A DNA stretch of 64,000 nt. Origin: Verrucomicrobium spinosum DSM 4136 = JCM 18804 (GTDB lineage: Bacteria > Verrucomicrobiota > Verrucomicrobiia > Verrucomicrobiales > Verrucomicrobiaceae). This document shows, in pieces, positions 1-64,000 of the stretch. The number at the start of each line of letters is the position of its first letter. Within the stretch, counting starts at the first letter, position 1. The notes beneath the pieces were generated by a model. That model was not told the origin of the DNA. It did no database searches and was given only the letters and a program-made list of their open reading frames with translations. The stretch spans positions 2,203,105 through 2,267,104 of the forward strand of contig NZ_ABIZ01000001.1 in the NCBI RefSeq assembly GCF_000172155.1. Direction: 5' to 3'. The position numbers were made by a program, and so were the translations under genes.

Positions 1-1154
1 GCATCGCCGGGGCATACAACATCTCCCCGGAGGCACTGGCCAACGCCAACCCGAATGTGAACCCCAACCGGTTGCACCCGGACATGGAGCTCATCATCCC
101 TCCTTCCGACGGGAGTAAAACGGCCAAGCCAGGCGTGCCGCTGAAGCCAGCCGTGACCCTGAAAGATCCCGATGGCCAGAGTCCGGCTGACAAGCCGCCT
201 GTGAAGCCTGGTGAGGTGAAGCCGATGACCAAGCCTGCCAGTACGGCGCTGGCGAACTCCTCCCCTGCCTCGGGCAAAGAGTATGTCATTGAAGAGGGGG
301 ACACCTTTTACGCTTTGGGCCGAAAGTTCGGAGTGCCCATGGAGGCCATTCTGGCGGCCAACCCTCAGGTGGATCCCCGCCGGATGAAGAACGGAACCAA
401 GATCGTGATCCCTGAGAAAGTGGACAAGCCGGTCAAGCCGCCCACAGGGACAGCTCCCGCAGAGGAGGGGCATGCGGGCTCCAAGCCCGGCGTGACGGAG
501 CCAGTGCCAACTACCAAACCTCCCACAGCCGCTCAGACGACGGTGGCCAAGATCACGAAGCCGCTGCCGTCCATTCCTGGACCAGAAACATTGCCCATCC
601 CCAAGCCGAAAGTGACCGCCCTGGCCTCTGAGCAGGTGAAAAAACAGATCGTCAATCCCGTGAGTGACAAGAAGGGGACGAATGGCAATACCTCGCCGGT
701 GGTGATTGCGGCTCCAAACGTGCCGCCGCCAGCACCGTCAGAGACCAAGCCGACGGTGAATCCACCTGCATCGGGATCGGTAGACGCACCGCCCTCCGCG
801 CCTGTGATGGCCAAGGCTGACAAGCACGAGGAAAAGACCTCAGACGAGCACGCTCCGGTGGCGAACAAGGGAAGTGATGCGTCCTCTTCACCACTCCCGC
901 CCGCTGCGATCAAGACCGTCCCTGCCTCTATCGGCACTCATGAATTGGCCTCAGGCAAACGACAGACCAACACGGTGGGCAGCGATGGCGTGATCCGCTC
1001 CTATATTGTGAGCGATGGGGAATCCGAGGGCACCATCTGTGAGGCGTTTGGGATCTCCAAGGAGCAGCTCTATGAGTACAACCGCCTGCCCGCCTCGGCG
1101 CGTCTGAAGGCGGGCGATGAGATCATGATTCCCCGGGTGGCGAAGATCCGGTGA
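1..1154 (+). CDS. LysM-repeat protein, 5' truncated
   Basis: The reading frame is already open at base 3, so the start lies left of the window; the GTG at 57 falls inside a LysM module and is not the start. Three LysM-type modules are visible: one at the extreme left ending in ELIIPP, one around bases 282-420 (YVIEEGDTFYALGRKFGVP), and one at the C-terminus (YIVSDGESEGTICEAFGIS) ending in IMIPRVAKIR. Long proline-, lysine- and threonine-rich linkers separate them. LysM modules bind peptidoglycan or other N-acetylglucosamine polymers, so this is probably an envelope protein. No catalytic domain is visible in the part present, but one could lie upstream. It converges on the DUF1080 gene. Confidence 0.85.
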   Translation, partial: IAGAYNISPEALANANPNVNPNRLHPDMELIIPPSDGSKTAKPGVPLKPAVTLKDPDGQSPADKPPVKPGEVKPMTKPASTALANSSPASGKEYVIEEGDTFYALGRKFGVPMEAILAANPQVDPRRMKNGTKIVIPEKVDKPVKPPTGTAPAEEGHAGSKPGVTEPVPTTKPPTAAQTTVAKITKPLPSIPGPETLPIPKPKVTALASEQVKKQIVNPVSDKKGTNGNTSPVVIAAPNVPPPAPSETKPTVNPPASGSVDAPPSAPVMAKADKHEEKTSDEHAPVANKGSDASSSPLPPAAIKTVPASIGTHELASGKRQTNTVGSDGVIRSYIVSDGESEGTICEAFGISKEQLYEYNRLPASARLKAGDEIMIPRVAKIR

Positions 1155-1179
1155 GTCAGGGGTGGAAGACGCTTTTTTG

Positions 1180-1220
1180 AGACAGGATTGACAAGATTTT
1201 GAAGGATTAACAGGATTGGG
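1180..1220. repeat. 9-bp-period intergenic repeat (GACAGGATT type)
   Basis: The stretch reads as imperfect 9-mers: GACAGGATT, GACAAGATT, TTGAAGGATT, AACAGGATT, then GGGATT. It lies between the convergent LysM and DUF1080 genes. Related 9-mers occur near 8069, 29258, 29324 and 30679, so this is one member of a dispersed family. Confidence 0.65.
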
Positions 1221-1341
1221 ATTGGGGTGAAGATGAGGGTGTTTTCAGAGTCCTGACGGGGGAATGAAAAGTCCTGAGTACGGCGGCGAAGTTGCCGGGC
1301 ACCCAGGACCTCAGGTCTTCTGTCTTCTCGCGCAGCGGGCC

Positions 1342-2349
1342 CTACTTCTTCACGACCCAGATGTTTCGATAGCGCACCGGGTCGCCGTGGTTCTGGAGGT
1401 GGAGGGGACCGGGGCTGGCGTCCTCTGGGAGCTTGGCTCCGCCAGTGACTTTGGGCAGTTCTTGATCTTGATGGATGACCACGCCGTTGTGCTTCACGGT
1501 CATCTTGGCGTTGGCGGTCTTGTTGCCGGAGGCGTCGAATTTGGCGGCGGTGAAGTCGATATCGTAAGTCTGCCAGGTCAGAGGCGGGAAGCACATGTTC
1601 ACCTTGGGTTTGGCGATCTTGTAGAGGCCGCCGCACTCGTTGTCCTCACCGCTCAGACCGAAGCTGTCGAGCATTTGGACTTCGTACCGATGCTGAAGGT
1701 AGAGCCCGCTGTTGCCACGCTTCTGGCCGCGACCCGTGGGCGTGTAGGGCAGACGGAACTCAATGTGGAGGGTGAAATCCTGGAACTTTTCTGTGCTGGT
1801 GGCTCCTTCCATGAGAAGTCCGTCTTCTGTCACGCGGGAACCGGCGAAATCGTTCTTGTCCTTGCCGCTGAAGAGAACCACGGCACCTGCGGGTGGGGCG
1901 GCTTCCAGAGTGGGAGAGGCGCGTTGCACGCGGGAGAGTTCGAAAACCTTCTCTCCGTCCTTGGAGTACACCGCGATGGAGCTGCCATCCACAGTGCCCT
2001 GGATATCACCGGTGTCGGCTTCGAAGGTCACGGTATTTTGGCCGGCTTCACGTTGACCTGCAGTGCGGGTCACCTTGCTGGTGTCCCCGTCCCAGCCATC
2101 GCCAGGAAGGCCGCCGGGATAACTGATTGCTTCAAACTTGCCTTCGCCCAAGGCGATGATCTGAGCCCCAAACTTCTTGCCATCCTGCTCTCCTGCATAT
2201 TCGCCTTGGATCGGGAAGTCTTCATCCGTCTTGTCCGGATCCGCATAAGCCTTGGGCGGCGGCGGCTTGGGAGCGTCTTGCTTGGGGGCCGGCGTTTGGG
2301 CTTGGAGGGAGAGAGCAGCCAGGAAGGGCAGAAAGTGAGTGAGGCGCAT
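1342..2349 (-). CDS. Secreted DUF1080 (3-keto-disaccharide hydrolase type) protein
   Basis: The chosen start at 2349 gives a signal peptide (MRLTHFLPFLAALSLQAQ) and 335 residues; an upstream in-frame extension to 2442 reads through an intergenic repeat and is unlikely. The C-terminal half shows the DUF1080 pattern of a concanavalin-like beta-sandwich: FQDFTLHIEFRLPY, then NSGLYLQHRYEVQMLDSFG, and HLQNHGDPVRYRNIWV at the end. Some DUF1080 members hydrolyse 3-keto-glucosides, and the family is expanded in Verrucomicrobiota and Planctomycetota. A proline-rich linker follows the signal peptide, consistent with export. The substrate cannot be read from sequence. Confidence 0.85.
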   Translation of the reverse strand: MRLTHFLPFLAALSLQAQTPAPKQDAPKPPPPKAYADPDKTDEDFPIQGEYAGEQDGKKFGAQIIALGEGKFEAISYPGGLPGDGWDGDTSKVTRTAGQREAGQNTVTFEADTGDIQGTVDGSSIAVYSKDGEKVFELSRVQRASPTLEAAPPAGAVVLFSGKDKNDFAGSRVTEDGLLMEGATSTEKFQDFTLHIEFRLPYTPTGRGQKRGNSGLYLQHRYEVQMLDSFGLSGEDNECGGLYKIAKPKVNMCFPPLTWQTYDIDFTAAKFDASGNKTANAKMTVKHNGVVIHQDQELPKVTGGAKLPEDASPGPLHLQNHGDPVRYRNIWVVKK

Positions 2350-2357
2350 GGGCGGAG

Positions 2358-2472
2358 GAGTGAAAAGTAAAAAGTAGTAAGTGAAAAGTGAGGAACCACT
2401 GAAGTATGCCAAACGCATCTTGCGAGGTTGTTTGAAGCTCAACTTTTCACTTTTTACTTACCACTTTTCACA
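2358..2472. repeat. Inverted-arm repeat element, 7-bp period
   Basis: The left arm (about 2358-2392) is built of 7-mers of the type GAAAAGT / AAAAAGT / AGTAAGT. The right arm (about 2440-2472) is a matching inverted version (CTTTTCACTTTTTACTTACC). The element fills the gap between the transglutaminase stop and the DUF1080 start, which are on the same strand, so transcripts could fold here. Confidence 0.6.
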
Positions 2473-2487
2473 GCGTCGCCCCGCCCC

Positions 2488-3390
2488 TCAGTCCTCCACC
2501 CGCCTAATCTGCACCTCCACGCACAGTTCCCGGGTGCCCTTGCCACGGAAGGTGCCGCTCACGGGCTTGATGTCCCCGTAGTCCCGACCGACGGCGAGCT
2601 TCACATACCGGGTGTCGGGGACGCGGTTGTGAGTGGGGTCGAAGCCCTTCCAGCCGTAGCCGGGCAGGTACACTTCCACCCAGGCGTGGCTGGCCTCGAT
2701 CTCGTCCGGAAGTCGGTTGGGATTGAAGAAATAGCCGCTGATGTACCGGGCGGGAATGCCGTGGCTGCGGCACATGCCGAGCATGACATGGGCGAAGTCC
2801 TGGCAGACACCGCGACGGCTCAGCACCACCTCGGCGGGGCGGGTGTTCACCGTGGTGGTGAAGGGGGTGTAGGTGAAGCTCTTGTAGATGTGACGACCCA
2901 CGGCGAGCGCATCGTGCCACAGGTCGCTTACCCCGTTGGGGAGAGCGTCGATGGACTCTCGCCAGACTTCTTTGTCCAAGGAGACAAAGTGGGAGTCATT
3001 GAGGAAGTCGAAGTAGTCCTCCACCTCGGCATGGTCCTTCAGGGCAGAGGGGGGATTGACCGCTGGAATAGGGCCGCGGGTGTCCGCACAAGTGGCGACA
3101 CGGGAGAAGGCCTCCACTTCGAGCCGCGCATGCTTCTGCGGCACGTCAAAGTAGTGCACACAGTTGCCGTAGAAATCCGGGTAGTCTCGCAGGCTGGTGG
3201 CCGTGGGCTCGACTCTCAGATGGAATTCCCGACATTCTTGGGCAGTATCGCTGACCGGCTGGAGGCGAGCTTCATTGAAGCTGTCCCAGACATCATCGTG
3301 GTAGTCGTAGCGCGTCAAATGGCGGACGCTCAACAAGAGAGGGTCCGTCCATTCATCGTCCTGGGTGCTGCCTTCGGCGGGATCACTCAT
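2488..3390 (-). CDS. Transglutaminase-like cysteine peptidase family protein
   Basis: This 300-residue protein has the bacterial transglutaminase N-terminal beta region (LLLSVRHLTRYDYHDDVWDS) followed by the papain-like transglutaminase core. The catalytic triad is visible: Cys in RGVCQDFAHVMLGMCR, His in ASHAWVEVYLPGYGW, and Asp in GFDPTHN. It overlaps the alpha-E gene by 4 bp and is the last gene of a three-gene operon with the ATP-grasp gene. This trio recurs in many bacteria and is thought from comparative genomics to make or trim a peptide or peptide-like product, which remains unidentified. No signal peptide is seen, so it is probably cytoplasmic. Confidence 0.9.
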   Translation of the reverse strand: MSDPAEGSTQDDEWTDPLLLSVRHLTRYDYHDDVWDSFNEARLQPVSDTAQECREFHLRVEPTATSLRDYPDFYGNCVHYFDVPQKHARLEVEAFSRVATCADTRGPIPAVNPPSALKDHAEVEDYFDFLNDSHFVSLDKEVWRESIDALPNGVSDLWHDALAVGRHIYKSFTYTPFTTTVNTRPAEVVLSRRGVCQDFAHVMLGMCRSHGIPARYISGYFFNPNRLPDEIEASHAWVEVYLPGYGWKGFDPTHNRVPDTRYVKLAVGRDYGDIKPVSGTFRGKGTRELCVEVQIRRVED

Positions 3391-4415
3391 GCCGCCGGCT
3401 GTTGCTGCTGCTGCATCTCCTGCTGATGCAGCCGGATCTCCGCCTCCATGTCAGTGGGGGGATGGTACATGAACTCCTGATAAATGAAGTCATCCAGGTG
3501 GTCGATGGTGCTTTGGATGTTCCCGAGGAACTCGTGCAATCCGAGATTAAAAACGTCGTCGATGCTGAGCGTCCGCATGTCGCCGAGGAGTTTCTCAAAA
3601 GCCTCCTCCTCCGGGGTGTTGCAGACGCCGTTCTCCGTCTCGGTGAGGAGATGAAGGTACTGGTAGAGCCGCTCCAGGCTGTAGCGGATGGAGCGGGGGA
3701 AGGATGGGGAAAAGATGAGAAACTCCGCCACTTTCCTGGGCAGAATGTCCGACATGTGGAAGCGCCGGTACGCCTCCAAGGCGCTGGCAGAGCGCAACAC
3801 GGCCTGCCACTGGGCGGCATCCACGGCACCACCGACATCCGACACGCTGGGGAGCAGGATGTGGTACTTGATATCCAGGATGCGGGTCGTCTTGTCAGCA
3901 CGTTCCAGGAACTTGCCGAATTGGATAAACTCGTAGCCCTCATTCCGGGAGAAGGTGGAGTTCGTGAGCCCCTGGAAGAGGTGGGAGTACTTCTTGATCT
4001 GGTCGTAGAACTCGTGGGCACCGCTGTCCCAGATCTCGCGGGCGTTCTTCGACTTCAGGAAGAGGTAGCACTCGTTGAGCGCCTCGAACATCTCCAGCGA
4101 GATCTGATCACGGATCTGGCGGGCGTTTTCGCGGGCGGCAAAGAGGCAGGAGATGACCGAGTTGGGATTCTCCTCCCGGAAGGTCATGAACTCGGTGACG
4201 GTGCGGCTGTTCGCCACCGTATAGTGCTTGAAGAACGTCTCCTCATCTCCTGCGGAGCGGAGAATGGGGAGCCAGTGCTCCTTGAGCTGCTCATCATCCA
4301 GATGGGAGAAGTCCAGCATGAGCTGGAGGTTCACATCCAGCAGGCGCGAGATGTTCTCGGCCCGCTCGATGTAGCGGCTCATCCAGTAGAGAGAGTTTGC
4401 CACCCGCGACAGCAT
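3387..4415 (-). CDS. Alpha-E domain protein (DUF403)
   Basis: The protein is all-helical and begins with the family signature MLSRVANSLYWMSRYIERAE. I chose the start at 4415 because family members usually begin there; an in-frame ATG at 4469 would add 18 residues. It has about 342 residues and ends in a glutamine-rich tail (QQQQQPAA). Alpha-E proteins are nearly always encoded between a circularly permuted ATP-grasp protein and a transglutaminase, as here. They are assumed to be a partner or scaffold for the ATP-grasp enzyme; no catalytic activity is known to me. Confidence 0.9.
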   Translation of the reverse strand: MLSRVANSLYWMSRYIERAENISRLLDVNLQLMLDFSHLDDEQLKEHWLPILRSAGDEETFFKHYTVANSRTVTEFMTFREENPNSVISCLFAARENARQIRDQISLEMFEALNECYLFLKSKNAREIWDSGAHEFYDQIKKYSHLFQGLTNSTFSRNEGYEFIQFGKFLERADKTTRILDIKYHILLPSVSDVGGAVDAAQWQAVLRSASALEAYRRFHMSDILPRKVAEFLIFSPSFPRSIRYSLERLYQYLHLLTETENGVCNTPEEEAFEKLLGDMRTLSIDDVFNLGLHEFLGNIQSTIDHLDDFIYQEFMYHPPTDMEAEIRLHQQEMQQQQQPAA

Positions 4416-4556
4416 GATTTCGCTGCCGCGATGCGTGGTGACGGGGAGCTGGGGAAGGGGAAGGGACATGCGAGGTGGTGAAGCGCTGGGAAAGGCGGGA
4501 GATTCAAGACCTGGGCAGACAGGTCTTCGGTAGCGGAATGGAGGTCGGGGTCAATC

Positions 4557-6008
4557 TTATTCGTTGTCGTGGAGGACCCAGGTATCCTTGGAGCCGCCCC
4601 CTTGGGAGGAGTTCACCACTAGCGAACCCTTGCGGAGGGCCACCCGGGTGAGGCCGCCAGGGGTCACCTTGATTTTCTCGCCAAAGAGGATGTAGGGGCG
4701 CAGATCCACATGCCGGCCCTCGAAGTCATCCCCCACCCAGGTGGGGTGGCGGGAGAGAGAGATGGGAGGTTGCCCAATGAAGTTGCGCGGATTGGCGATG
4801 ATGTTTTTGCGGAAGTCTTCAATCTCCTCCTGCGTGGCCCAGGGGCCCATGAGCATGCCGTAGCCGCCTGCTTCGTTGGCGGACTTCACCACCAGCTTCT
4901 CCAGGTTTTCGAGGATGTACTTCCGGTCCTGGGGCTCGCTGGCCAGATACGTATCCACATTCGGTAGAATGGGATCCTCGCCCAGGTAGTACTTGATGAT
5001 GCGGGGGACGAAGTAGTAGATGACCTTGTCATCCGCGATGCCGGTGCCGATGCTGTTGGCCAGGCTGACGTTGCCAGCGCGGTAGGCGTTGACAAGTCCG
5101 GGTACTCCGAGCAGGGAGTCTGGACGGAAGACGGAGGGGTCCAGGAAGTCGTCGTCGATACGGCGGTAGATGACGTCCACCGGCATGAGACCCGCGGTGG
5201 TGCGCATATACACCTTTAGATCACGGACGAGGAGATCGCGGCCTTCCACGATCGGGATGCCCATCTGGCGGGCCAGGAAGGCATGCTCGAAGTACGCGCT
5301 GTTGTACACGCCGGGGGTGAGCAGCACGACGTTGGGCTTGTCGCTTCCGATATTGTCCGGGGTGACGTAGTTGAGCACCTTGCGGAGATCGGCGGCGTAG
5401 TTGTCCACCCCACGAACGCCAGCGGATTGGAAAAGGTTGGGGAAGGCGCGCTTCAGGGCGGCGCGGTTCTCCAGCATGTACGAGGCACCCGACGGGCAGC
5501 GGAGGTTGTCCTCCAGCACGAGGTATTCTCCATCGCGACCGCGGATGAGGTCGGTGCCGCAGATGTGGACGTAGATGTCCTTGGCCACATTGCAGTTCAT
5601 GAACTCACGCCGGAAATGCTTGGCCCCAAGGATGTAGTGGGGCGGGATGACGCGGTCGCGGAGGATCTTCTGCTCGTGGTAAATGTCGTGCAGAAACATG
5701 TTCAGCGCCTGGATGCGCTGAATGAGGCCTTTTTCCACCCTCTCCCATTCTGCCGCGGGTATGACCCGGGGCATGAGGTCGAAGGGGAAGATGCGCTCCG
5801 TCCCCTGGTTGTCATTGTACACCGTGAAAGTCACGCCACCGCGCATGAAGGCGAGGTCCACGGCCGTCTGCCTTCGATGGTAGTCTCCCGCGTCGAGTCG
5901 CTGCATCCGCTCGAGCACCTTGCGGTAGTGAGGTCGCACAGCGGCTTCCTCGTCGAACATTTCATCAAAAAAGTTTTCCTTATCGTAGCTGTCCAGCAGC
6001 ATGGGCAT
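4557..6008 (-). CDS. Circularly permuted ATP-grasp protein (DUF404/DUF407 type)
   Basis: This 483-residue protein matches the circularly permuted ATP-grasp type 2 family. Visible landmarks are [20 protein letters not shown] near the N-terminus, [20 protein letters not shown] in the middle, the [20 protein letters not shown] segment, and the C-terminal nucleotide-binding part ([18 protein letters not shown]). Family members are predicted peptide or amide ligases that couple ATP hydrolysis to carboxylate-amine condensation. It is the first gene of the operon with alpha-E and transglutaminase; 141 bp separate it from alpha-E when the latter starts at 4415. The start is at the first of two close methionines (MPM). 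Confidence 0.9.
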
Positions 6009-6024
6009 GGGAGGAGGGGTGCGG

Positions 6025-6040
6025 GTTAAATGTATTTAAC
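6025..6040. promoter_or_regulatory. Inverted repeat between divergent ATP-grasp and eboE genes
   Basis: The sequence GTTAAAT-GT-ATTTAAC is a perfect 7-bp inverted repeat with a 2-bp centre. It lies in the 114-bp gap between the divergent starts at 6008 and 6123, about 17 bp upstream of the ATP-grasp start. It is a plausible operator, but the regulator is unknown. Confidence 0.4.
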
Positions 6041-6122
6041 GGAAAGCAAAAACGGGGCCAAGTCCGAAAATGGATGTCTCTTCCGATCTTGAGCGGCGGA
6101 ACTGACTGGCTAGAGTGACCCC

Positions 6123-7298
6123 ATGCACCTCCAACACGGCATCCACCTGGGCTACTGCACGAACATTCACCGCGGCGAAACTTGGGCACAGACCTGGCGC
6201 ACCCTGGAGGACTATACCCTGAGGGTGAAGGATCGCGTGGCGGGAGGCAAGCCTTATGGCATCGGATTGCGGTTGGGGGACCAGGCTTCCCGGGAGCTGG
6301 CTGAGCCCTGCCAGCTGGCGGAGTTCCAGGAGTGGCTGGAGAAGCACAACTGTTATGTCTTTACCATCAATGGATTCCCCTATGGTAATTTCCATGGCGC
6401 GCGGGTGAAGGAACAGGTCTTCAAGCCGGACTGGACCTCCAAGGATCGGCTGGAATACACGAACCGGTTGTTTGACATTCTCTCCCAGCTCCTGCCCAAG
6501 GGCATGAGTGGCAGTGTGAGCACGCTGCCGGGTTCACACAAGGAGTTTGGCATTGGCATTGAGGAATTGGAAGCAATCTTCGCGAACCTCAAGGCCTGTA
6601 GTGAGCACATACAGAGCATCTGTGACCGCACGGGTCAGGATCTGCACCTGGGCCTGGAGCCAGAGCCCCTGGGGCTGGTGGAGACAAGCGGGGAGCTGCT
6701 CAAGTTCTTTGGCCTCTATGTGGACCAGTACCCGGGGGATCGTACTTTCCTGAAACGGGTGGGGGTGAACTACGACTGTTGTCACCTCGCAGTCGAGTTC
6801 GAGGAAGCAAATGAGGCGCTCAGCCGCATCCACGATGCCGGCATCCGCCTGAGCAAGCTGCACCTGAGCTCCGCACTCAAGCTCAAGCCCACGCCGGAGA
6901 ATCTGGACCGCCTGAAGAGCTTCGATGAGCCGGTGTATTTCCACCAAGTGGTCATCCGTGAAGGCGACACTCCCCTCCGCCGTCTGCGCGACATCCCCAA
7001 TGCCATGGAACTGGCCGCGAGCATGCCGTATGAGATCGGCGACGAATGGCGCGTGCACTTCCACGTGCCGCTCCACGCCGAACCGAGCGGCGGGTTCTCC
7101 GACACCAAGGACCACATCCTCGGTGCCCTGGACTGGCTGGCGAAACATCCCACCGCCTGCCAGCATCTGGAAATGGAGACCTATACCTGGGAAGTGCTGC
7201 CCGAGGAGTTGCGCACGGGGGATGTGGTGGACCAGTTGAGCGCGGAGTATGCGTGGACGCTGGGGGAACTGGGGAAACGCGGATTCAGTGGGCAGTAG
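6123..7298 (+). CDS. eboE: Metabolite traffic protein EboE-like TIM-barrel
   Basis: The 391-residue protein opens with HGIHLGYCTNIHRGETWAQT, which I recognise as the EboE type of xylose-isomerase-like TIM barrel. Further landmarks are NCYVFTINGFPYGNFHG and LHLGLEPEPLGLVETSGE. In cyanobacteria and algae-like clusters, Ebo proteins help move biosynthetic precursors toward the periplasm; the chemical role of EboE is unclear. No other ebo genes are adjacent here: the neighbours are the divergent ATP-grasp operon and the convergent ruvC. The last codons (Ser-Gly-Gln-stop) lie inside the left arm of a repeat element, so the C-terminus may have been reshaped by it. Confidence 0.75.
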   Translation: MHLQHGIHLGYCTNIHRGETWAQTWRTLEDYTLRVKDRVAGGKPYGIGLRLGDQASRELAEPCQLAEFQEWLEKHNCYVFTINGFPYGNFHGARVKEQVFKPDWTSKDRLEYTNRLFDILSQLLPKGMSGSVSTLPGSHKEFGIGIEELEAIFANLKACSEHIQSICDRTGQDLHLGLEPEPLGLVETSGELLKFFGLYVDQYPGDRTFLKRVGVNYDCCHLAVEFEEANEALSRIHDAGIRLSKLHLSSALKLKPTPENLDRLKSFDEPVYFHQVVIREGDTPLRRLRDIPNAMELAASMPYEIGDEWRVHFHVPLHAEPSGGFSDTKDHILGALDWLAKHPTACQHLEMETYTWEVLPEELRTGDVVDQLSAEYAWTLGELGKRGFSGQ

Positions 7299-7510
7299 GC
7301 AGAGGGCAGTGGGCAAGGTGTTGGTCGATCCAACCCAAATGGAGATGATATCAGCTTGCTATGTCATCTCGCCACTCCATCCGGCGGGACGCTGGGAGCA
7401 CGCACCGGCGGGAAGCCGGTGTCACCTGTGGTGTTAGCAAGCTCTGGGGATGCTTAGGTTGAGATGGGCGTCCAACACCTTGCCCACTGAGAACTGCCTA
7501 CTGCCCACTG
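7286..7510. repeat. Inverted-arm repeat element, CAGTGGG heptads
   Basis: The left arm (7286-7324) consists of 7-mers CAGTGGG, CAGTAGG, CAGAGGG, CAGTGGG. The right arm (7472-7510) is its inverted near-copy, mismatching over about five positions. The interior holds a small hairpin (CACCGGCGGGAAGCCGGTG near 7401) and AAGCTTGCTAA-like inverted words. The left arm encodes the end of eboE; the right arm stops 3 bp short of the ruvC stop codon. It fills the gap between two convergent genes and could terminate both. Confidence 0.7.
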
Positions 7511-7513
7511 AAC

Positions 7514-8038
7514 TCAAGCCCGCTCCCTCTCCCGTCCCACGCTCAGGGCCCCCGCAGTTGCTTGAATATGCGCCAGGCCCACGGCCAGGGCATCGGCGGC
7601 ATCAGAGGGCGGGGTTTCACGCAGGCGGAGCATGGAGCGCATCATGAAGGCGACCTGTTCCTTGGCGGCGGCCCCTTTGCCCACGGCAGCCTGTTTCACT
7701 TCGCGCGGGGCGTAGTCGTAGATGGGGAGGCCGTGTTCGGCAGCGGCGATCAAGACCGCGCCACGGACGCTGCCGAGGGTGATGGCGGTCTTGTAGCTCT
7801 GCACGTAGATGGTGGATTCAACCGCGCAGGAAGTGGGGCCGAATTTCTTGATGACCTCGCTTAGCTGTTCTCGAATCGCGACAAGGCACCCGGAGGTGAG
7901 GAGTTTGGCGGGATTCTGAATCACGCCATAGGCCAGTGCCGTGGTGGTGCGCCCCTCATGCTGGAGAACAGCCCAGCCGGTGTTGCGAAGCGCAGGATCG
8001 ACCGCGAGAATGCGGACGGGGGCGGCTGGGGTGGACAT
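7514..8038 (-). CDS. ruvC: Crossover junction endodeoxyribonuclease RuvC
   Basis: The 174-residue protein carries all four acidic residues of the RuvC active site: Asp14 in AVDPALRNTGW, Glu74 in CAVESTIYVQSYKTA, and Asp146 and Asp149 in SDAADALAVGLAH. RuvC cuts Holliday junctions symmetrically, working with RuvAB in recombinational repair. Length is normal for the family. ruvA and ruvB are not next to it. A 9-bp-period repeat lies just upstream. Confidence 0.95.
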   Translation of the reverse strand: MSTPAAPVRILAVDPALRNTGWAVLQHEGRTTTALAYGVIQNPAKLLTSGCLVAIREQLSEVIKKFGPTSCAVESTIYVQSYKTAITLGSVRGAVLIAAAEHGLPIYDYAPREVKQAAVGKGAAAKEQVAFMMRSMLRLRETPPSDAADALAVGLAHIQATAGALSVGRERERA

Positions 8039-8065
8039 GTGGAATGGAACTCGAAGAGGAGAACT

Positions 8066-8097
8066 TAGACAGAATTGACGGAATTAACAGAATTCCA
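8066..8097. repeat. 9-bp-period intergenic repeat (GACAGAATT type)
   Basis: Three 9-mers are in register: GACAGAATT, GACGGAATT, AACAGAATT. They are the same family as the copies near 1183, 29324 and 30679, and lie between ruvC and the DoxX-like gene. Confidence 0.6.
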
Positions 8098-8132
8098 CTG
8101 ATCTGAGAGGAGCTAATTCAGGTATGCAGCGG

Positions 8133-8158
8133 GCCGATGTGGGTTGGTCCACATCGGC
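8133..8158 (-). terminator. Hairpin downstream of the DoxX-like gene
   Basis: GCCGATGTGG and CCACATCGGC form a perfect 10-bp stem with a 6-nt loop, 37 bp past the stop of the leftward DoxX-like gene. There is no clear T-run, so it may be a processing or pausing hairpin and not a classical terminator. Confidence 0.4.
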
Positions 8159-8195
8159 TGTCCAAGTTCTAGGAAAAGACGAAGACCGTTTCCAC

Positions 8196-8660
8196 TCAGA
8201 GATAGATCGCCTTGCGCTGTTTCTTGCCGCGAGAGAAGAGGGCGTCCACGGAGAGCCAGCCGGGTCCCTTGATAATGAGCGTGATGGCGATGAGCAGGAA
8301 AAGGATGCACGACTCGGCACCGAAGCTCTGGCCCACGCGATTGCACACCCAGAGGGCACCGAGCGTGACAGGGATGAAGGCGACGGAGGCGAACCGGGTG
8401 AAGAACCCGAGGATCCAGCACACTGCGGTGAAGATCGCTGCACCGGCAGCGAAGGCGGCGAGGACCTTCGGGAGGGGGAGGCCGGACTGCTCCACCACGC
8501 CAATGACTTCCCAGGGTTCCTGGTTCCAGACGGCACCCCAAGCCAGGAAGGCGTGCTGCCAGGCGTGCATGTAGAGCAGGGTGAGCCCTGCACCGATGCG
8601 CAGAGGGATGACGTCGATCAACGGCTGCTCTGGGCTGCCGGGGGCGGTTTCGTAAGGCAT
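8196..8660 (-). CDS. DoxX-like integral membrane protein
   Basis: The 154-residue protein has about four hydrophobic segments: IPLRIGAGLTLLYMHAWQHA, VLAAFAAGAAIFTAVCWILG, FASVAFIPVTLGALWVCN and CILFLLIAITLIIKGPGW. The spacing and the final GPGWLSVDALF pattern match the DoxX/SURF4-like family of small membrane proteins, which often end in GPG-x-SLD. DoxX relatives are linked to quinone or redox functions, but this one has no informative neighbour. It ends in a basic tail. Confidence 0.7.
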   Translation of the reverse strand: MPYETAPGSPEQPLIDVIPLRIGAGLTLLYMHAWQHAFLAWGAVWNQEPWEVIGVVEQSGLPLPKVLAAFAAGAAIFTAVCWILGFFTRFASVAFIPVTLGALWVCNRVGQSFGAESCILFLLIAITLIIKGPGWLSVDALFSRGKKQRKAIYL

Positions 8661-8697
8661 GCCGAAAGGGGGGGTGGGGGTTGCGCAGAGATACGGA

Positions 8698-9378
8698 TCA
8701 GAGCGAGTCTGAGAACGTCACAATATCGCCTGGCTCCAGCGGGATTTCCGAGTTTAGATAGTTCACGTGAAAGGCGCGCTGGCCATTGCGTGTGACATAC
8801 ACGGCCGTGGCAGTCGGATCGCCGGTGCGGCCGCCAGCGTAGCGGAGCACCGAGGCAGGGGTGGCTCCCTCAACAAATTGAATGATGCCGGGCTGCTTCA
8901 CAGCGCCGCGAATGCTTAACAGAGGGAGGTCTTCCACCCGGATGACCTGCACGTTGATGAGAGACTGGCCACGTTGACGGCGAAAGGCGCTCTCCAGCGG
9001 CAGCACCGCCTCATGCAGGCGCAGGCCGCCCAGCTTGACGGTGCCGTACTTGCCCAGATCCACCAGACCGCTTTCGTCCACCATCACGCGACCCACGAAC
9101 ATTTTGCTGGGGGAGATTTGGCCAGCATAGGCGGCAATCTCGAGGGTGTGTCCTGCACTCAGCGGTTGATTGAGCTGGAAGGGCAGGGAGGGGTCATCGG
9201 AAGGAGCCGTGCTGTCGGTGCCGACAAAAGGCACTTTGACCTTCATGTCGGGCAGCTTGGGCATGGAGACCTTGGGAAGCTTCTCCAAGGTGCCACAGGC
9301 AGAAAGGGCGAGTGCCAGCGGCAGGCTGAGCAACGAGAGCGGAGAGAGGGGGCGAAGCTTCATGCGGTCCGTCATCAT
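8698..9378 (-). CDS. Polysaccharide export lipoprotein (Wza-like, short)
   Basis: The N-terminus is a lipoprotein signal with lipobox LALSAC, which places the mature protein in the envelope. After a linker rich in Lys and Pro comes a polysaccharide-export domain (SAGHTLEIAAYAGQISPSKM, then VMVDESGLVDLGKYGTVKLG) and an SLBB-like part (LSIRGAVKQPGIIQFVEGAT) ending in PLEPGDIVTFSDSL. At 226 residues it is shorter than Wza and lacks the C-terminal membrane-spanning helix region, so it may be a partial or adapter-type exporter. An internal Met at 9363 is an equally good start. Confidence 0.8.
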   Translation of the reverse strand: MMTDRMKLRPLSPLSLLSLPLALALSACGTLEKLPKVSMPKLPDMKVKVPFVGTDSTAPSDDPSLPFQLNQPLSAGHTLEIAAYAGQISPSKMFVGRVMVDESGLVDLGKYGTVKLGGLRLHEAVLPLESAFRRQRGQSLINVQVIRVEDLPLLSIRGAVKQPGIIQFVEGATPASVLRYAGGRTGDPTATAVYVTRNGQRAFHVNYLNSEIPLEPGDIVTFSDSL

Positions 9379-9462
9379 GGACAGACTTCCCCGGGTGACA
9401 AGCAGAACTGTGCACCCCGTTCCGCTCGGGGAATCACAGAACAGGCGGATCCAATGGGGGGA

Positions 9463-9684
9463 TCAAGCGCGAGCAAGCTTTTCCATGCCGAGCTGCATCA
9501 ACTGCGCGGCGAGCTCCGGCGTGTAGCGCAGGATGTCGTGGGCAAGGATCTCGAGGTCGAACATGCTCGGCTCGCTCTGGAGACGAGGCTCGAAGGTGAG
9601 ATCGGCAGCGGCCAGCATGCCTGACTCAACTTCCGGCGTAAACTGAAGCACCGGAGGAAAGGGGGAGCAGAGTTCCTTGTTCAT
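9463..9684 (-). CDS. Small hypothetical protein
   Basis: This 73-residue acidic protein is not recognised. It begins MNKELCSPFPPVLQFTPEVE and ends in a helical part (LEILAHDILRYTPELAAQLM). It follows the ribbon-helix-helix-like gene by 24 bp on the same strand and may be co-transcribed with it. The single pair is compatible with a two-gene regulatory or toxin-antitoxin unit, but nothing in the sequence demands this. Confidence 0.55.
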   Translation of the reverse strand: MNKELCSPFPPVLQFTPEVESGMLAAADLTFEPRLQSEPSMFDLEILAHDILRYTPELAAQLMQLGMEKLARA

Positions 9685-9708
9685 GAGTGTGGTGGTGATA
9701 GGGGAAAT

Positions 9709-9945
9709 TTAAGCGCTCGCGATCTGCACCTTGCCTTCACCCGTGGAGACCCACTCTTTCGGTTTCAGGAGCCCTTTGAGGACCAGCTCCTGAATGGAGT
9801 TGTTCAGCAGGTGTTTTGCAACGTCCTGCGGACTTCCCCCACCGAAAATACCCTGCACGGAAAGCACTTCGAGATAGTGCTTGAGCTGGGGCGTGACCGA
9901 GATGGTCATGCTTACCGTTTCAACCGTGTTTGCGGGCCGCGCCAT
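9709..9945 (-). CDS. Small ribbon-helix-helix-like protein
   Basis: The 78-residue protein has a short beta strand (VSMTISVTPQL) followed by two predicted helices (LKHYLEVLSVQG and PQDVAKHLLNNSIQELV), the layout of a ribbon-helix-helix DNA-binding fold. An inverted repeat sits immediately upstream, as expected for an autoregulated gene. It probably forms an operon with the 73-residue gene downstream. The function is inferred only from secondary-structure pattern. Confidence 0.6.
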   Translation of the reverse strand: MARPANTVETVSMTISVTPQLKHYLEVLSVQGIFGGGSPQDVAKHLLNNSIQELVLKGLLKPKEWVSTGEGKVQIASA

Positions 9946-9956
9946 GAGTTAAGGCC

Positions 9957-9988
9957 GGTAAAAACCGGATATTAACCGTGTTTTTACC
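9957..9988. promoter_or_regulatory. Inverted repeat upstream of the RHH-like gene
   Basis: GGTAAAAAC (9957-9965) and GTTTTTACC (9980-9988) are a perfect 9-bp inverted repeat with a 14-bp spacer, 12 bp upstream of the start at 9945. Further CCGGTT and GTTTAAA words follow up to 10067. It is a candidate operator for the small DNA-binding protein. Confidence 0.5.
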
Positions 9989-10067
9989 AGACCTGCGGAA
10001 TTCCGCAAGTATTAATGGCGTTTAAATGGGGATAATACCGGTTCTTTGGGAGGTTTAAACGGGGTTC

Positions 10068-10964
10068 TTAACTGGGGGCTGTTTTTGAAAGTCGTTCAGG
10101 CTGAAAGATGGATCGCAGATGGCGAAGGTCAGACTGCATGTCCTGGACCACTCCATGGGGGATTTTAATCCCTTCCATATGGATCCAGCCGCGGTAGTTA
10201 ATTCCGTCCAGCGCCTCTTTCACCCGGGTGAAATTCATGCTGCCTTTGCCATATAAATCGTCGTAGTCCTTGGCGTGGACCTCGCAGATGCGCTCCCGGC
10301 CGAGGCGCAGGATGGCAGCGTGGATGTCCTCGCTCTCCTTCTGCATGTTCCCCACATCATAGTAAACCTTAATGGCGGGCGACTTCACGGCGTCGAGGAT
10401 GCGCTCCAGATCGGCGACCTTGAGCCAGGACTCGATCCCGTAGGTGATGCCGGCGGCCTCGGCCGTGGGGGCCAGGGCCTTGAGGCGGGAAATCGTGGCA
10501 GCGATGCCAGCCTCATCTTGGCGGAGATCCCCTTTTCCGAAAAAGGCGAGGAGCACCACCGGAGTCTTGAGCTTCACGGCCACGGGCACGCTGTCCAGCA
10601 CCCACTTCTCGGCGCTGGCCTCACTCTTGTAGGCGATGGAATTGAGCACGCCAAGGGCGAGGGAGGGGATGGCAATTCCCGTCGCTTGCGATTTGGCGAG
10701 AAATTCCTCCTGGAGCTTGGGATCATGTAAAGGGAGGGAGCCATCGGCCGCGGGCGTGTGGCCAAAGTCCACCTGCACGCCATCGAGACCGATCTCCTTC
10801 GCCACGTCGAGCGAGGCGGGATTGGCCGTCTGGCGCAGGGTCCAGTCGCAGGCACCAATGCCGGTGAGCTGGCATTTGCCGCCTGGAGCGGCGACACCGT
10901 GGGCATTCCAAGCGCCCAAGACGGGCAGCGTGGCAAGGCTCTGGACAAAGTGACGGCGTCTCAT
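10068..10964 (-). CDS. Secreted sugar phosphate isomerase/epimerase-type TIM barrel
   Basis: The 298-residue protein starts with a twin-arginine-like export signal (MRRRHFVQSLATLPVLGAW). The rest is a xylose-isomerase-like TIM barrel: EIGLDGVQVDFG, AAGITYGIESWLKVADLERI, PAIKVYYDVGNMQKESED and ICEVHAKDYDDLYGKGSM supply the usual Glu, Asp and His metal ligands. It lies 42 bp after the Gfo/Idh/MocA gene on the same strand. Exported pairs of this kind are common in Verrucomicrobiota and are thought to act in 3-keto-sugar or inositol-type oxidation. The substrate is unknown. Confidence 0.85.
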   Translation of the reverse strand: MRRRHFVQSLATLPVLGAWNAHGVAAPGGKCQLTGIGACDWTLRQTANPASLDVAKEIGLDGVQVDFGHTPAADGSLPLHDPKLQEEFLAKSQATGIAIPSLALGVLNSIAYKSEASAEKWVLDSVPVAVKLKTPVVLLAFFGKGDLRQDEAGIAATISRLKALAPTAEAAGITYGIESWLKVADLERILDAVKSPAIKVYYDVGNMQKESEDIHAAILRLGRERICEVHAKDYDDLYGKGSMNFTRVKEALDGINYRGWIHMEGIKIPHGVVQDMQSDLRHLRSIFQPERLSKTAPS

Positions 10965-11006
10965 CCTTGAGATGGTCTCTAGTTACACCACAACAGGGCG
11001 GAGTCG

Positions 11007-12215
11007 TCAATCCTTTAACAAACCTTTAAGATCTGGGGCGAGGACCTCTTTGTCCGCCAGCAGTTCCTGCCAGGTGACCATATGACCCTTGTACGCGGCG
11101 CTTCGCACCAAGAGGGAGGTAAGGTTGCTGGTGAGGCTGGGTTCAAGCGTGGGGTTGGTGAAGTCGCCCTCCGTGATGGCTTTGTGGAAGGTGGTCATGT
11201 TCTCGCTGATGCCGGTGCGGTAGAGTTCCCGGTTCTCTCCACCCCGGTAGAAGGTATCCGCCCCGCCGCGGATGATGACGTTGCCACCATACTCGCTGAG
11301 GAGGGCACCCTTGCTGCCGTAGAGGTCGAACTTGATCCCCTCCGGGGCGCCCTGCGCATCAAACTGGCGGGAACTGAAGGTCACGCCGACCTGGTTGGGG
11401 TACTCCAGCAGTCCGCTGAAGGTGTCGTTGGCATCACCCACATCGATGCGGACCCGGCGGGCGCAGGTGGCGGTGGCCTTGAGCGGGCCGGCGTTGCCGA
11501 AGGCCCAGGACATCATGTCCAGGGTGTGGATGTTCTGCTCCACGACGATGTCTCCGCTGAGCGCCTTGTCGAAAACCCAGTTGTTGAGGCGATCTTCCGG
11601 TGTGGTCCCGGTGCCTTTGGGCTTGAGGCGGCCAGCATGGTAGCGGGCCTCACCGAAGGCGAGATCGCCCAGAGCCCCGGCTTGGACGCGCTTCATCGCT
11701 TCTATAAAGAAGGAGTCGGTGCGGGACTGAAAGTCGATCAGGAAGACGCGCTTTTTGGCACGGGCCTGTTCGCCACTGGTCCGGACACTCTGGATGCCTG
11801 GCACATCCACAGCGACGGGTTTGGCCAGGTACACATGCAGGCCAGCGTCCACGGCGGCCTTGGCCTGGGCGGGGTGAAAGTAAGGCGGACTGATGATGGC
11901 GATGGCGTCGAGGCCGCCCTTGGCGATCATTTTCTCTGCGCACTCAAGGCCGGAGAAGGCGCGGTCGGCACCGAGTTGATAAGCGCTGCCCAGCTTCTGA
12001 GCCTTGTCCGCGAAGTAGTCTGCGGCACCGCCGATCTCAAAGTAGCCGTTCTCGACAAACATCTTGGCGATCAGTCCGCCGCGTCCGCCGCAGCCCACCA
12101 TGCCGACCTTGATGCGGCTGTTCGCCTGCGAGCCGAAGGCGGTGCGTGCGCTGATAGTGGCCACCAGGGCGGTGGTGGAGGTTTTGAGGAAAGAGCGGCG
12201 GGTGGGCGAGTTCAT
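11007..12215 (-). CDS. Gfo/Idh/MocA family oxidoreductase with Tat signal
   Basis: The start at 12215 (MNSPTRRSFLKTSTTALVA) gives a canonical twin-arginine signal RRSFLK; the longer frame to 12296 is unlikely. The Rossmann motif is KVGMVGCGGRGGLIAKM, and the family EKP-like substrate motif appears as HVYLAKPVAVDVPG, where Lys of AKP is the usual catalytic lysine. The protein has 402 residues, normal for exported verrucomicrobial members with a C-terminal extension. It should use NAD(P), either bound before export or carried as a tight cofactor. It probably acts with the downstream epimerase-type barrel. Confidence 0.9.
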   Translation of the reverse strand: MNSPTRRSFLKTSTTALVATISARTAFGSQANSRIKVGMVGCGGRGGLIAKMFVENGYFEIGGAADYFADKAQKLGSAYQLGADRAFSGLECAEKMIAKGGLDAIAIISPPYFHPAQAKAAVDAGLHVYLAKPVAVDVPGIQSVRTSGEQARAKKRVFLIDFQSRTDSFFIEAMKRVQAGALGDLAFGEARYHAGRLKPKGTGTTPEDRLNNWVFDKALSGDIVVEQNIHTLDMMSWAFGNAGPLKATATCARRVRIDVGDANDTFSGLLEYPNQVGVTFSSRQFDAQGAPEGIKFDLYGSKGALLSEYGGNVIIRGGADTFYRGGENRELYRTGISENMTTFHKAITEGDFTNPTLEPSLTSNLTSLLVRSAAYKGHMVTWQELLADKEVLAPDLKGLLKD

Positions 12216-12418
12216 GGGGGGAGGGCTTGATGTGCAGGGGGGAGTCACTACGGCTGCTGCGATTGGATTCTGCGAAACGACGATGGCGGCAGTCAAGCGG
12301 CCGGGTATGATAGGATCAGATAATTCATGGATCGAGATGATGTCTGAAGTGTCTGCCTAAACTTGTCGTTGCGCGGCCTGATGCGTTGGAAGAGCATGGT
12401 TGGAAAAATTTCTCCCAC

Positions 12419-12700
12419 ATGCCTCTCTCTCTGACCAAAGAACAACGGGCGAAGGTTGTCGATTCCCTTCAGCGATTTGCTGACGGCCACTTGGACCAGG
12501 AAATGACTGATTTGCAGGCGGGGGCTTTCCTCGACTACATTCTCAAAGAGATCGCCCCCTTTGCTTACAACCAGGGAGTGGAGGATGCACAGAAGAGCTT
12601 GATTCGATTTTCAGAGGATCTCGCGGCTTCCTGCTTTGAAGAGCCCATGACCTATTGGGATGAGCGGGGAGCGACGCGGGTGGTTCGACGCAAGCCGTGA
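12419..12700 (+). CDS. DUF2164 family protein
   Basis: The start at 12419 gives 93 residues beginning MPLSLTKEQRAKVVDSLQRF, which matches the DUF2164 pattern including DLQAGAFLDYILKEIAPFAY and NQGVEDAQ. An upstream in-frame ATG at 12386 adds 11 residues with no family match. DUF2164 proteins are small, cytoplasmic and of unknown function. It is divergent from the Gfo/Idh/MocA gene. Confidence 0.8.
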   Translation: MPLSLTKEQRAKVVDSLQRFADGHLDQEMTDLQAGAFLDYILKEIAPFAYNQGVEDAQKSLIRFSEDLAASCFEEPMTYWDERGATRVVRRKP

Positions 12701-13228
12701 GGGATGACGGAAGATAGGGGAGGGCGATGCGATCCCTTCGCTCAACCGTTTCGTGAGTGTGCGTTGTTCCCGGTTACAAAGCGGTGTCAAGCCACCGGCA
12801 CTCCAAGACGCTGGCGCGAATGCGTGCGTGCTTTTGGAGATTGGTAGTGCCTAGAACCTTGGGGGTTCGGCGTGCCGGAATGCTGCCAGCAAGAGTAAAG
12901 GAGGCGGGGGTTCCCAGCCCCGCTCAGTCGAGCAAGCCCTGATATTGCAGACGGTGGGGGCGGCGTTTCGAAGGACGTGGTCGGTCGCTTCGTTCGCCAG
13001 CGGGACCGGAGATCCCGCCTCCTTTACCGGCAGACGGGAGCGCTTCACGGTGTGGGGCGTGTGCTGGGCTGGCGAAAGCGGTGTCGAGCCGTACGCGCCA
13101 TCCATCTGTCGCCGGTGTGCACGCCTCGCCCAGCCTTCATCAAACCTTCACACGCAATTCATGCTTTGTGCATTGCTGGCAAAACACTGCCGACGCATGT
13201 TCCCGGAAGCAAACCAACGGACCTGCAT
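12701..13228. other. 528-bp non-coding stretch with inverted repeat
   Basis: No convincing gene is present. A perfect 14-bp inverted repeat, GTAAAGGAGGCGGG at 12895-12908 and CCCGCCTCCTTTAC at 13014-13027, bounds a 133-bp GC-rich segment that also holds a GGCGGGG...CCCCGC hairpin. This looks like a REP- or MITE-like element. The rest shows nothing recognisable. Confidence 0.55.
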
Positions 13229-13738
13229 ATGACTCCAACCACTGCCATCCGCCGTTTTCGCATCGTTCTTGGCCTTTTCATCGTGGGGTTGATCGTGAGC
13301 GGCGTCACTGCTTTTCCGCTGCTCCCGGAAATGAAGCTGCTCGCCGGTTGGCTGGGGGTGGGGGATGCCGTTTCCCCGGCGGGGCACGACGGCCTCACGT
13401 TTTGGATTCTCACGGTGAAGTGCGGACTCGAAGACATGTATGGCCAGTATCCCTGGATTGCCTATGGCACGGACTGGCTGGCCTTTGCGCACATTGTGAT
13501 CGCCCTGTTCTTCATCGGTCCCTTGATCAAGCCGAGGGAGGCGCGGTCCGCAATCTGGACGGGCATCGCGGCGTGTTTCCTGGTGATCCCACTCGCGCTG
13601 ATCTGCGGCCCGGTGCGCGGTATTCCTTTGTATTGGCGGCTGATTGATTGCTCGTTCGGGGTGCTCGGTTCGGTGCCGTTGTTCTATTGTTTGAGTTTGC
13701 TGAGAGATGTTTCACCTCCCTCGGAAGAGCAGCGATGA
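13229..13738 (+). CDS. Four-helix membrane protein of unknown function
   Basis: The chosen ATG at 13229 yields 169 residues starting MTPTTAIRRFRIVLGLFIVG; the frame remains open upstream to 12977 but that part is repeat-derived. Four hydrophobic segments are seen: IVLGLFIVGLIVSGVTAFPL, WLAFAHIVIALFFIGPLI, IWTGIAACFLVIPLALICG, and FGVLGSVPLFYCLSLL. Charged loops contain KCGLEDMYGQYPW and RGIPLYWRLID, suggesting a conserved family, but I cannot name it. Confidence 0.7.
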   Translation: MTPTTAIRRFRIVLGLFIVGLIVSGVTAFPLLPEMKLLAGWLGVGDAVSPAGHDGLTFWILTVKCGLEDMYGQYPWIAYGTDWLAFAHIVIALFFIGPLIKPREARSAIWTGIAACFLVIPLALICGPVRGIPLYWRLIDCSFGVLGSVPLFYCLSLLRDVSPPSEEQR

Positions 13739-14011
13739 CGGACTCTAATACAATCGGGTAGTTGCTCACTCATCCCCACAACCAACACTCGCCGGAAGCT
13801 CCTCAACGTCGGGCTTGTGGCCAGATCCTCTTCGAGGAAGAGTTTCGGGATCTCAAGGCGCATTCACGCCTTCTGCGAAAGATCGAAAAAATATCATGAA
13901 GGCCGGGTTGATCGGCTGATGCTTAGGGGTGAAAAGTCCTGCACCATGCAAGCCGACCCCAAGACGTGGTCCCCCTTACAGTCACCCCAAACGCGGGAGA
14001 TCCGTGCTCAC

Positions 14012-14275
14012 ATGACGGAGTCCGAAAAATCCGGGGCGGCATGGAGGGCTGCGTTCTATGGTGTGTGGTGTGCGGGAACGTTGGCATTGCCTCTCCCTTA
14101 CGTCTTTCTGGGCCAGGAGCCGTGGGTCACCTACGGGGCCGCGGCACTCGTGGTGATTCATCTGGTGTGCATTCCCATATGGACCAAGATGCAACGTCGC
14201 TTTCTGTGCTCCACTGCATGGGCTCGTGCTCAGGGCATCAGGCCGGAGGGGCTGGTGCTGTTTTCCTCCCGGTAG
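14012..14275 (+). CDS. Small two-helix membrane protein
   Basis: From the ATG at 14012 the protein has 87 residues with two hydrophobic segments (AAFYGVWCAGTLALPLPYVF and YGAAALVVIHLVCIPIW). In-frame starts at 13946 and 13817 exist, but the extra residues look non-coding. Its 3' end overlaps the end of the convergent gene at 14238 by 38 bp. Function is unknown. Confidence 0.45.
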   Translation: MTESEKSGAAWRAAFYGVWCAGTLALPLPYVFLGQEPWVTYGAAALVVIHLVCIPIWTKMQRRFLCSTAWARAQGIRPEGLVLFSSR

Positions 14276-14564
14276 TGCCGCAGCGACTTGCCGCTCGCGC
14301 CGCATTCAACCGGCGGAGTCTCCTGACGACAAGGAAGGCCAGGGAAGCCACGCAAAGCAGGATGAGGCTGGCGCGCAGATAGGTGGCGGTGGGCAGGGTG
14401 ATGCCGATGCCGGTGGCCAGGGCCACGTACCCCGCCACACAGGCGGGGCACTTGGGAATGAGGGCCAGAGTGGCCGTAGGCAACAGCCAACTGGCGATCT
14501 CGCCTCCGCGTCCCCACTTGGAGGCCGGGGCTTTATTCCTGCTGCAACATGCGGAAGCTTTCAT
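14238..14564 (-). CDS. Small membrane protein with CPAC motif
   Basis: The 108-residue protein has the pattern LIPKCPACVAGYVALATGIG followed by a second hydrophobic segment (LRASLILLCVASLAFLVV). Small membrane proteins with this KCPxC start of a helix are widespread and resemble MerC/MerF-like metal or redox proteins. The two cysteines could bind a metal or thiol partner. It overlaps the DUF899 gene by 4 bp, so the two are probably translated together; DUF899 is itself thioredoxin-like. Confidence 0.65.
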   Translation of the reverse strand: MKASACCSRNKAPASKWGRGGEIASWLLPTATLALIPKCPACVAGYVALATGIGITLPTATYLRASLILLCVASLAFLVVRRLRRLNAARAASRCGTTGRKTAPAPPA

Positions 14565-15409
14565 GCTGGTGATGAGGTGGTGCAGCCACAGCCAGTGGCG
14601 CGGGTGGAGCCGGTGGCGATCTCCGGCCAGTAGGGCTTGTCGGAGTCGGCGAACTCCTGCTGGCTTGCCTCATAGCGGTCATGGTATCGAACCCAGTCCA
14701 TCGCAAAGGGAAGGTCGTCTTCATCGCGACCTTTTGGCATCATATCGAGGATGCGGTAGGTGCCGAGAAGCTGGTCCAGCCCCCGTCCGTAGGTGGAGTA
14801 GGTGTGGTAGATGTCGCCGGCGTCATCCTTGTAAAAGACGCTGAGACCGGGGCCTTCTGCGCTGGGGAACTCCTGCTCGGTGTAGTTGTAGTACACCTTG
14901 CCTTTGGCCTGTTCCTCCGGCGTGAAGGAGACATGGAAGTCGGTGTTGAAGTCGCTCTCACAAGCCGACACCCAGTTGAAATGCCAGCCCATGCGTTTTT
15001 TGAAGGCGTCGAGCTTGGCGAATGGCGCGTGCGAAATGGCCACGAGGGTGACATCCCGCGCGGCGAGATGGGGTAGTGCGGCGTCATTGTGGTCTGACAC
15101 GTATGAGCAGCTCGGGCAGCCTTCCTGCCAGTCGGTGCCAAACATGAAGTGATAGACGGCGAGTTGGTTGCGACCGGCGAAAAGTTCCGCCAGGGCGACC
15201 TTGCCGTTGGGGCCATCAAACACGTAGTTCTTCGTGATCTTCACCCAGGGCAGGTTGCGGCGTTGCTCGCTGAGTTGATCAAGGAGGCGGGTGGTCTCCT
15301 TTTCTTTCTTCAGCAGTTCCTTGCGGGCGGTGACCCATTCGTCTTGGGAGACGATACGATGTTTGTCCTTCAGAATCTGTGGTCTGGGTGCTGTGGCAAT
15401 GGTGCTCAT
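14561..15409 (-). CDS. DUF899 thioredoxin-like protein
   Basis: This 282-residue protein has the DUF899 signature: VSQDEWVTARKELLKKEKE at the start, LPWVKITKNYVFDGPNG, a CPSC redox motif in WQEGCPSCSYVSDHND, and a C-terminal LDQLLGTYRILDMMPKGRDE. The fold is thioredoxin-like and the paired cysteines suggest a thiol redox role; no substrate is known. Its tail ends in an unusual Cys-containing stretch (TGCGCTTSSPA). It is translationally coupled to the CPAC membrane protein. Confidence 0.88.
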   Translation of the reverse strand: MSTIATAPRPQILKDKHRIVSQDEWVTARKELLKKEKETTRLLDQLSEQRRNLPWVKITKNYVFDGPNGKVALAELFAGRNQLAVYHFMFGTDWQEGCPSCSYVSDHNDAALPHLAARDVTLVAISHAPFAKLDAFKKRMGWHFNWVSACESDFNTDFHVSFTPEEQAKGKVYYNYTEQEFPSAEGPGLSVFYKDDAGDIYHTYSTYGRGLDQLLGTYRILDMMPKGRDEDDLPFAMDWVRYHDRYEASQQEFADSDKPYWPEIATGSTRATGCGCTTSSPA

Positions 15410-15561
15410 GGTTTCCTTGGGTTGTGGGCATGGCGGTCCCTTTCCAGAGGGCCTGCCCTTTTCTGGTTATCTTGCTCGGTTCACAGGCACGACGAACGGG
15501 CAGTCAGCGCCCGGACAAGCGTGCCTGAAAAATTTCAGGAAGTTGCAGGTGGCTTCGCCAG

Positions 15562-16053
15562 CTACTTACTCTCCAGATAGGCGGCGAGGGTATCGATGAT
15601 GCGGCCCCAGCCACGTGCGTGGTTGTCGCGGCTTTCTGTGGTGGCGAAGCGGGTGTGCGTGAAGAACATCTCCGTCTGCGCACCTCGTGGGATGAACTCC
15701 ACGGTGATCTCGGTCGTGTTGCCTTCCAGCTCGCCAAACTCGTCTCCACTGCCGTCTTTCTCCCAGTCCCAGGTGTAAACGAGTTTTTCCGGCGGCGTCA
15801 CTTCCTGGAACTCCCCTGCGGCGGTGAAGTACTCGCCGTCTTCATCCTGCATCTGGATGCGGAATCGGCCACCCACGCGCAGATCCATCTTTGCCGAGCG
15901 GGTGCTCATTCCGGGCTCGGGCCTCATCCAGTGCTGGATGTGCTCCGGTGATGTCCAAACTCTGAAGGCCAGCTCCTGTGGCGCGTTCAGCACCCGGCGG
16001 AGGATCAGGGAGGCATTGTCCGGCTTCTGCAATTCATTGGTCTGCGTCATCAT
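15562..16053 (-). CDS. SRPBCC (AHSA1-like) protein
   Basis: From the start at 16053 the protein has 163 residues and the AHSA1/SRPBCC pattern: LILRRVLNAPQELAFRVWTS, IQHWMRPEPG, VGGRFRIQMQDEDGEYFTAA and RGWGRIIDTLAAYLESK. These helix-grip proteins bind small hydrophobic ligands. The gene overlaps the upstream ArsR gene by 20 bp, a very common ArsR-AHSA1 pairing. It is presumably controlled by that repressor. Confidence 0.88.
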   Translation of the reverse strand: MMTQTNELQKPDNASLILRRVLNAPQELAFRVWTSPEHIQHWMRPEPGMSTRSAKMDLRVGGRFRIQMQDEDGEYFTAAGEFQEVTPPEKLVYTWDWEKDGSGDEFGELEGNTTEITVEFIPRGAQTEMFFTHTRFATTESRDNHARGWGRIIDTLAAYLESK

Positions 16054-16396
16054 GTTTAGGCTCCTGTTTGTGTAGTTTTTCCAGGTAAGTGGCAAAGCTG
16101 TCCAGGTTGGCGTCCCAGAACTTCCGGTACTGGTCGAGCCAGGCCTGCGCTTCCTGCATGGGCTTGGGATCCAGCGTCATGGAATGGACCCGCCCGTTGC
16201 GCTGACGCTTCACGAGTCCGGCCTTTTCCAGAACGCCCAAGTGCTTCGATACTGCCGCCAGCGAAATGGCGTGGGGACGCGCCAGATCGGTGACACAAGT
16301 CTCTCCGGCCGAGAGTTGGGCCAGCATCTGCCGTCGCGTCGGGTCGGCCAGGGCGCCGAAGGTCCGGTCGAGCAGTTCTGAGCTATATTCAACCAT
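16034..16396 (-). CDS. ArsR-family winged-helix repressor
   Basis: From the ATG at 16396 (MVEYSSELLDRTFGALADPT) the protein has 120 residues with the ArsR winged helix: DPTRRQMLAQL, then CVTDLARPHAISLAAVSKHL as the recognition helix region, and GLVKRQRNGRVHSMTLD as the wing. It lacks the metal-binding ELCVC motif of arsenic sensors, as is usual for the AHSA1-linked subgroup. The start codon is embedded in a perfect palindrome that is its likely autoregulatory operator. Confidence 0.9.
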   Translation of the reverse strand: MVEYSSELLDRTFGALADPTRRQMLAQLSAGETCVTDLARPHAISLAAVSKHLGVLEKAGLVKRQRNGRVHSMTLDPKPMQEAQAWLDQYRKFWDANLDSFATYLEKLHKQEPKHDDADQ

Positions 16397-16403
16397 ATGG
16401 TTG
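16390..16403. promoter_or_regulatory. Palindromic operator over the arsR start codon
   Basis: CAACCATATGGTTG is a perfect 14-bp palindrome whose central CAT is the arsR start codon on the minus strand. ATTCAA-N8-TTGAAT follows at about 16440. Binding here would block both transcription and translation initiation of the arsR-SRPBCC operon. Confidence 0.6.
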
Positions 16404-16866
16404 TATATCGCCGGAAGCTGTCGAAAGCGCAAGGGTAATATTCAATGTTTTGGTTGAATGATGGAGCGCCGGGAGATTTTCCCGGTGGGTGGCGGTGAGC
16501 TTCATCCAGTCAGAGCGGCGATGGTGCCTCCTGAATGAAGACGGGCCCTTGGCGTTGAGAATCCAGTTGTCTGCAAGCTTGGATTTGTGCTCGTCGAAGA
16601 CAAGCAGGGCCGGGAGCAGAACATGCGATGGATGGTGATTACGCCGCCAGGGGCCAAAGGATGCGGTCAATTGCCGCAGAACGCCCTGAGCAACCACCAC
16701 GCCGCTTGGACTCACTCGCGCGACCCCTCCGCTGCCTGAGCCGACGGGGACCGTCGGACGACTCTTCAGCATCGCCAGGGGCCTAGTCCGGTTGTGCCAA
16801 CCGGCTCAGTCGGCGAAGGGACATGCGGTCAAATGTCGGAAGACGTCCTGCGCAACCAGACGGTCA
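16404..16866. other. 463-bp non-coding stretch with degenerate direct repeat
   Basis: The region contains the arsR promoter at its left and no gene I can support. Two related segments of roughly 36 bp, at about 16659-16695 (ATGCGGTCAATTGCCGCAGA) and 16823-16859 (ATGCGGTCAAATGTCGGAAG), agree at about three quarters of positions. They may be remains of a duplicated element. Confidence 0.4.
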
Positions 16867-17664
16867 TCAAGCCGCAGGCGCGGTGCGGCTCAGCCAGTCG
16901 GCAAAGGAGGTGGTGCCGAGGCGTGGGTGGGCACCCGGAGTCAGGCTCTGATCATTCACGGGCGTGCCGAAGTAACCGGCGGCATCGTCGGCAACGACGG
17001 TGCGGGAGTCCTGATGCGCCTGCAGGTAGGCTTGAACGATTTCGGTGATCGGTTTGGCTTCTGGTCCGGCAAGGTCAAAGGTGCCGTTGAGCGGCTCTGC
17101 CACGGCCGCCTCTGCCACGGCCTGGGCGACATCGCCGGAGAAGATGGGCTGCATCAGTGCCGTGGAAAGGCGCACGGTCTCGCCGGATGTGGCGGCCTGG
17201 GCGATGCTGCCGACGAACTCAAAGAACTGGGTAGCGCGGACGATGGTGTAGGGAATCGGGGAGGCCTTGATCATGGTTTCCTGAACCAGCTTCGCGCGGA
17301 AGTAACCGCTGGCGAGGAGCCGCTCGGTACCGACCACGGAGAGGGCCACATGATGCTCCACCCCGGCGGCCGCTTCTGCGGCGACCAGATTGCGGTTGGA
17401 GCTCTCGAAGAACTCCATGACCGCTTTGTCCTCAAAGGAGGGTGAGTTCGACACGTCCACTACGACCTGGGTGCCGACCAGGGCTTCCTGGAGCCCTTTA
17501 CCCGTCACGGCGTTGATGCCGAGGGAAGGGGAGGCGGGGATCACTTCATGCCCCAGGAGGCGGAGGTTGCTCACCACCTTGGTGCCGATCAAGCCGGTGC
17601 CGCCGAGGACGACGATTCTGAGTTTTCCACTGGTGCCGTTGCTGCTGGATGTTTGGTTTTTCAT
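16867..17664 (-). CDS. NAD(P)-binding SDR / NmrA-like protein
   Basis: The 265-residue protein has the dinucleotide-binding motif VVLGGTGLIGTKVVSNLR, followed by LVGTQVVVDVSNSPSFED and the active-region pattern HVALSVVGTERLLASGYFRA with LVQETMIKASPIPYTIVRAT. This is the atypical SDR / NmrA / NAD(P)H-binding family that acts in redox sensing or modifies small substrates. It is divergent from a LysR regulator 73 bp away, the classic arrangement for a regulated target gene. Confidence 0.88.
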   Translation of the reverse strand: MKNQTSSSNGTSGKLRIVVLGGTGLIGTKVVSNLRLLGHEVIPASPSLGINAVTGKGLQEALVGTQVVVDVSNSPSFEDKAVMEFFESSNRNLVAAEAAAGVEHHVALSVVGTERLLASGYFRAKLVQETMIKASPIPYTIVRATQFFEFVGSIAQAATSGETVRLSTALMQPIFSGDVAQAVAEAAVAEPLNGTFDLAGPEAKPITEIVQAYLQAHQDSRTVVADDAAGYFGTPVNDQSLTPGAHPRLGTTSFADWLSRTAPAA

Positions 17665-17737
17665 AACGGCACCAGCATGTCATGACCGCCGAAAATCGGT
17701 AGCCACGGCGTGTCGCTATCAGCTATACACGTTTTGC

Positions 17738-18661
17738 ATGACCGCCTTCGAAGACCTCTCGCTGCTTCGCGCCTTCATCAGCATTGTGGAATGCGGGAGC
17801 ATCTCTGCCGGGGCGCGACGGCTTCGCATCACCCAGCCCACCTTGAGCCGGCAGCTCAAGACCCTGGAAGAGCGCTGCGGCATGGCTTTGCTGAGGCGGG
17901 ACACGCATCAGATGAGCCTGACGGAGGCTGGACATCGCGTGCTGGCCGACGGGCATGCCCTGCTGGCGCAGGTGGAGGCGGCCGACAAGCGGTTGCGGGA
18001 AAGTCACACGACGCTGTCCGGGCACTTGAGGCTCTTTGCGACGATCGACTTCGGCCAGTTTGGAGCGACCCGGATGATCAGTCAGTTTCTCCTGGCTCAT
18101 CCCAAGGTGAGTGCCTCCCTAGCTCTGACCAACCGGCCCCTGCACATGATCCAGGAGGGCGCGGATGTGGGCGTCTTGCCCGGCAAAGTGACGGATGATA
18201 GCGTCATCGCACGTCGGGTGGGGGCCTTCTCGTTGATCCTGGCTGTAGCACCCGCGCTGGTGAAACGGCAGCCGCCGGCCAAGAAGCCGGACGATCTGAC
18301 ATCTTGGCCCTGGATCGCGCTGGCGGGTGCCCAGTTCTGGAATGCACGGGAGCTGGCCCTGCGGGGGCGATCGGGCAAGACTCATACCTTGCGGATTGAT
18401 CCGGTCTTCACCTCAGAGGGAGTGACAAGCTGCCGGGAAGCTGCGCTGGCGGGAGTGGGTTTGACGGTGCTGCCGCGATGGATGATCGAGGGCGATCTCA
18501 GGGAGGGAAACCTCCTGCAAGTGCTTCCTGATTGGAACCCCGGAGACCTCCCTGTGCACGTGATTTACGCAGGGCATCGGTTGCTGCCGGTTCGGGTGAG
18601 CGCATTTATTGATTTTGCGGTGAAGTATTTTTCCAAAGGGGGTGAAGGAGCCATTGGGTGA
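17738..18661 (+). CDS. LysR-type transcriptional regulator
   Basis: The ATG at 17738 begins MTAFEDLSLLRAFISIVECG and gives 307 residues; the frame stays open to 17390 across the divergent gene, which is not coding. The N-terminal winged helix has SISAGARRLRITQPTLSRQL, and the C-terminal half is a LysR substrate-binding domain ending in LLPVRVSAFIDFAVKYF. It most likely controls the divergent SDR gene through the 73-bp intergenic region. The effector is unknown. Confidence 0.92.
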   Translation: MTAFEDLSLLRAFISIVECGSISAGARRLRITQPTLSRQLKTLEERCGMALLRRDTHQMSLTEAGHRVLADGHALLAQVEAADKRLRESHTTLSGHLRLFATIDFGQFGATRMISQFLLAHPKVSASLALTNRPLHMIQEGADVGVLPGKVTDDSVIARRVGAFSLILAVAPALVKRQPPAKKPDDLTSWPWIALAGAQFWNARELALRGRSGKTHTLRIDPVFTSEGVTSCREAALAGVGLTVLPRWMIEGDLREGNLLQVLPDWNPGDLPVHVIYAGHRLLPVRVSAFIDFAVKYFSKGGEGAIG

Positions 18662-18702
18662 TGGGTTCTAGGGGATAATCTGATGGGAGGCTGCAAGCTC
18701 CA

Positions 18703-19214
18703 GGATGGGCATCAGGAAAGTGGCTGCGTTCGTGAGAACGCGGAAAGGGTTGGGGAGTGCTGGAGGGACAAGCTACGCTGAAGGTGTCGGCGGCATGATC
18801 CGCATTTTTACAAATGCAGCCACGAGCTGCTGGATGGGCATCAGGAAAGTGGCTGCGTTCGTGAGAACGCGGAAAGGGTTGGGGAGTGCTGGAGGGACAA
18901 GCTACGCTGAAGGTGTCGGCGGCATGATCCGCATTTTTACAAATGCAGCCACGAGTTGCTGGATGGGCATCAGGAAAGTGGCTGCGTTCGTGAGAACGCG
19001 GAAGGGGGGGGGAGGTGGTGGAGGGACAAGCCACGCTGAAGGTGTCGGCGGCGCGATCCGCATTTTTGCCAATGCAGCCACGAGTTGCTGGATGGGCATC
19101 AGGAAAGTGGCTGCGTTCGTGAGAACGCGGAAGGGGTGGGGAGGTGGTGGAGGGACAAGCCACGCTGAAGGTGTCGGCGGCATGATCCGCATTTTTACAA
19201 ATGCAGCTACGAGC
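18703..19214. repeat. Four tandem 129-bp repeats
   Basis: Units begin at 18703, 18832, 18961 and 19090, giving an exact 129-bp period. Each unit holds two hairpins: GCGTTC-GTGA-GAACGC and GCATTT-TTAC-AAATGC (the third unit has a G at one loop position). Units 1 and 2 are almost identical; units 3 and 4 share a G-rich change. Because 129 is a multiple of 3, frames on both strands stay open, but neither looks like a real protein. This accounts for most of the 646-bp gap between the LysR and SRPBCC genes. Confidence 0.85.
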
Positions 19215-19307
19215 CCGGTACAAGTCGCCCTTCTTGGCGAAACGTAATTTTCACGAGGGCAGTGCAAGCTTGCCACGTCGCAGTTCACCCGCTTCAATGG
19301 CGCACCT

Positions 19308-19742
19308 ATGAGTTCCGAAGTCGAATACATCACCGTAGCAACTCGTGTCGAAGCGCCTGTGGCGAAAGTTTGGGAGTGCTGGACCGAACCCGACCATATC
19401 GTGCAGTGGAATGCCGCATCGGACGACTGGTGCTGCCCCCGGGCCTCGAATGATGTTCGCGTGGGCGGGGAGCTGAACAGCCGTATGGAAGCCCGCGATG
19501 GCAGCATGGGGTTTGATTTCTCCGCCACCTATACCGAGGTGGAGCCCAATGCCCTCCTGGCCTTCCGTATGGGAGAAGGGGAAGAGGCCCGCGGTGTGCG
19601 GGTGGAGTTTAAGGAAGACGGCGACGGTACGGTGGTGACCGAGACCTTCAAACCCGAGAACACCTTCCCGATCGAGATGCAACGCGCTGGATGGCAGAGC
19701 ATCCTCGACCGGTTCAAGGCGCATGTGGAGGGGCAAGGGTGA
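19308..19742 (+). CDS. SRPBCC (AHSA1-like) protein
   Basis: The 144-residue protein has the AHSA1 pattern VATRVEAPVAKVWECWTEPD, IVQWNAASDDWCCPRA, VGGELNSRMEARDGSMGFDF and WQSILDRFKAHVE. It is a helix-grip-fold protein of unknown ligand. Unlike the copy at 15562 it has no ArsR partner. The 129-bp tandem repeat lies upstream and an 8-bp tandem repeat begins 3 bp after its stop codon. Confidence 0.88.
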   Translation: MSSEVEYITVATRVEAPVAKVWECWTEPDHIVQWNAASDDWCCPRASNDVRVGGELNSRMEARDGSMGFDFSATYTEVEPNALLAFRMGEGEEARGVRVEFKEDGDGTVVTETFKPENTFPIEMQRAGWQSILDRFKAHVEGQG

Positions 19743-19745
19743 TTC

Positions 19746-19859
19746 CAGTGCGTCAGTGCGTCAGTGCGTCAGTGCGTCAGTGCGTCAGTGCGTCAGTGCG
19801 TCAGTGCGTCAGTGCGTCAGTGCGTCAGTGCGTCAGTGCGTCAGTGCGTCAGTGCGTCA
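19746..19859. repeat. 8-bp tandem repeat, 14 copies of CAGTGCGT
   Basis: CAGTGCGT repeats 14 times without a mismatch from 19746 to 19857 and ends with a partial CA. Perfect identity implies recent expansion by slippage, so copy number is likely to vary between strains. It is non-coding and directly follows the SRPBCC stop codon. Confidence 0.95.
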
Positions 19860-20114
19860 TCTGTTGCGTGTTGACTCATGAACCTTGTTTGTGCTGGCGC
19901 AATTGGCAATAGATGACGAAGGCATCGTAGATGGTAGCCTGGGGTCGAGGGAGGAGAGCGACCGAACACCCCTGGTAATCCCCCTTGCCGTGCATCCTGA
20001 AGGGATGCCGGAAGGCGGGAGGTGCAATGGTGTCCCCTCTCGTGCTGGGAAGGTCATTTTGTGATTCCCAATCCCGATCCTTTGGTGTGAGATTGGAAAA
20101 ACCCATTTTGCGGC
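19860..20114. other. Non-coding stretch with REP-like hairpins
   Basis: GCATCC-TGAAG-GGATGC forms a hairpin at 19992-20008, and CCTGGGGTCGAG...CACCCCTGG words upstream can pair imperfectly. The combination resembles repeat elements I have seen scattered in Verrucomicrobiota and Planctomycetota intergenic DNA. No gene is evident. Confidence 0.45.
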
Positions 20115-20795
20115 ATGCCTTCAACTTCCAGCAAACTCAAAGCACTCCAGAAGAAATCGGTGGAAAAGGGCCATTGGCAGGTGGTTGCGGCCATTTCCGC
20201 GCTGATGGCGGATGAGTCCTCGTTGGATGCTCGCATCAACCTCATCGGGGCGATGCAGGAGGTGGGGCTGCTCTCCAACAGCCTGGAGCCGTGGTGGAAG
20301 GAATGGCGTTCTGACGACCAGACCACCGCGGAATGGGCGGGACGTTGTCTGGACCGTCTCAAGTCCGTGGACACAGACTACTGGGCGCTGACGGGACTGC
20401 TGGGCCTCCCGCTGGAGGCGGCAACCGGGGCCCTGGCTGCCAGGAACTATCATCTGCTCGGGATCCGGTTTGCCACGACTTACAAGGACGGTCGGTGGTT
20501 GATCGCGACGTTCTGCTTACAGCGTCCCTCGCCCATGTCCAAGGTGGCCGCTCCCATCATCGAGGTCGGCTGGAGTGAGGGCGTGGTGACGGAAGCCTCG
20601 CGGTGGCGAGCAGTGATTCTCTCTGAGCAAAGCGAAGTGGCTGGAAACCTGTTTGGAAAGGGCAGTGGCACCTACTATCTGCGAGCCAAGTTGCCTTACG
20701 GTTGCTGGCGCATTGCCGAGGATGTCTTTGAGCTGCGTGAAGACTGGATGGTGCCGAAGTCGGAAACGCCCTTGGCGGACTACCCGGTGCTGTAA
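20115..20795 (+). CDS. Hypothetical protein
   Basis: The 226-residue protein is not recognised. It begins MPSTSSKLKALQKKSVEKGH, is largely helical in the first half (LMADESSLDARINLIGAMQE), and contains several tryptophans (EPWWKEWRSDD, DTDYWALTG). Its stop is 19 bp from the end of the convergent glycosyltransferase gene. Coding character is supported by its length and by the balanced amino-acid composition. Confidence 0.6.
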   Translation: MPSTSSKLKALQKKSVEKGHWQVVAAISALMADESSLDARINLIGAMQEVGLLSNSLEPWWKEWRSDDQTTAEWAGRCLDRLKSVDTDYWALTGLLGLPLEAATGALAARNYHLLGIRFATTYKDGRWLIATFCLQRPSPMSKVAAPIIEVGWSEGVVTEASRWRAVILSEQSEVAGNLFGKGSGTYYLRAKLPYGCWRIAEDVFELREDWMVPKSETPLADYPVL

Positions 20796-20814
20796 GGTGC
20801 AAAGGGTTGTTGCC

Positions 20815-21771
20815 TCAGACCGGTTGCACCGGAGCGCTGCGAAGTCGAAGCATCGGAGTGGCGGGATCGACGGGGCGAAGTGAGCCCACTCCCGCGATGT
20901 GATACTCACGCTGAAGTCTGGCGGAGATCTTTTCCACGGCATCCAGGTAGGGGGCATAGATGCTGTCCAGCACGGCTGGCTGGCGCATTTCATCGTAAGT
21001 GTAGAAGGTTTGCCAGTGGCCTTCCAGGGTGCGGGAAACGCTGCTGAAGTGGAAGAAGACCAATGGCTGGTCATCCACAAGCACCCCCTGTGGAGTCTGG
21101 GTCAGCCGGTGGCTGCCAATGTTCCACGGGGCCAGGTTGAAGCCGGGATGGGACAGGGCCACCACGCCATCATGCCGGGATGTCCAGCGGTTCAAATATC
21201 CCTGGTTCATGAAACGCTCGCCTTCCACGCGGCTGTAGCACCAGTCAAGGCACTCGGCCTTCCAGTCACGGAGCACGGCGAGACCCTTCGCGTCATGCTT
21301 CCAAAGTCCGAATCCGGCGTTGTACAGGCCGTAGATGGAGAGGTGTTCTGTGCCCGGGCTGAAGCGATGTGGACTGATGACTACGGAGGTCTGCGCTGAG
21401 ATGACTGCGAATGTCTCGACCGGGCTGGAATAGAAAAAGGTGTCTGCATCCAGGAATGCGACCCATTCCCCGGGGGCGACCGCATTTTCCAGGACATGCA
21501 GCACGAGGAGCGGCTTCTGGCTGGCAAAGAATTCCCATGGTGTTCTCGCGGAGCGAATGGCCGCCAGGCGCGGTTCCAGTGCTGCAAGGTCCTCGCACGT
21601 CAGGAGGGTGAGGCCGGTGGGAAATGCATCCTGAAGAATCCTGCCGATCAGGTCATCCAGACAGAGGACGGTGAAGCTGCAGCCGGGGCACCAGCGCCTC
21701 AGAGACGTGAGCATGGCCAATCCCTGGGCGGCATAGTGCGAGTCAAAGTAAGTGATGAAATGCGGCGTCAT
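20815..21771 (-). CDS. GT-A type glycosyltransferase
   Basis: The 318-residue protein has the nucleotide-sugar glycosyltransferase layout: FITYFDSHYAAQGLAMLTSL at the N-terminus, and a DxD metal motif in WVAFLDADTFFYSSPVE. The later part (YNAGFGLWKHDAKGLAVLRDW) matches the acceptor-side loop of GT8-like or related enzymes. It overlaps the upstream aldolase gene by 4 bp, so it is the last gene of a three-gene operon with an HpcH/HpaI-like protein and an RmlC-like protein. The operon probably modifies a surface saccharide. Confidence 0.85.
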   Translation of the reverse strand: MTPHFITYFDSHYAAQGLAMLTSLRRWCPGCSFTVLCLDDLIGRILQDAFPTGLTLLTCEDLAALEPRLAAIRSARTPWEFFASQKPLLVLHVLENAVAPGEWVAFLDADTFFYSSPVETFAVISAQTSVVISPHRFSPGTEHLSIYGLYNAGFGLWKHDAKGLAVLRDWKAECLDWCYSRVEGERFMNQGYLNRWTSRHDGVVALSHPGFNLAPWNIGSHRLTQTPQGVLVDDQPLVFFHFSSVSRTLEGHWQTFYTYDEMRQPAVLDSIYAPYLDAVEKISARLQREYHIAGVGSLRPVDPATPMLRLRSAPVQPV

Positions 21772-22622
21772 TTGAGACTTGGAATGGGAGTGGCCGGAGA
21801 GAGGGGGGCGGTATGTGCCCGCAGGGCCTGCGTGGCAGCAAGGAGTTCGGCCTGGTCACAGGCGAACCAGTGGTTCAGGCGCTCGCACAATTGGTCCAGC
21901 GCATCTGGCAGCGTGGCGGGTGTGAGGTGGTTCACAAAACTCCGGGCCAGCCACGCGGAGCGAGCCCCCAGGCAGGCATAGCGGGCCAGGAGGAGGTCGG
22001 CAGGCACGGGCAAATGGGCCAGGCCCTCGATCCCCGGGGCGGCCACGCCTCCAAATCCAAAGGCCAGGCCGGCCTCCCGGGTGATGCGGGAAATGTCATC
22101 CAACACCGGGGATGCGGCCATCTGCATGGGGTGGCACAGGCCCATGGACTGGCTGAGATCATTCAGCCCGACCATGAGCTCGCTCACGCCCGGGATGGAA
22201 ACGACTGCTTTGAGTTCGAGGAAAGCGCCAGCCGTCTCCAGGAGGAGCAGGGCTTCCGCTCGTCCATCAATCCAGTCCACGAAACGATGGGCCTCGGCCG
22301 CGCACTGGAACTGCGGGAGCATGATGGCCCGAGCACCCAGGGCGATGGCTGTGTCGATTTCCCGCTGCGTCTCGGCGTGAAGGGGGTTGAGACGGATGAA
22401 CGGACGGGCGTGACGGATGCTGGCGACGACTTGGGAAAGGTCTGAGAGTTCGTGATCCGAGATGCGTGCGTCGGGGATGTGGCGTTGGCGCTCGTGTTTG
22501 CCCAGACGTTCGATATCAATACCAATGCGGGCCACCCCAGCGCTGTCTGCCGCCGCGATCCAGGCCGGATCGCGCGACAGCAAGGTGAAGGTGTACCCGC
22601 GAGGGGCGGGGGCGCTGGCCAT
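21768..22622 (-). CDS. HpcH/HpaI aldolase / citrate lyase family protein
   Basis: The 284-residue protein matches the HpcH/HpaI TIM-barrel family: ARIGIDIERLGKHERQ near the start, ALGARAIMLPQFQCAAEA, LLLLETAGAFLELKAVVSIP, and MVGLNDLSQSMG carrying the Glu and Asp metal ligands. These enzymes cleave or form C-C bonds next to a keto-acid. Placement between an RmlC-like protein and a glycosyltransferase suggests that it makes a modified sugar or keto-acid sugar precursor. Confidence 0.85.
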   Translation of the reverse strand: MASAPAPRGYTFTLLSRDPAWIAAADSAGVARIGIDIERLGKHERQRHIPDARISDHELSDLSQVVASIRHARPFIRLNPLHAETQREIDTAIALGARAIMLPQFQCAAEAHRFVDWIDGRAEALLLLETAGAFLELKAVVSIPGVSELMVGLNDLSQSMGLCHPMQMAASPVLDDISRITREAGLAFGFGGVAAPGIEGLAHLPVPADLLLARYACLGARSAWLARSFVNHLTPATLPDALDQLCERLNHWFACDQAELLAATQALRAHTAPLSPATPIPSLK

Positions 22623-22640
22623 GGCTCGCTTGCTTCCGGC

Positions 22641-23234
22641 TCAGACGAGATTTGTGGGAAGGGCGGGAGAGTCGGGGGCGAGCGTCCAGTCGTCGGGATT
22701 CTCGTAGTCAAAGGCCACGTCATTCAGCACAATGAAAACCGACTCATCGGCTCCAATGTTACGCAGGCAATGCCAGACGCCCGGCGGGATGTGGAGGTAG
22801 CGCGGGCGATGGAGGTTGAAGTTCAAGGCAAAGGACTTCCCATGTGTGGGGGACTCCGGACGGGCATCGTAGAGGCCGATGCGCAAGTATCCCCGCACGG
22901 GAAAGACGATGTCCCGCTGGATGTGGTGGCAGTGCCACTGTGTCACCAGTCCGGGCAGGAGTGAGACGTGAACCACGTGGCCCACCGGGAACTCGTCCTT
23001 AAACCACTCAGGGCGGTAGAGCTCAGTCAAAAGACCGCCACGATAGACCACATTCTTGACGTCTCGCACGTACACCCCGTCGATCGGCGGGGGATGAATG
23101 GGATCCCATTCGCTGTTCAGGGTTTGCCGCGCTCTGGCCTCGACGAGAATGCCGCCCTCCATCTTTTCCTGGGTGGGGATGAACTCTGAAGTGCCGGGGT
23201 TGGAGGAAGGGGCGGTAGCGCTCACGGGCACCAC
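22641..23234 (-). CDS. RmlC-like (dTDP-4-dehydrorhamnose 3,5-epimerase-like) cupin
   Basis: The 197-residue protein has a double-stranded beta-helix with WHCHHIQRDIVFPVRGYLRI and RPRYLHIPPGVWHCLRNIGA, as in dTDP-4-dehydrorhamnose 3,5-epimerase-like proteins. It is the first gene of the operon; 18 bp separate it from the aldolase gene. A true RmlC activity is not certain because rmlA, B and D are absent from the window. It may act on another nucleotide sugar. Confidence 0.8.
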   Translation of the reverse strand: MVPVSATAPSSNPGTSEFIPTQEKMEGGILVEARARQTLNSEWDPIHPPPIDGVYVRDVKNVVYRGGLLTELYRPEWFKDEFPVGHVVHVSLLPGLVTQWHCHHIQRDIVFPVRGYLRIGLYDARPESPTHGKSFALNFNLHRPRYLHIPPGVWHCLRNIGADESVFIVLNDVAFDYENPDDWTLAPDSPALPTNLV

Positions 23235-23299
23235 CTTACGAGTGGGCCGGGGTGGGTCAAGCCTCGTGCCGTGAAGTGTGACGCTTCCTGTGAACCAGC

Positions 23300-24265
23300 T
23301 TATCTTTCTCCCAGGTAGATGGCATGCACGCCCGCTTTCCTAGCCAGGGGTGTTCCCTCCTTTGGGCCCAGTGCGAGCAGGGCAGTGGACCAGGAGTCGG
23401 CCTGAAAACAGGTGTCAGCGACCACGGAAACGGACACGGCACGATGCGTGACCGGGCGACCTGTACGGCCATCAAGGACATGCGCATGGCGATGCCCACC
23501 TGCTTCATAGTACTGGCGGTAGGTGCCAGAGGTGGACAGGGCTTGATTTACCAAAGGCATGCGGATCACCGTCTCGCCCTTAACGGCGTTGGGTTGTTGA
23601 ATGCCCACCTGCCACGGGGTGCCGTCGGTCTTGTTCCCCCGGGCGACCAACTCGCCACCGACATCAAGAAGGAAGTCATGATATCCAGCAGCTTCCAGCT
23701 TGCGCACGATGTCGTCTGCGGCGTAGCCTTCCACCAGGGCGGAGACGTTGATCTGAAGATCAGGGTGCGTTTTCCGGAGCTGGGGAGGATTTAGTTTTAC
23801 CTCCAACCGCTGCCAGCCACACTGGCTCTGGGCGTGGATGATGCTGGCCTCATCTGGCGGCGTGACGCGACGGCCCTTTGCTCCAAAGCCCCAGAGATCA
23901 ATAAGCGGGCTCAGGGTGATGTCGAAGGCTCCATCGGTCTCCTGACTGAGTTTTTGAGCCTGCGTCACGACTTCGGCGAGCTCTTTCGGTACGACCTGCC
24001 AGTCAGTGCTGGTGGACTGATTGAACCTGGAGACAGGAGAGTCGGGCTTCCAGTTGGTGAAGAGGGATTCGAGTTCATCGAGTCTGGCTTGAATGAAGCT
24101 GCTGGGCGTGGCTGACGATGCCTGACTCGGCGCGTTAACCAGTTGAATGCTCCAGGTGGTGCCCATGGTCCGGCCTTCTGCACGGACCACCTGCGGGCCG
24201 TGGTCGCGGCAGGCAGTCAGCGACAACACAAAGGCCAGGAGGATATCGCAAGGCTTGGTGGTCAT
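23300..24265 (-). CDS. apbE: FAD:protein FMN transferase (ApbE lipoprotein)
   Basis: The 321-residue protein has a lipoprotein signal ending in SLTAC, then the ApbE pattern: EGRTMGTTWSIQ, DGAFDITLSPLIDLWGFG, YAADDIVRKLEAAGYHDFLL with VGGELVARGNKTDGTPW, and STSGTYRQYYEAGGHRHAHV. ApbE attaches FMN to a Thr or Ser of target proteins outside the cytoplasm. The adjacent NosR-like gene on the same strand carries two candidate target motifs, so the two almost surely work together. Confidence 0.95.
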   Translation of the reverse strand: MTTKPCDILLAFVLSLTACRDHGPQVVRAEGRTMGTTWSIQLVNAPSQASSATPSSFIQARLDELESLFTNWKPDSPVSRFNQSTSTDWQVVPKELAEVVTQAQKLSQETDGAFDITLSPLIDLWGFGAKGRRVTPPDEASIIHAQSQCGWQRLEVKLNPPQLRKTHPDLQINVSALVEGYAADDIVRKLEAAGYHDFLLDVGGELVARGNKTDGTPWQVGIQQPNAVKGETVIRMPLVNQALSTSGTYRQYYEAGGHRHAHVLDGRTGRPVTHRAVSVSVVADTCFQADSWSTALLALGPKEGTPLARKAGVHAIYLGER

Positions 24266-24281
24266 GGGCAGAGTGCACTAT

Positions 24282-24384
24282 TCTCACACAAAGGCACGAA
24301 GGCACAAAGGTTTGAGATGCTTCAATTCTCCAGTTGGCAACACGACAGGGTCAGTTCTTTGTGCCTTCGTGCCTTTGTGTGAGG
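24282..24384. repeat. Inverted-arm repeat element, 8-bp period
   Basis: The left arm CTCACACAAAGGCACGAAGG (continuing as CACAAAG) and the right arm (about 24358-24384) are perfect inverted copies of about 27 bp. Each arm is built from 8-mers of the type AAAGGCAC / GAAGGCAC. The element fills the gap between the apbE start and the NosR-like stop. A single-arm relative lies at 26300-26334. Confidence 0.75.
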
Positions 24385-24413
24385 AATGGCAATGGGCCGA
24401 TTGCCAATCTGCG

Positions 24414-26129
24414 CTACTGGAGGAGAGGCAGGATGTGCGCTCGCTGCCAGAGGATGAGCAATGCGAGCCCCACCAGGATCAGCGCGGCGATGTCCCGCTT
24501 GCCGAAAGTGTCGCCATGACCGGCGTAGCGGATGAACTTGAACAGCGCGCCGGTGGGACAGCCGTATTTGCAATAGGCCATGGGGATGAAGAGAGAAGCG
24601 ACGAGGCCCACGATGGCGACGGTGAGCGTGCCCCAGCCGGCCACGCGGATCAGCCATGCGTCAAAGGGCTCCATGGCGTTGAGGTTCACGTTGAGCCCGA
24701 GCATGGAGATCAGGACCACGGCGACCAGGAGCGTCCAGGGGATGCGTTCCGGCCAGCGGGCCACTTTGGGCGGAATGTGAAAGCGGACCTTGGTACCGAG
24801 CCGGTTGGCCAGCACCATCTGAAGCGTGCCGTGGGGGCAATAGTGATGGCAGTAGAACTGACGGCGGAAGAAGACGGGGATGGAGAGCGCCAGCGCAGCC
24901 AGAAGAACCAGCATGGGGGCCGTCTGCCACGGGACGCCATGTCTGGCCCAGCCGACCAGGAGGCCTTGGGAGAGCATGGCACCACTGAAGGCTCCTGCGT
25001 AGCCGATGAGCACGGCATGGTGCAGCCAGCGCAGCCATTTTTTTCCCCGCCACGGGGAAAAGGTGAGCAGCGTGGAAAGAACCAAGACCCCAAGCAGCCC
25101 CCAGTCGGCCGCCTTCATGGATAGGCTCCCCAGCACGTCGGTGGCCTGGGGCAGGGGCGCGCTGAGCACCGCCGCGCGTTTCTTCAATCCCTCCGCCACA
25201 GACCAACTCGTCTCGGTGGCCCCAGACACTCCTTCGATGTGAGACTGGGCGAAGTCGATCTTGCCCAGCTCGTCGAGCGTCTTGCCATTGAAGAGATTCA
25301 GGAAATAGCTGTCGTCCGTGACATAGCCCACATAGTCCTTGGTATCGAAGCTCTTCCGCAGGCGGATGCCGGTGACTTTCTCCCCGGCGGCGTCCAGCAT
25401 GACCAGCGTATCGGTGGGGCCTTTGTAGCCGATGATGGTATCCGCAGAAGGGGAGGTGCGCGTGACCTGGCCGATGCGGGTGCCTTTCTCATCCAGCACT
25501 TCCAGAATGCCGGCGCGCTCCGCCAGGGGGCGGAGGGATGCTGCACCTTCAATGAGCGGCTTCACCTCCTCCAAGGCAATTTCCTGGGGGAATCTCAGAG
25601 ACTTGCCCTCCTGGCCCAGGCGGCGGCGCACGCCATCTGCGATGGCGGTGCTGGTGAGGGTGGCCCCGCTGACCGCGTCCACCTTGAGCTGGGCGTCGTG
25701 ATCGCCCAACTTCAGCCCCTTGAAAGCCTCAAAGAACGGGCGGTGGCGAATGATCTCCGCCAAGTGGTCGGGGGTGTCATCGCTGTGGAGGATGCGCAGG
25801 CCGATGACTTTCTTTTGAGCATCGCAGACAATCAGGGAGTTGGTAGGGCCGGCGTAGCCGAGGATCTTGTCAGAGATTGGGGCCGTCTGGGTGACCATGC
25901 CCAAGACGCTGCCGGACTCGCCGAGCACCTGCTGCACGCCGGTCTCGGGATCGCGGGGGCCCATGGAGACGGCATCGGGGAAGAAGTCCTTCACCTTTGA
26001 GACCGGGATCGTAGCCTCCCGCTGGGCCTTCATCCACTGGTGCTGGTTGTGAAGCAGCCAGACGATGATGGCCAACACTCCCACGCGGTAAAGACGGATC
26101 AAAATCGGGGTGACGCGGGAGGTGGACAT
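24414..26129 (-). CDS. NosR-like membrane protein with two FMN-binding domains and polyferredoxin motifs
   Basis: The start at 26129 gives 571 residues beginning with a membrane anchor (PILIRLYRVGVLAIIVWLL). Two FMN-binding domains follow, each with a flavinylation motif: SGATLTS at residues 154-160 and SGATETS at 302-308. The C-terminal half has about five membrane segments and two CxxxCP motifs (CHHYCPHG at 427-434, CKYGCPTG at 520-527), as in NosR/NirI proteins. The likely role is electron transfer across or outside the membrane, with FMN added by the neighbouring ApbE. Two FMN domains in tandem are more than in classical NosR. Confidence 0.88.
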   Translation of the reverse strand: MSTSRVTPILIRLYRVGVLAIIVWLLHNQHQWMKAQREATIPVSKVKDFFPDAVSMGPRDPETGVQQVLGESGSVLGMVTQTAPISDKILGYAGPTNSLIVCDAQKKVIGLRILHSDDTPDHLAEIIRHRPFFEAFKGLKLGDHDAQLKVDAVSGATLTSTAIADGVRRRLGQEGKSLRFPQEIALEEVKPLIEGAASLRPLAERAGILEVLDEKGTRIGQVTRTSPSADTIIGYKGPTDTLVMLDAAGEKVTGIRLRKSFDTKDYVGYVTDDSYFLNLFNGKTLDELGKIDFAQSHIEGVSGATETSWSVAEGLKKRAAVLSAPLPQATDVLGSLSMKAADWGLLGVLVLSTLLTFSPWRGKKWLRWLHHAVLIGYAGAFSGAMLSQGLLVGWARHGVPWQTAPMLVLLAALALSIPVFFRRQFYCHHYCPHGTLQMVLANRLGTKVRFHIPPKVARWPERIPWTLLVAVVLISMLGLNVNLNAMEPFDAWLIRVAGWGTLTVAIVGLVASLFIPMAYCKYGCPTGALFKFIRYAGHGDTFGKRDIAALILVGLALLILWQRAHILPLLQ

Positions 26130-26442
26130 GGGTGATCTGAGCGGAAATCTAAAAACGCAGACTAGTGGAGGATTTGGACGGGGAAAAGGCTCGTGTAGGT
26201 GCCATAGAGAGTCCTTAAACTCCAGAGATTGGACATGACGAGCGAGCGTGGCGCTGATTGGCAATAGGCACTCCTTGGAGGAGTCGGGTAGGGAGGATTC
26301 TCACGCGAAGGCACAAAGGCACGAAGGTGTGAGGATTGGGCGTTGCTTGACTCTCCCGCGCGAACCGGCATGGCAGGTGGAGACTGGCGAGCCGCCAATC
26401 TCAGCAGGTGGGCCACCTGCGCTCCCCGAGTATCCAAACGCA
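26130..26442. other. Intergenic stretch with repeat arm and hairpins
   Basis: No gene is supported. A heptad/octad repeat segment related to 24282-24384 lies at 26300-26334. A near-perfect hairpin GCAGGTGG-G-CCACCTGC lies around 26403-26421, next to TGGCGAGCCGCCA. These look like REP-type elements. Confidence 0.5.
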
Positions 26443-26474
26443 AAACGCCCCGGGGATTGCTCCGCGGGGCGTTT
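26443..26474 (-). terminator. Rho-independent terminator of glyS
   Basis: AAACGCCCCG and CGGGGCGTTT form a perfect 10-bp stem with a 12-nt loop, 27 bp beyond the glyS stop on the minus strand. On that strand it is followed by T-rich sequence (TTTTGCGTTT). Confidence 0.8.
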
Positions 26475-26500
26475 CAAAGTGATCTCCTTGTCGAACGGTC

Positions 26501-28264
26501 TTAGGCGAGGCGCTGGAGCAGCCAGCCGAGGAGTTCGCTGATCTTCACGCGGTGCTGGGCGTTGCTGTCACGCTCGCGAACGGTGACGGTGTCTTTGAGC
26601 TCGTCGCCTTTTTCGCCGAGGGTCTCGAAGTCGATCGTCACGCCGAAGGGGGTGCCAGCTTCGTCCTGGCGGGCGTAGCGGCGGCCGATGGCGGCGGTTT
26701 CATCGTAGAAGCAGTTCATGTGCTTCTTGAGCAGGTCGTACACTTCGCGAGCCTTGCCCACGAGTTCCGGCTTGTTCTTCAGCAGCGGGAACACGCCCAC
26801 CTTGATGGGGGCGATACGTGGGTGCAGACGCATGATGGTGCGCACTTCCGTCTTGCCGTTGACGTCGGCCTTCTCCTCCTCTGTGAAGGCCTGGGCCAGC
26901 ACAGCGAGAGCGAGGCGGTCGAGACCAGCGGACGGCTCGATGACGTGCGGGACGTAGAAGCCCTTGAAGAGGCGGTCGAACCAGGCGCGGACTTCAGCCT
27001 CCGTGAGAGGGGTGCCCTTGGTCTTGGCGGCCTCGAACGCGATGCGCTTCTGGATGAGTGCTTCCTTCTGCTCGTCCGTGAGCTTGGCGGCGGCCATCTT
27101 GAGCTCGTCGTCGAAGAATTCCTGCGGCTTGCCGCTGTGCTTCTGGTGCTGGCTGAGGTCGAAATCACCACGAGCGGCAATCCCTTCCAGCTCTTCCGTT
27201 CCAAACGGGAACTTGAAGAGGATGTCCACGCACGCACGGGCGTAGTGGGCGAGGTCGTCCGGACCCTGCCAGTAGTAGTCCAGCACATCCGTGCCCAGAC
27301 CGATGGAGTTGTAGTACTCCACGCGCTGGCTCACCCAGTAGCGGTGCCACATGTCCCAGCCCCAGTTGGGCTGTGGGGTGGAGAGGTCGGCACCTTCTGA
27401 CCACGTGACCACGGAGCCAGCGAGGATTTCGACGGCTTCGTCGGGCTTGATGAAGAACTCGAGCTCCATTTGCTCGAACTCGCGGGAGCGGAAGGTGAAG
27501 TTCTTCGGCGTCACCTCGTTGCGGAAGGCCTTGCCGATCTGGCAGATGCCGAAGGGCACCTTCACGCGGGAGGAGTCCACCACGTTGCGGAACTGGGCGA
27601 AGATCGCCTGGGCGGTCTCCGGGCGCAGGTATGCCACGTCCTTCTCCGTGGCGGTCGGGCCCACGTAGGTCTTGAACATGAGGTTGAACGGGCGCGGCTC
27701 CGTGAGTTGGGCACCGTTCTCGGGGTTGTAGGCGCGGGTGTTCTCCACCTTCTCGCCCTGCTCGCCGCCGGTTGGCTCCGGCGTCTTCACACCACGGGAT
27801 TCGTAGAAGAGCTTGGCCACTTTCAGGGCGGACTCACGGGGCTTGCCGAAGGGGGTGAGCACTGCGAAGGGTACGTCACTCTTGGTGCCTTCCTCACCAG
27901 TTGCGCCGGTGAAGTGGTACACCATGCCGCTCTGGAGATCCACATGGTCGGCGCGGAAGCGCTTCTTCGTGAGCAGGCAGTCCGCCATGGGGTCCGTGAA
28001 GGTGTCCACGTGACCGCTGGCTTTCCAGATCTGCGGGTGCATGATGATAGTCGCATCCAGGCCCACCACGTCTTCACGCTCGCGGGTCATGGCGCGCCAC
28101 CAGGTGTCGCGCAGGTTGCGCTTGAGCTCGGCTCCGAGCGGACCGTAGTCCCAGAAGCCGCCGATACCGCCGTAGATCTCGCTCGACTGGTAGATGAAGC
28201 CTCTGCGCTTGCAGAGACTGACGAGCTTTTCCATGGAGGACGTGTCTTTCTTGTCGGTGGACAT
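26501..28264 (-). CDS. glyS: Glycine--tRNA ligase (single-chain, class II)
   Basis: The 587-residue protein is the alpha2-type glycyl-tRNA synthetase. It begins after a short tail with LVSLCKRRGFIYQSSEIYGG, then GFWDYGPLGAELKRNL, the class II motif 2 region FRNEVTPKNFTFRSREFEQM, and the late motif VIEPSAGLDRLALAVLAQAF with the anticodon-binding domain at the end. It charges tRNA-Gly in the cytoplasm. It is monocistronic with its own terminator. Confidence 0.95.
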   Translation of the reverse strand: MSTDKKDTSSMEKLVSLCKRRGFIYQSSEIYGGIGGFWDYGPLGAELKRNLRDTWWRAMTREREDVVGLDATIIMHPQIWKASGHVDTFTDPMADCLLTKKRFRADHVDLQSGMVYHFTGATGEEGTKSDVPFAVLTPFGKPRESALKVAKLFYESRGVKTPEPTGGEQGEKVENTRAYNPENGAQLTEPRPFNLMFKTYVGPTATEKDVAYLRPETAQAIFAQFRNVVDSSRVKVPFGICQIGKAFRNEVTPKNFTFRSREFEQMELEFFIKPDEAVEILAGSVVTWSEGADLSTPQPNWGWDMWHRYWVSQRVEYYNSIGLGTDVLDYYWQGPDDLAHYARACVDILFKFPFGTEELEGIAARGDFDLSQHQKHSGKPQEFFDDELKMAAAKLTDEQKEALIQKRIAFEAAKTKGTPLTEAEVRAWFDRLFKGFYVPHVIEPSAGLDRLALAVLAQAFTEEEKADVNGKTEVRTIMRLHPRIAPIKVGVFPLLKNKPELVGKAREVYDLLKKHMNCFYDETAAIGRRYARQDEAGTPFGVTIDFETLGEKGDELKDTVTVRERDSNAQHRVKISELLGWLLQRLA

Positions 28265-28366
28265 GCTGGGGTCTGGGTTGAAAGGGACCGCGAAGAAGCC
28301 ACCTTTCGGGGGAAAAGCAAACGGGCTTTTGTTTGCTTGCAGCGCCCGCCAAATCCGTACAGTTCA

Positions 28367-29242
28367 ATGACAATGAGCATCGTAAATCTCGGACTGATCC
28401 AAACCCACGCCACGGAAGACAAGGCGGACAACCTTCGCCGCACCCTGCAACTGATCCGGGATGCGGCCGCGAAGGGTGCGAACATCGTGTGCCTGCAGGA
28501 GCTGTTTCTGACGCCCTATTTTTGCAAACGGGAGGACACCGATCTCTTTGACCTGGCGGAAGATGTTCCGGGAGACACCACGGCCCAGTGCCAGGCGCTG
28601 GCCAAGGAGTTGGGCGTCGTGATCATCGCCTCCCTCTTCGAAAAACGCGCCCCCGGCCTGTACCACAACACGGCGGCGATCATCGACGCAGACGGCACCT
28701 ACCTGGGCAAGTACCGGAAGATGCACATCCCCGAAGATCCAGGGTTCAACGAGAAATTCTACTTCACCCCTGGGGATCTGGGCTACCGGGTCTGGGACAC
28801 GAAGTTCGGCCGCATTGGCGTACTCGTGTGCTGGGACCAGTGGTACCCAGAGGCGGCCCGCCTCACGGCCATGGCCGGAGCGCAGATCCTCTTCTACCCC
28901 ACGGCGATCGGGTGGCTGAAGTCGGAGAAAGACAGCCTCGGCACCTCCCAGCATTGCGCCTGGGAAACGGTGCAGCGTGGCCATGCCGTGGCCAATGGCT
29001 GCTACCTCGCTGCGGTGAACCGCGTGGGGACCGAGGAGGAGACGGAATTCTGGGGCCAGTCCTTCGTGGCCAGCCCGTATGGGGAATTCGTGGGCAAGGC
29101 GTCCTCCGACAAGGAGGAGATCCTCATCGTGCCCTGCGATCTGAAGGCCGTGGAGGACTTCCGCCGCATCTGGCCGTTCTTCCGTGACCGGCGGATCGAC
29201 AGCTACGAGGACGTGACCAAGCGGTGGCGTGATCGCGATTGA
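28367..29242 (+). CDS. aguB: N-carbamoylputrescine amidase
   Basis: From the ATG at 28367 the protein has 291 residues and the nitrilase triad: Glu45 in CLQELFLTPYF, Lys118 in YRKMHIPEDPG, and Cys155 in GVLVCWDQWYPEAAR. The nearby HCAWETVQRGHAVANGCYLA pattern is typical of AguB. It converts N-carbamoylputrescine to putrescine. aguA lies downstream on the same strand, completing the agmatine route to putrescine. The frame stays open upstream antisense to glyS, which is not coding. Confidence 0.93.
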   Translation: MTMSIVNLGLIQTHATEDKADNLRRTLQLIRDAAAKGANIVCLQELFLTPYFCKREDTDLFDLAEDVPGDTTAQCQALAKELGVVIIASLFEKRAPGLYHNTAAIIDADGTYLGKYRKMHIPEDPGFNEKFYFTPGDLGYRVWDTKFGRIGVLVCWDQWYPEAARLTAMAGAQILFYPTAIGWLKSEKDSLGTSQHCAWETVQRGHAVANGCYLAAVNRVGTEEETEFWGQSFVASPYGEFVGKASSDKEEILIVPCDLKAVEDFRRIWPFFRDRRIDSYEDVTKRWRDRD

Positions 29243-29248
29243 GGCTGC

Positions 29249-29366
29249 CTTTTTGAGACAGGATGAACAAGATTTCGGGCAGATTGACAAGATGGGTCCG
29301 GAGTTTTTGGGGAGGGGTTTGGACAGAATTAACAGAATTTACGGAATTAGGGTTTCCTGATTCGGG
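29249..29366. repeat. 9-bp-period repeats, two copies
   Basis: GACAGGATG, AACAAGATT and GATTGACAAGATG occur around 29256-29294, and GACAGAATT, AACAGAATT, TACGGAATT around 29324-29350. The second is nearly identical to the copy at 30679. They sit between aguB and aguA. Confidence 0.65.
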
Positions 29367-29421
29367 CCAGGTAGGGAGGGGGGGAGTATTTGGAACCATG
29401 CTTCCTCCAGCCTGCGAAGCG

Positions 29422-29492
29422 GGCGTCTCAACGGCCCGCTTGCTGGCCCCTCAACCAACGAAGTGTCTCAACCAGCGCAGCGTCTCAACTAC
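29422..29492. repeat. CTCAACCAGCG-type tandem repeat
   Basis: CTCAACCAACGAAGTGT and CTCAACCAGCGCAGCGT are adjacent 17-bp units, flanked by further CTCAAC words. The family recurs on the opposite strand at 32677-32773. Together with the 9-mers this fills the 334-bp aguB-aguA gap. Confidence 0.55.
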
Positions 29493-29576
29493 CTTCCCCG
29501 GCGGGGATGGTATGTGGCGAGGTTGCCAACAGAAAGGGATTGAGTCGAGACTGATTCTCGCTTTGAAAGGGGGACG

Positions 29577-30638
29577 ATGTCTGCCAGCAACGCTACCCTT
29601 GATTCAAGCGAAAACTATTACATGCCTGCCGAGTGGGCACCGCAGGAGGCCGTTTGGCTTTCCTGGCCCGCCAATCGTGACAGCGCGCCGGAGACGCATG
29701 AGGCGTTGCAGGCCAAGTTCGGGGAGATTGCCTCGGCAATCACTAAGTTTGAGCCGGTGCGGATCAATGCGGCCGGGGACTGGCACAAGCGCATCTGGGC
29801 CGCGATTGAGGCGCAGAAGGGCGATATGTCCAAGGTGGAGCTTTATGAGCACCCGACCAATGATGTGTGGTGCCGGGACCATGGGCCCATCTTTGTGAAG
29901 CACAAGGAGACGGGCAAACTGGCGCTGACGGACTGGCAGTTCAACGCTTGGGGCGGCAAGTTCCCGCCATGGAATCTGGACAACGAGGTGCCGGAGCGGG
30001 TGGCCAAGGCGCTGGACCTGCCGCGTTTTGCCTCGTCCATGATCCTGGAAGGCGGATCCATCGAGGTGAACGGTGAAGGCGTGCTTCTCACCACGGAGGC
30101 GGTCTTGCTGAACAAGAATCGCAACCACGAGTGGTCGCGCAAGGAGATCGAGGCGGAGATCAAGCGCCACCTCGGCATCAGCAGCATCTTCTGGCTGCGT
30201 GAAGGCATCGAAGGGGATGACACGGATGGGCACATTGATGACATCACGCGCTTCATTCGCGAAGACGTGGTGCTGACCATGGTGGAGAAGCGCCAGAGCG
30301 ATGCGAACTACAAGATTCTGGAAGAGAACCGCGAGAAGCTGGCGGATCTTCGCACGACCAAGGGCGGGAAGGTCGAGGTATTAACCCTGGAGATGCCCGA
30401 GCCCCTGGTGCCCAAGGCGGGCTGGCGCCTGGATCGCCTGCCCGGCAGCTATGCGAACTTCCTGATCGTGAACGGCGGTGTGCTCGTGCCGGTGTTTGAC
30501 CAAGGCAAGCGCGATGATCATGCCCTGGGCTTCATCCGCGAATGCTTCCCCGGTCGCGAGGTGATTGGCATCGAGTCCTCGGACATCGTGTTCGAAGGCG
30601 GCGCGCTGCATTGCATTTCCCAGCAGCAGCCCAGATAG
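29577..30638 (+). CDS. aguA: Agmatine deiminase
   Basis: The 353-residue protein is an agmatine deiminase: MPAEWAPQEAVWLSWPANRD at the N-terminus, then TNDVWCRDHGPIFV, DTDGHIDDITRFI, and the catalytic Cys in GGALHCISQQQP at the C-terminus. It hydrolyses agmatine to N-carbamoylputrescine and ammonia, supplying aguB. A purine-rich GAAAGGGGGA lies just before the ATG, one of the few Shine-Dalgarno-like sites in the host part. Confidence 0.95.
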   Translation: MSASNATLDSSENYYMPAEWAPQEAVWLSWPANRDSAPETHEALQAKFGEIASAITKFEPVRINAAGDWHKRIWAAIEAQKGDMSKVELYEHPTNDVWCRDHGPIFVKHKETGKLALTDWQFNAWGGKFPPWNLDNEVPERVAKALDLPRFASSMILEGGSIEVNGEGVLLTTEAVLLNKNRNHEWSRKEIEAEIKRHLGISSIFWLREGIEGDDTDGHIDDITRFIREDVVLTMVEKRQSDANYKILEENREKLADLRTTKGGKVEVLTLEMPEPLVPKAGWRLDRLPGSYANFLIVNGGVLVPVFDQGKRDDHALGFIRECFPGREVIGIESSDIVFEGGALHCISQQQPR

Positions 30639-30677
30639 AGGGAAAAGGGAAGAGGGGTAAGGGATAAGTATCAGGTT

Positions 30678-30739
30678 AGACAGAATTAACAGAATTTACG
30701 GAATTAGGGTTTCTGATTTCTATTCTGTTAATTCTGTCT
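30678..30739. terminator. 18-bp inverted repeat between aguA and rarA
   Basis: AGACAGAATTAACAGAAT (30678-30695) and ATTCTGTTAATTCTGTCT (30722-30739) are perfect inverted copies with a 26-bp spacer. The arms are 9-bp-period repeats. The element lies between two convergent genes and should fold in either transcript, so it probably acts as a bidirectional terminator. Confidence 0.65.
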
Positions 30740-30745
30740 GGATCC

Positions 30746-32131
30746 TCACCCTTTCTTGCTTTCCTCGAACTGCTTCCGCCAGTACTCGAGGCGTTCGCGG
30801 ACGCGGGCTTCCATGCCGTTGTCGCTGGGCATGTAGTAGATGCGGCCTTCGCCTTCGGGCAGGTAGGACTGGGGGACGTAGCCGCCTTCGTAGTCGTGGC
30901 TGTACTTGTAGCCTTCGCCGTGGCCGAACTGCTTGGCCCCTTTGTAGTGACCGTCACGCAGGTGCTTGGGGACGGGGAGGGTGCGGCCGTTTTTGACGTC
31001 GTCCATGGCCTTGCCAATGGCGACCGTGGTGCGGTTGCTCTTGGGGGCGGTGGCGAGGTAAACGGTGCAGTGGGCCAGGATGTGGGCGGCCTCAGGCATG
31101 CCGATGAACTCGGCGGCGTGCTGGGCAGCCACGGCCACGCGTAGGCCGTTGGAGTCGGCCATGCCGATGTCCTCGCTCGCGGAGATGACGAGGCGGCGGC
31201 AGAGGAAACGGATGTCCTCGCCCGCGTAGAGCATTTTGGCCAGCCAGTAGATGGCGGCGTCGGGATCTGAGCCGCGGATGGATTTGATGAAGGCGCTGAT
31301 GGTGTCGTAGTGCGCGTCGCCGTCGCCGTCATACACCACGGTCTTCTGCTGCACAGATTCCTCTGCCACGGCCAGGTGGATGTGCACTTTGCCATCGGCA
31401 CCGGCCGGGGTGGTGAGGGCGGCGAGCTCCAGGGCATTCAGACACTTGCGACCATCGCCATCGCAGACCACGGCGAGATGGCGTTTGGCCTCGGGGGTGA
31501 TTTCTACATGCAGTTTGCCCAGGCCGCGTTCTTCATCCGCAATGGCCTGGTCGATGAGGCGCTCCAGGTGCTCAACGGTGAGGGGTTCGAGGGTGAACAC
31601 CTGGGATCGGCTCACGAGCGGGCTGTTGATGTAGAAGAAGGGATTGTGCGTGGTAGCCCCGATGAACCGCAGGGAGCCGCGCTCCAGATGGGGGAGCAGC
31701 ACATCCTGCTGGGATTTGTTGAAGCGGTGGATCTCATCCACAAACAAGACGGTGCCGATGCCGTTGAGGCGCTCTTCTTTCTCCGCCGCGTCTGCGACCA
31801 TGCGGATCTCGGCCACGTTGCTCTCCACGCCGCTCAGGGTGACGAAGCGGGAGTGCGTCTCGTTGGAGATGATGGTGGCCAGGGTGGTCTTGCCCACGCC
31901 TGGGGGCCCGTAGAAGATGAGGGAGGAGAACCGGTCGGCCATGATGGCCCGGCGCAGGAGTTTGCCTTCCCCTAGGATGTGCTCCTGACCGACATACTCG
32001 TCCATGGAACGCGGCCGCATGCGGGCGGCCAACGGGGCGTGGCGGGAGAAGGCGGCCTTGCCCTTCGTCGGCATCTGGCCGCGAACTTTGCGTGGGGGTT
32101 CGTCGTCTTCGGGGTTGAAAAAGTCGGCCAT
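30746..32131 (-). CDS. rarA: Replication-associated recombination protein RarA (MgsA)
   Basis: The start at 32131 (MADFFNPEDDEPPRKVRG) gives 461 residues; ATGs at 32146 and 32212 are less likely. The AAA+ core has Walker A FYGPPGVGKTTLA and Walker B VLFVDEIHRFNKSQQDVLLP, followed by FIGATTHNPFFYINSPLVSR. The C-terminal tetramerisation part includes RRLVISASEDIGMADSNGLR and HYKGAKQFGHGEGYKY. RarA acts at stalled replication forks. It is divergent from the Rrf2 regulator. Confidence 0.93.
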   Translation of the reverse strand: MADFFNPEDDEPPRKVRGQMPTKGKAAFSRHAPLAARMRPRSMDEYVGQEHILGEGKLLRRAIMADRFSSLIFYGPPGVGKTTLATIISNETHSRFVTLSGVESNVAEIRMVADAAEKEERLNGIGTVLFVDEIHRFNKSQQDVLLPHLERGSLRFIGATTHNPFFYINSPLVSRSQVFTLEPLTVEHLERLIDQAIADEERGLGKLHVEITPEAKRHLAVVCDGDGRKCLNALELAALTTPAGADGKVHIHLAVAEESVQQKTVVYDGDGDAHYDTISAFIKSIRGSDPDAAIYWLAKMLYAGEDIRFLCRRLVISASEDIGMADSNGLRVAVAAQHAAEFIGMPEAAHILAHCTVYLATAPKSNRTTVAIGKAMDDVKNGRTLPVPKHLRDGHYKGAKQFGHGEGYKYSHDYEGGYVPQSYLPEGEGRIYYMPSDNGMEARVRERLEYWRKQFEESKKG

Positions 32132-32262
32132 CGGAATCGAAAACATCGCCCACGGGGCAGGGGAGGGCAACGGCAAAGCAAGCCGCCGTCGCCCGCGGGA
32201 AAATCCAGACAAAATTGATAGGGAATCTTGAAATGTGTCCTCGTCGGCGCTAACGACGGGAA

Positions 32263-32676
32263 GTGAAAATTTCGAAGAAAGCCGAATACGCCCTCCGAGC
32301 GGTGCTGGCCATGAGCCGCAGCGCTACGGGCACGATCTTCTCCATCCAGAGTCTGGCGGAAGAGGAGCGTATTCCCTTGAAGTTCCTTGAGCAGATTCTG
32401 CTGATCCTTCGCAAGGGCGGCATCATGCACAGTCGCCGTGGGGCGGGTGGGGGCTACCAGCTCGTGCGTCCGGCGTCCCGGATCACCGTGGGCGAGATTT
32501 TGGAACTGGTGGATGGGCCGATCGAACTGCTGCCAGATGGCAACTCCCTGTCGCCAGGACTGACGTCAGCTTTCCAGGAACTCCAGGGGGAGATGCAGGC
32601 GTGGCTCACGAAGATGACGCTGGCGGATGTGATGCAACGGGAGCAGCTGCGCGGAGCGGTGAGCTTCGATATTTAG
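32263..32676 (+). CDS. Rrf2-family transcriptional regulator
   Basis: The 137-residue protein starts at a GTG at 32263 with the family signature MKISKKAEYALRAVLAMSRS, then IPLKFLEQILLILRKGG and HSRRGAGGGYQLVRPASRIT. It contains no cysteine at all, so it cannot ligate an iron-sulfur cluster as IscR and NsrR do. It belongs to the cofactor-less or unknown-signal subgroup. Its target may be the divergent rarA or other genes. Confidence 0.9.
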   Translation: MKISKKAEYALRAVLAMSRSATGTIFSIQSLAEEERIPLKFLEQILLILRKGGIMHSRRGAGGGYQLVRPASRITVGEILELVDGPIELLPDGNSLSPGLTSAFQELQGEMQAWLTKMTLADVMQREQLRGAVSFDI

Positions 32677-32773
32677 GAGTTGAGACGCCCGGTCCGTGCT
32701 GGTTGAGGGGGCCGCAAGCGGCCTGGTGAGACGCGTTGCTGGTTGAGACGGGCTACGCCCTGGAGGGGGGCAT
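32677..32773. repeat. GGTTGAGACG-type tandem repeat
   Basis: Words of the type GGTTGAGACG and GCTGGTTGAG repeat at 16- to 24-bp spacing directly after the Rrf2 stop codon. They are the reverse complement of the family at 29422-29492. Confidence 0.5.
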
Positions 32774-32861
32774 CGAGATCAGCGACGGGAAATGTGTGAA
32801 GTTGCTGTATCCCCTTGCTTTTCTGTCACATGGCGTTATGATCAGTCAGTGACTTTCACTT

Positions 32862-33217
32862 GGGGGCGTTCTGGTTTCGACGGATTGCTAGAAGTGGAGG
32901 CTGCATGCCGCGGATGATTCGTTGGCCGCGTTACCAATTCGGATCAAACAAACTAAATGCGAACTCTAACGAGCTTGCCCTCGCCGCTTAATTGACGGTG
33001 ACGTTCCTCCAGTGAAGTCTGTGAATTGGAGGGGCGACTACTTACAGGCTGGCCAAAAGAGCGGGCGACCGGCTCCGAGGCGAGATCTACAGGCCGCTGG
33101 GTGGACGGTATCCTGGCAGTAGGAGACTGGACATCGAGATCAAATTATTGCCTGAGCATGGAGACGCTTTCATGGAAGGTGGTTCGGACAGGGGTTCAAC
33201 TCCCCTCGCCTCCACCA
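32862..33217 (+). ncRNA. ssrA: Transfer-messenger RNA (tmRNA)
   Basis: The 5' end GGGGGCGTTCTGGTTTCGAC and the 3' end GGGGTTCAACTCCCCTCGCC plus TCCACCA pair to form the tRNA-like domain, including a T-loop GGTTCAACTCC and an encoded CCA at 33215-33217. The tag frame resumes at GCG (32959) and reads ANSNELALAA, stopping at TAA 32989-32991. tmRNA with SmpB rescues stalled ribosomes and tags the product for proteolysis. Its 3' end is the probable attachment site of the adjacent phage. Confidence 0.97.
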
Positions 33218-33239
33218 CTTACAAACTCCCGTAAGTGGT
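33190..33239. other. Probable attL region of the prophage at the tmRNA 3' end
   Basis: The integrase gene starts 123 bp after the tmRNA CCA, the usual arrangement for phages that integrate at ssrA. ACCACTTAC (33214-33222) and GTAAGTGGT (33231-33239) form a perfect 9-bp inverted repeat that overlaps the tmRNA CCA. Direct repeats GAGTCAGTT follow at about 33246 and 33257 and could be integrase arm sites. The matching attR lies outside the window, so the core cannot be defined. Confidence 0.65.
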
Positions 33240-33340
33240 TGAATTTGAGTCAGTTGTGAGTCAGTTTAGGGTTCATTCAGATTCGGACTATTCCGCACTT
33301 TTCCCTTGTTTTCCCGCCTTTTCCGGGAGTAAAAGGGAGT

Positions 33341-34591
33341 ATGGGGAAGGCTGAAAAGGACGACAGTATCGAGGTGAAATTCGGCGGGGCGCGTGTCCTG
33401 GTAAAGCAGCGTCCCGGTGATGGGCTCTGGGTTGCCCGCTGGCGACTTGCTGGAAAGGGTTGCAATACGACCGCCCGGACCAAAGAGGGAATACTCAAAC
33501 TCGCGGGGAAAAAAGTCCGCGAGCTATCGCGTCAGCAAGGTGGGCGCGTCATGACTGCGGAGGATGCCGAGCTTGTTGAGCGGCTGAAAAAGATTGCGGG
33601 CGAGAGATCCCCTTTTTCCCTGCTCTCTCAGATCGAGCGAGCTTGTGCAAAGCTTGGGGGGTGGGACTTCCTTGAGCGGGCGGTGCAGCACTACGAAAAG
33701 AGCGGCATGGCGCAAGTTGACCGGGTCTCGATTGCGGACGCGAAAAACAAGTTCCTGCGGCTCTACAAGGCTGATCAAGTCTATACCGTGGCGGGGCTCC
33801 GAAAGGAGCTTGATGGGTTGGTGAAGGTTCATCCCACGATGGATGTGTGTGACCTTACGGAAGACTTCCTACAGGCTTGGGTGGATCGAGGTGACCCGGG
33901 ACCGGTGTTCCAGAACAATCGTATCGATACCTGGCGCACCTTCCTGAACAAATGCAGGAAATGGAACTACTGGCCCAAGGGGGAAAAGCACCCTGCAGAA
34001 TTGGTTGAGCGGGCTGTCGAGCCCGACAAGATCCCGGAAATTTTCACTGTAGAGCAAGCGCAAAAGATCTTGGATTCGGTGCCGTTAAAGCGAATCCCCT
34101 ACGTCGTGATTGGCGGCTGGCTTGGTCTTAGGCCTACTGAGATGACAAGGATTTTCTGGGAGCGCGATTGGGATTGGGAGCGGCGTTATTTGCACGTGCC
34201 TCCCGACGTGGCGCGGAAGACGATGAGGGAAAGGTACGTGCCTATTCCTGACGCTGCATATGAGATGCTTGCGCCCTGGCGTGGTGCGAAGGGTAAATGC
34301 TGCCTCACGCATGATCGTGAGTACATCAGCAAGGATCTCCGTGACGCTGGTGTCATCGAGGAGTGGCCTCAGGACGTGCTGAGGCATAGCTCAATCAGCT
34401 ATCGAATTGCGAAGGGCGATAGCATCGGCCTTGTGGCTGAGCATCACGGCAACTCTGAAACGGAGATTCGTCAGAGCTACAGAAGGCCGCTCCGAAAGGA
34501 GGACGGTGAAGCGTGGTTTTCGCTTCGAAGGACGGTCGATAATGGCGCGCACGTGCGCGCCAATTCTAACGGGACCGGCGAGACGCTTTAG
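33341..34591 (+). CDS. int: Phage tyrosine recombinase (integrase)
   Basis: The 416-residue protein has a C-terminal tyrosine-recombinase domain: Arg in GGWLGLRPTEMTRI, Lys region in KTMRERYVPIP, Arg-His in QDVLRHSSISYR, His in VAEHHGNSETEI, and the nucleophile Tyr in RQSYRRPL. The usual first His of HxxR is replaced by Asp (DVLR), a substitution I have seen in verrucomicrobial integrases. It integrates and, with an excisionase, excises the phage, probably at ssrA. An AGGGAG sequence precedes the ATG. Its last 17 codons contain a 20-bp palindrome found again in the portal gene. Confidence 0.92.
   Translation: MGKAEKDDSIEVKFGGARVLVKQRPGDGLWVARWRLAGKGCNTTARTKEGILKLAGKKVRELSRQQGGRVMTAEDAELVERLKKIAGERSPFSLLSQIERACAKLGGWDFLERAVQHYEKSGMAQVDRVSIADAKNKFLRLYKADQVYTVAGLRKELDGLVKVHPTMDVCDLTEDFLQAWVDRGDPGPVFQNNRIDTWRTFLNKCRKWNYWPKGEKHPAELVERAVEPDKIPEIFTVEQAQKILDSVPLKRIPYVVIGGWLGLRPTEMTRIFWERDWDWERRYLHVPPDVARKTMRERYVPIPDAAYEMLAPWRGAKGKCCLTHDREYISKDLRDAGVIEEWPQDVLRHSSISYRIAKGDSIGLVAEHHGNSETEIRQSYRRPLRKEDGEAWFSLRRTVDNGAHVRANSNGTGETL
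34543..34562. repeat. 20-bp perfect palindrome, copy 1
   Basis: TGGCGCGCACGTGCGCGCCA lies inside the 3' end of the integrase gene and encodes part of NGAHVRAN. The same sequence, extended to 24 bp, recurs in the portal gene at 53104-53127. Confidence 0.9.
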
Positions 34592-34736
34592 CGTCTGTGT
34601 GCTCGAAGTGATTCACCACGGCTGCGGCGAGGAAAATGAAGATGCCTGCTCCGATGGTGGGTAGTGCCCAATCCCCAGTGAAAAACGCCAATAGGAGTAC
34701 GGCGATACTGAGGCCGAAAAGGGATAGGGACTTCAT
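34566..34736 (-). CDS. Small two-helix membrane protein
   Basis: A 56-residue frame on the minus strand begins MKSLSLFGLSIAVLLLAFF and continues WALPTIGAGIFIFLAAAVV, giving two membrane segments and a charged tail (EHTDAKASRRSR). Its end overlaps the end of the integrase gene by 26 bp. It lies downstream of the repressor on the same strand, so it could be expressed from the lysogen. Small membrane proteins in this place sometimes block superinfection, but that is only a guess. Confidence 0.5.
   Translation of the reverse strand: MKSLSLFGLSIAVLLLAFFTGDWALPTIGAGIFIFLAAAVVNHFEHTDAKASRRSR
34581..34596. terminator. Hairpin at the integrase stop codon
   Basis: AGACGC-TTTA-GCGTCT is a perfect 6-bp stem whose loop holds the integrase stop codon. 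It may end both the integrase transcript and, in the other direction, lie inside the small membrane protein gene. No long T-run follows. Confidence 0.4.
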
Positions 34737-34877
34737 GGGGCAAGGATGCGGTTTTTGTCTTACGGGGTCAACCTTAAGGTTTATTCCTTAGGGTATATTT
34801 AAAGTCAGGAGATTTTAGCTATTGAATAAAAAAACGCGGGAACGCTATAAGGTTCGCTGGCGGTGCTGGAAGCACTT

Positions 34878-35291
34878 CTAAGCGGTACGTTTCTTGGCGG
34901 GGTTGTTCGGTTTGGGGAGTGGTAGCACCTTGCTTTGCTCGTCCTTATCCCCCTGGAAAAGGTCTTGTTCCTTCTCCAGAATGTCTTGGGCTCCCTGCAT
35001 GATCACGTCATGATAAAACTCATGATGGAGGGAGTAGCCGCCGACCTTCATGGCCTTTTCAATCTCCATCCATTCGGAGTGAGAGAACTTGAGGTCGTCC
35101 ATCACGCCTGAGCTCTGGGTGGGGGTGGCAATCCGTGAAATAGCCTTGAGTGACCAGAGGGGGAATCCTTTTTGGCTGAGCCAGTTGTCCACGGTGCCTT
35201 TGGAGACGCCAAGTTCATCGGCAAGCGTGAGTCGCGTCCGACCTGTGGCGGTCATCCACGCTTCGATTTCTTCCTTGGTCGTCAGTTCCAT
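34878..35291 (-). CDS. Phage repressor-like helix-turn-helix protein
   Basis: The start at 35291 (MELTTKEEIEAWMTATGRTR) gives 137 residues; the frame continues upstream through the operator region and is not coding there. The helix-turn-helix is LTLADELGVSKGTVDNWLSQ. There is no visible LexA-type protease domain, so inactivation would need another trigger. It faces a rightward small gene across three operator-like sites, the standard genetic-switch layout, so it is the probable lysogeny repressor. Confidence 0.75.
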   Translation of the reverse strand: MELTTKEEIEAWMTATGRTRLTLADELGVSKGTVDNWLSQKGFPLWSLKAISRIATPTQSSGVMDDLKFSHSEWMEIEKAMKVGGYSLHHEFYHDVIMQGAQDILEKEQDLFQGDKDEQSKVLPLPKPNNPAKKRTA

Positions 35292-35310
35292 GGCAAAACG
35301 GTGAATCCTT

Positions 35311-35374
35311 ATTCGCAAATCGTCAATTTTTTTGTTGTAGACTTCGCGATTTGCGAATATCATTTCGCAAATCA
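35311..35374. promoter_or_regulatory. Repressor operator region with three TTCGCAAATC sites and rightward promoter
   Basis: ATTCGCAAATCG (35311-35322), its exact reverse complement CGATTTGCGAAT (35347-35358), and TTTCGCAAATCA (35363-35374) form three sites. The last two make an inverted repeat ATTTGCGAA-N6-TTCGCAAAT. TTGTAG (35335-35340) and TATCAT (35358-35363), 17 bp apart, are a possible rightward promoter overlapping the operators; its transcript would have almost no leader. Confidence 0.65.
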
Positions 35375-35553
35375 TGAAAACATCGACTTCGATTCTTGAG
35401 GATCTGGATATTGATGAGGACACTCTGAGCATCTATCGCCGCGAGGCGGTGCGTCGGAAGGTGCCCGTCATGGCAATCATCAAGGAGAAGCTTCTTGAGG
35501 CGGCTCGGGAGATGAATGCCAAGTCCAATCGGCGTCAGGGGGTGGTGGCGTGA
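35374..35553 (+). CDS. Small early regulatory-type protein (Cro position)
   Basis: A 59-residue frame begins MKTSTSILEDLDIDEDTLSI and continues with a basic helical part (YRREAVRRKVPVMAIIKEKL). It is the first rightward gene opposite the repressor and overlaps the next gene by 4 bp. The position suggests Cro or an activator, but no helix-turn-helix is clear; a short helical DNA-binding protein is possible. Confidence 0.55.
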   Translation: MKTSTSILEDLDIDEDTLSIYRREAVRRKVPVMAIIKEKLLEAAREMNAKSNRRQGVVA

Positions 35554-35885
35554 GTGCGCGTGGGCTAAGGCTTAAGAAAGGTTCGGCTGCGATGGCTGCG
35601 CTCGTTGGCTCGATCTGCGCGGATATTAAGCGTGATCATAAGCTTATGCTTGAGCGTGCTCGCAAAGCTGATTCGGTCCTGTACTTCTATTACAAGGGGC
35701 GGCGGGGTGCTCAACTTGAGATCCTTGGCAAGCTCCTCTACCCAGACGGTCGAGGGTGGGCTGCTCGATATGAGGGGCCGATGGAGGAATTTAGGGTTCG
35801 TCTCGACTATGTTGCTGCTGCGAAGTCTAGGCGTTTCGTTTCTGTTAACGGCACGTGGGGTAAACCTAGGGGGGGTGTGTCGTGA
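35550..35885 (+). CDS. Hypothetical early phage protein
   Basis: This 111-residue basic protein (GTG start) is not recognised. It has a helical N-terminal half (SICADIKRDHKLMLERARKA) and a mixed C-terminal half with several arginines. It overlaps genes on both sides by 4 bp, so it belongs to a tightly coupled early operon. Confidence 0.6.
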   Translation: MSARGLRLKKGSAAMAALVGSICADIKRDHKLMLERARKADSVLYFYYKGRRGAQLEILGKLLYPDGRGWAARYEGPMEEFRVRLDYVAAAKSRRFVSVNGTWGKPRGGVS

Positions 35886-36472
35886 GCGCTCTCCCCTCTG
35901 CTCTCTGGAAGGTGCGCTTTTCTTGGGGCGATGGTGCCGTCAGTGACGTTACGGTTGCTGCCTGTGAGTCATCCTCTGTGCATCGTCTCGCCATAGACAA
36001 ATTCCGGGCGAGATTCCCTGAGGCAAGGGTCACGCCTGCCATCGTTGCGACGTGGAAATTCAATCCGCCTAAGCGCTGGTATCTTCGGCGTGCAGGGCGT
36101 TCTTTGCGTGAGGCTATGGGTGCCTTGTGCTGTGAGGCTCTCCTGCCTTGTGGACTCTGCTTGCGTGAGTTGTTTGCTGAATCCCCTTGGTTCACGGTCT
36201 TTGTCTGTGTGTTCTATATCGGGATCTCGCTCCTTGTGCTTCTGCGGCTCGGGGGGTGGTTGATGAGTTTCCGTCCTTCGCCGTCTGTGTGGTGTGGGTA
36301 CTGTCCTCAGTGCAAGCAATTCCATCCGTCGGGGCAACATGTCGCGGTGGCTATTGAGGAGTTTCCTGACCGCGAGACCTTGATTGTTCAGTATGAGGCT
36401 TACGAAGAAGAGGGGCGCATCAAGTTCCCCCAGTGCCTAAAGCGTCCTTCAGAGGGGGGGGGGCGGCCATGA
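35882..36472 (+). CDS. Hypothetical phage protein with membrane helix and zinc-ribbon-like cysteines
   Basis: The 196-residue protein (GTG start) has one strong hydrophobic segment (FTVFVCVFYIGISLLVLLRL) at about residues 105-125. A C-terminal CGYCPQCKQFH pattern could bind zinc. Cysteines are frequent in the middle (LCCEALLPCGLCLREL). The function is unknown; it is coupled by 4-bp overlaps to both neighbours. Confidence 0.55.
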   Translation: MSALPSALWKVRFSWGDGAVSDVTVAACESSSVHRLAIDKFRARFPEARVTPAIVATWKFNPPKRWYLRRAGRSLREAMGALCCEALLPCGLCLRELFAESPWFTVFVCVFYIGISLLVLLRLGGWLMSFRPSPSVWCGYCPQCKQFHPSGQHVAVAIEEFPDRETLIVQYEAYEEEGRIKFPQCLKRPSEGGGRP

Positions 36473-36771
36473 TTACTGGACCATTACCTCTCCGTGTGGT
36501 CGCGGAATTCCTAGGCAAGCCTGAGGGGAAGGTCGTCGATCTGATTGATCAAGACGGGCTGCCTGCGGTCAGTATCAATGCTGATTCAAGGCCTGTTCTT
36601 AAAATCTATTTCTCGCCGCTTCTGAGGTGGCTGAATCGTTCGGCGCGGAATGAGCCGATGACGGAGGACCAGCTCGAAGCGGAGCTTAAGCGGTGTATGG
36701 CTGCCGTTGCGGAACGTGATCGTGCAAAAGCGGACCGTGCGAAACGCAGAAGGGAGAAAACGGCCGCGTGA
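36469..36771 (+). CDS. Small helix-turn-helix-like early protein
   Basis: From the ATG at 36469 the protein has 100 residues. The N-terminal part (PLRVVAEFLGKPEGKVVDLI, then DQDGLPAVSINADSRPV) resembles excisionase/MerR-like winged helices, and the C-terminus is very basic and helical (RAKADRAKRRREKTAA). It may be an excisionase or packaging-type DNA-binding protein. ATGA overlap with the gene before and GTGA overlap with the gene after. Confidence 0.55.
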   Translation: MITGPLPLRVVAEFLGKPEGKVVDLIDQDGLPAVSINADSRPVLKIYFSPLLRWLNRSARNEPMTEDQLEAELKRCMAAVAERDRAKADRAKRRREKTAA

Positions 36772-37118
36772 ATCCATCTGGATCAAGCAGGTTGCCGGCG
36801 CATCTGTCGACCGTTGTTCGGGCGCAAGCGGAAGGGCTGCGGGCCATCGCGGGCCGCATACGTGGCATTCAGCAAACCGTCAAGGCTGATTCCCCTTTGT
36901 GGCGAGAGTTGGCCACGCTTCGCAACGACTTTTGCGTACTGCTCGCGGGGGCTAACGACGCTGTTGCCACGGTGGGCGCGCTCGTTGCCACGGGGCAGGC
37001 TGAGTCTGCACCCACGCTCAAGGTGGAAGCTCTTGAGCTTCATCCCCTCAATCACGCTGCTACTCCCAATCTGGACTCCCGCCAGAAGGCGGCAAACGAC
37101 CACTCACTTCAAGATTGA
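36768..37118 (+). CDS. Hypothetical early phage protein
   Basis: The 116-residue protein (GTG start overlapping the previous stop) is helical in its first two thirds (RAQAEGLRAIAGRIRGIQQT, LWRELATLRNDFCVLLAG). I do not recognise it. It precedes the cytosine methyltransferase gene by 11 bp. Confidence 0.5.
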   Translation: MNPSGSSRLPAHLSTVVRAQAEGLRAIAGRIRGIQQTVKADSPLWRELATLRNDFCVLLAGANDAVATVGALVATGQAESAPTLKVEALELHPLNHAATPNLDSRQKAANDHSLQD

Positions 37119-37129
37119 TTTCCTCGCCC

Positions 37130-38623
37130 ATGGGCAAACGGACTATTCGGATCGCTGATCTCTTCTGCGGCGGTGGTGGGACCACTACCGGGGCCAAACT
37201 CGCCTGCTATGACCTTGGTTACAACGTCGACCTGGTTGGCGTCAATCACTGGGAGCGGGCGGTGGAAACGAGCAGGGCGAATCATCCGGACTCGCGGCAC
37301 TACTGCGCGAGCTTGGACAACATAAACCCCCGGCATATCTACGGCGAAGGTGAGTTAGATGTGCTCTGGGCGTCGCCTGAATGCACAAATCACTCTCCTG
37401 CTCGCGGAGGGCTCCCCGTGGTCGATCAGAGCAGGGCCTCGGCAATGTGCGTCATCCGTTGGGCGGAGGCGCTGCGTCCCCCGATCATCTTGATTGAGAA
37501 CGTGCCCGCGTTCTTGCAGTGGGGGCCGCTGGACTCGCGCAACCGCCCTATTAAGGCTCGTAAGGGTGAGATCTTCCGCGCCTGGAAGGGTATGCTGGAA
37601 TCTGTTGGTTACAGGGTGGAGCATCGGTTGCTTTGTGCTGCCGACTACGGTGACCCGACTTCCCGGACGCGCTTGATCATTCAGGCGGTGCGAGGAAAGA
37701 GGCGTCCCGTTTGGCCTGATGCGACTCATGGGATCACACCTCAGGGTGAGGTGCTGTCGCTCGTGGAGCCGTACAAGACTGCCTTTGACTGCGTAGACTG
37801 GTCGCTCCCTGGCAGGTGGTTGGACGAAATGCCCGGAAAGAAGAAATACGGTGGGCTCCCGTTGTCTCCCAATACTCTCAGGCGCATTCATGCGGGGTTC
37901 TATCGCCACGGGCTTCAGCCTATGCGTGAGGGCTTGGTAAAGGGTGAGGTCGCAAATGATGGTTATTCCTACATCGTCAATCTTCGGGGCACTTCAGAGC
38001 AGGCTCTAGAGGGAAGTTCTCGGGGCATGAATGAGCCAGTGGTCACTATCACGGGCGGCGGTGGACATGTCGCGTGGGTGAATGCGTTCGTCGTCCCTAT
38101 TGATCACACGGGGGGTGGGCGGATCTCCTGCTCAAGTCTCGATGTCCCGTTGAGCACCATCACGACTGAGGCGCGGCACGGTCTCTTGCAAGCCTACTTG
38201 GTGCAGACTTGCCACGGGGACGGTGGCGATGCTGGTGCCGTGCTGCGTCGCGTGCGCGGTGGTCATCAGCCGTTCCCTACCGTTTGCGGTAACCGCGGGG
38301 AATGGGCTTTGCTGAAGCCGTATGTCGTCAAGTATTACGGCAACTCTATTTCCTGTGCTCTGGACAGGCCTCTCGATACCATCACCTCACATGATCGTTT
38401 TGCCCTCGTGTGTCCTGAGATTGAGATCGCGGGGGTGAAATGCCGGGTGCGTTTTCGCTGGCGGATGTTCCAGCCTCACGAGTTGGCGAGGGCTCAAGGC
38501 TTCCCGGAGGACTATCAGTTCAAAGGAAATAAAAGTGAGGTCGTCAAGCAGATCGGCAATGCTGTCCCGGTCAATCTTAGTCGCGCCCTGGTTAAGGCTG
38601 CTCTGCGGAGGTATGCGGCATGA
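37130..38623 (+). CDS. C5-cytosine DNA methyltransferase
   Basis: From the ATG at 37130 (a TTG at 37115 is possible) the protein has 497 residues with the C5-methyltransferase motifs: DLFCGGGG (10-17), catalytic Cys85 in SPECTNHSPARGG, ENVP (123-126), TSRTRLIIQAVRG, and the final FQPHELARAQGFPEDY and QIGNAVPVNLSRAL. The middle holds repeated segments of the type PLSTITTEARHGLLQAY and PLDTITSHDRFALV, common in phage-encoded enzymes. No restriction enzyme is adjacent, so it probably protects phage DNA from host restriction. Confidence 0.93.
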   Translation: MGKRTIRIADLFCGGGGTTTGAKLACYDLGYNVDLVGVNHWERAVETSRANHPDSRHYCASLDNINPRHIYGEGELDVLWASPECTNHSPARGGLPVVDQSRASAMCVIRWAEALRPPIILIENVPAFLQWGPLDSRNRPIKARKGEIFRAWKGMLESVGYRVEHRLLCAADYGDPTSRTRLIIQAVRGKRRPVWPDATHGITPQGEVLSLVEPYKTAFDCVDWSLPGRWLDEMPGKKKYGGLPLSPNTLRRIHAGFYRHGLQPMREGLVKGEVANDGYSYIVNLRGTSEQALEGSSRGMNEPVVTITGGGGHVAWVNAFVVPIDHTGGGRISCSSLDVPLSTITTEARHGLLQAYLVQTCHGDGGDAGAVLRRVRGGHQPFPTVCGNRGEWALLKPYVVKYYGNSISCALDRPLDTITSHDRFALVCPEIEIAGVKCRVRFRWRMFQPHELARAQGFPEDYQFKGNKSEVVKQIGNAVPVNLSRALVKAALRRYAA

Positions 38624-39651
38624 GTAGCGCCAAGCAAGAGGCTCGCATGAGGGGCAGTCAGGGCGTCTACGATGTCCGCAACAAAGCTTGGGTGCGCGTG
38701 GATCACGGCACTCCGGAGGCTGTGTTTGCAGACATGGATCTCAGAACTGGAATGATGGCTCCTGAATCTGACGGGGACTTCTACCGTGAGAGTGACTGTT
38801 GGAAAACGCTACTCCGTTATGTCTGGCATAACGCCCGGTGCATGAATGAGGCTTGCGCTTACTTTGGCTTTGCTGCTCTGAATGTTGATCCGCAGTATGG
38901 TTCCAGAATGGCTCAAGATGAGCTGAAGTTTGTGAGGAAGGGTAAGTTCGCGAGGGCTGAAAAAGTCTTTGGCTTGGGAAAGCGTGCGGTCTATCGGGAC
39001 TGGCAGTCCTTGCAGGGATACACTCCTATCTCTGCCTTGCTCGATGGTGAGCAAGGCGAGTGGGCTCAAGATCATGAAGAGCGGGAGCGGCGGCGCGATG
39101 TCTTGCGGGCCATCCTTCGTTCTGCGTGGCAGGATCTTCGCACAAGCAAATGGACGCGCACTCTCCGGGCGGCGTTCGCGAACCTGACGGTGCTGGCTGC
39201 TGAGGATCGCGCCCTGTTGGCCTGGATCACTCAGACGGAATTTGCTCGGGGGTTCGTTGAAACGCGTGCCGCCATGTGTGCCCGTCGAAAGCGTCGTGTC
39301 CGTGTGCCGCTCGAACTCAATGGTTACTCGGGCCTGACGGCTCCCGGGGGGAAGAGTGAGAGTGCCATCGCAACCTATTCCAAGGTGCAAGAGGGTAACA
39401 AAAACCGGGCGGGCGCGGTCGAGGAATCCTTGGATGCGTTGTGGGAAAAGGAGAAGGCTCGCAAGGTTCTCCGGGAGCACTCCCATATTCCCCGTCGTCC
39501 CGGGTTGCCTACCGATCCGCGTGCTCTCAAGGCCTTTCTCAAGCGTGAGCAGGAAGCGGCGGAGCTGCGGCGGCTCACGAAACTTTTCCCGGAAATCGCC
39601 GGGGCAGAACTAGGAAAATCAGACCTCGAAACCGACAACGACCATGAGTGA
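38620..39651 (+). CDS. Hypothetical phage protein
   Basis: The 343-residue protein overlaps the methyltransferase gene by 4 bp and the ParB gene by 8 bp. It is rich in charged residues and Arg/Glu-rich helices (QDHEERERRRDVLRAILRSA, LKREQEAAELRRLTKLF). I see no known domain. Its place between a DNA methyltransferase and a ParB-like protein suggests DNA metabolism. Confidence 0.6.
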   Translation: MSSAKQEARMRGSQGVYDVRNKAWVRVDHGTPEAVFADMDLRTGMMAPESDGDFYRESDCWKTLLRYVWHNARCMNEACAYFGFAALNVDPQYGSRMAQDELKFVRKGKFARAEKVFGLGKRAVYRDWQSLQGYTPISALLDGEQGEWAQDHEERERRRDVLRAILRSAWQDLRTSKWTRTLRAAFANLTVLAAEDRALLAWITQTEFARGFVETRAAMCARRKRRVRVPLELNGYSGLTAPGGKSESAIATYSKVQEGNKNRAGAVEESLDALWEKEKARKVLREHSHIPRRPGLPTDPRALKAFLKREQEAAELRRLTKLFPEIAGAELGKSDLETDNDHE

Positions 39652-42217
39652 ACGTACCCTTGAGCCCAAAGAAGCTGAAAACCGCGCCTGGGATATCCCC
39701 CTCGCGCTGATCGATCCCTCTCCCTACAATCGCACTCGCTTCGATGAGGGGAAGCTCAATGAACTCGCGGGGAGTCTCAAGCTCCATGGGCAGCTAGATG
39801 ATGCCTTGGTGCGTCCCAAAGAGGGCGGGCGTTATGAGCTTGTCGCGGGTGAGCGGCGGTGGCGCGCCTGCCCTCTGGCTGGATTCGTCTCACTGCGGGC
39901 GAAGATTAAGGAAATGACGGACAACGAAGCTCACGAGCTGGTGCTCGTTGAGCAGCTCCAACACGAGGAATGGAGCGTCGTCGAAGAGGCCCGGGGCTTT
40001 GCTTCGCTGATGTCCCTCAAAGATGGTGAGGGCGCGCCCTTGTACACGCTCGAAAAGTGCGCGGTTCGGATCGATAAATCAGAGAACTACATCCGTGAGT
40101 TGCTGGCCATCCTCGACGCACCTCAGGAATTGCAGGCGGCGGTTGAGCGTGGGGAGTTGGCGAAGGCGTCGGCGGCTGTTGTTGCATCGATCCCAGATCG
40201 TGAGCAGCGGGAGTTGGCGGGAAAGATGGTGCTTCGACCTGCCAACAAAACGAGCGGTCCGCTGTCGGTGCTTGAGACAAAGGAGCTGATCAAAGACCGA
40301 TTTGCCCGGAGTCTACAGGGCGCGCCATTCAAGCAGGCGGATGCCTTGCTTGTCCCAGAAATGAAAGATATCGCTGGTGCTCGCGTCATGGGTGGGGCGT
40401 GCAGTGACTGCCCGTTTCGAGCGGGTAATATGCCTGCCTTCAAAGACGATCTGGCTGTCAGCGGTGGGCGTGGTGGTGCAGGTGGTCAGTCGGGCATCAA
40501 TCCCAACCTTTGTACTCAACCTAAGTGCTTCGCGAAAAAGTGCGAAGCGGTGGCTGAGACGGTACGTAAAGAGGCCTTGGCGCGGGGTTGCGAGTTGCTT
40601 GATGCAGATCAGGCAAAGAAAATTTTCGGGGAAGATGGTAAGCTCAAAGATTCGAGCGGGTATGTGGATATTGAATCCAAGGTCGATCCTACTCTGTTCA
40701 ATCACTTTGATGCGGCCAAAGTCCCGACGTGGAAAGCGATCATCAAAAAACACGGCAAGGGCAAAGGTATTACCGTCTGGCTCGCTCAAGCTCCCTCGGG
40801 TGCCTTCGTTGAATTGGTGAAGTGGGAGGAAGCGGTTGCCTTGGTCAACAAGGAGACTGAGCCTCCCGCGAGTGGGGCTGATCCGGTCTTTCCACCTATG
40901 CCTGAATTTTCTGACGGGCCACCAAAAGAGCCGACGCCAGAAGCTCCGCGTACCACGTGGGATGAGGGGGCGGCGAAAGAGGCTAACCGATTGGCTCGCG
41001 AAGTGGCGGCGACAAAGGAGCGTCGGACTCTGGAATTCATGGCGAAACTCCGCGTGGCCCTGCGTGTCGCGGTCGCGAAGCAGGACAAGGATATGGCTTC
41101 GCTCCTGGTGGTCGATGCTGCGGAACGTGTAGCTGGGCCGGATGCAATGAAACTACTGCGGAAGCTGCCTGGGGTGAAAGTCGAACTGGACAACCTTGAG
41201 GATGAATTCGGGCTGTCGGAGTGGCCTGACTATATCGCCCTCGTCATCATGATGTTCCTCGGACGTTGCATGTCCCAGTGGGGGCCTGGTTGGCAGGGGT
41301 GGGAGGATTGGGGGGATGCTCTCGGTGTGCGCTTTGAGACTGATCCCGTGGTTACTCCGGATGAGACATTGGGCCTTGAGTTGTCCGGGGAAAGTAAGGA
41401 AGAGCGGGCGGCGCTCGATAGTCAGTTGATGGTGTTGGCGCGGGCGGCAAATGCTGCTGATCCGATCAAATGGCTCAACGATGTTGTGAGGGATAACGCT
41501 ATTTTCGTAGATCCTCAATACGTCTTGAGCTTGGAGGGTACAAAGGCCTTGCTTGATGCGGCCATGGAGGCAGCTCGCGTTCAGGGTGTGATTATTCCTT
41601 CTGAGGCTCTGGTGGGCGGTGAGAAGGCGCTTCGTGCTGAGTTGATTGGTGAGATCCGGGCGCTCGCGGAGTTGGCTGAGGGGGCGGAATATCCCGATCT
41701 AGTGCAGGGGTGGATTGATTCTGTCGCCCGTGACAACGGCTTGAAGTCCACTTCTGATGAGAGTGCGACCATGGATGATCTCCAAACTCTCCTTGTGCGG
41801 GCGAATGAGGAAGTGAAGTCTCTTCAATCGCGAGATGTGCCTGAGGGCGGCTCTGATAAAGTGGGCGCTGAGCCTTTGCGGGAGACGTCTGACTTTCACC
41901 TAGTCTCGGCTTCCGAGGCGGCATCGCCAGAGGGAAGCGGGGGCGTCGTCGTCCTCGATGAAATCAAAAGCGAAGTGCAGCCAGAGTTGGACATCGCCTC
42001 CGGTGGCGATGGCTTTTTCCTTAAGGCTCACAAGGCGGTCGAGGCTGCGAGGAAGATTGTGAAACAGAAGTCCAAGATAGCCGCGAAAAAGGCGGCTGAA
42101 GCCTCGCGCCAAGTGGTGAAGAAATCCGCAAAGGCGGTGGCTAAAAAGGTTGCCAAGCCTGCCAAGAAATCGGCGGTCAAAAAGGCTGGCACGAAGAAAG
42201 GAGGGGCCTCGAAATGA
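39644..42217 (+). CDS. ParB-like protein with cysteine cluster and histone-H1-like tail
   Basis: The 857-residue protein has an N-terminal ParB/Srx-type domain (DIPLALIDPSPYNR, HGQLDDALVRPKEGGRYELV, GERRWRA at 69-75) and a ParB-type helical middle (LEKCAVRIDKSENYIRELLA). A cysteine cluster follows (C253, C256, C290, C295, C300) that may bind zinc. Long acidic linkers lead to a C-terminal tail of about 60 residues dominated by Lys and Ala (AKKVAKPAKKSAVKKAGTKK), like bacterial histone-H1 tails. ParA is absent. It may bind phage DNA broadly for replication, expression or partition. Confidence 0.88.
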   Translation: MSERTLEPKEAENRAWDIPLALIDPSPYNRTRFDEGKLNELAGSLKLHGQLDDALVRPKEGGRYELVAGERRWRACPLAGFVSLRAKIKEMTDNEAHELVLVEQLQHEEWSVVEEARGFASLMSLKDGEGAPLYTLEKCAVRIDKSENYIRELLAILDAPQELQAAVERGELAKASAAVVASIPDREQRELAGKMVLRPANKTSGPLSVLETKELIKDRFARSLQGAPFKQADALLVPEMKDIAGARVMGGACSDCPFRAGNMPAFKDDLAVSGGRGGAGGQSGINPNLCTQPKCFAKKCEAVAETVRKEALARGCELLDADQAKKIFGEDGKLKDSSGYVDIESKVDPTLFNHFDAAKVPTWKAIIKKHGKGKGITVWLAQAPSGAFVELVKWEEAVALVNKETEPPASGADPVFPPMPEFSDGPPKEPTPEAPRTTWDEGAAKEANRLAREVAATKERRTLEFMAKLRVALRVAVAKQDKDMASLLVVDAAERVAGPDAMKLLRKLPGVKVELDNLEDEFGLSEWPDYIALVIMMFLGRCMSQWGPGWQGWEDWGDALGVRFETDPVVTPDETLGLELSGESKEERAALDSQLMVLARAANAADPIKWLNDVVRDNAIFVDPQYVLSLEGTKALLDAAMEAARVQGVIIPSEALVGGEKALRAELIGEIRALAELAEGAEYPDLVQGWIDSVARDNGLKSTSDESATMDDLQTLLVRANEEVKSLQSRDVPEGGSDKVGAEPLRETSDFHLVSASEAASPEGSGGVVVLDEIKSEVQPELDIASGGDGFFLKAHKAVEAARKIVKQKSKIAAKKAAEASRQVVKKSAKAVAKKVAKPAKKSAVKKAGTKKGGASK

Positions 42218-43011
42218 GTATCGCGGTTGAATTGGCGTGGGCAATTGTGCCCATTGCTGAGGCTGTGGAGCGGGATGAGCGTTCGTCGCGCTTCCGGTTT
42301 GAGGAAATCATTGCCTCGGCTCGGCAGCGGAAGTTGCTGAAGGATGTTGTTGGCTTGGTGGGTGAGGTGCCAGCCGACAAGATTGAGCTTTTGGAGAAGT
42401 GGATGGGCTACGTCATCCGCAATAAGGCGATGATGACTTTGAGCCAGACGACTTTTCGGGTCATTGGAACGGAAACCGAAAAGGAATATCAGATTGTGTG
42501 GAGTCCTGCACGGGGCAGGAGCGTGGTGCAGGAATGGCCTTCGAAACTTCCGATGATGCAGCAAACGGTTTTGCTCTGTGCTCTCAGGGGACCTGATGGC
42601 CTTCGGAAAGAGTCACCAGCAAAAGCGGTGCTGCGGGCCTACAGGCGGGTCATCCTGCTTTCGGCCATGGACGGACTTGTCCTGGCGGACGCATATGTCC
42701 CCGGTGGAGGGTCCTTCACGGGGCCTTGCTCTCATCCTGATCGGCTACAGGGCGCAATGAGGGACTTTATTCGTGGGGTTGATGAGATGCCTCATCACTT
42801 CCTGATGCACTTCATTCATGCAGTCGAGATCGTTGGCTACAAGCACCCTGATCCCTTGGTCGCGGGGGAATGGGGTGCGTTCTATACGGCTCTCTGCAAG
42901 GGCCTTCATATGAATGAGGAGACAATGGAGCAGCTCGACCATCGTCTCGGCGATAATCGTGAGCGGTGGATTGAGACCCAGCAAACCCCGATTGGGGAAA
43001 TCGTGCAATGA
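42214..43011 (+). CDS. Hypothetical phage protein
   Basis: The 265-residue protein overlaps both neighbours by 4 bp. It contains helical segments (KLLKDVVGLVGEVPADKIEL, MHFIHAVEIVGYKHPDPLVA) but no known motif. The position between the ParB-like and Dam genes places it in the replication or DNA-modification block. Confidence 0.55.
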   Translation: MSIAVELAWAIVPIAEAVERDERSSRFRFEEIIASARQRKLLKDVVGLVGEVPADKIELLEKWMGYVIRNKAMMTLSQTTFRVIGTETEKEYQIVWSPARGRSVVQEWPSKLPMMQQTVLLCALRGPDGLRKESPAKAVLRAYRRVILLSAMDGLVLADAYVPGGGSFTGPCSHPDRLQGAMRDFIRGVDEMPHHFLMHFIHAVEIVGYKHPDPLVAGEWGAFYTALCKGLHMNEETMEQLDHRLGDNRERWIETQQTPIGEIVQ

Positions 43012-43862
43012 CGCCCCGTCGGCCACTCATTAGATACCATGGCGGCAAGTGGCGGCTTGCCCCATGGATCATCTCGCATTTTCCGAAGCATCGAGTTTAC
43101 GTCGAGCCATTCGGGGGTGGCGGTAGTGTGTTGCTGCGAAAGGAGCGGAGCTATGCGGAGATCTACAACGACCTTGACTCTGAGGTCGTGAATCTCTTCA
43201 GGGTGGTGCGCGATGACGGATTGAGATTGAGGGAGGCGCTTCGCTGCACACCTTTTGCGCGGGCGGAGTTTTTGGGTGCGTGGTTGCCGGCCGATTCCTC
43301 CTTTGAGCAGGCTAGGCGTTCCGTTGTCCGGGCATATATGGGATTCGGCTCTGGTGGTGTGTCGGAATCTCGCCCCAATGGACGGGTGATGACTGGATTT
43401 CGGTCAAACACTTCGAGAGCTTATTCCACACCGGCCTCAAACTGGCATTCCTTCCCGCAAGCGTTAGAGTTGATTGTTGAGCGCTTGCGCGGCGTTGTGA
43501 TCGAAAACCGAGAGGCTGTGCAAGTCATGAGTGCTCACGATGAGCGAACAACGCTTCACTACGTTGATCCCCCGTATGTGGGTTCTGCGCGTGGCGATGG
43601 GTGTGGCGAGTACCGTCATGAAATGACGGATGAGCAGCATCAGGAGCTTGGTGAATACCTTTCAAGGCTATCGGGTTTCGTTGTTGTTTCCGGTTACCCG
43701 TCAGCTCTGTACAATGAAATATTCAAAGGGTGGTTTCGTGTTGAGCGTAGGGCAATGGCTGACGGGGCGCGGCCTCGAACCGAGGTTCTATGGATGAACT
43801 ATGAGCCGCCGAATACGGCGCTCGGTGTGACGGATGGAGTGTTTAACTGGCCTCAGGAATAA
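43008..43862 (+). CDS. Dam-type N6-adenine DNA methyltransferase (D12 class)
   Basis: The 284-residue protein has motif X (LIRYHGGKWRLAPWI), the AdoMet motif (RVYVEPFGGGGSVLLRK) and the catalytic DPPY at residues 187-190 (HYVDPPYVGSARG). This is the D12 class, which includes Dam and phage adenine methylases. No partner endonuclease is present, so it is an orphan enzyme that likely protects phage DNA or marks its origin. It is coupled to the upstream gene by ATGA. Confidence 0.92.
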   Translation: MTPRRPLIRYHGGKWRLAPWIISHFPKHRVYVEPFGGGGSVLLRKERSYAEIYNDLDSEVVNLFRVVRDDGLRLREALRCTPFARAEFLGAWLPADSSFEQARRSVVRAYMGFGSGGVSESRPNGRVMTGFRSNTSRAYSTPASNWHSFPQALELIVERLRGVVIENREAVQVMSAHDERTTLHYVDPPYVGSARGDGCGEYRHEMTDEQHQELGEYLSRLSGFVVVSGYPSALYNEIFKGWFRVERRAMADGARPRTEVLWMNYEPPNTALGVTDGVFNWPQE

Positions 43863-43872
43863 TTCTGCGACA

Positions 43873-45075
43873 ATGGAATCGGACGAAAATCCTCGTGGAT
43901 GGTATCAGGCGGAAGACGTGCGTCAGGCGGCGAACGGGAGGTGGGTCGACGTGCTTGCTCGTTTTGGTGTACCTACTGACCTGCTGACGGGCAAGCATTG
44001 CCGTTGCCCTGGCTGCGGTGGCAGGGATCGCTTTCGCTTCGATGACCGCGATGGGGATGGGACTTTCTTTTGCTCTCAGGGCGGCGGGGGTAACTTGTCC
44101 GGCGATGGTCTGATGCTGCTCGCGCACGTCACGCGGTGGGAGTGGAAGCGGTGCGTCGAGGAAGTGGGCAGGTATCTCCTCCCTGATGCTGTGAGAACCT
44201 CGCACACGCGGCGACTCTACGGACCTGTTGAGCCGGGCGTTGCGCCTCGCCCTACGATGCCTGCGAAAGAGAAGCGTCCGCCTTTCGATCTGGCGAAGCT
44301 TGAGCGTTTCGTTGAGGGGGTTCAGCCGATTGACCGCGAGTGGCTCAGTCGTCGCTCGCCTAAGCCGGTGCAAAACATGACTGCTGCGGATTTTATCGAG
44401 ACGATGTATTCCAAGGATGAGCGAGTCTTGATTTTCACCTCGGAATACTCGCAGGGTGATTTTATCCATAGGTCCGGCTTTGGGAGCTATCGCCTCGCGG
44501 CGGAGCGAGGGGTTAAGGCGGTGCCTTCAGCGTTGCCGACCACGGGGAGGTGTGGCGTTTGGTTTCTGACGAATCCCGTCACGGGGCAATGGGAGAATAA
44601 GGCAACCAAGATTCGTCACGGTGACCGGGCGGGTGAACTAAACGCGGAGTGGACGCGTCGGAGCTGGCCCAATATCACCTCGTGGCGACATATGATTCTT
44701 GAAAGTGACGAGGCTCCGGAAGAGCTTTGGTTGCGCGCCCTGGTCAAGCTGGCTCTCCCAGTCGTTGCTATCTACAGTTCCGGAAAACGCTCCCTGCATG
44801 CCCTGGTGCGTGTGGATGCAGGGAGTAAAGTAGAATGGGATGCCATTCGTGATTTCATTGGCCCGATGCTGGCCCCTATTGGGGCAGATCCGGGGGCTTT
44901 GTCTGCCGTGCGACTTTCCCGCCTGCCGTGTTGTTTCCGCGAGGGGTATGTCGACAAGAAAACAAAACAATACATTCGATTTCCTAAACCCCAATTGCAG
45001 GAGCTTGTTTACCTGCATCCTGAGCCTCCCATGAAGCCAATTCTGACTCTCAAAGAGAGGGCAATTCATGCTTAG
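43873..45075 (+). CDS. Phage primase with N-terminal zinc ribbon
   Basis: From the ATG at 43873 the 400-residue protein starts with a primase zinc ribbon: His42, Cys45, Cys48 and Cys67 in HCRCPGCGGRDRFRFDDRDG followed by GTFFCSQGGGG. The C-terminal half has AVYSSG-like and LHALVRVDAG words (AIYSSGKRSLHALVRV), reminiscent of archaeo-eukaryotic-type primases of phages and plasmids. It should lay down primers for phage replication, working with the helicase encoded next, which it overlaps by 8 bp. Confidence 0.8.
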   Translation: MESDENPRGWYQAEDVRQAANGRWVDVLARFGVPTDLLTGKHCRCPGCGGRDRFRFDDRDGDGTFFCSQGGGGNLSGDGLMLLAHVTRWEWKRCVEEVGRYLLPDAVRTSHTRRLYGPVEPGVAPRPTMPAKEKRPPFDLAKLERFVEGVQPIDREWLSRRSPKPVQNMTAADFIETMYSKDERVLIFTSEYSQGDFIHRSGFGSYRLAAERGVKAVPSALPTTGRCGVWFLTNPVTGQWENKATKIRHGDRAGELNAEWTRRSWPNITSWRHMILESDEAPEELWLRALVKLALPVVAIYSSGKRSLHALVRVDAGSKVEWDAIRDFIGPMLAPIGADPGALSAVRLSRLPCCFREGYVDKKTKQYIRFPKPQLQELVYLHPEPPMKPILTLKERAIHA

Positions 45076-46804
45076 TGCAGATTCATCGGCTAAAGACATC
45101 ACGGTCCCGCGTGGGCTGTTGGAAGCGCTCAGGCCTCAGATTGAGGCTCTCGGCGAAAATCTGCCGGGGTTCGACCGCATCGTTCCCAAGGTGGATCTTG
45201 ACCTCGGGGTTCGTGAGATGGGTATGCAGCTCGGCGGCATGCTGAAGAATTGCGGGCTCTACCGCAAGGGGATCAGTCGTCGCCTTGTGGCCATGTTTTC
45301 CGATGAGGGTTGGAAGGAAATGACGCCTCATCGCTTCCCGGGGTGGGTCGAGAAATTCGTGACCTGCTACAAAAACCATCGTGGGGGCAAAGGTGGGTAC
45401 TATATGCAGGAGACTTCCATGGGGAAGGATCTGGCGGCGAAGGTCCTGGAAACCGATGACTTCCTAGTCCAGATCCCAATCATCGAGCACGTCGTGAACG
45501 TGCGCGCCCCCGTGCTTAGGAAGGATGGAAAGATCGAGTTGCTGAGGCCCGGGTATGATCACGACAGTCAGATTTGGTGTGATGACGCTGTGCCCTATCG
45601 CCTGGACATGACTCCCGCTGAGGCAATCGACGTGATCAACGAATTTTGCTGCGAGTTCCCGTATGCCGACATGAAGCAGCCCTTCAAAAAGCACGCCTGG
45701 ACGAATCGCTCATTCCTTGTGCATGTCGCGGGTATGCTGGGGGTCTTCAACCGCTTCCTGCTTTCGCCGGGGGTCATTCGTCCGTTGATGATGTACTTTT
45801 CTAACGATCAGGGTTCTGGCAAATCGATTCAGGTGGCTATGTCCCTCGCGTCTCTCTACGGGATTGCGGGCAATACTGATCTTCCCATCAGTGGGAACGG
45901 CGGGCTCAACCAAGATAGATTCACGGCTCTGCTTGAGACGGCGGCTCAGAGCAGCGCGCCCTTTCTCTTCCTTGATGACGTGCCTCCATCAGTCTTTTCG
46001 AACGCGCTCAATCGATTTGTGACCTCCCCGAAACACGTGGGGCGCAAGTACGGCGGCAACGATGAGATGTTCGAGGTTCCTGCGGTCACGCAAGTATTCG
46101 TTACAGGAAACAACGTTAACGTGACCCGTGACATGCAGCAACGCGGGCTCATCTGCGAGCTGTTCTTGAATGTGGATGCAGAGTCGATCAAGCACTCGCA
46201 CAACATGACTGCGCATTGGATGGGGCTGGCTCCTCAGCGTGAGCGGCTCTTATCCGCGCTGTGGGCGATGACTCGCCACTGGATCACGCTGGGGCAACCT
46301 CCGGCCACGTTCAGCAAACCCCGTGCCCCTGAGTGGAGTGCCCTGGTGGGTGGCATCATGGAGTCACTCGGGGTTACTGATGATCCGTTCGTTGCGGCTG
46401 AGCTTCCGTTCTCGGGCGATAAGCAGACGGATGAAATGCGCAAGCTCCTGACGGCTCTCGCGGATGATGTCGAGGAAGACTATGAGATCTGGCTAGAGGA
46501 TCAGGATGAGGAAAAGGAGCCGTGGGCTGGCAAGTTGATCACGACGACTGTTGTCGTCGAGAAGGCCCGGAAAATCGGCGTCCTCATCGAGGTTGTCGGT
46601 GGGCCGGAAGAGAAGCAGCCCCCTAAGGCTGGCGACCTGCGCAAGCTCGGGAGGCGGCTTGAGAAGTGGCGCGGCAAGGAGGATCTACGTAGCTCCAAGG
46701 GGCGGCGCTTCCGCTTTGGTAAGCGCAAGCAGGAGCACGGGCAGATTTACCCGATTGAATGGCTCGATGAGCTTCCGGTCGCGCCTAAACCTGAGGGGGG
46801 CTAG
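45068..46804 (+). CDS. P-loop phage replicative helicase / ATPase
   Basis: The 578-residue protein has Walker A NDQGSGKS (246-253), Walker B PFLFLDD (298-304), and a sensor-like TQVFVTGNNVNVTRDMQQRG with an arginine that may act as finger. The layout fits superfamily 3 helicases of phages and plasmids (DUF5906-like). It is paired with the primase gene, as in many small replicons. The C-terminus is charged and may contact partners. Confidence 0.8.
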   Translation: MLSADSSAKDITVPRGLLEALRPQIEALGENLPGFDRIVPKVDLDLGVREMGMQLGGMLKNCGLYRKGISRRLVAMFSDEGWKEMTPHRFPGWVEKFVTCYKNHRGGKGGYYMQETSMGKDLAAKVLETDDFLVQIPIIEHVVNVRAPVLRKDGKIELLRPGYDHDSQIWCDDAVPYRLDMTPAEAIDVINEFCCEFPYADMKQPFKKHAWTNRSFLVHVAGMLGVFNRFLLSPGVIRPLMMYFSNDQGSGKSIQVAMSLASLYGIAGNTDLPISGNGGLNQDRFTALLETAAQSSAPFLFLDDVPPSVFSNALNRFVTSPKHVGRKYGGNDEMFEVPAVTQVFVTGNNVNVTRDMQQRGLICELFLNVDAESIKHSHNMTAHWMGLAPQRERLLSALWAMTRHWITLGQPPATFSKPRAPEWSALVGGIMESLGVTDDPFVAAELPFSGDKQTDEMRKLLTALADDVEEDYEIWLEDQDEEKEPWAGKLITTTVVVEKARKIGVLIEVVGGPEEKQPPKAGDLRKLGRRLEKWRGKEDLRSSKGRRFRFGKRKQEHGQIYPIEWLDELPVAPKPEGG

Positions 46805-46862
46805 TGGTATCTTTATGCCGAGATCCAGAGCCGAAATTCATCTGCAGTAGCGAATTTTTCTA

Positions 46863-47138
46863 TCAGTCCTTGAGGTTGAGGGGTGGCGTCTTCTCGACCT
46901 CTGTCGCCTCGCGGGCGAGCTTTTCCTCGGCAGCTTCCCTCAGCCATTCTACCAGCTTTTTGCCCTGCTTGCCTGCTGCCTTCACGCACCTGGTCTTGAG
47001 GTGTCCGAAATCGGCGATCACTCTTCCTCGCCCGTGGATCTTCTCTTCCTCGGGCTTGGTGGCATTCTGGTTGCCCGTGGGCGCTCCTCTCTGTTTGGGC
47101 TTTTCGTCGGGGGGCTCGCTGGCTATGGGTTGCTGCAT
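46863..47138 (-). CDS. Hypothetical leftward phage protein
   Basis: This 91-residue protein is charged and partly disordered (PPDEKPKQRGAPTGNQNATK), with a helical C-terminus (KLVEWLREAAEEKLAREATE). The GAPTGNQNA words occur in many small phage and plasmid proteins of unknown role. It is 4 bp from the next leftward gene and convergent with the helicase gene. Confidence 0.5.
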   Translation of the reverse strand: MQQPIASEPPDEKPKQRGAPTGNQNATKPEEEKIHGRGRVIADFGHLKTRCVKAAGKQGKKLVEWLREAAEEKLAREATEVEKTPPLNLKD

Positions 47139-47142
47139 GAGA

Positions 47143-47655
47143 TTATTCGCGAAAGCGGTTTGGATGGGTGTCGTAGTCGTCGGCGGTCTCCTGGGTGTGC
47201 TCTGGGTAGAGCGTCCCGGCTATTTCTGCAAGGCTTGAGATCTCGCCACCTTCCGTTGAGGGGCAGGGAATCTTCTCTGTCATGAGGCGGGTTGCGATTG
47301 CGGTGATCCTCTCCATCCTTTGCAGCACGGTTTCCAGAGCGTTTGCGGTTGCGAGGCCTCGCTCGTAGCGCTGCATGGTGGAGGCAACTTCCTTGGTGAT
47401 GAACTGCCACCGGATCTCCTGGCCTTGGGAGTTTGAAAACCCGGTCTGCTCAAAGTGGAACTCGTGGGTGAGTCTGCTCGCTAGGTGCTGATTGTCCCTG
47501 ATTCTGCTCAGATCCCGCCTGCTGTAGACTCCTGAGGCTCGGGCTTCCCGATACGTTTCCTCGGCGTTGAGGGAGGTCCAGAAGGGCGCAAGGATCTCGC
47601 GGGCGCGATTAAGCCGCGTCTGGGCGTCTGTAAGGGTTTTGTGGCAACTAGTCAT
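47143..47655 (-). CDS. Hypothetical leftward phage protein
   Basis: From the ATG at 47655 the protein has 170 residues (a TTG at 47691 would add 12). It is mostly helical with coiled-coil-like stretches (TLTDAQTRLNRAREILAPFW, ALETVLQRMERITAIATRL). It is not recognised. It lies between the 91-residue gene and the DUF932 gene on the same strand. Confidence 0.55.
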   Translation of the reverse strand: MTSCHKTLTDAQTRLNRAREILAPFWTSLNAEETYREARASGVYSRRDLSRIRDNQHLASRLTHEFHFEQTGFSNSQGQEIRWQFITKEVASTMQRYERGLATANALETVLQRMERITAIATRLMTEKIPCPSTEGGEISSLAEIAGTLYPEHTQETADDYDTHPNRFRE

Positions 47656-47747
47656 TGTCGTGAAGATTGAATTTGCTTTTTTGACTTTCAAGCGGGCTTC
47701 CCAGAGGGCGGCGGTTTCTGAGCCGCCCTCTGGGAGGATTCGATTTA

Positions 47748-48605
47748 TCAGGCCTTCAGTTGCTTCATGCCCTCAGCGAGAGCCCAAAGCGCCCGATTGA
47801 GATTGGTGTTCTGATCGATGCCGCGCACCTCGCGGGTCTGCCTGCGGGCCACACGGCGCCCTTGATCGTCACGTTGAATGTAGCTGATGCCGCCTCTGAT
47901 GACGTTCTCTTGAACTGTGTTGAGGGTGTTCCAGAGATTGGAGGGTGCGTCATCCCTGCGCCGGACGTTGAGCAGTTGGGTGGCGGTGACTGGGGCCGGC
48001 TCGTCTCCGTACTTGGCGATCAGGGCGGAAGATGCAAAGAGAGCCTGCTCTTCGGATGTGAGACGAAGGTCGCTCATTTGGCGAACGCTCTCGCTCACCT
48101 CGGGGAGGCGGTTAAGAACCTCGACGCAACCATCGAGCACGAGATCCGACACGTTGCCTTTGTGTGAGATCCTTACGTCTGCCACGCTGTTTTCAGCCAC
48201 GACCATTCCGTTCCCGCAGACAAGACGGAAGACTCCGGCCATGAGGCGATATGAGCTCGTGCCGTCATGGCTATTGAGCAGCACAATCTCATTATGTGTG
48301 CCACCTACGGTCAGGGCCTGGGAGGCGTGGCGGAGTCTAAGGAGGTGCTTTGTGAAGCCTCTCTTCTGCTCGTCGCGGCTCCCGCCCTGCATCACGGCGT
48401 GGACCTGGAAGTCTTCAGCCATCAGCCGGGTGAGCACCTCGCTGGTGGGAATGTGAGTGTAACGGTTAGAGCGGGACTCGTGAGCGCTGTCAGCGAAGAT
48501 GGAGGGGGCGGCAGCTTGGATTTGGCCAAGGGTCAAGGGGGTGTCTGAGCGAAGGTGAGTAGCGCCAGATCCGAACCGATTAATGCGAGTGCTAAGGGTA
48601 TTCAT
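47748..48605 (-). CDS. DUF932 family protein
   Basis: The start at 48605 gives 285 residues beginning MNTLSTRINRFGSGATHLRS. The central pattern ILLNSHDGTSSYRLMAGVFR-like (here EIVLLNSHDGTSSYRLMAGV, then RLVCGNGMVVAEN) is typical of DUF932, a family found in phages and plasmids near recombination or anti-restriction genes. Its function is not known. It probably starts a leftward three-gene operon from a promoter upstream (about 48680-48715). Confidence 0.8.
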   Translation of the reverse strand: MNTLSTRINRFGSGATHLRSDTPLTLGQIQAAAPSIFADSAHESRSNRYTHIPTSEVLTRLMAEDFQVHAVMQGGSRDEQKRGFTKHLLRLRHASQALTVGGTHNEIVLLNSHDGTSSYRLMAGVFRLVCGNGMVVAENSVADVRISHKGNVSDLVLDGCVEVLNRLPEVSESVRQMSDLRLTSEEQALFASSALIAKYGDEPAPVTATQLLNVRRRDDAPSNLWNTLNTVQENVIRGGISYIQRDDQGRRVARRQTREVRGIDQNTNLNRALWALAEGMKQLKA

Positions 48606-49494
48606 GTTAGGTGTCCGGGAATTGGCCCGCCCGGTCGGGAGTTGAGTTTGTCTTGCGGCGTTGTGTCGCTCGACATTTGAATAGTATATACAAATCAAAA
48701 CATTGCAAGAGGGTTTCTCAACTTTCTTTTGCCGAGTATGTGCGCGCCATTGTCATCGGCCCTCGCTCCCCCGTGCCCCTGGGTGGATCATGGTCCCTCG
48801 GGTGATTGATGGCGGTGACCCGGTGACTACCTCCTCTCCGCCTATGGCTCGCCCGTGAAGCGGGCCTATTGAGGCGAGGGTGTGCCTCGGGTGATTGACG
48901 AGCAACCGCCCATGATGCGCCCCCTCTCTCTACCTTCGCCCGCGAAGCGGGCCACTTGATGCGCATGAGAGGTCCCTCGGGTCTATACCCTCCCCTTCGA
49001 CCCTATTTCTTGCCCCCTCTCCCCTCGCGCTCCCCTCGCGAAGCGACTCTTTTGCCGGGGAGGGCGCGCCCTCCCCGTGCCCCCTCCCCGTACCCCTCAT
49101 CATCATCTTGGCAGGCATCTTGCCAGCCCGCGAGGGGCCGAAAGACCAAGGTTTCTGACAAGATGCTAAGTCTGACAAGAGAGAGGGATTGCAGTTTGCT
49201 TCTTTGCGGGGTATCCCCCGGTGACAGAACGCGGGGACAACATGTCAGACTTGCCATGTATTGACTCTTAAGGTGTGTTAATTGTCCTTGCTGATAGATA
49301 CTAAGGCCCCCTTAAGGAATCTTTTGGCCCCCCGTCCCGGGAGCGAGTAGGTAAAGCGTCCCCCCCGCTTTTTGAGAGGGGGTGTCACGATTCCATAACG
49401 TCCCCGCTAGGGTGTCCCCGTGCCTCTAGGGCGCGCTGTGGCGGTGCGGTCGGGGTGCCGGGGACAAATTGACACGCGGTCGACCGCGTGCCCC
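48606..49494. other. 889-bp non-coding hairpin-rich region of the phage
   Basis: No gene is supported. An AT-rich island at 48675-48713 gives a leftward promoter (TTGCAA, 16 bp, TACTAT on the minus strand) for the DUF932 operon. Hairpins GCCCG-TGAA-CGGGC-like occur at about 48851 and 48938, CCTCGGGTGATTGA is repeated near 48796 and 48886, a perfect 20-bp palindrome GGGGAGGGCGCGCCCTCCCC lies at 49057-49076, and CTGACAAGA repeats near 49155 and 49171. It separates leftward early from rightward late genes, so it may hold the phage origin or late control region. Confidence 0.6.
49469..49492 (+). promoter_or_regulatory. TTGACACGC-N8-GCGTG site before the terminase genes
   Basis: TTGACA at 49469-49474 runs into a perfect 18-bp palindrome CACGCGGTCGACCGCGTG (49473-49490), just upstream of the start at 49495. 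A second site of the same plan (GACACGC-N8-GCGTGTC) lies before the gene at 52738. It may be bound by a late regulator. Confidence 0.5.
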
Positions 49495-50505
49495 ATGGTT
49501 GCTGAATTCGCCCACATCCTGACCAAGCTCGCGTGCGGGGGAAACCTGAACGGGGACGAAATGACCCGGCTGACAAGTGGGCCGTCCTGCTCGTCTGAGA
49601 CCCGGGAGTTGCAGAGGGCGCGCCTCGCTGCCCTGGTGAGGCGGTGGGCGAAGGGTGGTGACCTCACGAAAGAAGAGATCCGGGAGATGGGAACCACGGT
49701 CCCAGACGGGCGAGCTGGTGCTCAGCGTGTGACCGCTGAGAAGTACAAACACACGCTCGCGCACTATGCGGCTCAGCTCGGGCTCGACTCGAAAGATCCG
49801 ACCCGGAAGCTCAAGAGGTGGATACAGGCAGGGCGGGGTAAGTCTCCTCCGGACCTGCCTCCCTTCGATGACTTGCCATCCATGGCGGACTGGTGGGAGC
49901 GCAACATGGAATGGCGAGTGCCTGACTACCTGCTCAAGCTCAAGGGTGGTGTGCCTACGTCGCCTCCTACCGTGCAGGTGACGCAAGGGGCGGCTGCGGC
50001 TCCTCCCGGGGGTGCTGGCGCGTCAGACGACGCGTTGCCTCCTCCTACCCTCGACATGGATGCGGACGTATCCTCTGACCTCGGCTTGCGTCAGGTCCGC
50101 GCCCTGGTCGTCGGTGTCTTTGATCAGATGGAGAAAGCGAGGTTGGCGCAAAACTTCACTCAGTACCGTACCTTGCAAGCTGAGTGGCAAAAGCTCGTCG
50201 GCACCCTCAGGCAGTGGGAAAAAGATAGCGTGAAGATTCAAGAGGCGAACGGCTCGGTCATCCGGGCCAGTGTGCTGAATGCCGAGATGGTGGGTATGCT
50301 GTCGGTCATGTCCTATTCTATCTTCAATGCTATGATGGTCCTGTCGGAAAAGTTGGCTCCTCATATCGCACCCAGTGACAGGCGCGCCATCGTTGTTCCG
50401 CTGCGCGATGCTGTCTTCATGCACCTTAAGAAGACTCGATACCGCTCCGCGTGGGACGGCACTCAGAAACTCACTGATCCTGCATGGACCTCTTCAGTAG
50501 CCTGA
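49495..50505 (+). CDS. Putative terminase small subunit / DNA-packaging protein
   Basis: From the ATG at 49495 the protein has 336 residues. It lies directly before and overlaps the GpA-type large terminase gene, the place of the small subunit. A helical N-terminus (RRWAKGGDLTKEEIREMG, KYKHTLAHYAAQLGLDSKD) looks DNA-binding, and the middle is a proline/alanine-rich linker. It is longer than Nu1. The assignment depends mainly on position. Confidence 0.6.
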   Translation: MVAEFAHILTKLACGGNLNGDEMTRLTSGPSCSSETRELQRARLAALVRRWAKGGDLTKEEIREMGTTVPDGRAGAQRVTAEKYKHTLAHYAAQLGLDSKDPTRKLKRWIQAGRGKSPPDLPPFDDLPSMADWWERNMEWRVPDYLLKLKGGVPTSPPTVQVTQGAAAAPPGGAGASDDALPPPTLDMDADVSSDLGLRQVRALVVGVFDQMEKARLAQNFTQYRTLQAEWQKLVGTLRQWEKDSVKIQEANGSVIRASVLNAEMVGMLSVMSYSIFNAMMVLSEKLAPHIAPSDRRAIVVPLRDAVFMHLKKTRYRSAWDGTQKLTDPAWTSSVA

Positions 50506-52463
50506 ATCCAGCGTTCCCGCTGTGCATACCGTATCAACTGCAACCGTCGACCACTCCGGAGCATCGTTGGCTAGCGGGGCATGCTGATCGGTGCTTTCGA
50601 GGGAAGCCTACTGAGGCGGCGTGGCAGTGGGCGGGGCGTGAAGTCTGGTTGGGCGGCAAGATGTCCGCCACCCCCAAGCAGTACGACGTCAGCAACACTC
50701 CCTGGACAAAGGAGTGGCAAGAGTTGCCCCTGCGTTCTGACGTGCGTGTCGGGGCATACATGAAATCCTCTCGAACGGGGGTCACTGAGGGCGCGCTCAA
50801 CATCCTCCGGTGGATGCCTGAGAATTGGCCGGGGAATGCGCTCTACTCCATCACGTCAGACAAGAAGGCCCGGGAGATTGTCGACCGCCGAATGTTGACC
50901 ACGATGTCGGCGGGGGTGCTGTCGGCAGACCCGAAGGACACGGGCCTCTCTCGGATCTCACTCGACTCCATGGACATGGTCTTCAGCGGCTCGGGCTCCG
51001 CAGATCCATTTCAGGAAATTTGGTATCGCCTCATCATCCTAGATGAGATCGAGAACCACGTAAAAAATCAGGAAACAACTACCTACAAGCGAGCACGGTC
51101 CCGGCAAACGGACGTGCCTGACGGGCTGGTGCTGGCCATTGCCAAGCCTGAGTTGGCGGGCGGAATCATCGATGAGATATTCATCTCGGGGACTCAGAAG
51201 AAATTCCTGATCCCTTGCCCTCGATGTGAGCGATTGATCGAATTGCGGACTGATCACCTGGTTGTCGAGGGGTGCTATGAAGGAGGTGAATGGGATCTCG
51301 CCCGGGTGGTGACGGAAACTTACTATCAATGCCAGCTCTGCCACGGAAGGATTGAAGAGAAGGAAAAGCGCTCGATGGTCAATAGTGACCTTGCGCGACA
51401 GGTGCCCACGCCTCCCAGTGAGCGGCGGCGTTCGCCTTCGGGGAAGTATGTGCCTCCTGAGCCCGGGGTGGAAAGCTATCACATCAGCGACCTGTACTCG
51501 CTGCATGAGCGCGTGAGTTGGGGTGAGCTGAAACAAATGCACCTGCTCGCCCATGTGATCAATCCCACCCAAGAGGCGAAGAAATATTTCCGAATCAACC
51601 ACGAGGGATGGCCTTGGGAAGATGAAGTGTATTCGGTCACGGCGGAGTCGGTCAAAGCGCTGAAGGCTGGCAGGGTGGAAGACGTGAAGGTCTCGAATGC
51701 GGACGGCACGGAAACCATTATTAAGACGACGCTGGCCCCCCTCTGCCTGCTCACTGATCACAATGGCGATCCGCGAAACCCTGTCTTCTATATGGCCTAT
51801 AAGGACGGGAAGCCTCAGGGCCGATTGCCGTTCAAGCCTGTTTGGATCACCATGACTGCTGACAAGCAGTTCAGTTATTTGAAATATACTGTCTTTGGCT
51901 GGTTGCCTGATGGGCAAGCCTTCTGGATCGACCGTGGCACCGTGCAGGATGAGGATCAGCTTGACGCGACATTGCGGCTCCGTCCCTACTTTATCGAGGG
52001 CGAGGAAGAGCCGATGTTCATCACGGCGGGGCTTATCGACTCGGGACATAGGCCTCATGAGGTCTATCGTTTTTGCTTGAAGATGATAAACCTTCACGGG
52101 TGGATGATCCTCCCTGCGAGGGGTGAGGGCGAGCACGAAGGGTATAAAGGTAAAACGTGGCGGCTCGTGAAAGACTATGTGGACGGCACTCCCATCATGG
52201 TCAGATACTTTTTCGACCATGGCATCAAGAATGAGTTCTATCTCAGTCACGTGCAAAAGAGGGCTGAGCCTCGGCTCTGGTTGCCTCATGACCTTCCTGA
52301 GACCTCAATCGCGGAGCTGACGGCTGAACGATACTCAGAGGAAGAAAAGAAGTGGATTCACGAAAAATCAAAATACGGGCCTAACGATGAGGGTGACGGC
52401 TGCAAGATGCAGTACGTCCTATTTCATGAGAACCGAGACGCGTTACGGGCGCTCGGTCGATAG
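50484..52463 (+). CDS. Terminase large subunit (GpA family)
   Basis: The 659-residue protein matches the lambda GpA family. It has the Walker A-like MKSSRTGVTEG (93-103), Walker B RLIILDEIE (182-190), a zinc-like CPRC...CQLCHG pair in the middle, and a C-terminal nuclease part (VWITMTADKQFSYLKYTVFG, FITAGLIDSGHRPHEVYRF). It cuts and pumps phage DNA into proheads. It overlaps the small-subunit gene by 22 bp. Confidence 0.9.
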   Translation: MDLFSSLNPAFPLCIPYQLQPSTTPEHRWLAGHADRCFRGKPTEAAWQWAGREVWLGGKMSATPKQYDVSNTPWTKEWQELPLRSDVRVGAYMKSSRTGVTEGALNILRWMPENWPGNALYSITSDKKAREIVDRRMLTTMSAGVLSADPKDTGLSRISLDSMDMVFSGSGSADPFQEIWYRLIILDEIENHVKNQETTTYKRARSRQTDVPDGLVLAIAKPELAGGIIDEIFISGTQKKFLIPCPRCERLIELRTDHLVVEGCYEGGEWDLARVVTETYYQCQLCHGRIEEKEKRSMVNSDLARQVPTPPSERRRSPSGKYVPPEPGVESYHISDLYSLHERVSWGELKQMHLLAHVINPTQEAKKYFRINHEGWPWEDEVYSVTAESVKALKAGRVEDVKVSNADGTETIIKTTLAPLCLLTDHNGDPRNPVFYMAYKDGKPQGRLPFKPVWITMTADKQFSYLKYTVFGWLPDGQAFWIDRGTVQDEDQLDATLRLRPYFIEGEEEPMFITAGLIDSGHRPHEVYRFCLKMINLHGWMILPARGEGEHEGYKGKTWRLVKDYVDGTPIMVRYFFDHGIKNEFYLSHVQKRAEPRLWLPHDLPETSIAELTAERYSEEEKKWIHEKSKYGPNDEGDGCKMQYVLFHENRDALRALGR

Positions 52464-52489
52464 CCGTCTTGACAGCCTTATACCCGTAG

Positions 52490-52681
52490 ATGTCCGAATC
52501 GAAAGATGCTCAGACGGCACTCTTGCAGGCCCTGCATGATCAAGGGGTTGCGGGCAACTTGGTGTGTCGCTTCCGGGGTTACGGTGTGCTCGTGCTGTGC
52601 CTCCCGGAGTACGGCAATGCAGAGCAGTTGCTTTTGGAGCCTACGCCTCCTGTGTCGGTGAATGAAGGCTCTGGGCCATAA
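52490..52681 (+). CDS. Small hypothetical phage protein
   Basis: The 63-residue protein begins MSESKDAQTALLQALHDQGV and ends in a proline-rich tail. It occupies the slot between terminase and portal where lambda has the joining protein gpW, but the sequence does not show it. TTGACA lies 15 nt upstream of its start. Confidence 0.5.
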   Translation: MSESKDAQTALLQALHDQGVAGNLVCRFRGYGVLVLCLPEYGNAEQLLLEPTPPVSVNEGSGP

Positions 52682-52718
52682 GTGCGAATACCCTTAGCTC
52701 GTTGTGCCGCGTGGGACA

Positions 52719-52742
52719 TTGACACGCATTTCCCAGCGTGTC
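52719..52742 (+). promoter_or_regulatory. TTGACACGC-N8-GCGTGTC site
   Basis: TTGACA (52719-52724) continues into GACACGC (52721-52727), an 8-bp spacer and GCGTGTC (52736-52742). The right arm contains the GTG start codon at 52738. It matches the plan of the site at 49469-49492. Confidence 0.5.
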
Positions 52743-53064
52743 CGCCCTGCAAGCAAACCCTGAGTTGTTAATCAGTTCCCTCCTGCGTCATGCAGGGACG
52801 TTGCCAGACGGCAAGGGGTGGCTAGTCACCACTCAAAACACGGCTCGAACCGCCTGGATGAGTGGGGATGAGTACGCGACTCAAGTCTCAGATCAGGGGA
52901 GCAACACGAGCTGGATGCGGGAAATCGCCGCTCACGTGCTCGACCAGCTCTGCGAGTCAGCCATTCAAAGGCTGGAACTCACTGAGGAAACGGGTGGATC
53001 AAAGCCGCCTGTTGGAAATCTGAGCTACGCGGATTTCAGCGGCGGGCCTTGCACCATGGGATAA
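52738..53064 (+). CDS. Small hypothetical head protein
   Basis: The 108-residue protein (GTG start) lies just before the portal gene. It begins MSALQANPELLISSLLRHAG and has a helical middle (WMREIAAHVLDQLCESAIQR). It may be a head-joining or connector protein by position. I do not recognise its family. Confidence 0.5.
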   Translation: MSALQANPELLISSLLRHAGTLPDGKGWLVTTQNTARTAWMSGDEYATQVSDQGSNTSWMREIAAHVLDQLCESAIQRLELTEETGGSKPPVGNLSYADFSGGPCTMG

Positions 53065-53067
53065 TCT

Positions 53068-54609
53068 ATGAGCAGACGCAAAAGGTACTCTCATCAGCAA
53101 AACAATGGCGCGCACGTGCGCGCCATTTCCGCTCCAGACCTGACGCTCTCTGCCATGCAGGGTTCGTTTCAGGGTGCCGAATTTTCCCGGGATCGAGGGT
53201 ATATCTACCTTCCCACTCTCGATACAAAAAAGGAAGTCGATGAGTGGAGCCGACTTGAGCTGCTCAAGCGGAGTCGCTTCATCTACAACTCCGGGGGTGG
53301 GTTGATTCATCGGGCCGTCAATGGTGTCGCTCGAATGGTGGTTGGCACTGGACTGATGCCTTACCCGCTGGTGAAAAACAAGGAGTGGAGTCGGCGCGTC
53401 CGGATGCTCTACTCAAGCCGTTGCGGATCGGCCAATACCTTCCACCTCGGCAAGCGCTTCAACACTGGTCAGGCTCAGCGAGCTATCATTCGCTGCAAGA
53501 TCAAAGATGGTGACGGGGCTGCGGTGTTGGCTCGGGACGAGGAAACGAATCGCCTGCGTATCGCGCTCTACGAATCCAACCAAATCGGAAACGGTCGGAA
53601 GCATGAACCAAACAAGCGTTGGCATGACGGTGTGTTGCTTGATCAACACACGGCAGCGCAAGCCTTCCGATTCTTGGGCACGAATGACCGGAATCAGGAA
53701 ACGACTGTTGATGTCCCGGCAGAGAACGTCCTGTTCTTTGCGAATTACGAGCGCATCAATCAGGTGCGCGGGCTCACTCGATTCTATCCAGTGCTTAACA
53801 AGGTGCTGGATCGTGGTGAGATCATGGCGGCTCTGACAAAGGGCATCAAGGTCGCGAGCCATATCGCCTACGTTATTGAGGAAGCGGCTCAGCAAACGAG
53901 CAATGTTGCTGGAGCTGGGGGGGCTTTGGCTCCTCGTCCTCAAAAGTTCATCGAAACGAATGACGGGAAAAAGATCTCTCTTGAGCAGTTCCTCATGGGC
54001 GGGGAAGCGTGGGGCCTAAAGCCCGGGCAGACCTTCAAAATGGTTCAGTCCACGAATCCTAGCCAGAACGTCAGGGAGCACCTGAATGACCTGGTTAGAG
54101 ACGTGGCTCTCGCGCTCGATTATTTCCCTGAAATCCTCTGGAACATCATTGGCCTCGGTGGCGCGAATATGCGCTTCGTGCAGGCGGACACTCAGAGCAA
54201 GATCGAGGAAGAGCAGGAGGACTTGGTTGATCAGTTCCTCGGGCCTCACTACATCGCCTGGTTGCGCGACATGATCGAGCACGGTGAGATTGAGGATATT
54301 GAGGGGTGGGAAAATCACGCGTGGCTCGCGCCCGCTCGCTTGACCGTCGACTTTGGTCGGGACGGAAAGCTTCACATCGAGCAATACAAGCGGGGCATGA
54401 TCACCATGAAATCCCTCTACGGGTTTCGCGGTGAAGAGTGGCAGATCGAGATTGATCAGTATCTCGACGAACGGCTCTACATCAAAGAGGGAGTCGAGGC
54501 CCGCAAGCTCACGTGGGAGGAAGCTTATCCAGAGCAGCGGCAGCAAACCATTGAGCCTGCCAAAGATGAGGAAGAGGAAGAAGACAAGATCCCTGAGGTA
54601 ACACCATGA
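53068..54609 (+). CDS. Phage portal protein (lambda gpB type)
   Basis: The 513-residue protein has the lambda-type portal pattern: LIHRAVNGVARMVVGTGLMP, YESNQIGNGRKHEP-like domain, VDVPAENVLFFANYERINQV and RGLTRFYPVLNKVLDRGEIM. It forms the ring at the prohead vertex through which DNA enters. Its N-terminal 20 codons contain the 24-bp palindrome that is shared with the integrase gene. It overlaps the protease gene by 4 bp. Confidence 0.92.
   Translation: MSRRKRYSHQQNNGAHVRAISAPDLTLSAMQGSFQGAEFSRDRGYIYLPTLDTKKEVDEWSRLELLKRSRFIYNSGGGLIHRAVNGVARMVVGTGLMPYPLVKNKEWSRRVRMLYSSRCGSANTFHLGKRFNTGQAQRAIIRCKIKDGDGAAVLARDEETNRLRIALYESNQIGNGRKHEPNKRWHDGVLLDQHTAAQAFRFLGTNDRNQETTVDVPAENVLFFANYERINQVRGLTRFYPVLNKVLDRGEIMAALTKGIKVASHIAYVIEEAAQQTSNVAGAGGALAPRPQKFIETNDGKKISLEQFLMGGEAWGLKPGQTFKMVQSTNPSQNVREHLNDLVRDVALALDYFPEILWNIIGLGGANMRFVQADTQSKIEEEQEDLVDQFLGPHYIAWLRDMIEHGEIEDIEGWENHAWLAPARLTVDFGRDGKLHIEQYKRGMITMKSLYGFRGEEWQIEIDQYLDERLYIKEGVEARKLTWEEAYPEQRQQTIEPAKDEEEEEDKIPEVTP
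53104..53127. repeat. 24-bp perfect palindrome, copy 2
   Basis: The 24-bp palindrome consists of the 20-bp core TGGCGCGCACGTGCGCGCCA flanked by AA and TT. It encodes NNGAHVRAI at the portal N-terminus. The same core is in the integrase gene at 34543-34562. Confidence 0.9.
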
Positions 54610-55529
54610 ATTTCTCCCACCTTTTACGTGCAATGTACTTCGAGCCGCTCAGCGTTGAGCCCTCGGTTTTTCAGGCTATGCATGCAACTATTTGGCCGCG
54701 CATCGTTGGCGGTCATAGCTTGGAAAACCTTGAGTTGCAAGCTGCCGGCTCTGGACAGAATTCGAAGGTCTATCGAAATCCGTACTCTTCACGGCGTGCC
54801 ACTCAGCTCTTTCCCTCGGTGGACCGGATGTCGGGGCAGGTGGTCAATGATGAGTTCTTTTATCGCCTCGAAGGTAAATCGAATGTGGCGGTCATCCCGA
54901 TCTATGGAGTCTTGGCGAAGAATGCAGGCCTCCTTCAGCAAGTCTGCATGGGTTTCTGTGACATCAATCCAATCGCTCACGCGGTCAATCAGGCGGCGAA
55001 AGCAAAGGATGTCTCGACCATTGTGCTCGATATTGCCAGCCCTGGCGGTCAGGTGAAGGGTATTCGTGAAACCGCCTCAGCGGTGAGGGCTGCGGCGAAG
55101 ACTCGTGGCAAAACGGTCTATGCCTTTTCAGATGAGAATATGGCAAGCTCTGCCTACTACCTTGGTAGTCAGGCGAATGAAATCTACGTCACGCCATCTG
55201 CCACCGTGGGGAGTATAGGAACTTACCTCGCGTGGCTCGATCCCACGATGAAGCTCGCCATGGAAGGCTTGAAGCTTGAGTTCTTCGGGGCGGGGCAGCA
55301 CAAGGGAATGGGGCTGCCTGGAAAGCCTTTGAGCGAAGGTGACCGCGTCTTGCTTCAGGCCACCGTGGATGAGTTCAATGGATGGTTTACCTCCGCCGTA
55401 CAAGGGGCGCGTCCGAAAGTGGTGAATGCCACTATGCAGGGGCAATCCTTCAGTGGTGAGCGGGCGGTGGGGGTTCGACTCGCTGACGGCATCTGTGATA
55501 CGTGGGACGAATTCATCGATCTGCTCTGA
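54606..55529 (+). CDS. S49-family prohead protease (lambda gpC type)
   Basis: The 307-residue protein is an SppA/S49 serine peptidase: VAVIPIYGVLAKNAG, TIVLDIASPGGQVKGIRE, catalytic Ser182 in MASSAYYLGSQANEIYV, and the general-base Lys233 in FFGAGQHKGMGLPG. It processes head proteins during prohead maturation. The overlapping ATGA with the portal gene ensures coupled translation. In lambda the scaffold is nested in this gene; here a separate scaffold-like gene lies downstream. Confidence 0.9.
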   Translation: MNFSHLLRAMYFEPLSVEPSVFQAMHATIWPRIVGGHSLENLELQAAGSGQNSKVYRNPYSSRRATQLFPSVDRMSGQVVNDEFFYRLEGKSNVAVIPIYGVLAKNAGLLQQVCMGFCDINPIAHAVNQAAKAKDVSTIVLDIASPGGQVKGIRETASAVRAAAKTRGKTVYAFSDENMASSAYYLGSQANEIYVTPSATVGSIGTYLAWLDPTMKLAMEGLKLEFFGAGQHKGMGLPGKPLSEGDRVLLQATVDEFNGWFTSAVQGARPKVVNATMQGQSFSGERAVGVRLADGICDTWDEFIDLL

Positions 55530-55553
55530 GTTATTCGACAACGGTCTCAGTGC

Positions 55554-55853
55554 ATGAAGAGAATCGTTCAAGTCCTCGTGGTTGTCTGCCTTTTCTGTTG
55601 GGAGGCATTGAACACTCTTGCCATCAACAAGCTGATGTCTGCGGACGAAAGTCTTGCGGCGGCGCTGGGCGACTCCGCTCGAAATGAGAATTGGATGCGA
55701 GGTGAGGTCGATGAGCTTTGGCAGGAGTGTCAGAGGATCGATGGCGGTGTGTTCTTTAACCGATATTTCCACGACAGGCTTCGCGAGCGAGTGGATAGAA
55801 TGGAGTCAGCTCCCCGTGATCTCAAAATAAACCCTGTGCTTCCTTCGGAATGA
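55554..55853 (+). CDS. Small exported or membrane-anchored phage protein
   Basis: The 99-residue protein starts with a hydrophobic segment (RIVQVLVVVCLFCWEALNTL) that could be a signal or anchor. The rest is acidic and helical (ENWMRGEVDELWQECQRIDG). Function is unknown. TCGACA, a one-base variant of the recurrent TTGACA, is 13 nt upstream. Confidence 0.5.
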   Translation: MKRIVQVLVVVCLFCWEALNTLAINKLMSADESLAAALGDSARNENWMRGEVDELWQECQRIDGGVFFNRYFHDRLRERVDRMESAPRDLKINPVLPSE

Positions 55854-55854
55854 T

Positions 55855-56244
55855 ATGAAACTTTTCGCAATCAATGACTACGAGGTTTGGATGGGGCCTT
55901 CGAAAGAAGCGGTTCTTGAGGGATTGAAGTCTGAGTACGTCGAGCTTGAAGATTTAGTTTTCGAGGATGGCGTTAAAGAGTTGTCAGATGAGGCTCTTGA
56001 TCGCTTGATGTTCAATGATTCCGATGATCGGGATTATACCGGTTTCCATCATTGGCAATGTGAGTGCGGAGCCATGGCGGACGCTCGTTGCAGGTGGAAT
56101 GGTCAGGCTTACGAGCATCCTCACCCTTACCCTGTTGGGCACGTGCTCATGAAGAATATTCATCGGCGGCCCTTCCGTGAGGAGCTGGCTCGTTTGGTTG
56201 CCTCTGGAGCGGGGGTGCAGATGTTTTCCTCAACCGAATACTGA
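55855..56244 (+). CDS. Hypothetical phage protein
   Basis: The 129-residue protein has a helical acidic N-terminal half and a histidine/cysteine-containing middle (FHHWQCECGAMADARC) that could bind a metal. It is followed without a gap by the next gene. Not recognised. Confidence 0.5.
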   Translation: MKLFAINDYEVWMGPSKEAVLEGLKSEYVELEDLVFEDGVKELSDEALDRLMFNDSDDRDYTGFHHWQCECGAMADARCRWNGQAYEHPHPYPVGHVLMKNIHRRPFREELARLVASGAGVQMFSSTEY

Positions 56245-56586
56245 ATGAGTGTGGGTGAGCAGATGCATCTCCTGTTGGGCAGTGACAACGTGCCCTGCGT
56301 GTGTTGTGGTGGCCGTTCGTGCGAGCATCTGGATGATTGCCCGGTTTTCTCAAAATCGTTGCAGGAGCACCTAGAGGAGTTGGATAACTGGCTATGGAAT
56401 GAATCTGAACTCTATCGCATGGAAAAGAGCGGTGAGTTGAGAAGACGTCGGAGGCTCCTCAGTATTGACAGACCTTTGGCAGGGTATGAAGAAACGCTCT
56501 GCCCTTGTTCCCCTGATCTCCGGTGCGATCCTTATCGCGATGCTGGTGCCGATGGCTCTGGCCTTCGGAATGATTCCTCTCCCTGA
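56245..56586 (+). CDS. Cysteine-rich hypothetical phage protein
   Basis: The 113-residue protein has CVCCGGRSCEHLDDCPVF near its N-terminus. Its last third overlaps the following scaffold-like gene by 101 bp in another frame, which is unusual. Either it is shorter in practice, or the downstream gene starts later. Confidence 0.45.
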   Translation: MSVGEQMHLLLGSDNVPCVCCGGRSCEHLDDCPVFSKSLQEHLEELDNWLWNESELYRMEKSGELRRRRRLLSIDRPLAGYEETLCPCSPDLRCDPYRDAGADGSGLRNDSSP

Positions 56587-57244
56587 CCTCGTTACCTTGG
56601 GGGCGGGCGCTCCTCATGTCACCTCGGGGGGCGTTCTTTGCGCGAGTCTGGGCGGAATGATGTTCCTGCGTCCGCCTCTAATGGAGGCTGAGGATGACGT
56701 GCCTCCCGGGTCTGGGGGCGGCGGCAAGGGCGATGGTCCTCAGGCGACCATGACTATCGCTCAGCGATTTGTGGCGGCAGCCTCTCTGATAGCCAAAGGT
56801 GAAAAGGCTGTGGCGGATCTCAACGCGACGATTGATCAGCTAACTTCTGATGTGTCCGCCAGAGACGCAACTATAACTGAGTTGCAGGGAAACTTGACCG
56901 CTGCGAACGAAAGAGTCGCTGCTCTCGAAGCTGAAGCGAAGGCTACGGAAGATGCGCTCAAAGCGATTGAGACGGAATCCGAAAAACTTAAGGCGAAGGA
57001 AGCGGACGTTGAAAAGAGGGCGGACTCCAAAGCAAAAGAGAAGGTGGCGGCTCTTGGTTTCCCTGCTGGTAAGCTCCCTGCGGCGACCTCTGATAATCCG
57101 GGCGAAGTCTCGGCGGAGGATCAGATTCGCAAGCTCCGGGGCTCTGAGCGCATTCGTGCAGGTATCGAATTCAAGCAGAAGGGGAAGCTCCCGGATTGGG
57201 TGCCTGATGCAGTCGCAAAGCTTGAGGCGGCAGCGAAGAAATAA
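56486..57244 (+). CDS. Probable scaffold-like coiled-coil protein
   Basis: From the ATG at 56486 the protein has 252 residues. It begins with two hydrophobic stretches (ALVPLISGAILIAMLVPMAL and VLCASLGGMMFLRPPL), then a long coiled coil (TIDQLTSDVSARDATITELQ, RVAALEAEAKATEDALKAIE). Its place directly before the major capsid gene and the coiled coil suggest a scaffold. The membrane-like N-terminus is odd for a scaffold; a later start such as the Met near 56750 (MTIAQRFVAAASL) would remove it. TTGACA lies 15 nt upstream of 56486. Confidence 0.55.
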   Translation: MKKRSALVPLISGAILIAMLVPMALAFGMIPLPDLVTLGAGAPHVTSGGVLCASLGGMMFLRPPLMEAEDDVPPGSGGGGKGDGPQATMTIAQRFVAAASLIAKGEKAVADLNATIDQLTSDVSARDATITELQGNLTAANERVAALEAEAKATEDALKAIETESEKLKAKEADVEKRADSKAKEKVAALGFPAGKLPAATSDNPGEVSAEDQIRKLRGSERIRAGIEFKQKGKLPDWVPDAVAKLEAAAKK

Positions 57245-57253
57245 CCCTCCGCG

Positions 57254-57259
57254 TTGACA
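57254..57259 (+). promoter_or_regulatory. TTGACA hexamer upstream of the capsid gene
   Basis: TTGACA is 45 nt before the major capsid start at 57305, in a 60-bp gap. Unlike the other copies it is far enough upstream to be a true -35 element; no good -10 box is seen. Confidence 0.35.
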
Positions 57260-57304
57260 TAGGTCGCCCCTCGTTACCCAACAGTCTAACTTACCTAAAC
57301 TATC

Positions 57305-58219
57305 ATGCCTCAAGGTCGAATCACCATTGTTGATGCGATGCAGCCCCATCTTGTGTTGGGCAACATCGTTGAAGAGAACGTCGCTCAGACGCCTGAACTG
57401 GGGGTGATCCCGGTTCGTGTGCTCGAAAGTGGCATCAGGTACAACACTCTCGCCATGGTCGAGTTGCCAACCACGGGCTTTCGTAAGCTTGGCGAGGGCA
57501 TGCCTGCCAGCAAGGGGCGCTATGAGCCGCGTGAGCACAAGTGTTTCCTTTTCGGCGGACGCGTCGAGGTGGAGAGGGCTGCTGCTGCTGCTGACGCTGG
57601 CGGGATGTCCGCCATTGAGGCGCGTGCAACCCGGGGTGTTATGCTCTCGGCCCTGGCGACGCTTGGGCCTCAGATCTTCTACGGCACTGATCGCGGTGCC
57701 GATGGCTTTCAGGGTCTCAAGGCCTTCACTCCTTTCGGTGGTGCGTATACCAAAAACGCCACGGGTACGACTGCCTCAACGGCTACGTCAGTGTTTGGCG
57801 TGAAGCTTGGCGAGGATTACGCTGAGTTGATCGCGGGTCAGGGCAATGTCTTCGACCTCGGTGAGTTCCGTGATCAGGACATCCTGGGGACGAACAACAA
57901 GCCGCTCCCCGGTCGGGTCGCTGATCTTGAGGGCTGGATCGGTCTTCAGCTCAATCACAAGGCCAGTGCCGTTCGAGTGTGCAACATCACTGCCGACGTG
58001 GGCAAGGGTTGCACGGACAAGTTGCTCGGTGACGCACTGGACTTGCTGCCTGTGGGTGCGGAGCCTGATTACTGGTTCATGAATAAGCGCTCCCGCAATC
58101 AGCTTCGCCTGAGCCGCTCCACTCCGGAGAATGTGTATCCTGACATGCCGACTGAATCGAACGGCATCCCGATCATCTGCACGGATTCGATCCTCAACAC
58201 GGATGCCATCGAAGTCTAG
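57305..58219 (+). CDS. Major capsid protein
   Basis: The 304-residue protein fits the place and size of a phage major capsid protein. It has GIRYNTLAMVELPTTGFRKL, an acidic-basic loop with YEPREHKCFLFGGRVEVER, and the terminal IPIICTDSILNTDAIEV typical of capsid C-termini. The protein is compact and has few charged low-complexity regions. It is followed by a separate cement-type gene. Confidence 0.82.
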   Translation: MPQGRITIVDAMQPHLVLGNIVEENVAQTPELGVIPVRVLESGIRYNTLAMVELPTTGFRKLGEGMPASKGRYEPREHKCFLFGGRVEVERAAAAADAGGMSAIEARATRGVMLSALATLGPQIFYGTDRGADGFQGLKAFTPFGGAYTKNATGTTASTATSVFGVKLGEDYAELIAGQGNVFDLGEFRDQDILGTNNKPLPGRVADLEGWIGLQLNHKASAVRVCNITADVGKGCTDKLLGDALDLLPVGAEPDYWFMNKRSRNQLRLSRSTPENVYPDMPTESNGIPIICTDSILNTDAIEV

Positions 58220-58281
58220 TCCCTGGCTGATCAGCGCGTCCGTCTGACTTAAACCCACTCTTTCAATCGGAGATAAATTTT

Positions 58282-58698
58282 ATGCCTCCCTCCTCATATC
58301 CCGGAAAAATTCGCGACACTCAACTCAAGGTCAGCAAAGTGTTGCCTGCGGCTAACGCCAACAACAACACTGACCCTATCGACCTGATCGCCGATAACCC
58401 TGGTATCAATGCCCGGGGCTACGAGGCTGAGATTGTGGTCGATGTACTGCCTTCCTTGGTGGATACCAAGAAGGTCACCGTGACGGTTCAGGACAGTGCA
58501 GACGGCACGAACTTCGCGGCCATCCCTGAGCTTGCTACCGTCGTCCTGACAGGGGCGGGTGGTGTCGGTGCTGCTGCGGTCACTCGCACGGTGAAGTTGC
58601 CTCAGACTGTGCGCCGTTACATCCGCCTCAACACGGCGGTCGAGGCGGCTGGCGGTGACAATACCGCCAAGAGCGTCGCTCTCTCCATCGTCTTCTGA
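58282..58698 (+). CDS. Putative capsid cement protein (Bbp16-like)
   Basis: The 138-residue protein has a beta-rich pattern (VTVTVQDSADGTNFAAIPEL, TVKLPQTVRRYIRLNTAVEA) like Bbp16-type capsid decoration proteins. It directly follows the capsid gene, as decorators do. It starts MPPSSYPGKIRDTQLKVSK. Confidence 0.65.
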   Translation: MPPSSYPGKIRDTQLKVSKVLPAANANNNTDPIDLIADNPGINARGYEAEIVVDVLPSLVDTKKVTVTVQDSADGTNFAAIPELATVVLTGAGGVGAAAVTRTVKLPQTVRRYIRLNTAVEAAGGDNTAKSVALSIVF

Positions 58699-58745
58699 TC
58701 CTCAATCCGGATCGGGTCAACTCAAAAAGTTCTTTCCTGTAACTC

Positions 58746-59051
58746 ATGAAAACCGTTCATTACCATCAAGCTGGCAAGCCTCCCACCGAAATGCATGTCG
58801 TAAAGACGCATCCCGGGGGCGCGAAGGTGGATCTTGCATACGAAGAAAAAGGTGAGGTGGTCGTCTCTGGCTGCGTCCTCAGCCTCACGCCTGAGATTGG
58901 CTCGGCGACAGTCATCGTCGACGAATCCGACAAGGGGAAGAAGAAGACTGAAGCGAAGGTCAAGCTCCCTGAGGGTGGTGCGCCTCCCGCTCCTGCTGTC
59001 CCTCCGGTCGGCGGCGAGAGTGGTCCCCCGGTTGAGGGAGATCCCAAATAA
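58746..59051 (+). CDS. Hypothetical head-region protein
   Basis: The 101-residue protein has an N-terminal beta region and a proline/glycine-rich, probably disordered, C-terminus (EGGAPPAPAVPPVGGE). Its sequence gives no family. A terminator follows it. Confidence 0.5.
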   Translation: MKTVHYHQAGKPPTEMHVVKTHPGGAKVDLAYEEKGEVVVSGCVLSLTPEIGSATVIVDESDKGKKKTEAKVKLPEGGAPPAPAVPPVGGESGPPVEGDPK

Positions 59052-59094
59052 CTTTCTGGCCATAAGGCTGGATGCTACCAAGGTTGTGTGTCAC

Positions 59095-59137
59095 AAACGC
59101 CGTTCGGGACTTCTCCCCCGGGCGGCGTTTTCTTTGA
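59095..59137 (+). terminator. Rho-independent terminator after the capsid operon
   Basis: AAACGCCG (59095-59102) and CGGCGTTT (59123-59130) form an 8-bp stem; an inner CGGG/CCCG can extend it. A TTTTCTTT run follows. It should reduce read-through from the strongly expressed capsid genes into the head-tail genes. Confidence 0.75.
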
Positions 59138-59152
59138 CAGTAGTTCGCTTGC

Positions 59153-59500
59153 ATGCCCTCTGCTGCTGCTGTTCGTGCCGCCTTTGACCGTGACAGGGAG
59201 ATGCGCCACGCGTGCTATGCGAAGGACGTGACGCTCGATGGCACGAAGAAAACGGGGATCTATTCCCCTCCCGTGTTTGAACGTGTGCAGGCGGGTGAAG
59301 GTGGTGGCTCCGAATATGACTTCGATGCAACGGTCAAACTTAAGAAGGCGGATTGGCCCGCGTTCCCGACCTCGGTGTCATTCAATGAAAAGATCATCAA
59401 GATCCACTTGGAAGGCGGGCTCGTGGTCTATCAGATCAAGGCTGTGACTGATCTCCATAATACCGGGGAATGGAAGCTGGTGCTTGAGGCGATGGTTTGA
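59153..59500 (+). CDS. Putative head-tail connector protein
   Basis: The 115-residue protein lies after the capsid operon terminator. It has a beta-rich C-terminal part (VSFNEKIIKIHLEGGLVVYQ, VTDLHNTGEWKLVLEAMV). Head-tail connectors occupy this position. TTGACA is 13 nt before its start. Confidence 0.5.
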   Translation: MPSAAAVRAAFDRDREMRHACYAKDVTLDGTKKTGIYSPPVFERVQAGEGGGSEYDFDATVKLKKADWPAFPTSVSFNEKIIKIHLEGGLVVYQIKAVTDLHNTGEWKLVLEAMV

Positions 59501-59516
59501 CAGGTGCTCGCCTTCA

Positions 59517-60107
59517 ATGAGTGAAATGCCCGTTGAACCGAGGATTCTGGTTGGTGACATTGAAACTACTGGCTTGGATGAGAGGCGGCATAGCATCCTA
59601 AAGATTGGCCTGACCTGGATGACTGGGGGAGTTGGGCAGTTCTCCATTCAATGCCGCATGTGGGAAGGTGCGGAATGGGATGCGCGGGCGGCGGAGGTGC
59701 ACGGCATCAGTTTCAAGGAGGCTAATGATCCAGCGTTGCCGACTGAGCATGATGCAGTTTCGAACGCGTTCGATTGGATTGGGCAGGAAAAGTTCATCTT
59801 CGCGGGATTGAATCCCCATATGGATCGGCGCTTTCTGAATTATGCCCGTATCCGTCCTGGCTTTCAACGCGGGGTGCTTCCAGACATTGGCCATCGGATG
59901 ATTGATCTGCATTCCTTGGCGGTGCCTTTCGCTTTGGCTTCGGGGGCTGCTGTGCCTCCCCGTGGTTTCAATACGGATGAGATTTACAGTCTTCTGGGGA
60001 TGCCTCCAGAGCCTCGCCCTCATGACGCGATCACTGGGGCCTTGATGGAGGCTGAGGCGTTCCGAATCCTGTTCGGGTGGCCTACGCTCTCAGAGGTGCA
60101 ACCATGA
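59517..60107 (+). CDS. DEDD 3'-5' exonuclease-like protein
   Basis: From the ATG at 59517 the protein has 196 residues. Motif I is VGDIETTGLDE (Asp14, Glu16), motif II is in FIFAGLNPHMDRRFLNYAR, and motif III is PHDAITGALMEAEAF with the His-Asp of the DEDDh class. This is the RNase T / DnaQ type fold. Such exonucleases are unusual inside a head-tail block. It might degrade host nucleic acid or act in DNA repair; the data cannot decide. Confidence 0.8.
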   Translation: MSEMPVEPRILVGDIETTGLDERRHSILKIGLTWMTGGVGQFSIQCRMWEGAEWDARAAEVHGISFKEANDPALPTEHDAVSNAFDWIGQEKFIFAGLNPHMDRRFLNYARIRPGFQRGVLPDIGHRMIDLHSLAVPFALASGAAVPPRGFNTDEIYSLLGMPPEPRPHDAITGALMEAEAFRILFGWPTLSEVQP

Positions 60108-60667
60108 ATTCGGCCATTGAACAAGGCCTGCGTGCGTACCTCACCGAGAAGTTCGGGGCGGTCGACACCCTGATTGGTGAGGGTGTGGGCGCGGTTACCC
60201 TGTTGGCTTGCGTGATTGAGGGGGCAACGGTCTCCCTGCACTGCAACGTTGGGAAAGACGTTCTGCCGGACTCCGTTCCATACGTGATCGTTGGGATCAA
60301 GGATGTCCAGCATCGAGTTGGTGAGCTGTACGATGGTGAAGTCTTAATCGCGGTCTCCACTCCTGACAACGTGGCGGGAGTGAGTGAGGTGCAGCATCGA
60401 GCGGTGGTCAAGGCTCTGCGGCAGTGCTGGCCAGATATGCAGAGGCTTTACGCGGATCGCGCCCGGGCCGTATCGGCGGAAGACATTGCGGCCACTCAGG
60501 CAGCGTTGGATGCGGGGCTTGCGAATACTGCGGCGATTTCTGCGGCTCTGGAGGCTGCTGCGGGGGTTTCCACGGCGGGCTACTTTTTTCAAGGTGTGGG
60601 TGAGAGTCTTGGCAACAACCGCTGGCAAGCTCAGATCAGGATCAAGCTAGGGTTGCGGGAGGTTTGA
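60104..60667 (+). CDS. Putative tail-completion protein
   Basis: From the ATG at 60104 the protein has 187 residues and overlaps the exonuclease gene by 4 bp. The C-terminus (SLGNNRWQAQIRIKLGLREV) is a beta-rich segment like those of tail-completion proteins. The middle has an alanine-rich helical stretch. Assignment is by position. Confidence 0.5.
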   Translation: MNSAIEQGLRAYLTEKFGAVDTLIGEGVGAVTLLACVIEGATVSLHCNVGKDVLPDSVPYVIVGIKDVQHRVGELYDGEVLIAVSTPDNVAGVSEVQHRAVVKALRQCWPDMQRLYADRARAVSAEDIAATQAALDAGLANTAAISAALEAAAGVSTAGYFFQGVGESLGNNRWQAQIRIKLGLREV

Positions 60668-60682
60668 CAACCTCTTTCCACC

Positions 60683-61363
60683 ATGGCTGCTGCAATCGGA
60701 GTTCTTTCTACTTTTGGCATCGTGCTCCCGGATGGGGCGGAGGCTCAATCATCGCAACGGACGCAATCCGTAGAGATCTCCGAACTTGTCGGAGCTGCGG
60801 GTGAGTATGTGAAAGCTGATCCGCTGCACGCCAAAAAGACGGATGTCACTGTGACCTATGTAGGCGAGCCGATGCATGCCTCTGTGACATCGGCAGCTAT
60901 CGCGCTGCCTGCAACTATGACGATCATCAAGAGTGATGCGACTGAGGTCAACAATGGTCGCGTCTCTTGCACCGTGATGGCGTCAGGGCATTCGGCCTTT
61001 ACTGACGCTGCGGGGGCGAGCCCTGGTGTGGGCGCTGGTGATCCGGATGAGGACACGCTCAACATCGTTAGTTGTTCCTTCTCCCTAGCGGAGAACGTTC
61101 AGGTTTCCCACGAGGTTCAGGACAAAATGATTCTGGGGGGCGATGGTGCTCCCGGGGCTCGTGCGACCTGCCTTCAGAAGAATTCCTTCACGACGCGCTT
61201 TCGTGGTGACCTTCCTGCCGGGGTGGTACTGGGCACCTCTGGCGCGGGCGTCAAGGGCTTGGAGGACGGCAAGCTTCTTGTGAATCAGCTCATGGAAGAG
61301 CAGAAAATGGATGATTTCAACGGCGGGTCGGTCGGTGGAAACCACTACCCTCTCGCGGCATGA
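60683..61363 (+). CDS. Putative tail tube (major tail) protein
   Basis: The 226-residue protein follows the completion gene and precedes chaperone- and tape-measure-type genes. It is rich in beta-forming residues and small residues (TDVTVTYVGEPMHASVTSAA, NIVSCSFSLAENVQVSHEVQ). The order fits a tail tube protein. TTGACA is 13 nt upstream. Confidence 0.55.
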   Translation: MAAAIGVLSTFGIVLPDGAEAQSSQRTQSVEISELVGAAGEYVKADPLHAKKTDVTVTYVGEPMHASVTSAAIALPATMTIIKSDATEVNNGRVSCTVMASGHSAFTDAAGASPGVGAGDPDEDTLNIVSCSFSLAENVQVSHEVQDKMILGGDGAPGARATCLQKNSFTTRFRGDLPAGVVLGTSGAGVKGLEDGKLLVNQLMEEQKMDDFNGGSVGGNHYPLAA

Positions 61364-61854
61364 GTCTTTGGCTCGGCTGTGTGCCTGTGGTGTTCCACGA
61401 GCGCGATCTTGTTGCCCGCATTCCTTCTTGCGTCCCTATCGTGGCTGCGGTCATGGCTGCGGGTTGGCGGCTCTCCAATGATGGTTTCCCCAACCATACC
61501 GACGTGTTGGAGGGGGTGGCGCATGTGCAGGATTTTAAGCGCGCCAGTCCCTCCAAATTGTCACGTGTGATCACGTTTCGTTTCCGTACTCAAAGGATCG
61601 CCTGCGAAGGTGACTTGATGCGGATCGAGGAATTCGTTGCTCGGTGTCAGAGCGAGCCTGCGTTCCTCCGTGCGGCAAAGGCGCTCCCTCGCTATGAGCA
61701 CTGGATCAGGCAGCTTTGTGCCAAGCTGCCGGAGGTCCCCCGTTCGCTGCAAGCCTCGGAGCCTGATGCTCATGATCGCACCTTGGTTGTTCCCATGCAT
61801 GGGCGGCCCGATTGGGTGAGGCGGTTCGCTCAACAATATGAGGATGGATTCTGA
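61360..61854 (+). CDS. Hypothetical tail-region protein
   Basis: The 164-residue protein overlaps the previous gene by 4 bp. It has a hydrophobic stretch (IPIVAAVMAAGWRLSNDG-like) and many basic residues. No family is recognised. The next gene begins 2 bp later. Confidence 0.5.
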   Translation: MSLWLGCVPVVFHERDLVARIPSCVPIVAAVMAAGWRLSNDGFPNHTDVLEGVAHVQDFKRASPSKLSRVITFRFRTQRIACEGDLMRIEEFVARCQSEPAFLRAAKALPRYEHWIRQLCAKLPEVPRSLQASEPDAHDRTLVVPMHGRPDWVRRFAQQYEDGF

Positions 61855-61856
61855 CC

Positions 61857-62507
61857 ATGGAGCTGAATGATTTCGAGCGATCCCTCTTTCTGGATCTCGC
61901 GTTCTTCGCGGAAGACTCGTCCTTTGAATCGCATGACCTTCGCCCTGTCTCACTGGCAAGCTTTAAGGCGATGGAGATCATGGGGATTAAGCTGATGGAG
62001 TTGGACCCGGGTCTTTCGGTCGAGGAAGAGACTCAGCAAATCGCGGCCTTCATCTGGCTGCACGGACAGCCTTTGCCTGCTGTGTGCTCCGCACTTTGGT
62101 CGGGGCGTTGGAGGGTGGTAATGGAGTCTTTCAATGAACCCATGCCGAGCATCGTTGCTGCCTTTCGCCAGTGGCGAATTCGCATTGTGGCGATGATTCA
62201 CGCGGCAAGCATCAACATTCGGCCTAGGCCGAAAAAGGTGGGTGCTAAAGATGATTCGCCCCGTGACCTTGTTGGGCCTAGCCAGTTCGCGTTCACTATC
62301 GGAACCATTGCCAGCTATACCCATTTCAGTCGCCAAGAGATCAAGTGGCATATCTTTCTCCCTGAGGCGATGCAATACTACCACGCGGCTTTGCGCGACT
62401 CGGGTTACTGGACGGTCCCCGTGGGGAGGCGGGTCACTGAGGAAGATGTCTCGGACCTTGTTCCGGACTTCCTCAAGGGTGCGGTTGACACGGGGCAACC
62501 TCCGTGA
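61857..62507 (+). CDS. Putative tail assembly chaperone-like protein
   Basis: The 216-residue protein is acidic at its N-terminus (MELNDFERSLFLDLAFFAED) and helical overall. Tail chaperones lie just before the tape measure gene; here one more gene intervenes. I see no slippery-frame site linking it to a second frame. The assignment is weak. Confidence 0.45.
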   Translation: MELNDFERSLFLDLAFFAEDSSFESHDLRPVSLASFKAMEIMGIKLMELDPGLSVEEETQQIAAFIWLHGQPLPAVCSALWSGRWRVVMESFNEPMPSIVAAFRQWRIRIVAMIHAASINIRPRPKKVGAKDDSPRDLVGPSQFAFTIGTIASYTHFSRQEIKWHIFLPEAMQYYHAALRDSGYWTVPVGRRVTEEDVSDLVPDFLKGAVDTGQPP

Positions 62508-63278
62508 ATGAGAGATGGCCTTACACTAAAAACGGATCGCTTCGCCCGGGCAATGACCCTGCTGGCGGGCTATACGAGTAAGACTATCGAAGATGAAATG
62601 CTCTCTCAGTCGAAGGGGGTAATTCGTGAGGTGCTTTCGATCACGCCACCCGCACAACGGGGCGAGGGCGTCAAGCTGATGGGCGTAGCTGCTCGTCGAG
62701 CTGGTGAGGCAAGAATTGATGCGGATCTACGCGGAGTGTTTCAGGGTGTGAAGATCCGGGGCTTTCGGATGGTGCCTCATCTCTTTGGTGATCGCTCGCC
62801 TGAGGTGGGGAAAAAGCCGCCCTATCGCGTCGCGACCAAAGAGAAGCATTTGAACGTTGAGGGCATTTACAATGCCCGTCAGGCCTCGCGTTCACGTCGA
62901 GGCAAGAAGTCTCTGACTCGTGGGCAGAGGGCTCCTTACTATGTGGATGAAAAGAAGCTCGATGCCCTGGCGCGAAAGCTGAAGGGGAACGTCGGGAAAT
63001 TGGCGCAAGGGTTCAAGCCTGCGGCTGATCGCCTAGGGTTGGCGATGCCTGTCTATGCGCGGGGTCAACACAATGCGCCCGGGTCCATCGACATCGATTT
63101 TAAGCCGAATCACCTCCGCATCGTTTTCACAAACAATGTTTCATACAGTGCCCTGGTGCCTGATATGCCTCGTCGGATGCAATGGGCTGTTGATCAACAG
63201 GCCCGAAAGATTGAGCGGCAGCTTCCCTATCTGATCCGGAAGGCTGCTCGTGACAGTGGTTTCAAAGTGCGTTCATAA
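62508..63278 (+). CDS. Putative minor tail or tail-terminator-like protein
   Basis: The 256-residue basic protein abuts the previous stop. It contains repeated arginine/lysine patches (ARQASRSRRGKKSLTRGQRA) and a beta-rich end (IDFKPNHLRIVFTNNVSYSA). It directly precedes the tape measure gene. No family is recognised with confidence. TTGACA lies 17 nt upstream, inside the end of the previous gene. Confidence 0.5.
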   Translation: MRDGLTLKTDRFARAMTLLAGYTSKTIEDEMLSQSKGVIREVLSITPPAQRGEGVKLMGVAARRAGEARIDADLRGVFQGVKIRGFRMVPHLFGDRSPEVGKKPPYRVATKEKHLNVEGIYNARQASRSRRGKKSLTRGQRAPYYVDEKKLDALARKLKGNVGKLAQGFKPAADRLGLAMPVYARGQHNAPGSIDIDFKPNHLRIVFTNNVSYSALVPDMPRRMQWAVDQQARKIERQLPYLIRKAARDSGFKVRS

Positions 63279-63280
63279 AT

Positions 63281-64000
63281 ATGATCCAAGGTGAGTTAGA
63301 TCTAGAACTTGCGCGGTTCAACACGCGGCTCGCTGAGGCGGTGAACAGTTCCGCAAGGGCTGGCGATGCCATGCGGCGAAATATGTCCGGCGTGGGTGAC
63401 GCTGCCGCTGCTGGAGCTGGTGGTGTCGGCGATGCTGTTGCCGAGCAGATCACGGGGTTGCTTGCGGTTGGGGGTATTGCCGGGGTGGCCTCGGCAATCA
63501 AGTCGATCACGAAAAGCATGGGGGACTTGAGTGACATGTCCACCCGCCTTAATGAGAGTCCTGAGACGCTGCAACGTGTTGGGGCTGCGGCGTCCTGGAC
63601 GGATAGCTCTGTAGAGGGGTTGGCGAATAGTTTTCTCAAGCTTGAGAAGTCATTGGGGACCATCGACAACGAGCCAGCCGTTGAGGCTCTGGAGAGGTAC
63701 GGATTGACCGCCTCTCAGTTGGCGGGGATGCCTCTGGACCAAAAGATTCTGGCTCTGGCTGGGGCCTTCCAGAAGGCTCGGGAGACTGGCACGGGGCTCG
63801 CGGATCTGCAAACGCTGTTGGGCAAGTCTGCCTCGGAGCTGATCCCGCTTCTATCCATGAGTACGGATGAGATCAAGGAAATGTTTGAAAGTGTTTCCGT
63901 CGTGTCTGATGAGGTGATCGACCGCCTTGCCTATCTCGATGATCGGATGGATCAGATTGGGCAGTCGGCATCGACAATGGCGGCAACGGTGATTGATGCC
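63281..64000 (+). CDS. Tape measure protein, 3' truncated by the window edge
   Basis: The frame opens at ATG 63281 and stays open to the window end (240 codons). It starts MIQGELDLELARFNTRLAEA and continues with an alanine/glycine-rich hydrophobic segment (AVAEQITGLLAVGGIAGVAS), then LSDMSTRLNESPETLQRVGA and LQTLLGKSASELIPLLSMST, typical of tape measure proteins. It sets tail length during assembly. Confidence 0.82.
   Translation, partial: MIQGELDLELARFNTRLAEAVNSSARAGDAMRRNMSGVGDAAAAGAGGVGDAVAEQITGLLAVGGIAGVASAIKSITKSMGDLSDMSTRLNESPETLQRVGAAASWTDSSVEGLANSFLKLEKSLGTIDNEPAVEALERYGLTASQLAGMPLDQKILALAGAFQKARETGTGLADLQTLLGKSASELIPLLSMSTDEIKEMFESVSVVSDEVIDRLAYLDDRMDQIGQSASTMAATVIDA

Follow-up and report, generated by a model that had tools for sequence, protein, structure and literature searches.

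The stretch of DNA analysed here (the window, 64,000 nucleotides of Verrucomicrobium spinosum) contains part of a prophage, in which the hexamer TTGACA lies a short and nearly constant distance upstream of many late-gene starts. The original prediction had named nine copies and a one-base variant, TCGACA, 13 nt before the start at 55554. All nine were found where it had placed them, on the forward strand, and the variant was likewise confirmed. In the list below, the gap is the number of nucleotides between the hexamer and the start, and base 14 is counted from the end of the hexamer.

38620-39651, forward strand: gene for a helix-turn-helix protein of 343 aa in the early region (TRAAVSKR-type helix, KSExAR..Y..Q.GN tail), the candidate factor
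39644-42217, forward strand: gene for a ParB-like protein, following the candidate factor (context only)
49469-49474, forward strand: TTGACA site 1, gap 20 to 49495, the start of the first late gene; base 14 is G, 49488
50484-52463, forward strand: terminase large subunit (TerL) gene, the query used to find relatives
52469-52474, forward strand: TTGACA site 2, gap 15 to start 52490; base 14 is A, 52488
52719-52724, forward strand: TTGACA site 3, gap 13; base 14 begins the GTG start 52738
55535-55540, forward strand: variant TCGACA (one base off, read directly), gap 13; base 14 begins the ATG start 55554
56465-56470, forward strand: TTGACA site 4, gap 15 to start 56486; base 14 is G, 56484
57254-57259, forward strand: TTGACA site 5, gap 45 to start 57305; base 14 is G, 57273
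59096-59133, forward strand: terminator-like hairpin with T-run, directly abutting TTGACA site 6
59134-59139, forward strand: TTGACA site 6, gap 13; base 14 begins the ATG start 59153
59497-59502, forward strand: TTGACA site 7, gap 14 to start 59517; base 14 is A, 59516
60664-60669, forward strand: TTGACA site 8, gap 13; base 14 begins the ATG start 60683
62485-62490, forward strand: TTGACA site 9, gap 17 to start 62508; base 14 is G, 62504

The prophage extends beyond the window, where two further TTGACA copies have a gap of exactly 13 to their starts (67447 and 72081 in extended numbering). Two forward copies do not fit, one within a gene (71269) and one just 5' of a terminator-like hairpin (73638). 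Altogether the late 26 kb of the prophage holds 13 copies on the forward strand and none on the reverse, and the early 16 kb has none on either strand.

The enrichment that had been claimed holds against randomised sequence. TTGACA occurs within 30 nt upstream of 10 of 31 late starts, compared to 0.16 expected from a first-order Markov model (maximum of 3 in 2,000 runs). The two runner-up hexamers, at 6 and 5 late starts, both overlap TTGACA, and the best non-overlapping hexamer is found at 3. The 31 starts were picked by hand from lists of open reading frames, with 49495 and 56486 taken as in the original prediction, which may have introduced a small bias; one was placed 12 nt early (60092, should be 60104), and no hexamer is near either position. 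Over its full length the window has fewer TTGACA copies than shuffled sequence (14 against 26.4), and the late cluster is therefore not due to composition. A word of merely 6 bp might be expected to recur fortuitously, but its frequency at the late starts, together with its recurrence in other phages, leaves chance or composition with practically no probability.

Conservation in related phages, proposed in the original prediction as a check, was indeed observed. The host genome has a second prophage with the pattern, which is also present in relatives found in other Verrucomicrobiota genomes and in metagenomes. In the 8.2 Mb genome TTGACA-N13-RTG occurs 45 times and the reversed pattern 34 times; the prophage studied accounts for seven (two with an RTG other than the annotated start) and the second prophage, on the opposite strand, for another seven. 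Among the 27 loci of the V group (TerL 37-100%, the studied prophage included) there are 169 forward and 6 reverse copies of TTGACA, and of 153 non-redundant sites, 52 have a gap of 13 and 25 a gap of 14-16. The W group (50 loci, TerL 21-26%) has 133 forward and 13 reverse copies, with a gap of 13-15 at 36 of 56 sites. The early part of some W loci also contains TTGACA (L071, 177; L105, 428). Sites were scarce or absent in L059-L061, L063 and L064 (TerL 32-39%) and in L050 and L051 (37%), with no start at N13 in any of them, and Akkermansia phage Moulinsart is free of the motif. Other routes to relatives gave little: scans of genome contigs and a DNA search with L087 as query returned nothing useful, a portal scan matched the studied prophage alone, and a scan with the L050 terminase matched L050 and L051 alone. 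No report of a TTGACA late-gene motif was found in the literature searched, from which most subscription journals were out of reach.

The strand bias is accompanied by avoidance. In the late regions of 21 V loci the reverse complement of TTGACA occurs once, compared to 28.2 expected, the lowest of 172 permutations. In the early regions of nine V loci the hexamer itself occurs 0 and 1 times on the two strands (6.0 and 6.7 expected); the corresponding figures for the host flanks are 17 and 13 (12.8 and 13.2 expected). Because the reverse complement is avoided in late regions, TTGACA appears to be a DNA site rather than an RNA signal.

A second conserved feature lies downstream. At V-group sites without a nearby start codon, a YR step into base 14 (ie between nucleotides 13 and 14 after the hexamer) is found in 32 of 46, compared to 4-15 at other positions, so that in close relatives the step is independent of the start codon. 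In the 10 positive regions of a genome search made with the candidate factor (see below), 12 of 19 start-free sites have it, with 0-9 at other positions. Both in these regions and in the V group, the step is seen at sites with a start codon too. The start-free sites of the W group have it in just 1 of 10. The V-group spacer is GC-rich and A-poor, an odd composition for DNA that would need to melt. In one subgroup, L087-L114, GGAG-like (Shine-Dalgarno-like) sequences lie between TTGACA and the ATG at several genes. RNA begun at base 14 would have lost these sequences, which counts against such a start there. A strictly leaderless arrangement in all groups was rejected, given the GGAG-like sequences retained in L087-L114 and the W sites without a YR step.

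Terminator-like structures are commoner upstream of starts with the hexamer. Of 78 starts with TTGACA, 10 have a hairpin and T-run upstream; of 300 without it, 8 do. Counted by site, 12 of 126 have one within 40 nt, compared to a mean of 1.8 and a maximum of 6 for random places, which were unmatched. Counting against the association, 19 of 34 terminator-like hairpins have no TTGACA in the following 60 nt.

The distribution of early proteins points to one candidate for a factor acting at these sites. Members of the helix-turn-helix family are present in all 18 motif-bearing loci whose sequence extends 4.2 kb or more upstream of the terminase match and in none of nine named control phages. Thirteen loci with 2.6-3.7 kb upstream show no copy, which may sit past the locus ends. 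When genomes were searched with the helix-turn-helix protein alone, 21 of the regions found reached 17 kb or more, and 10 of these contained a motif cluster; the other 11 had none on that strand. The predicted fold of a relative resembles sigma region 4 weakly and not significantly: the best Foldseek match in the PDB has E = 0.45 (none at or below 0.001), VIA gave Z of at most 5.9, and the best match among viral structures (E = 0.042) is an uncharacterised protein. Pfam Sigma70_r4 was matched by 2 of 18 family members (best E 0.02). By sequence, the candidate itself gave weak helix-turn-helix matches only, SigA included, in the Protein Data Bank and nothing useful in PHROGs. A further fold, predicted for a W-group member, had a pLDDT of 56.6, too low for structure search. 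The ParB-like family is found in 8 of 17 early regions. Primase and helicase-like families, each in 11 of 17, were rejected as the factor since they seem not to track the motif; in the motif-free Moulinsart, a primase and, after it, a 533-aa gene are annotated. A search with 12 proteins of the early region gave no match to an RNA polymerase. A T7-type polymerase (PF00940) was not matched in five genomes, but likewise in none of 14 control genomes.

TTGACA is the consensus -35 hexamer of sigma-70 promoters, and it is present at these sites in its exact form. If the sites were ordinary -35 boxes with 17-bp spacing, however, RNA would begin about 17 nt inside the genes, and the first codons from a base-14 start are similar across relatives (judged by eye, unaligned). 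Nor do the aligned sites contain TATAAT about 17 bp downstream of the hexamer, with a start about 7 bp further. The original prediction had discounted a classical -35 box on the grounds of distance; with the spacing wrong and the -10 element absent we agree, and consider this reading very improbable. By eye, the spacing does not suit sigma-54 -24/-12 or ECF-type elements either. It could instead be supposed that the hexamer is an operator for a late regulator (a repressor, roadblock or antitermination site), with the real promoter elsewhere. The fact that early regions avoid it on either strand, ie at the DNA level, and the co-occurrence of the helix-turn-helix protein would suit an operator, but the strict orientation and near-fixed distance to starts would not. 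Moreover, where the hexamer lies 4-9 nt past a terminator stem just TTGACA-N13 is left as promoter space, and in 41 aligned sites no base from -45 on is conserved save a T or A directly 5' of the hexamer. An operator alone is in our opinion distinctly unlikely.

A translation signal, ie UUGACA in the mRNA guiding the ribosome or a phage factor to a start codon 13-15 nt downstream, deserves more consideration. In the V group the gap has a sharp maximum at 13, one subgroup carries GGAG-like sequences after the hexamer, the hexamers at 59497, 60664 and 62485 overlap the end of the preceding gene, and a directional analogue is known, the SAS (start-associated sequences) found in cluster K mycobacteriophages (PMC3203893). 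Against this, an RNA signal would not be expected to lead to avoidance of the reverse complement, the YR step persists at V sites with no start codon nearby, terminators are commoner before TTGACA starts, and V-group early regions are without the hexamer. For these reasons a promoter is favoured, and a translation signal seems rather improbable. The original prediction had offered both a late-regulator site and a translation signal; strand avoidance, the YR step, the terminators and the co-occurring protein speak for the former, and the latter is the less likely of its two ideas.

We consider it probable, from the sequence comparisons, that the sites are compact late promoters with a TTGACA core and a start at base 14, used by host RNA polymerase together with the phage helix-turn-helix protein. 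In such a promoter TTGACA would be the main, directional recognition element for this phage group, placed at about -19 to -14, and RNA would start at the purine of the YR step, 14 nt after the hexamer. Many late mRNAs would then be leaderless or nearly so, beginning at or within a few bases of the ATG or GTG; for site 5, the predicted leader before the gene at 57305 is about 32 nt long. The sites would precede genes, alone or in clusters, that require a separate transcription start, sometimes directly after a terminator, and host polymerase would probably be redirected to them by the protein encoded at 38620-39651. A more specific version is tentative: a minimal promoter, TTGACA-N12-YR, widespread in Verrucomicrobiota phages, leaderless and with no -10 element, at which a small phage factor, working with host polymerase, might use a sigma-region-4-like domain to grip the -35 word about 16 bp nearer the start than where sigma-70 promoters place it.

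If the promoter reading is true, the late regulon of these little-studied Verrucomicrobiota phages is defined from sequence alone, their late genes can be found and oriented, and one testable protein is named as the late switch. In bacterial transcription it would be surprising to see a promoter geometry in which a -35 word acts alone, shifted beside the start, with no AT-rich stretch to melt. Late genes without leaders would also be informative on translation in Verrucomicrobia.

The proposed arrangement has partial parallels in other phages. Phage T4 gp55 directs host polymerase to a single short late element, which is AT-rich and lies at -10. The combination of a phage factor, host polymerase and one short element is the same as that proposed here, but TTGACA would lie at about -19 to -14, and the spacer is GC-rich. 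In Thermus phage P23-45, extended -10 promoters are so close to genes that transcripts begin at the start codon. A transcript start of that kind is predicted here also, although no -10 element is seen. The SAS of cluster K mycobacteriophages is GGGATAGGAGCCC, which the authors tie to translation initiation sites while leaving its function undecided; it lies mostly in one orientation, directly upstream of many gene starts (PMC3203893). TTGACA is also asymmetric, mostly in one orientation and closely upstream of starts, but it is not GGGATAGGAGCCC; it is 6-7 bp long, lies 13 nt away and is avoided at the DNA level. The late promoters of jumbo phage AR9 are AACA-(6N)-TA/G (PMC5312081), read by a phage-encoded multisubunit polymerase and followed by leaders of 26-491 nt. 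They resemble the sites described here in having a single short element, a fixed spacer, purine initiation and many copies before late genes, and differ from them in hexamer and spacing and in the near-leaderless mRNAs predicted here.

The integrase-like gene at 33341 belongs to a prophage that adjoins the tmRNA gene of the 8,220,857-bp host genome and reaches about 75 kb in extended coordinates, ie beyond the end of the window. The TTGACA copies of the original prediction and their gaps to late-gene starts were all verified, and two additional sites with 13 nt between hexamer and start (N13) were found past the window end. The claimed enrichment over random sequence also held: of 31 late starts, 10 have the hexamer in the preceding 30 nt, against a mean of 0.16 and a maximum of 3 in 2,000 Markov runs. 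The late region has 13 forward copies and no reverse copies; 11 of the 13 precede a gene start, one is within a gene and one stands before a terminator-like hairpin. The early genes are separated from the first late gene (within 47748-49490) by a minus-strand DUF932-like gene (47748-48698) and a stretch without a clear gene. A near-identical 26-nt repeat containing the palindrome GGCGCGCACGTGCGCGCC is present near the 3' end of the integrase gene (34541-34566) and within a portal-like gene (53104-53129). The phage encodes a ParB-like protein (39644-42217), and the repeat might therefore be its site.

Conservation in related phages had been named as a test of the motif, which does recur among relatives collected by terminase search of IMG/VR contigs (in one search the best 80 of 211 were retained). 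The closer relatives (V group, 27 loci, this prophage counted) have 169 forward and 6 reverse copies, with a gap of 13 at 52 of 153 non-redundant sites; the distant W group (50 loci, terminase identity 21-26%) has 133 and 13, with a gap of 13-15 at 36 of 56 sites. The same genome carries another prophage of this family on the opposite strand (G000:C1:5035920-5064140, L020-L023); it has the same motif, and its terminase is 49% identical. TTGACA-N13-RTG (R, A or G) occurs 45 times genome-wide and the reversed pattern 34 times; seven occurrences are in each prophage, and in two of those in this one the RTG is not the annotated start. A search of 288 Verrucomicrobiales genomes also gave terminase relatives in four besides this one.

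Five loci with terminase identity of 32-39% (L059-L061, L063, L064) gave 5 forward copies and 1 reverse, with no site at the usual gap; L051 has no TTGACA, and L050 has three, none with a start at N13. Nine named phages with distant terminases, including Akkermansia phage Moulinsart and Verrucomicrobia phage P8625, each have at most two copies followed by RTG at about the usual distance. Their forward/reverse counts are 2/1, 9/11, 18/14, 9/12, 1/2, 7/7, 14/6, 12/9 and 14/7, leaning forward in P8625 (14/6) and Arya (14/7). In P8625 (L130), TTGACA at 5412 and 10736 is followed by inverted GTATC...GATAC repeats directly upstream of gene starts, possibly another start-linked element of a Verrucomicrobia phage. 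Several W-group contigs have a TTGACA-N13 site after a capsid-like gene (L087 9241, L092 11394, L112 17346) that leads into AAATCC/GAAATCC repeats and no start codon. The tail region of another (L085 6851-11517) contains, by eye, glycosyltransferase-, radical-SAM- and dehydrogenase E1-like ORFs.

Whether the signal acts as DNA or RNA was approached through orientation, using a fourth-order model of 337 kb of late-region sequence pooled from 21 V loci. TTGACA occurs 152 times against 69.8 expected, the highest among 172 permutations, and its reverse complement once against 28.2, the lowest. This avoidance argues for a DNA site, as an RNA signal offers no reason for it. Both orientations are scarce in the early regions of nine V loci (0 and 1 against 6.0 and 6.7 expected) and ordinary in host flanks (17 and 13 against 12.8 and 13.2); some W early parts carry TTGACA (L071 177, L105 428). 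At V sites with no ATG, GTG or TTG between N10 and N19, a pyrimidine-purine step into base 14 after the hexamer is found at 32 of 46, against 4-15 at other positions; the start-free W sites have it at just 1 of 10.

The terminator comparison covered the late regions of 13 V loci and used the starts of ORFs 100 aa or longer. Of the 78 starts with TTGACA, 10 have a hairpin with a T-run that ends no more than 85 nt before them; of the 300 without, 8 do. TTGACA follows within 60 nt of 15 of 34 late-strand hairpins and is absent after 19, the near-copies L044 and L052 being treated separately; at 59096-59133 the T-run runs into the hexamer. Avoidance of the reverse complement, the pyrimidine-purine step and terminator adjacency point to a promoter element at about -19 to -14, with an mRNA that would often be leaderless; the transcription start point is one we infer from sequence. 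A weak point of this promoter reading is the V-group spacer, GC-rich and A-poor, with no -10 element in the aligned sites. The forward copies within a gene (extended 71269) and directly before the hairpin (extended 73638, L011 11743) are misfits. Strict leaderless initiation may fail in L087-L114, because a GGAG-like sequence lies downstream of the hexamer at several genes.

Comparison of 17 early regions yielded a small protein with a TRAAVSKR-like helix and a KSExAR..Y..Q.GN tail:

38620-39651 (window): candidate reader, helix-turn-helix protein

Its three subgroups are linked by hhalign (E 2.7e-10, 3.2e-6 and 2.7e-4; probabilities 97, 88 and 41%). The protein is found in every one of the 18 loci that carry the motif and extend 4.2 kb or more upstream of the terminase match (the 17 early regions and, as a fragment, L043), and in none of the nine named phages. 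It was not found in 13 loci with 2.6-3.7 kb upstream, where the gene perhaps sits past their ends. Thirteen of the 17 early-region proteins went into the models, leaving G029, G025, G047, L047 (weak, E 0.0018) and L043 as independent matches.

With the profiles alone, matches turned up in 32 of the 288 Verrucomicrobiales genomes and in 9 of 337 genomes of the phylum. Up to 20 kb downstream was taken for 40 of 48 listed matches outside known prophages, omitting G226 (where this side leaves the contig), the second match of the G434 contig and six weaker matches. These regions sum to 133 forward and 37 reverse copies, 70 and 7 with ATG or GTG at N13-16. Of the 21 regions that span 17 kb or more, 10 are positive, with at least four such forward sites (5 of 6 where E is 1e-8 or lower, 5 of 15 above); one has four on the reverse strand (L183, on the G434 contig), where the second match of that contig also lies. 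In the 10 regions, chosen as positive, a start is at N13-16 for 59 of 86 hexamers; the two runner-up permutations overlap TTGACA (15 of 50 and 12 of 38). The step into base 14 is present there at 12 of 19 start-free sites (others 0-9), and G, G and C are preferred at N11-N13, directly upstream of the start codon (regions among L149-L188). The association of protein and motif could reflect shared descent of the phages, without a functional link.

In the AlphaFold2 model of the second prophage's member (pLDDT 70.7, pTM 0.46), a helical core spanning about 80-160 is predicted with confidence. Nothing in Foldseek reached E 0.001; sigma region 4 domains predominate in the top rows, led by 3vfz (E 0.45, probability 0.94), and VIA rows were mostly sigma factors with Z up to 5.9, a range the tool calls common. 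A sigma-region-4-like reader would thus be a lead, not a result.

No report of a TTGACA late-gene motif was found in the literature searched. The sequence evidence suggests a late promoter of these phages, probably served by a regulator of its own; phage late promoters as such are already known, and it is the geometry that is unusual. Among the closest described systems are the late promoters of AR9 (PMC5312081) and the start-associated sequences of mycobacteriophages (PMC3203893).
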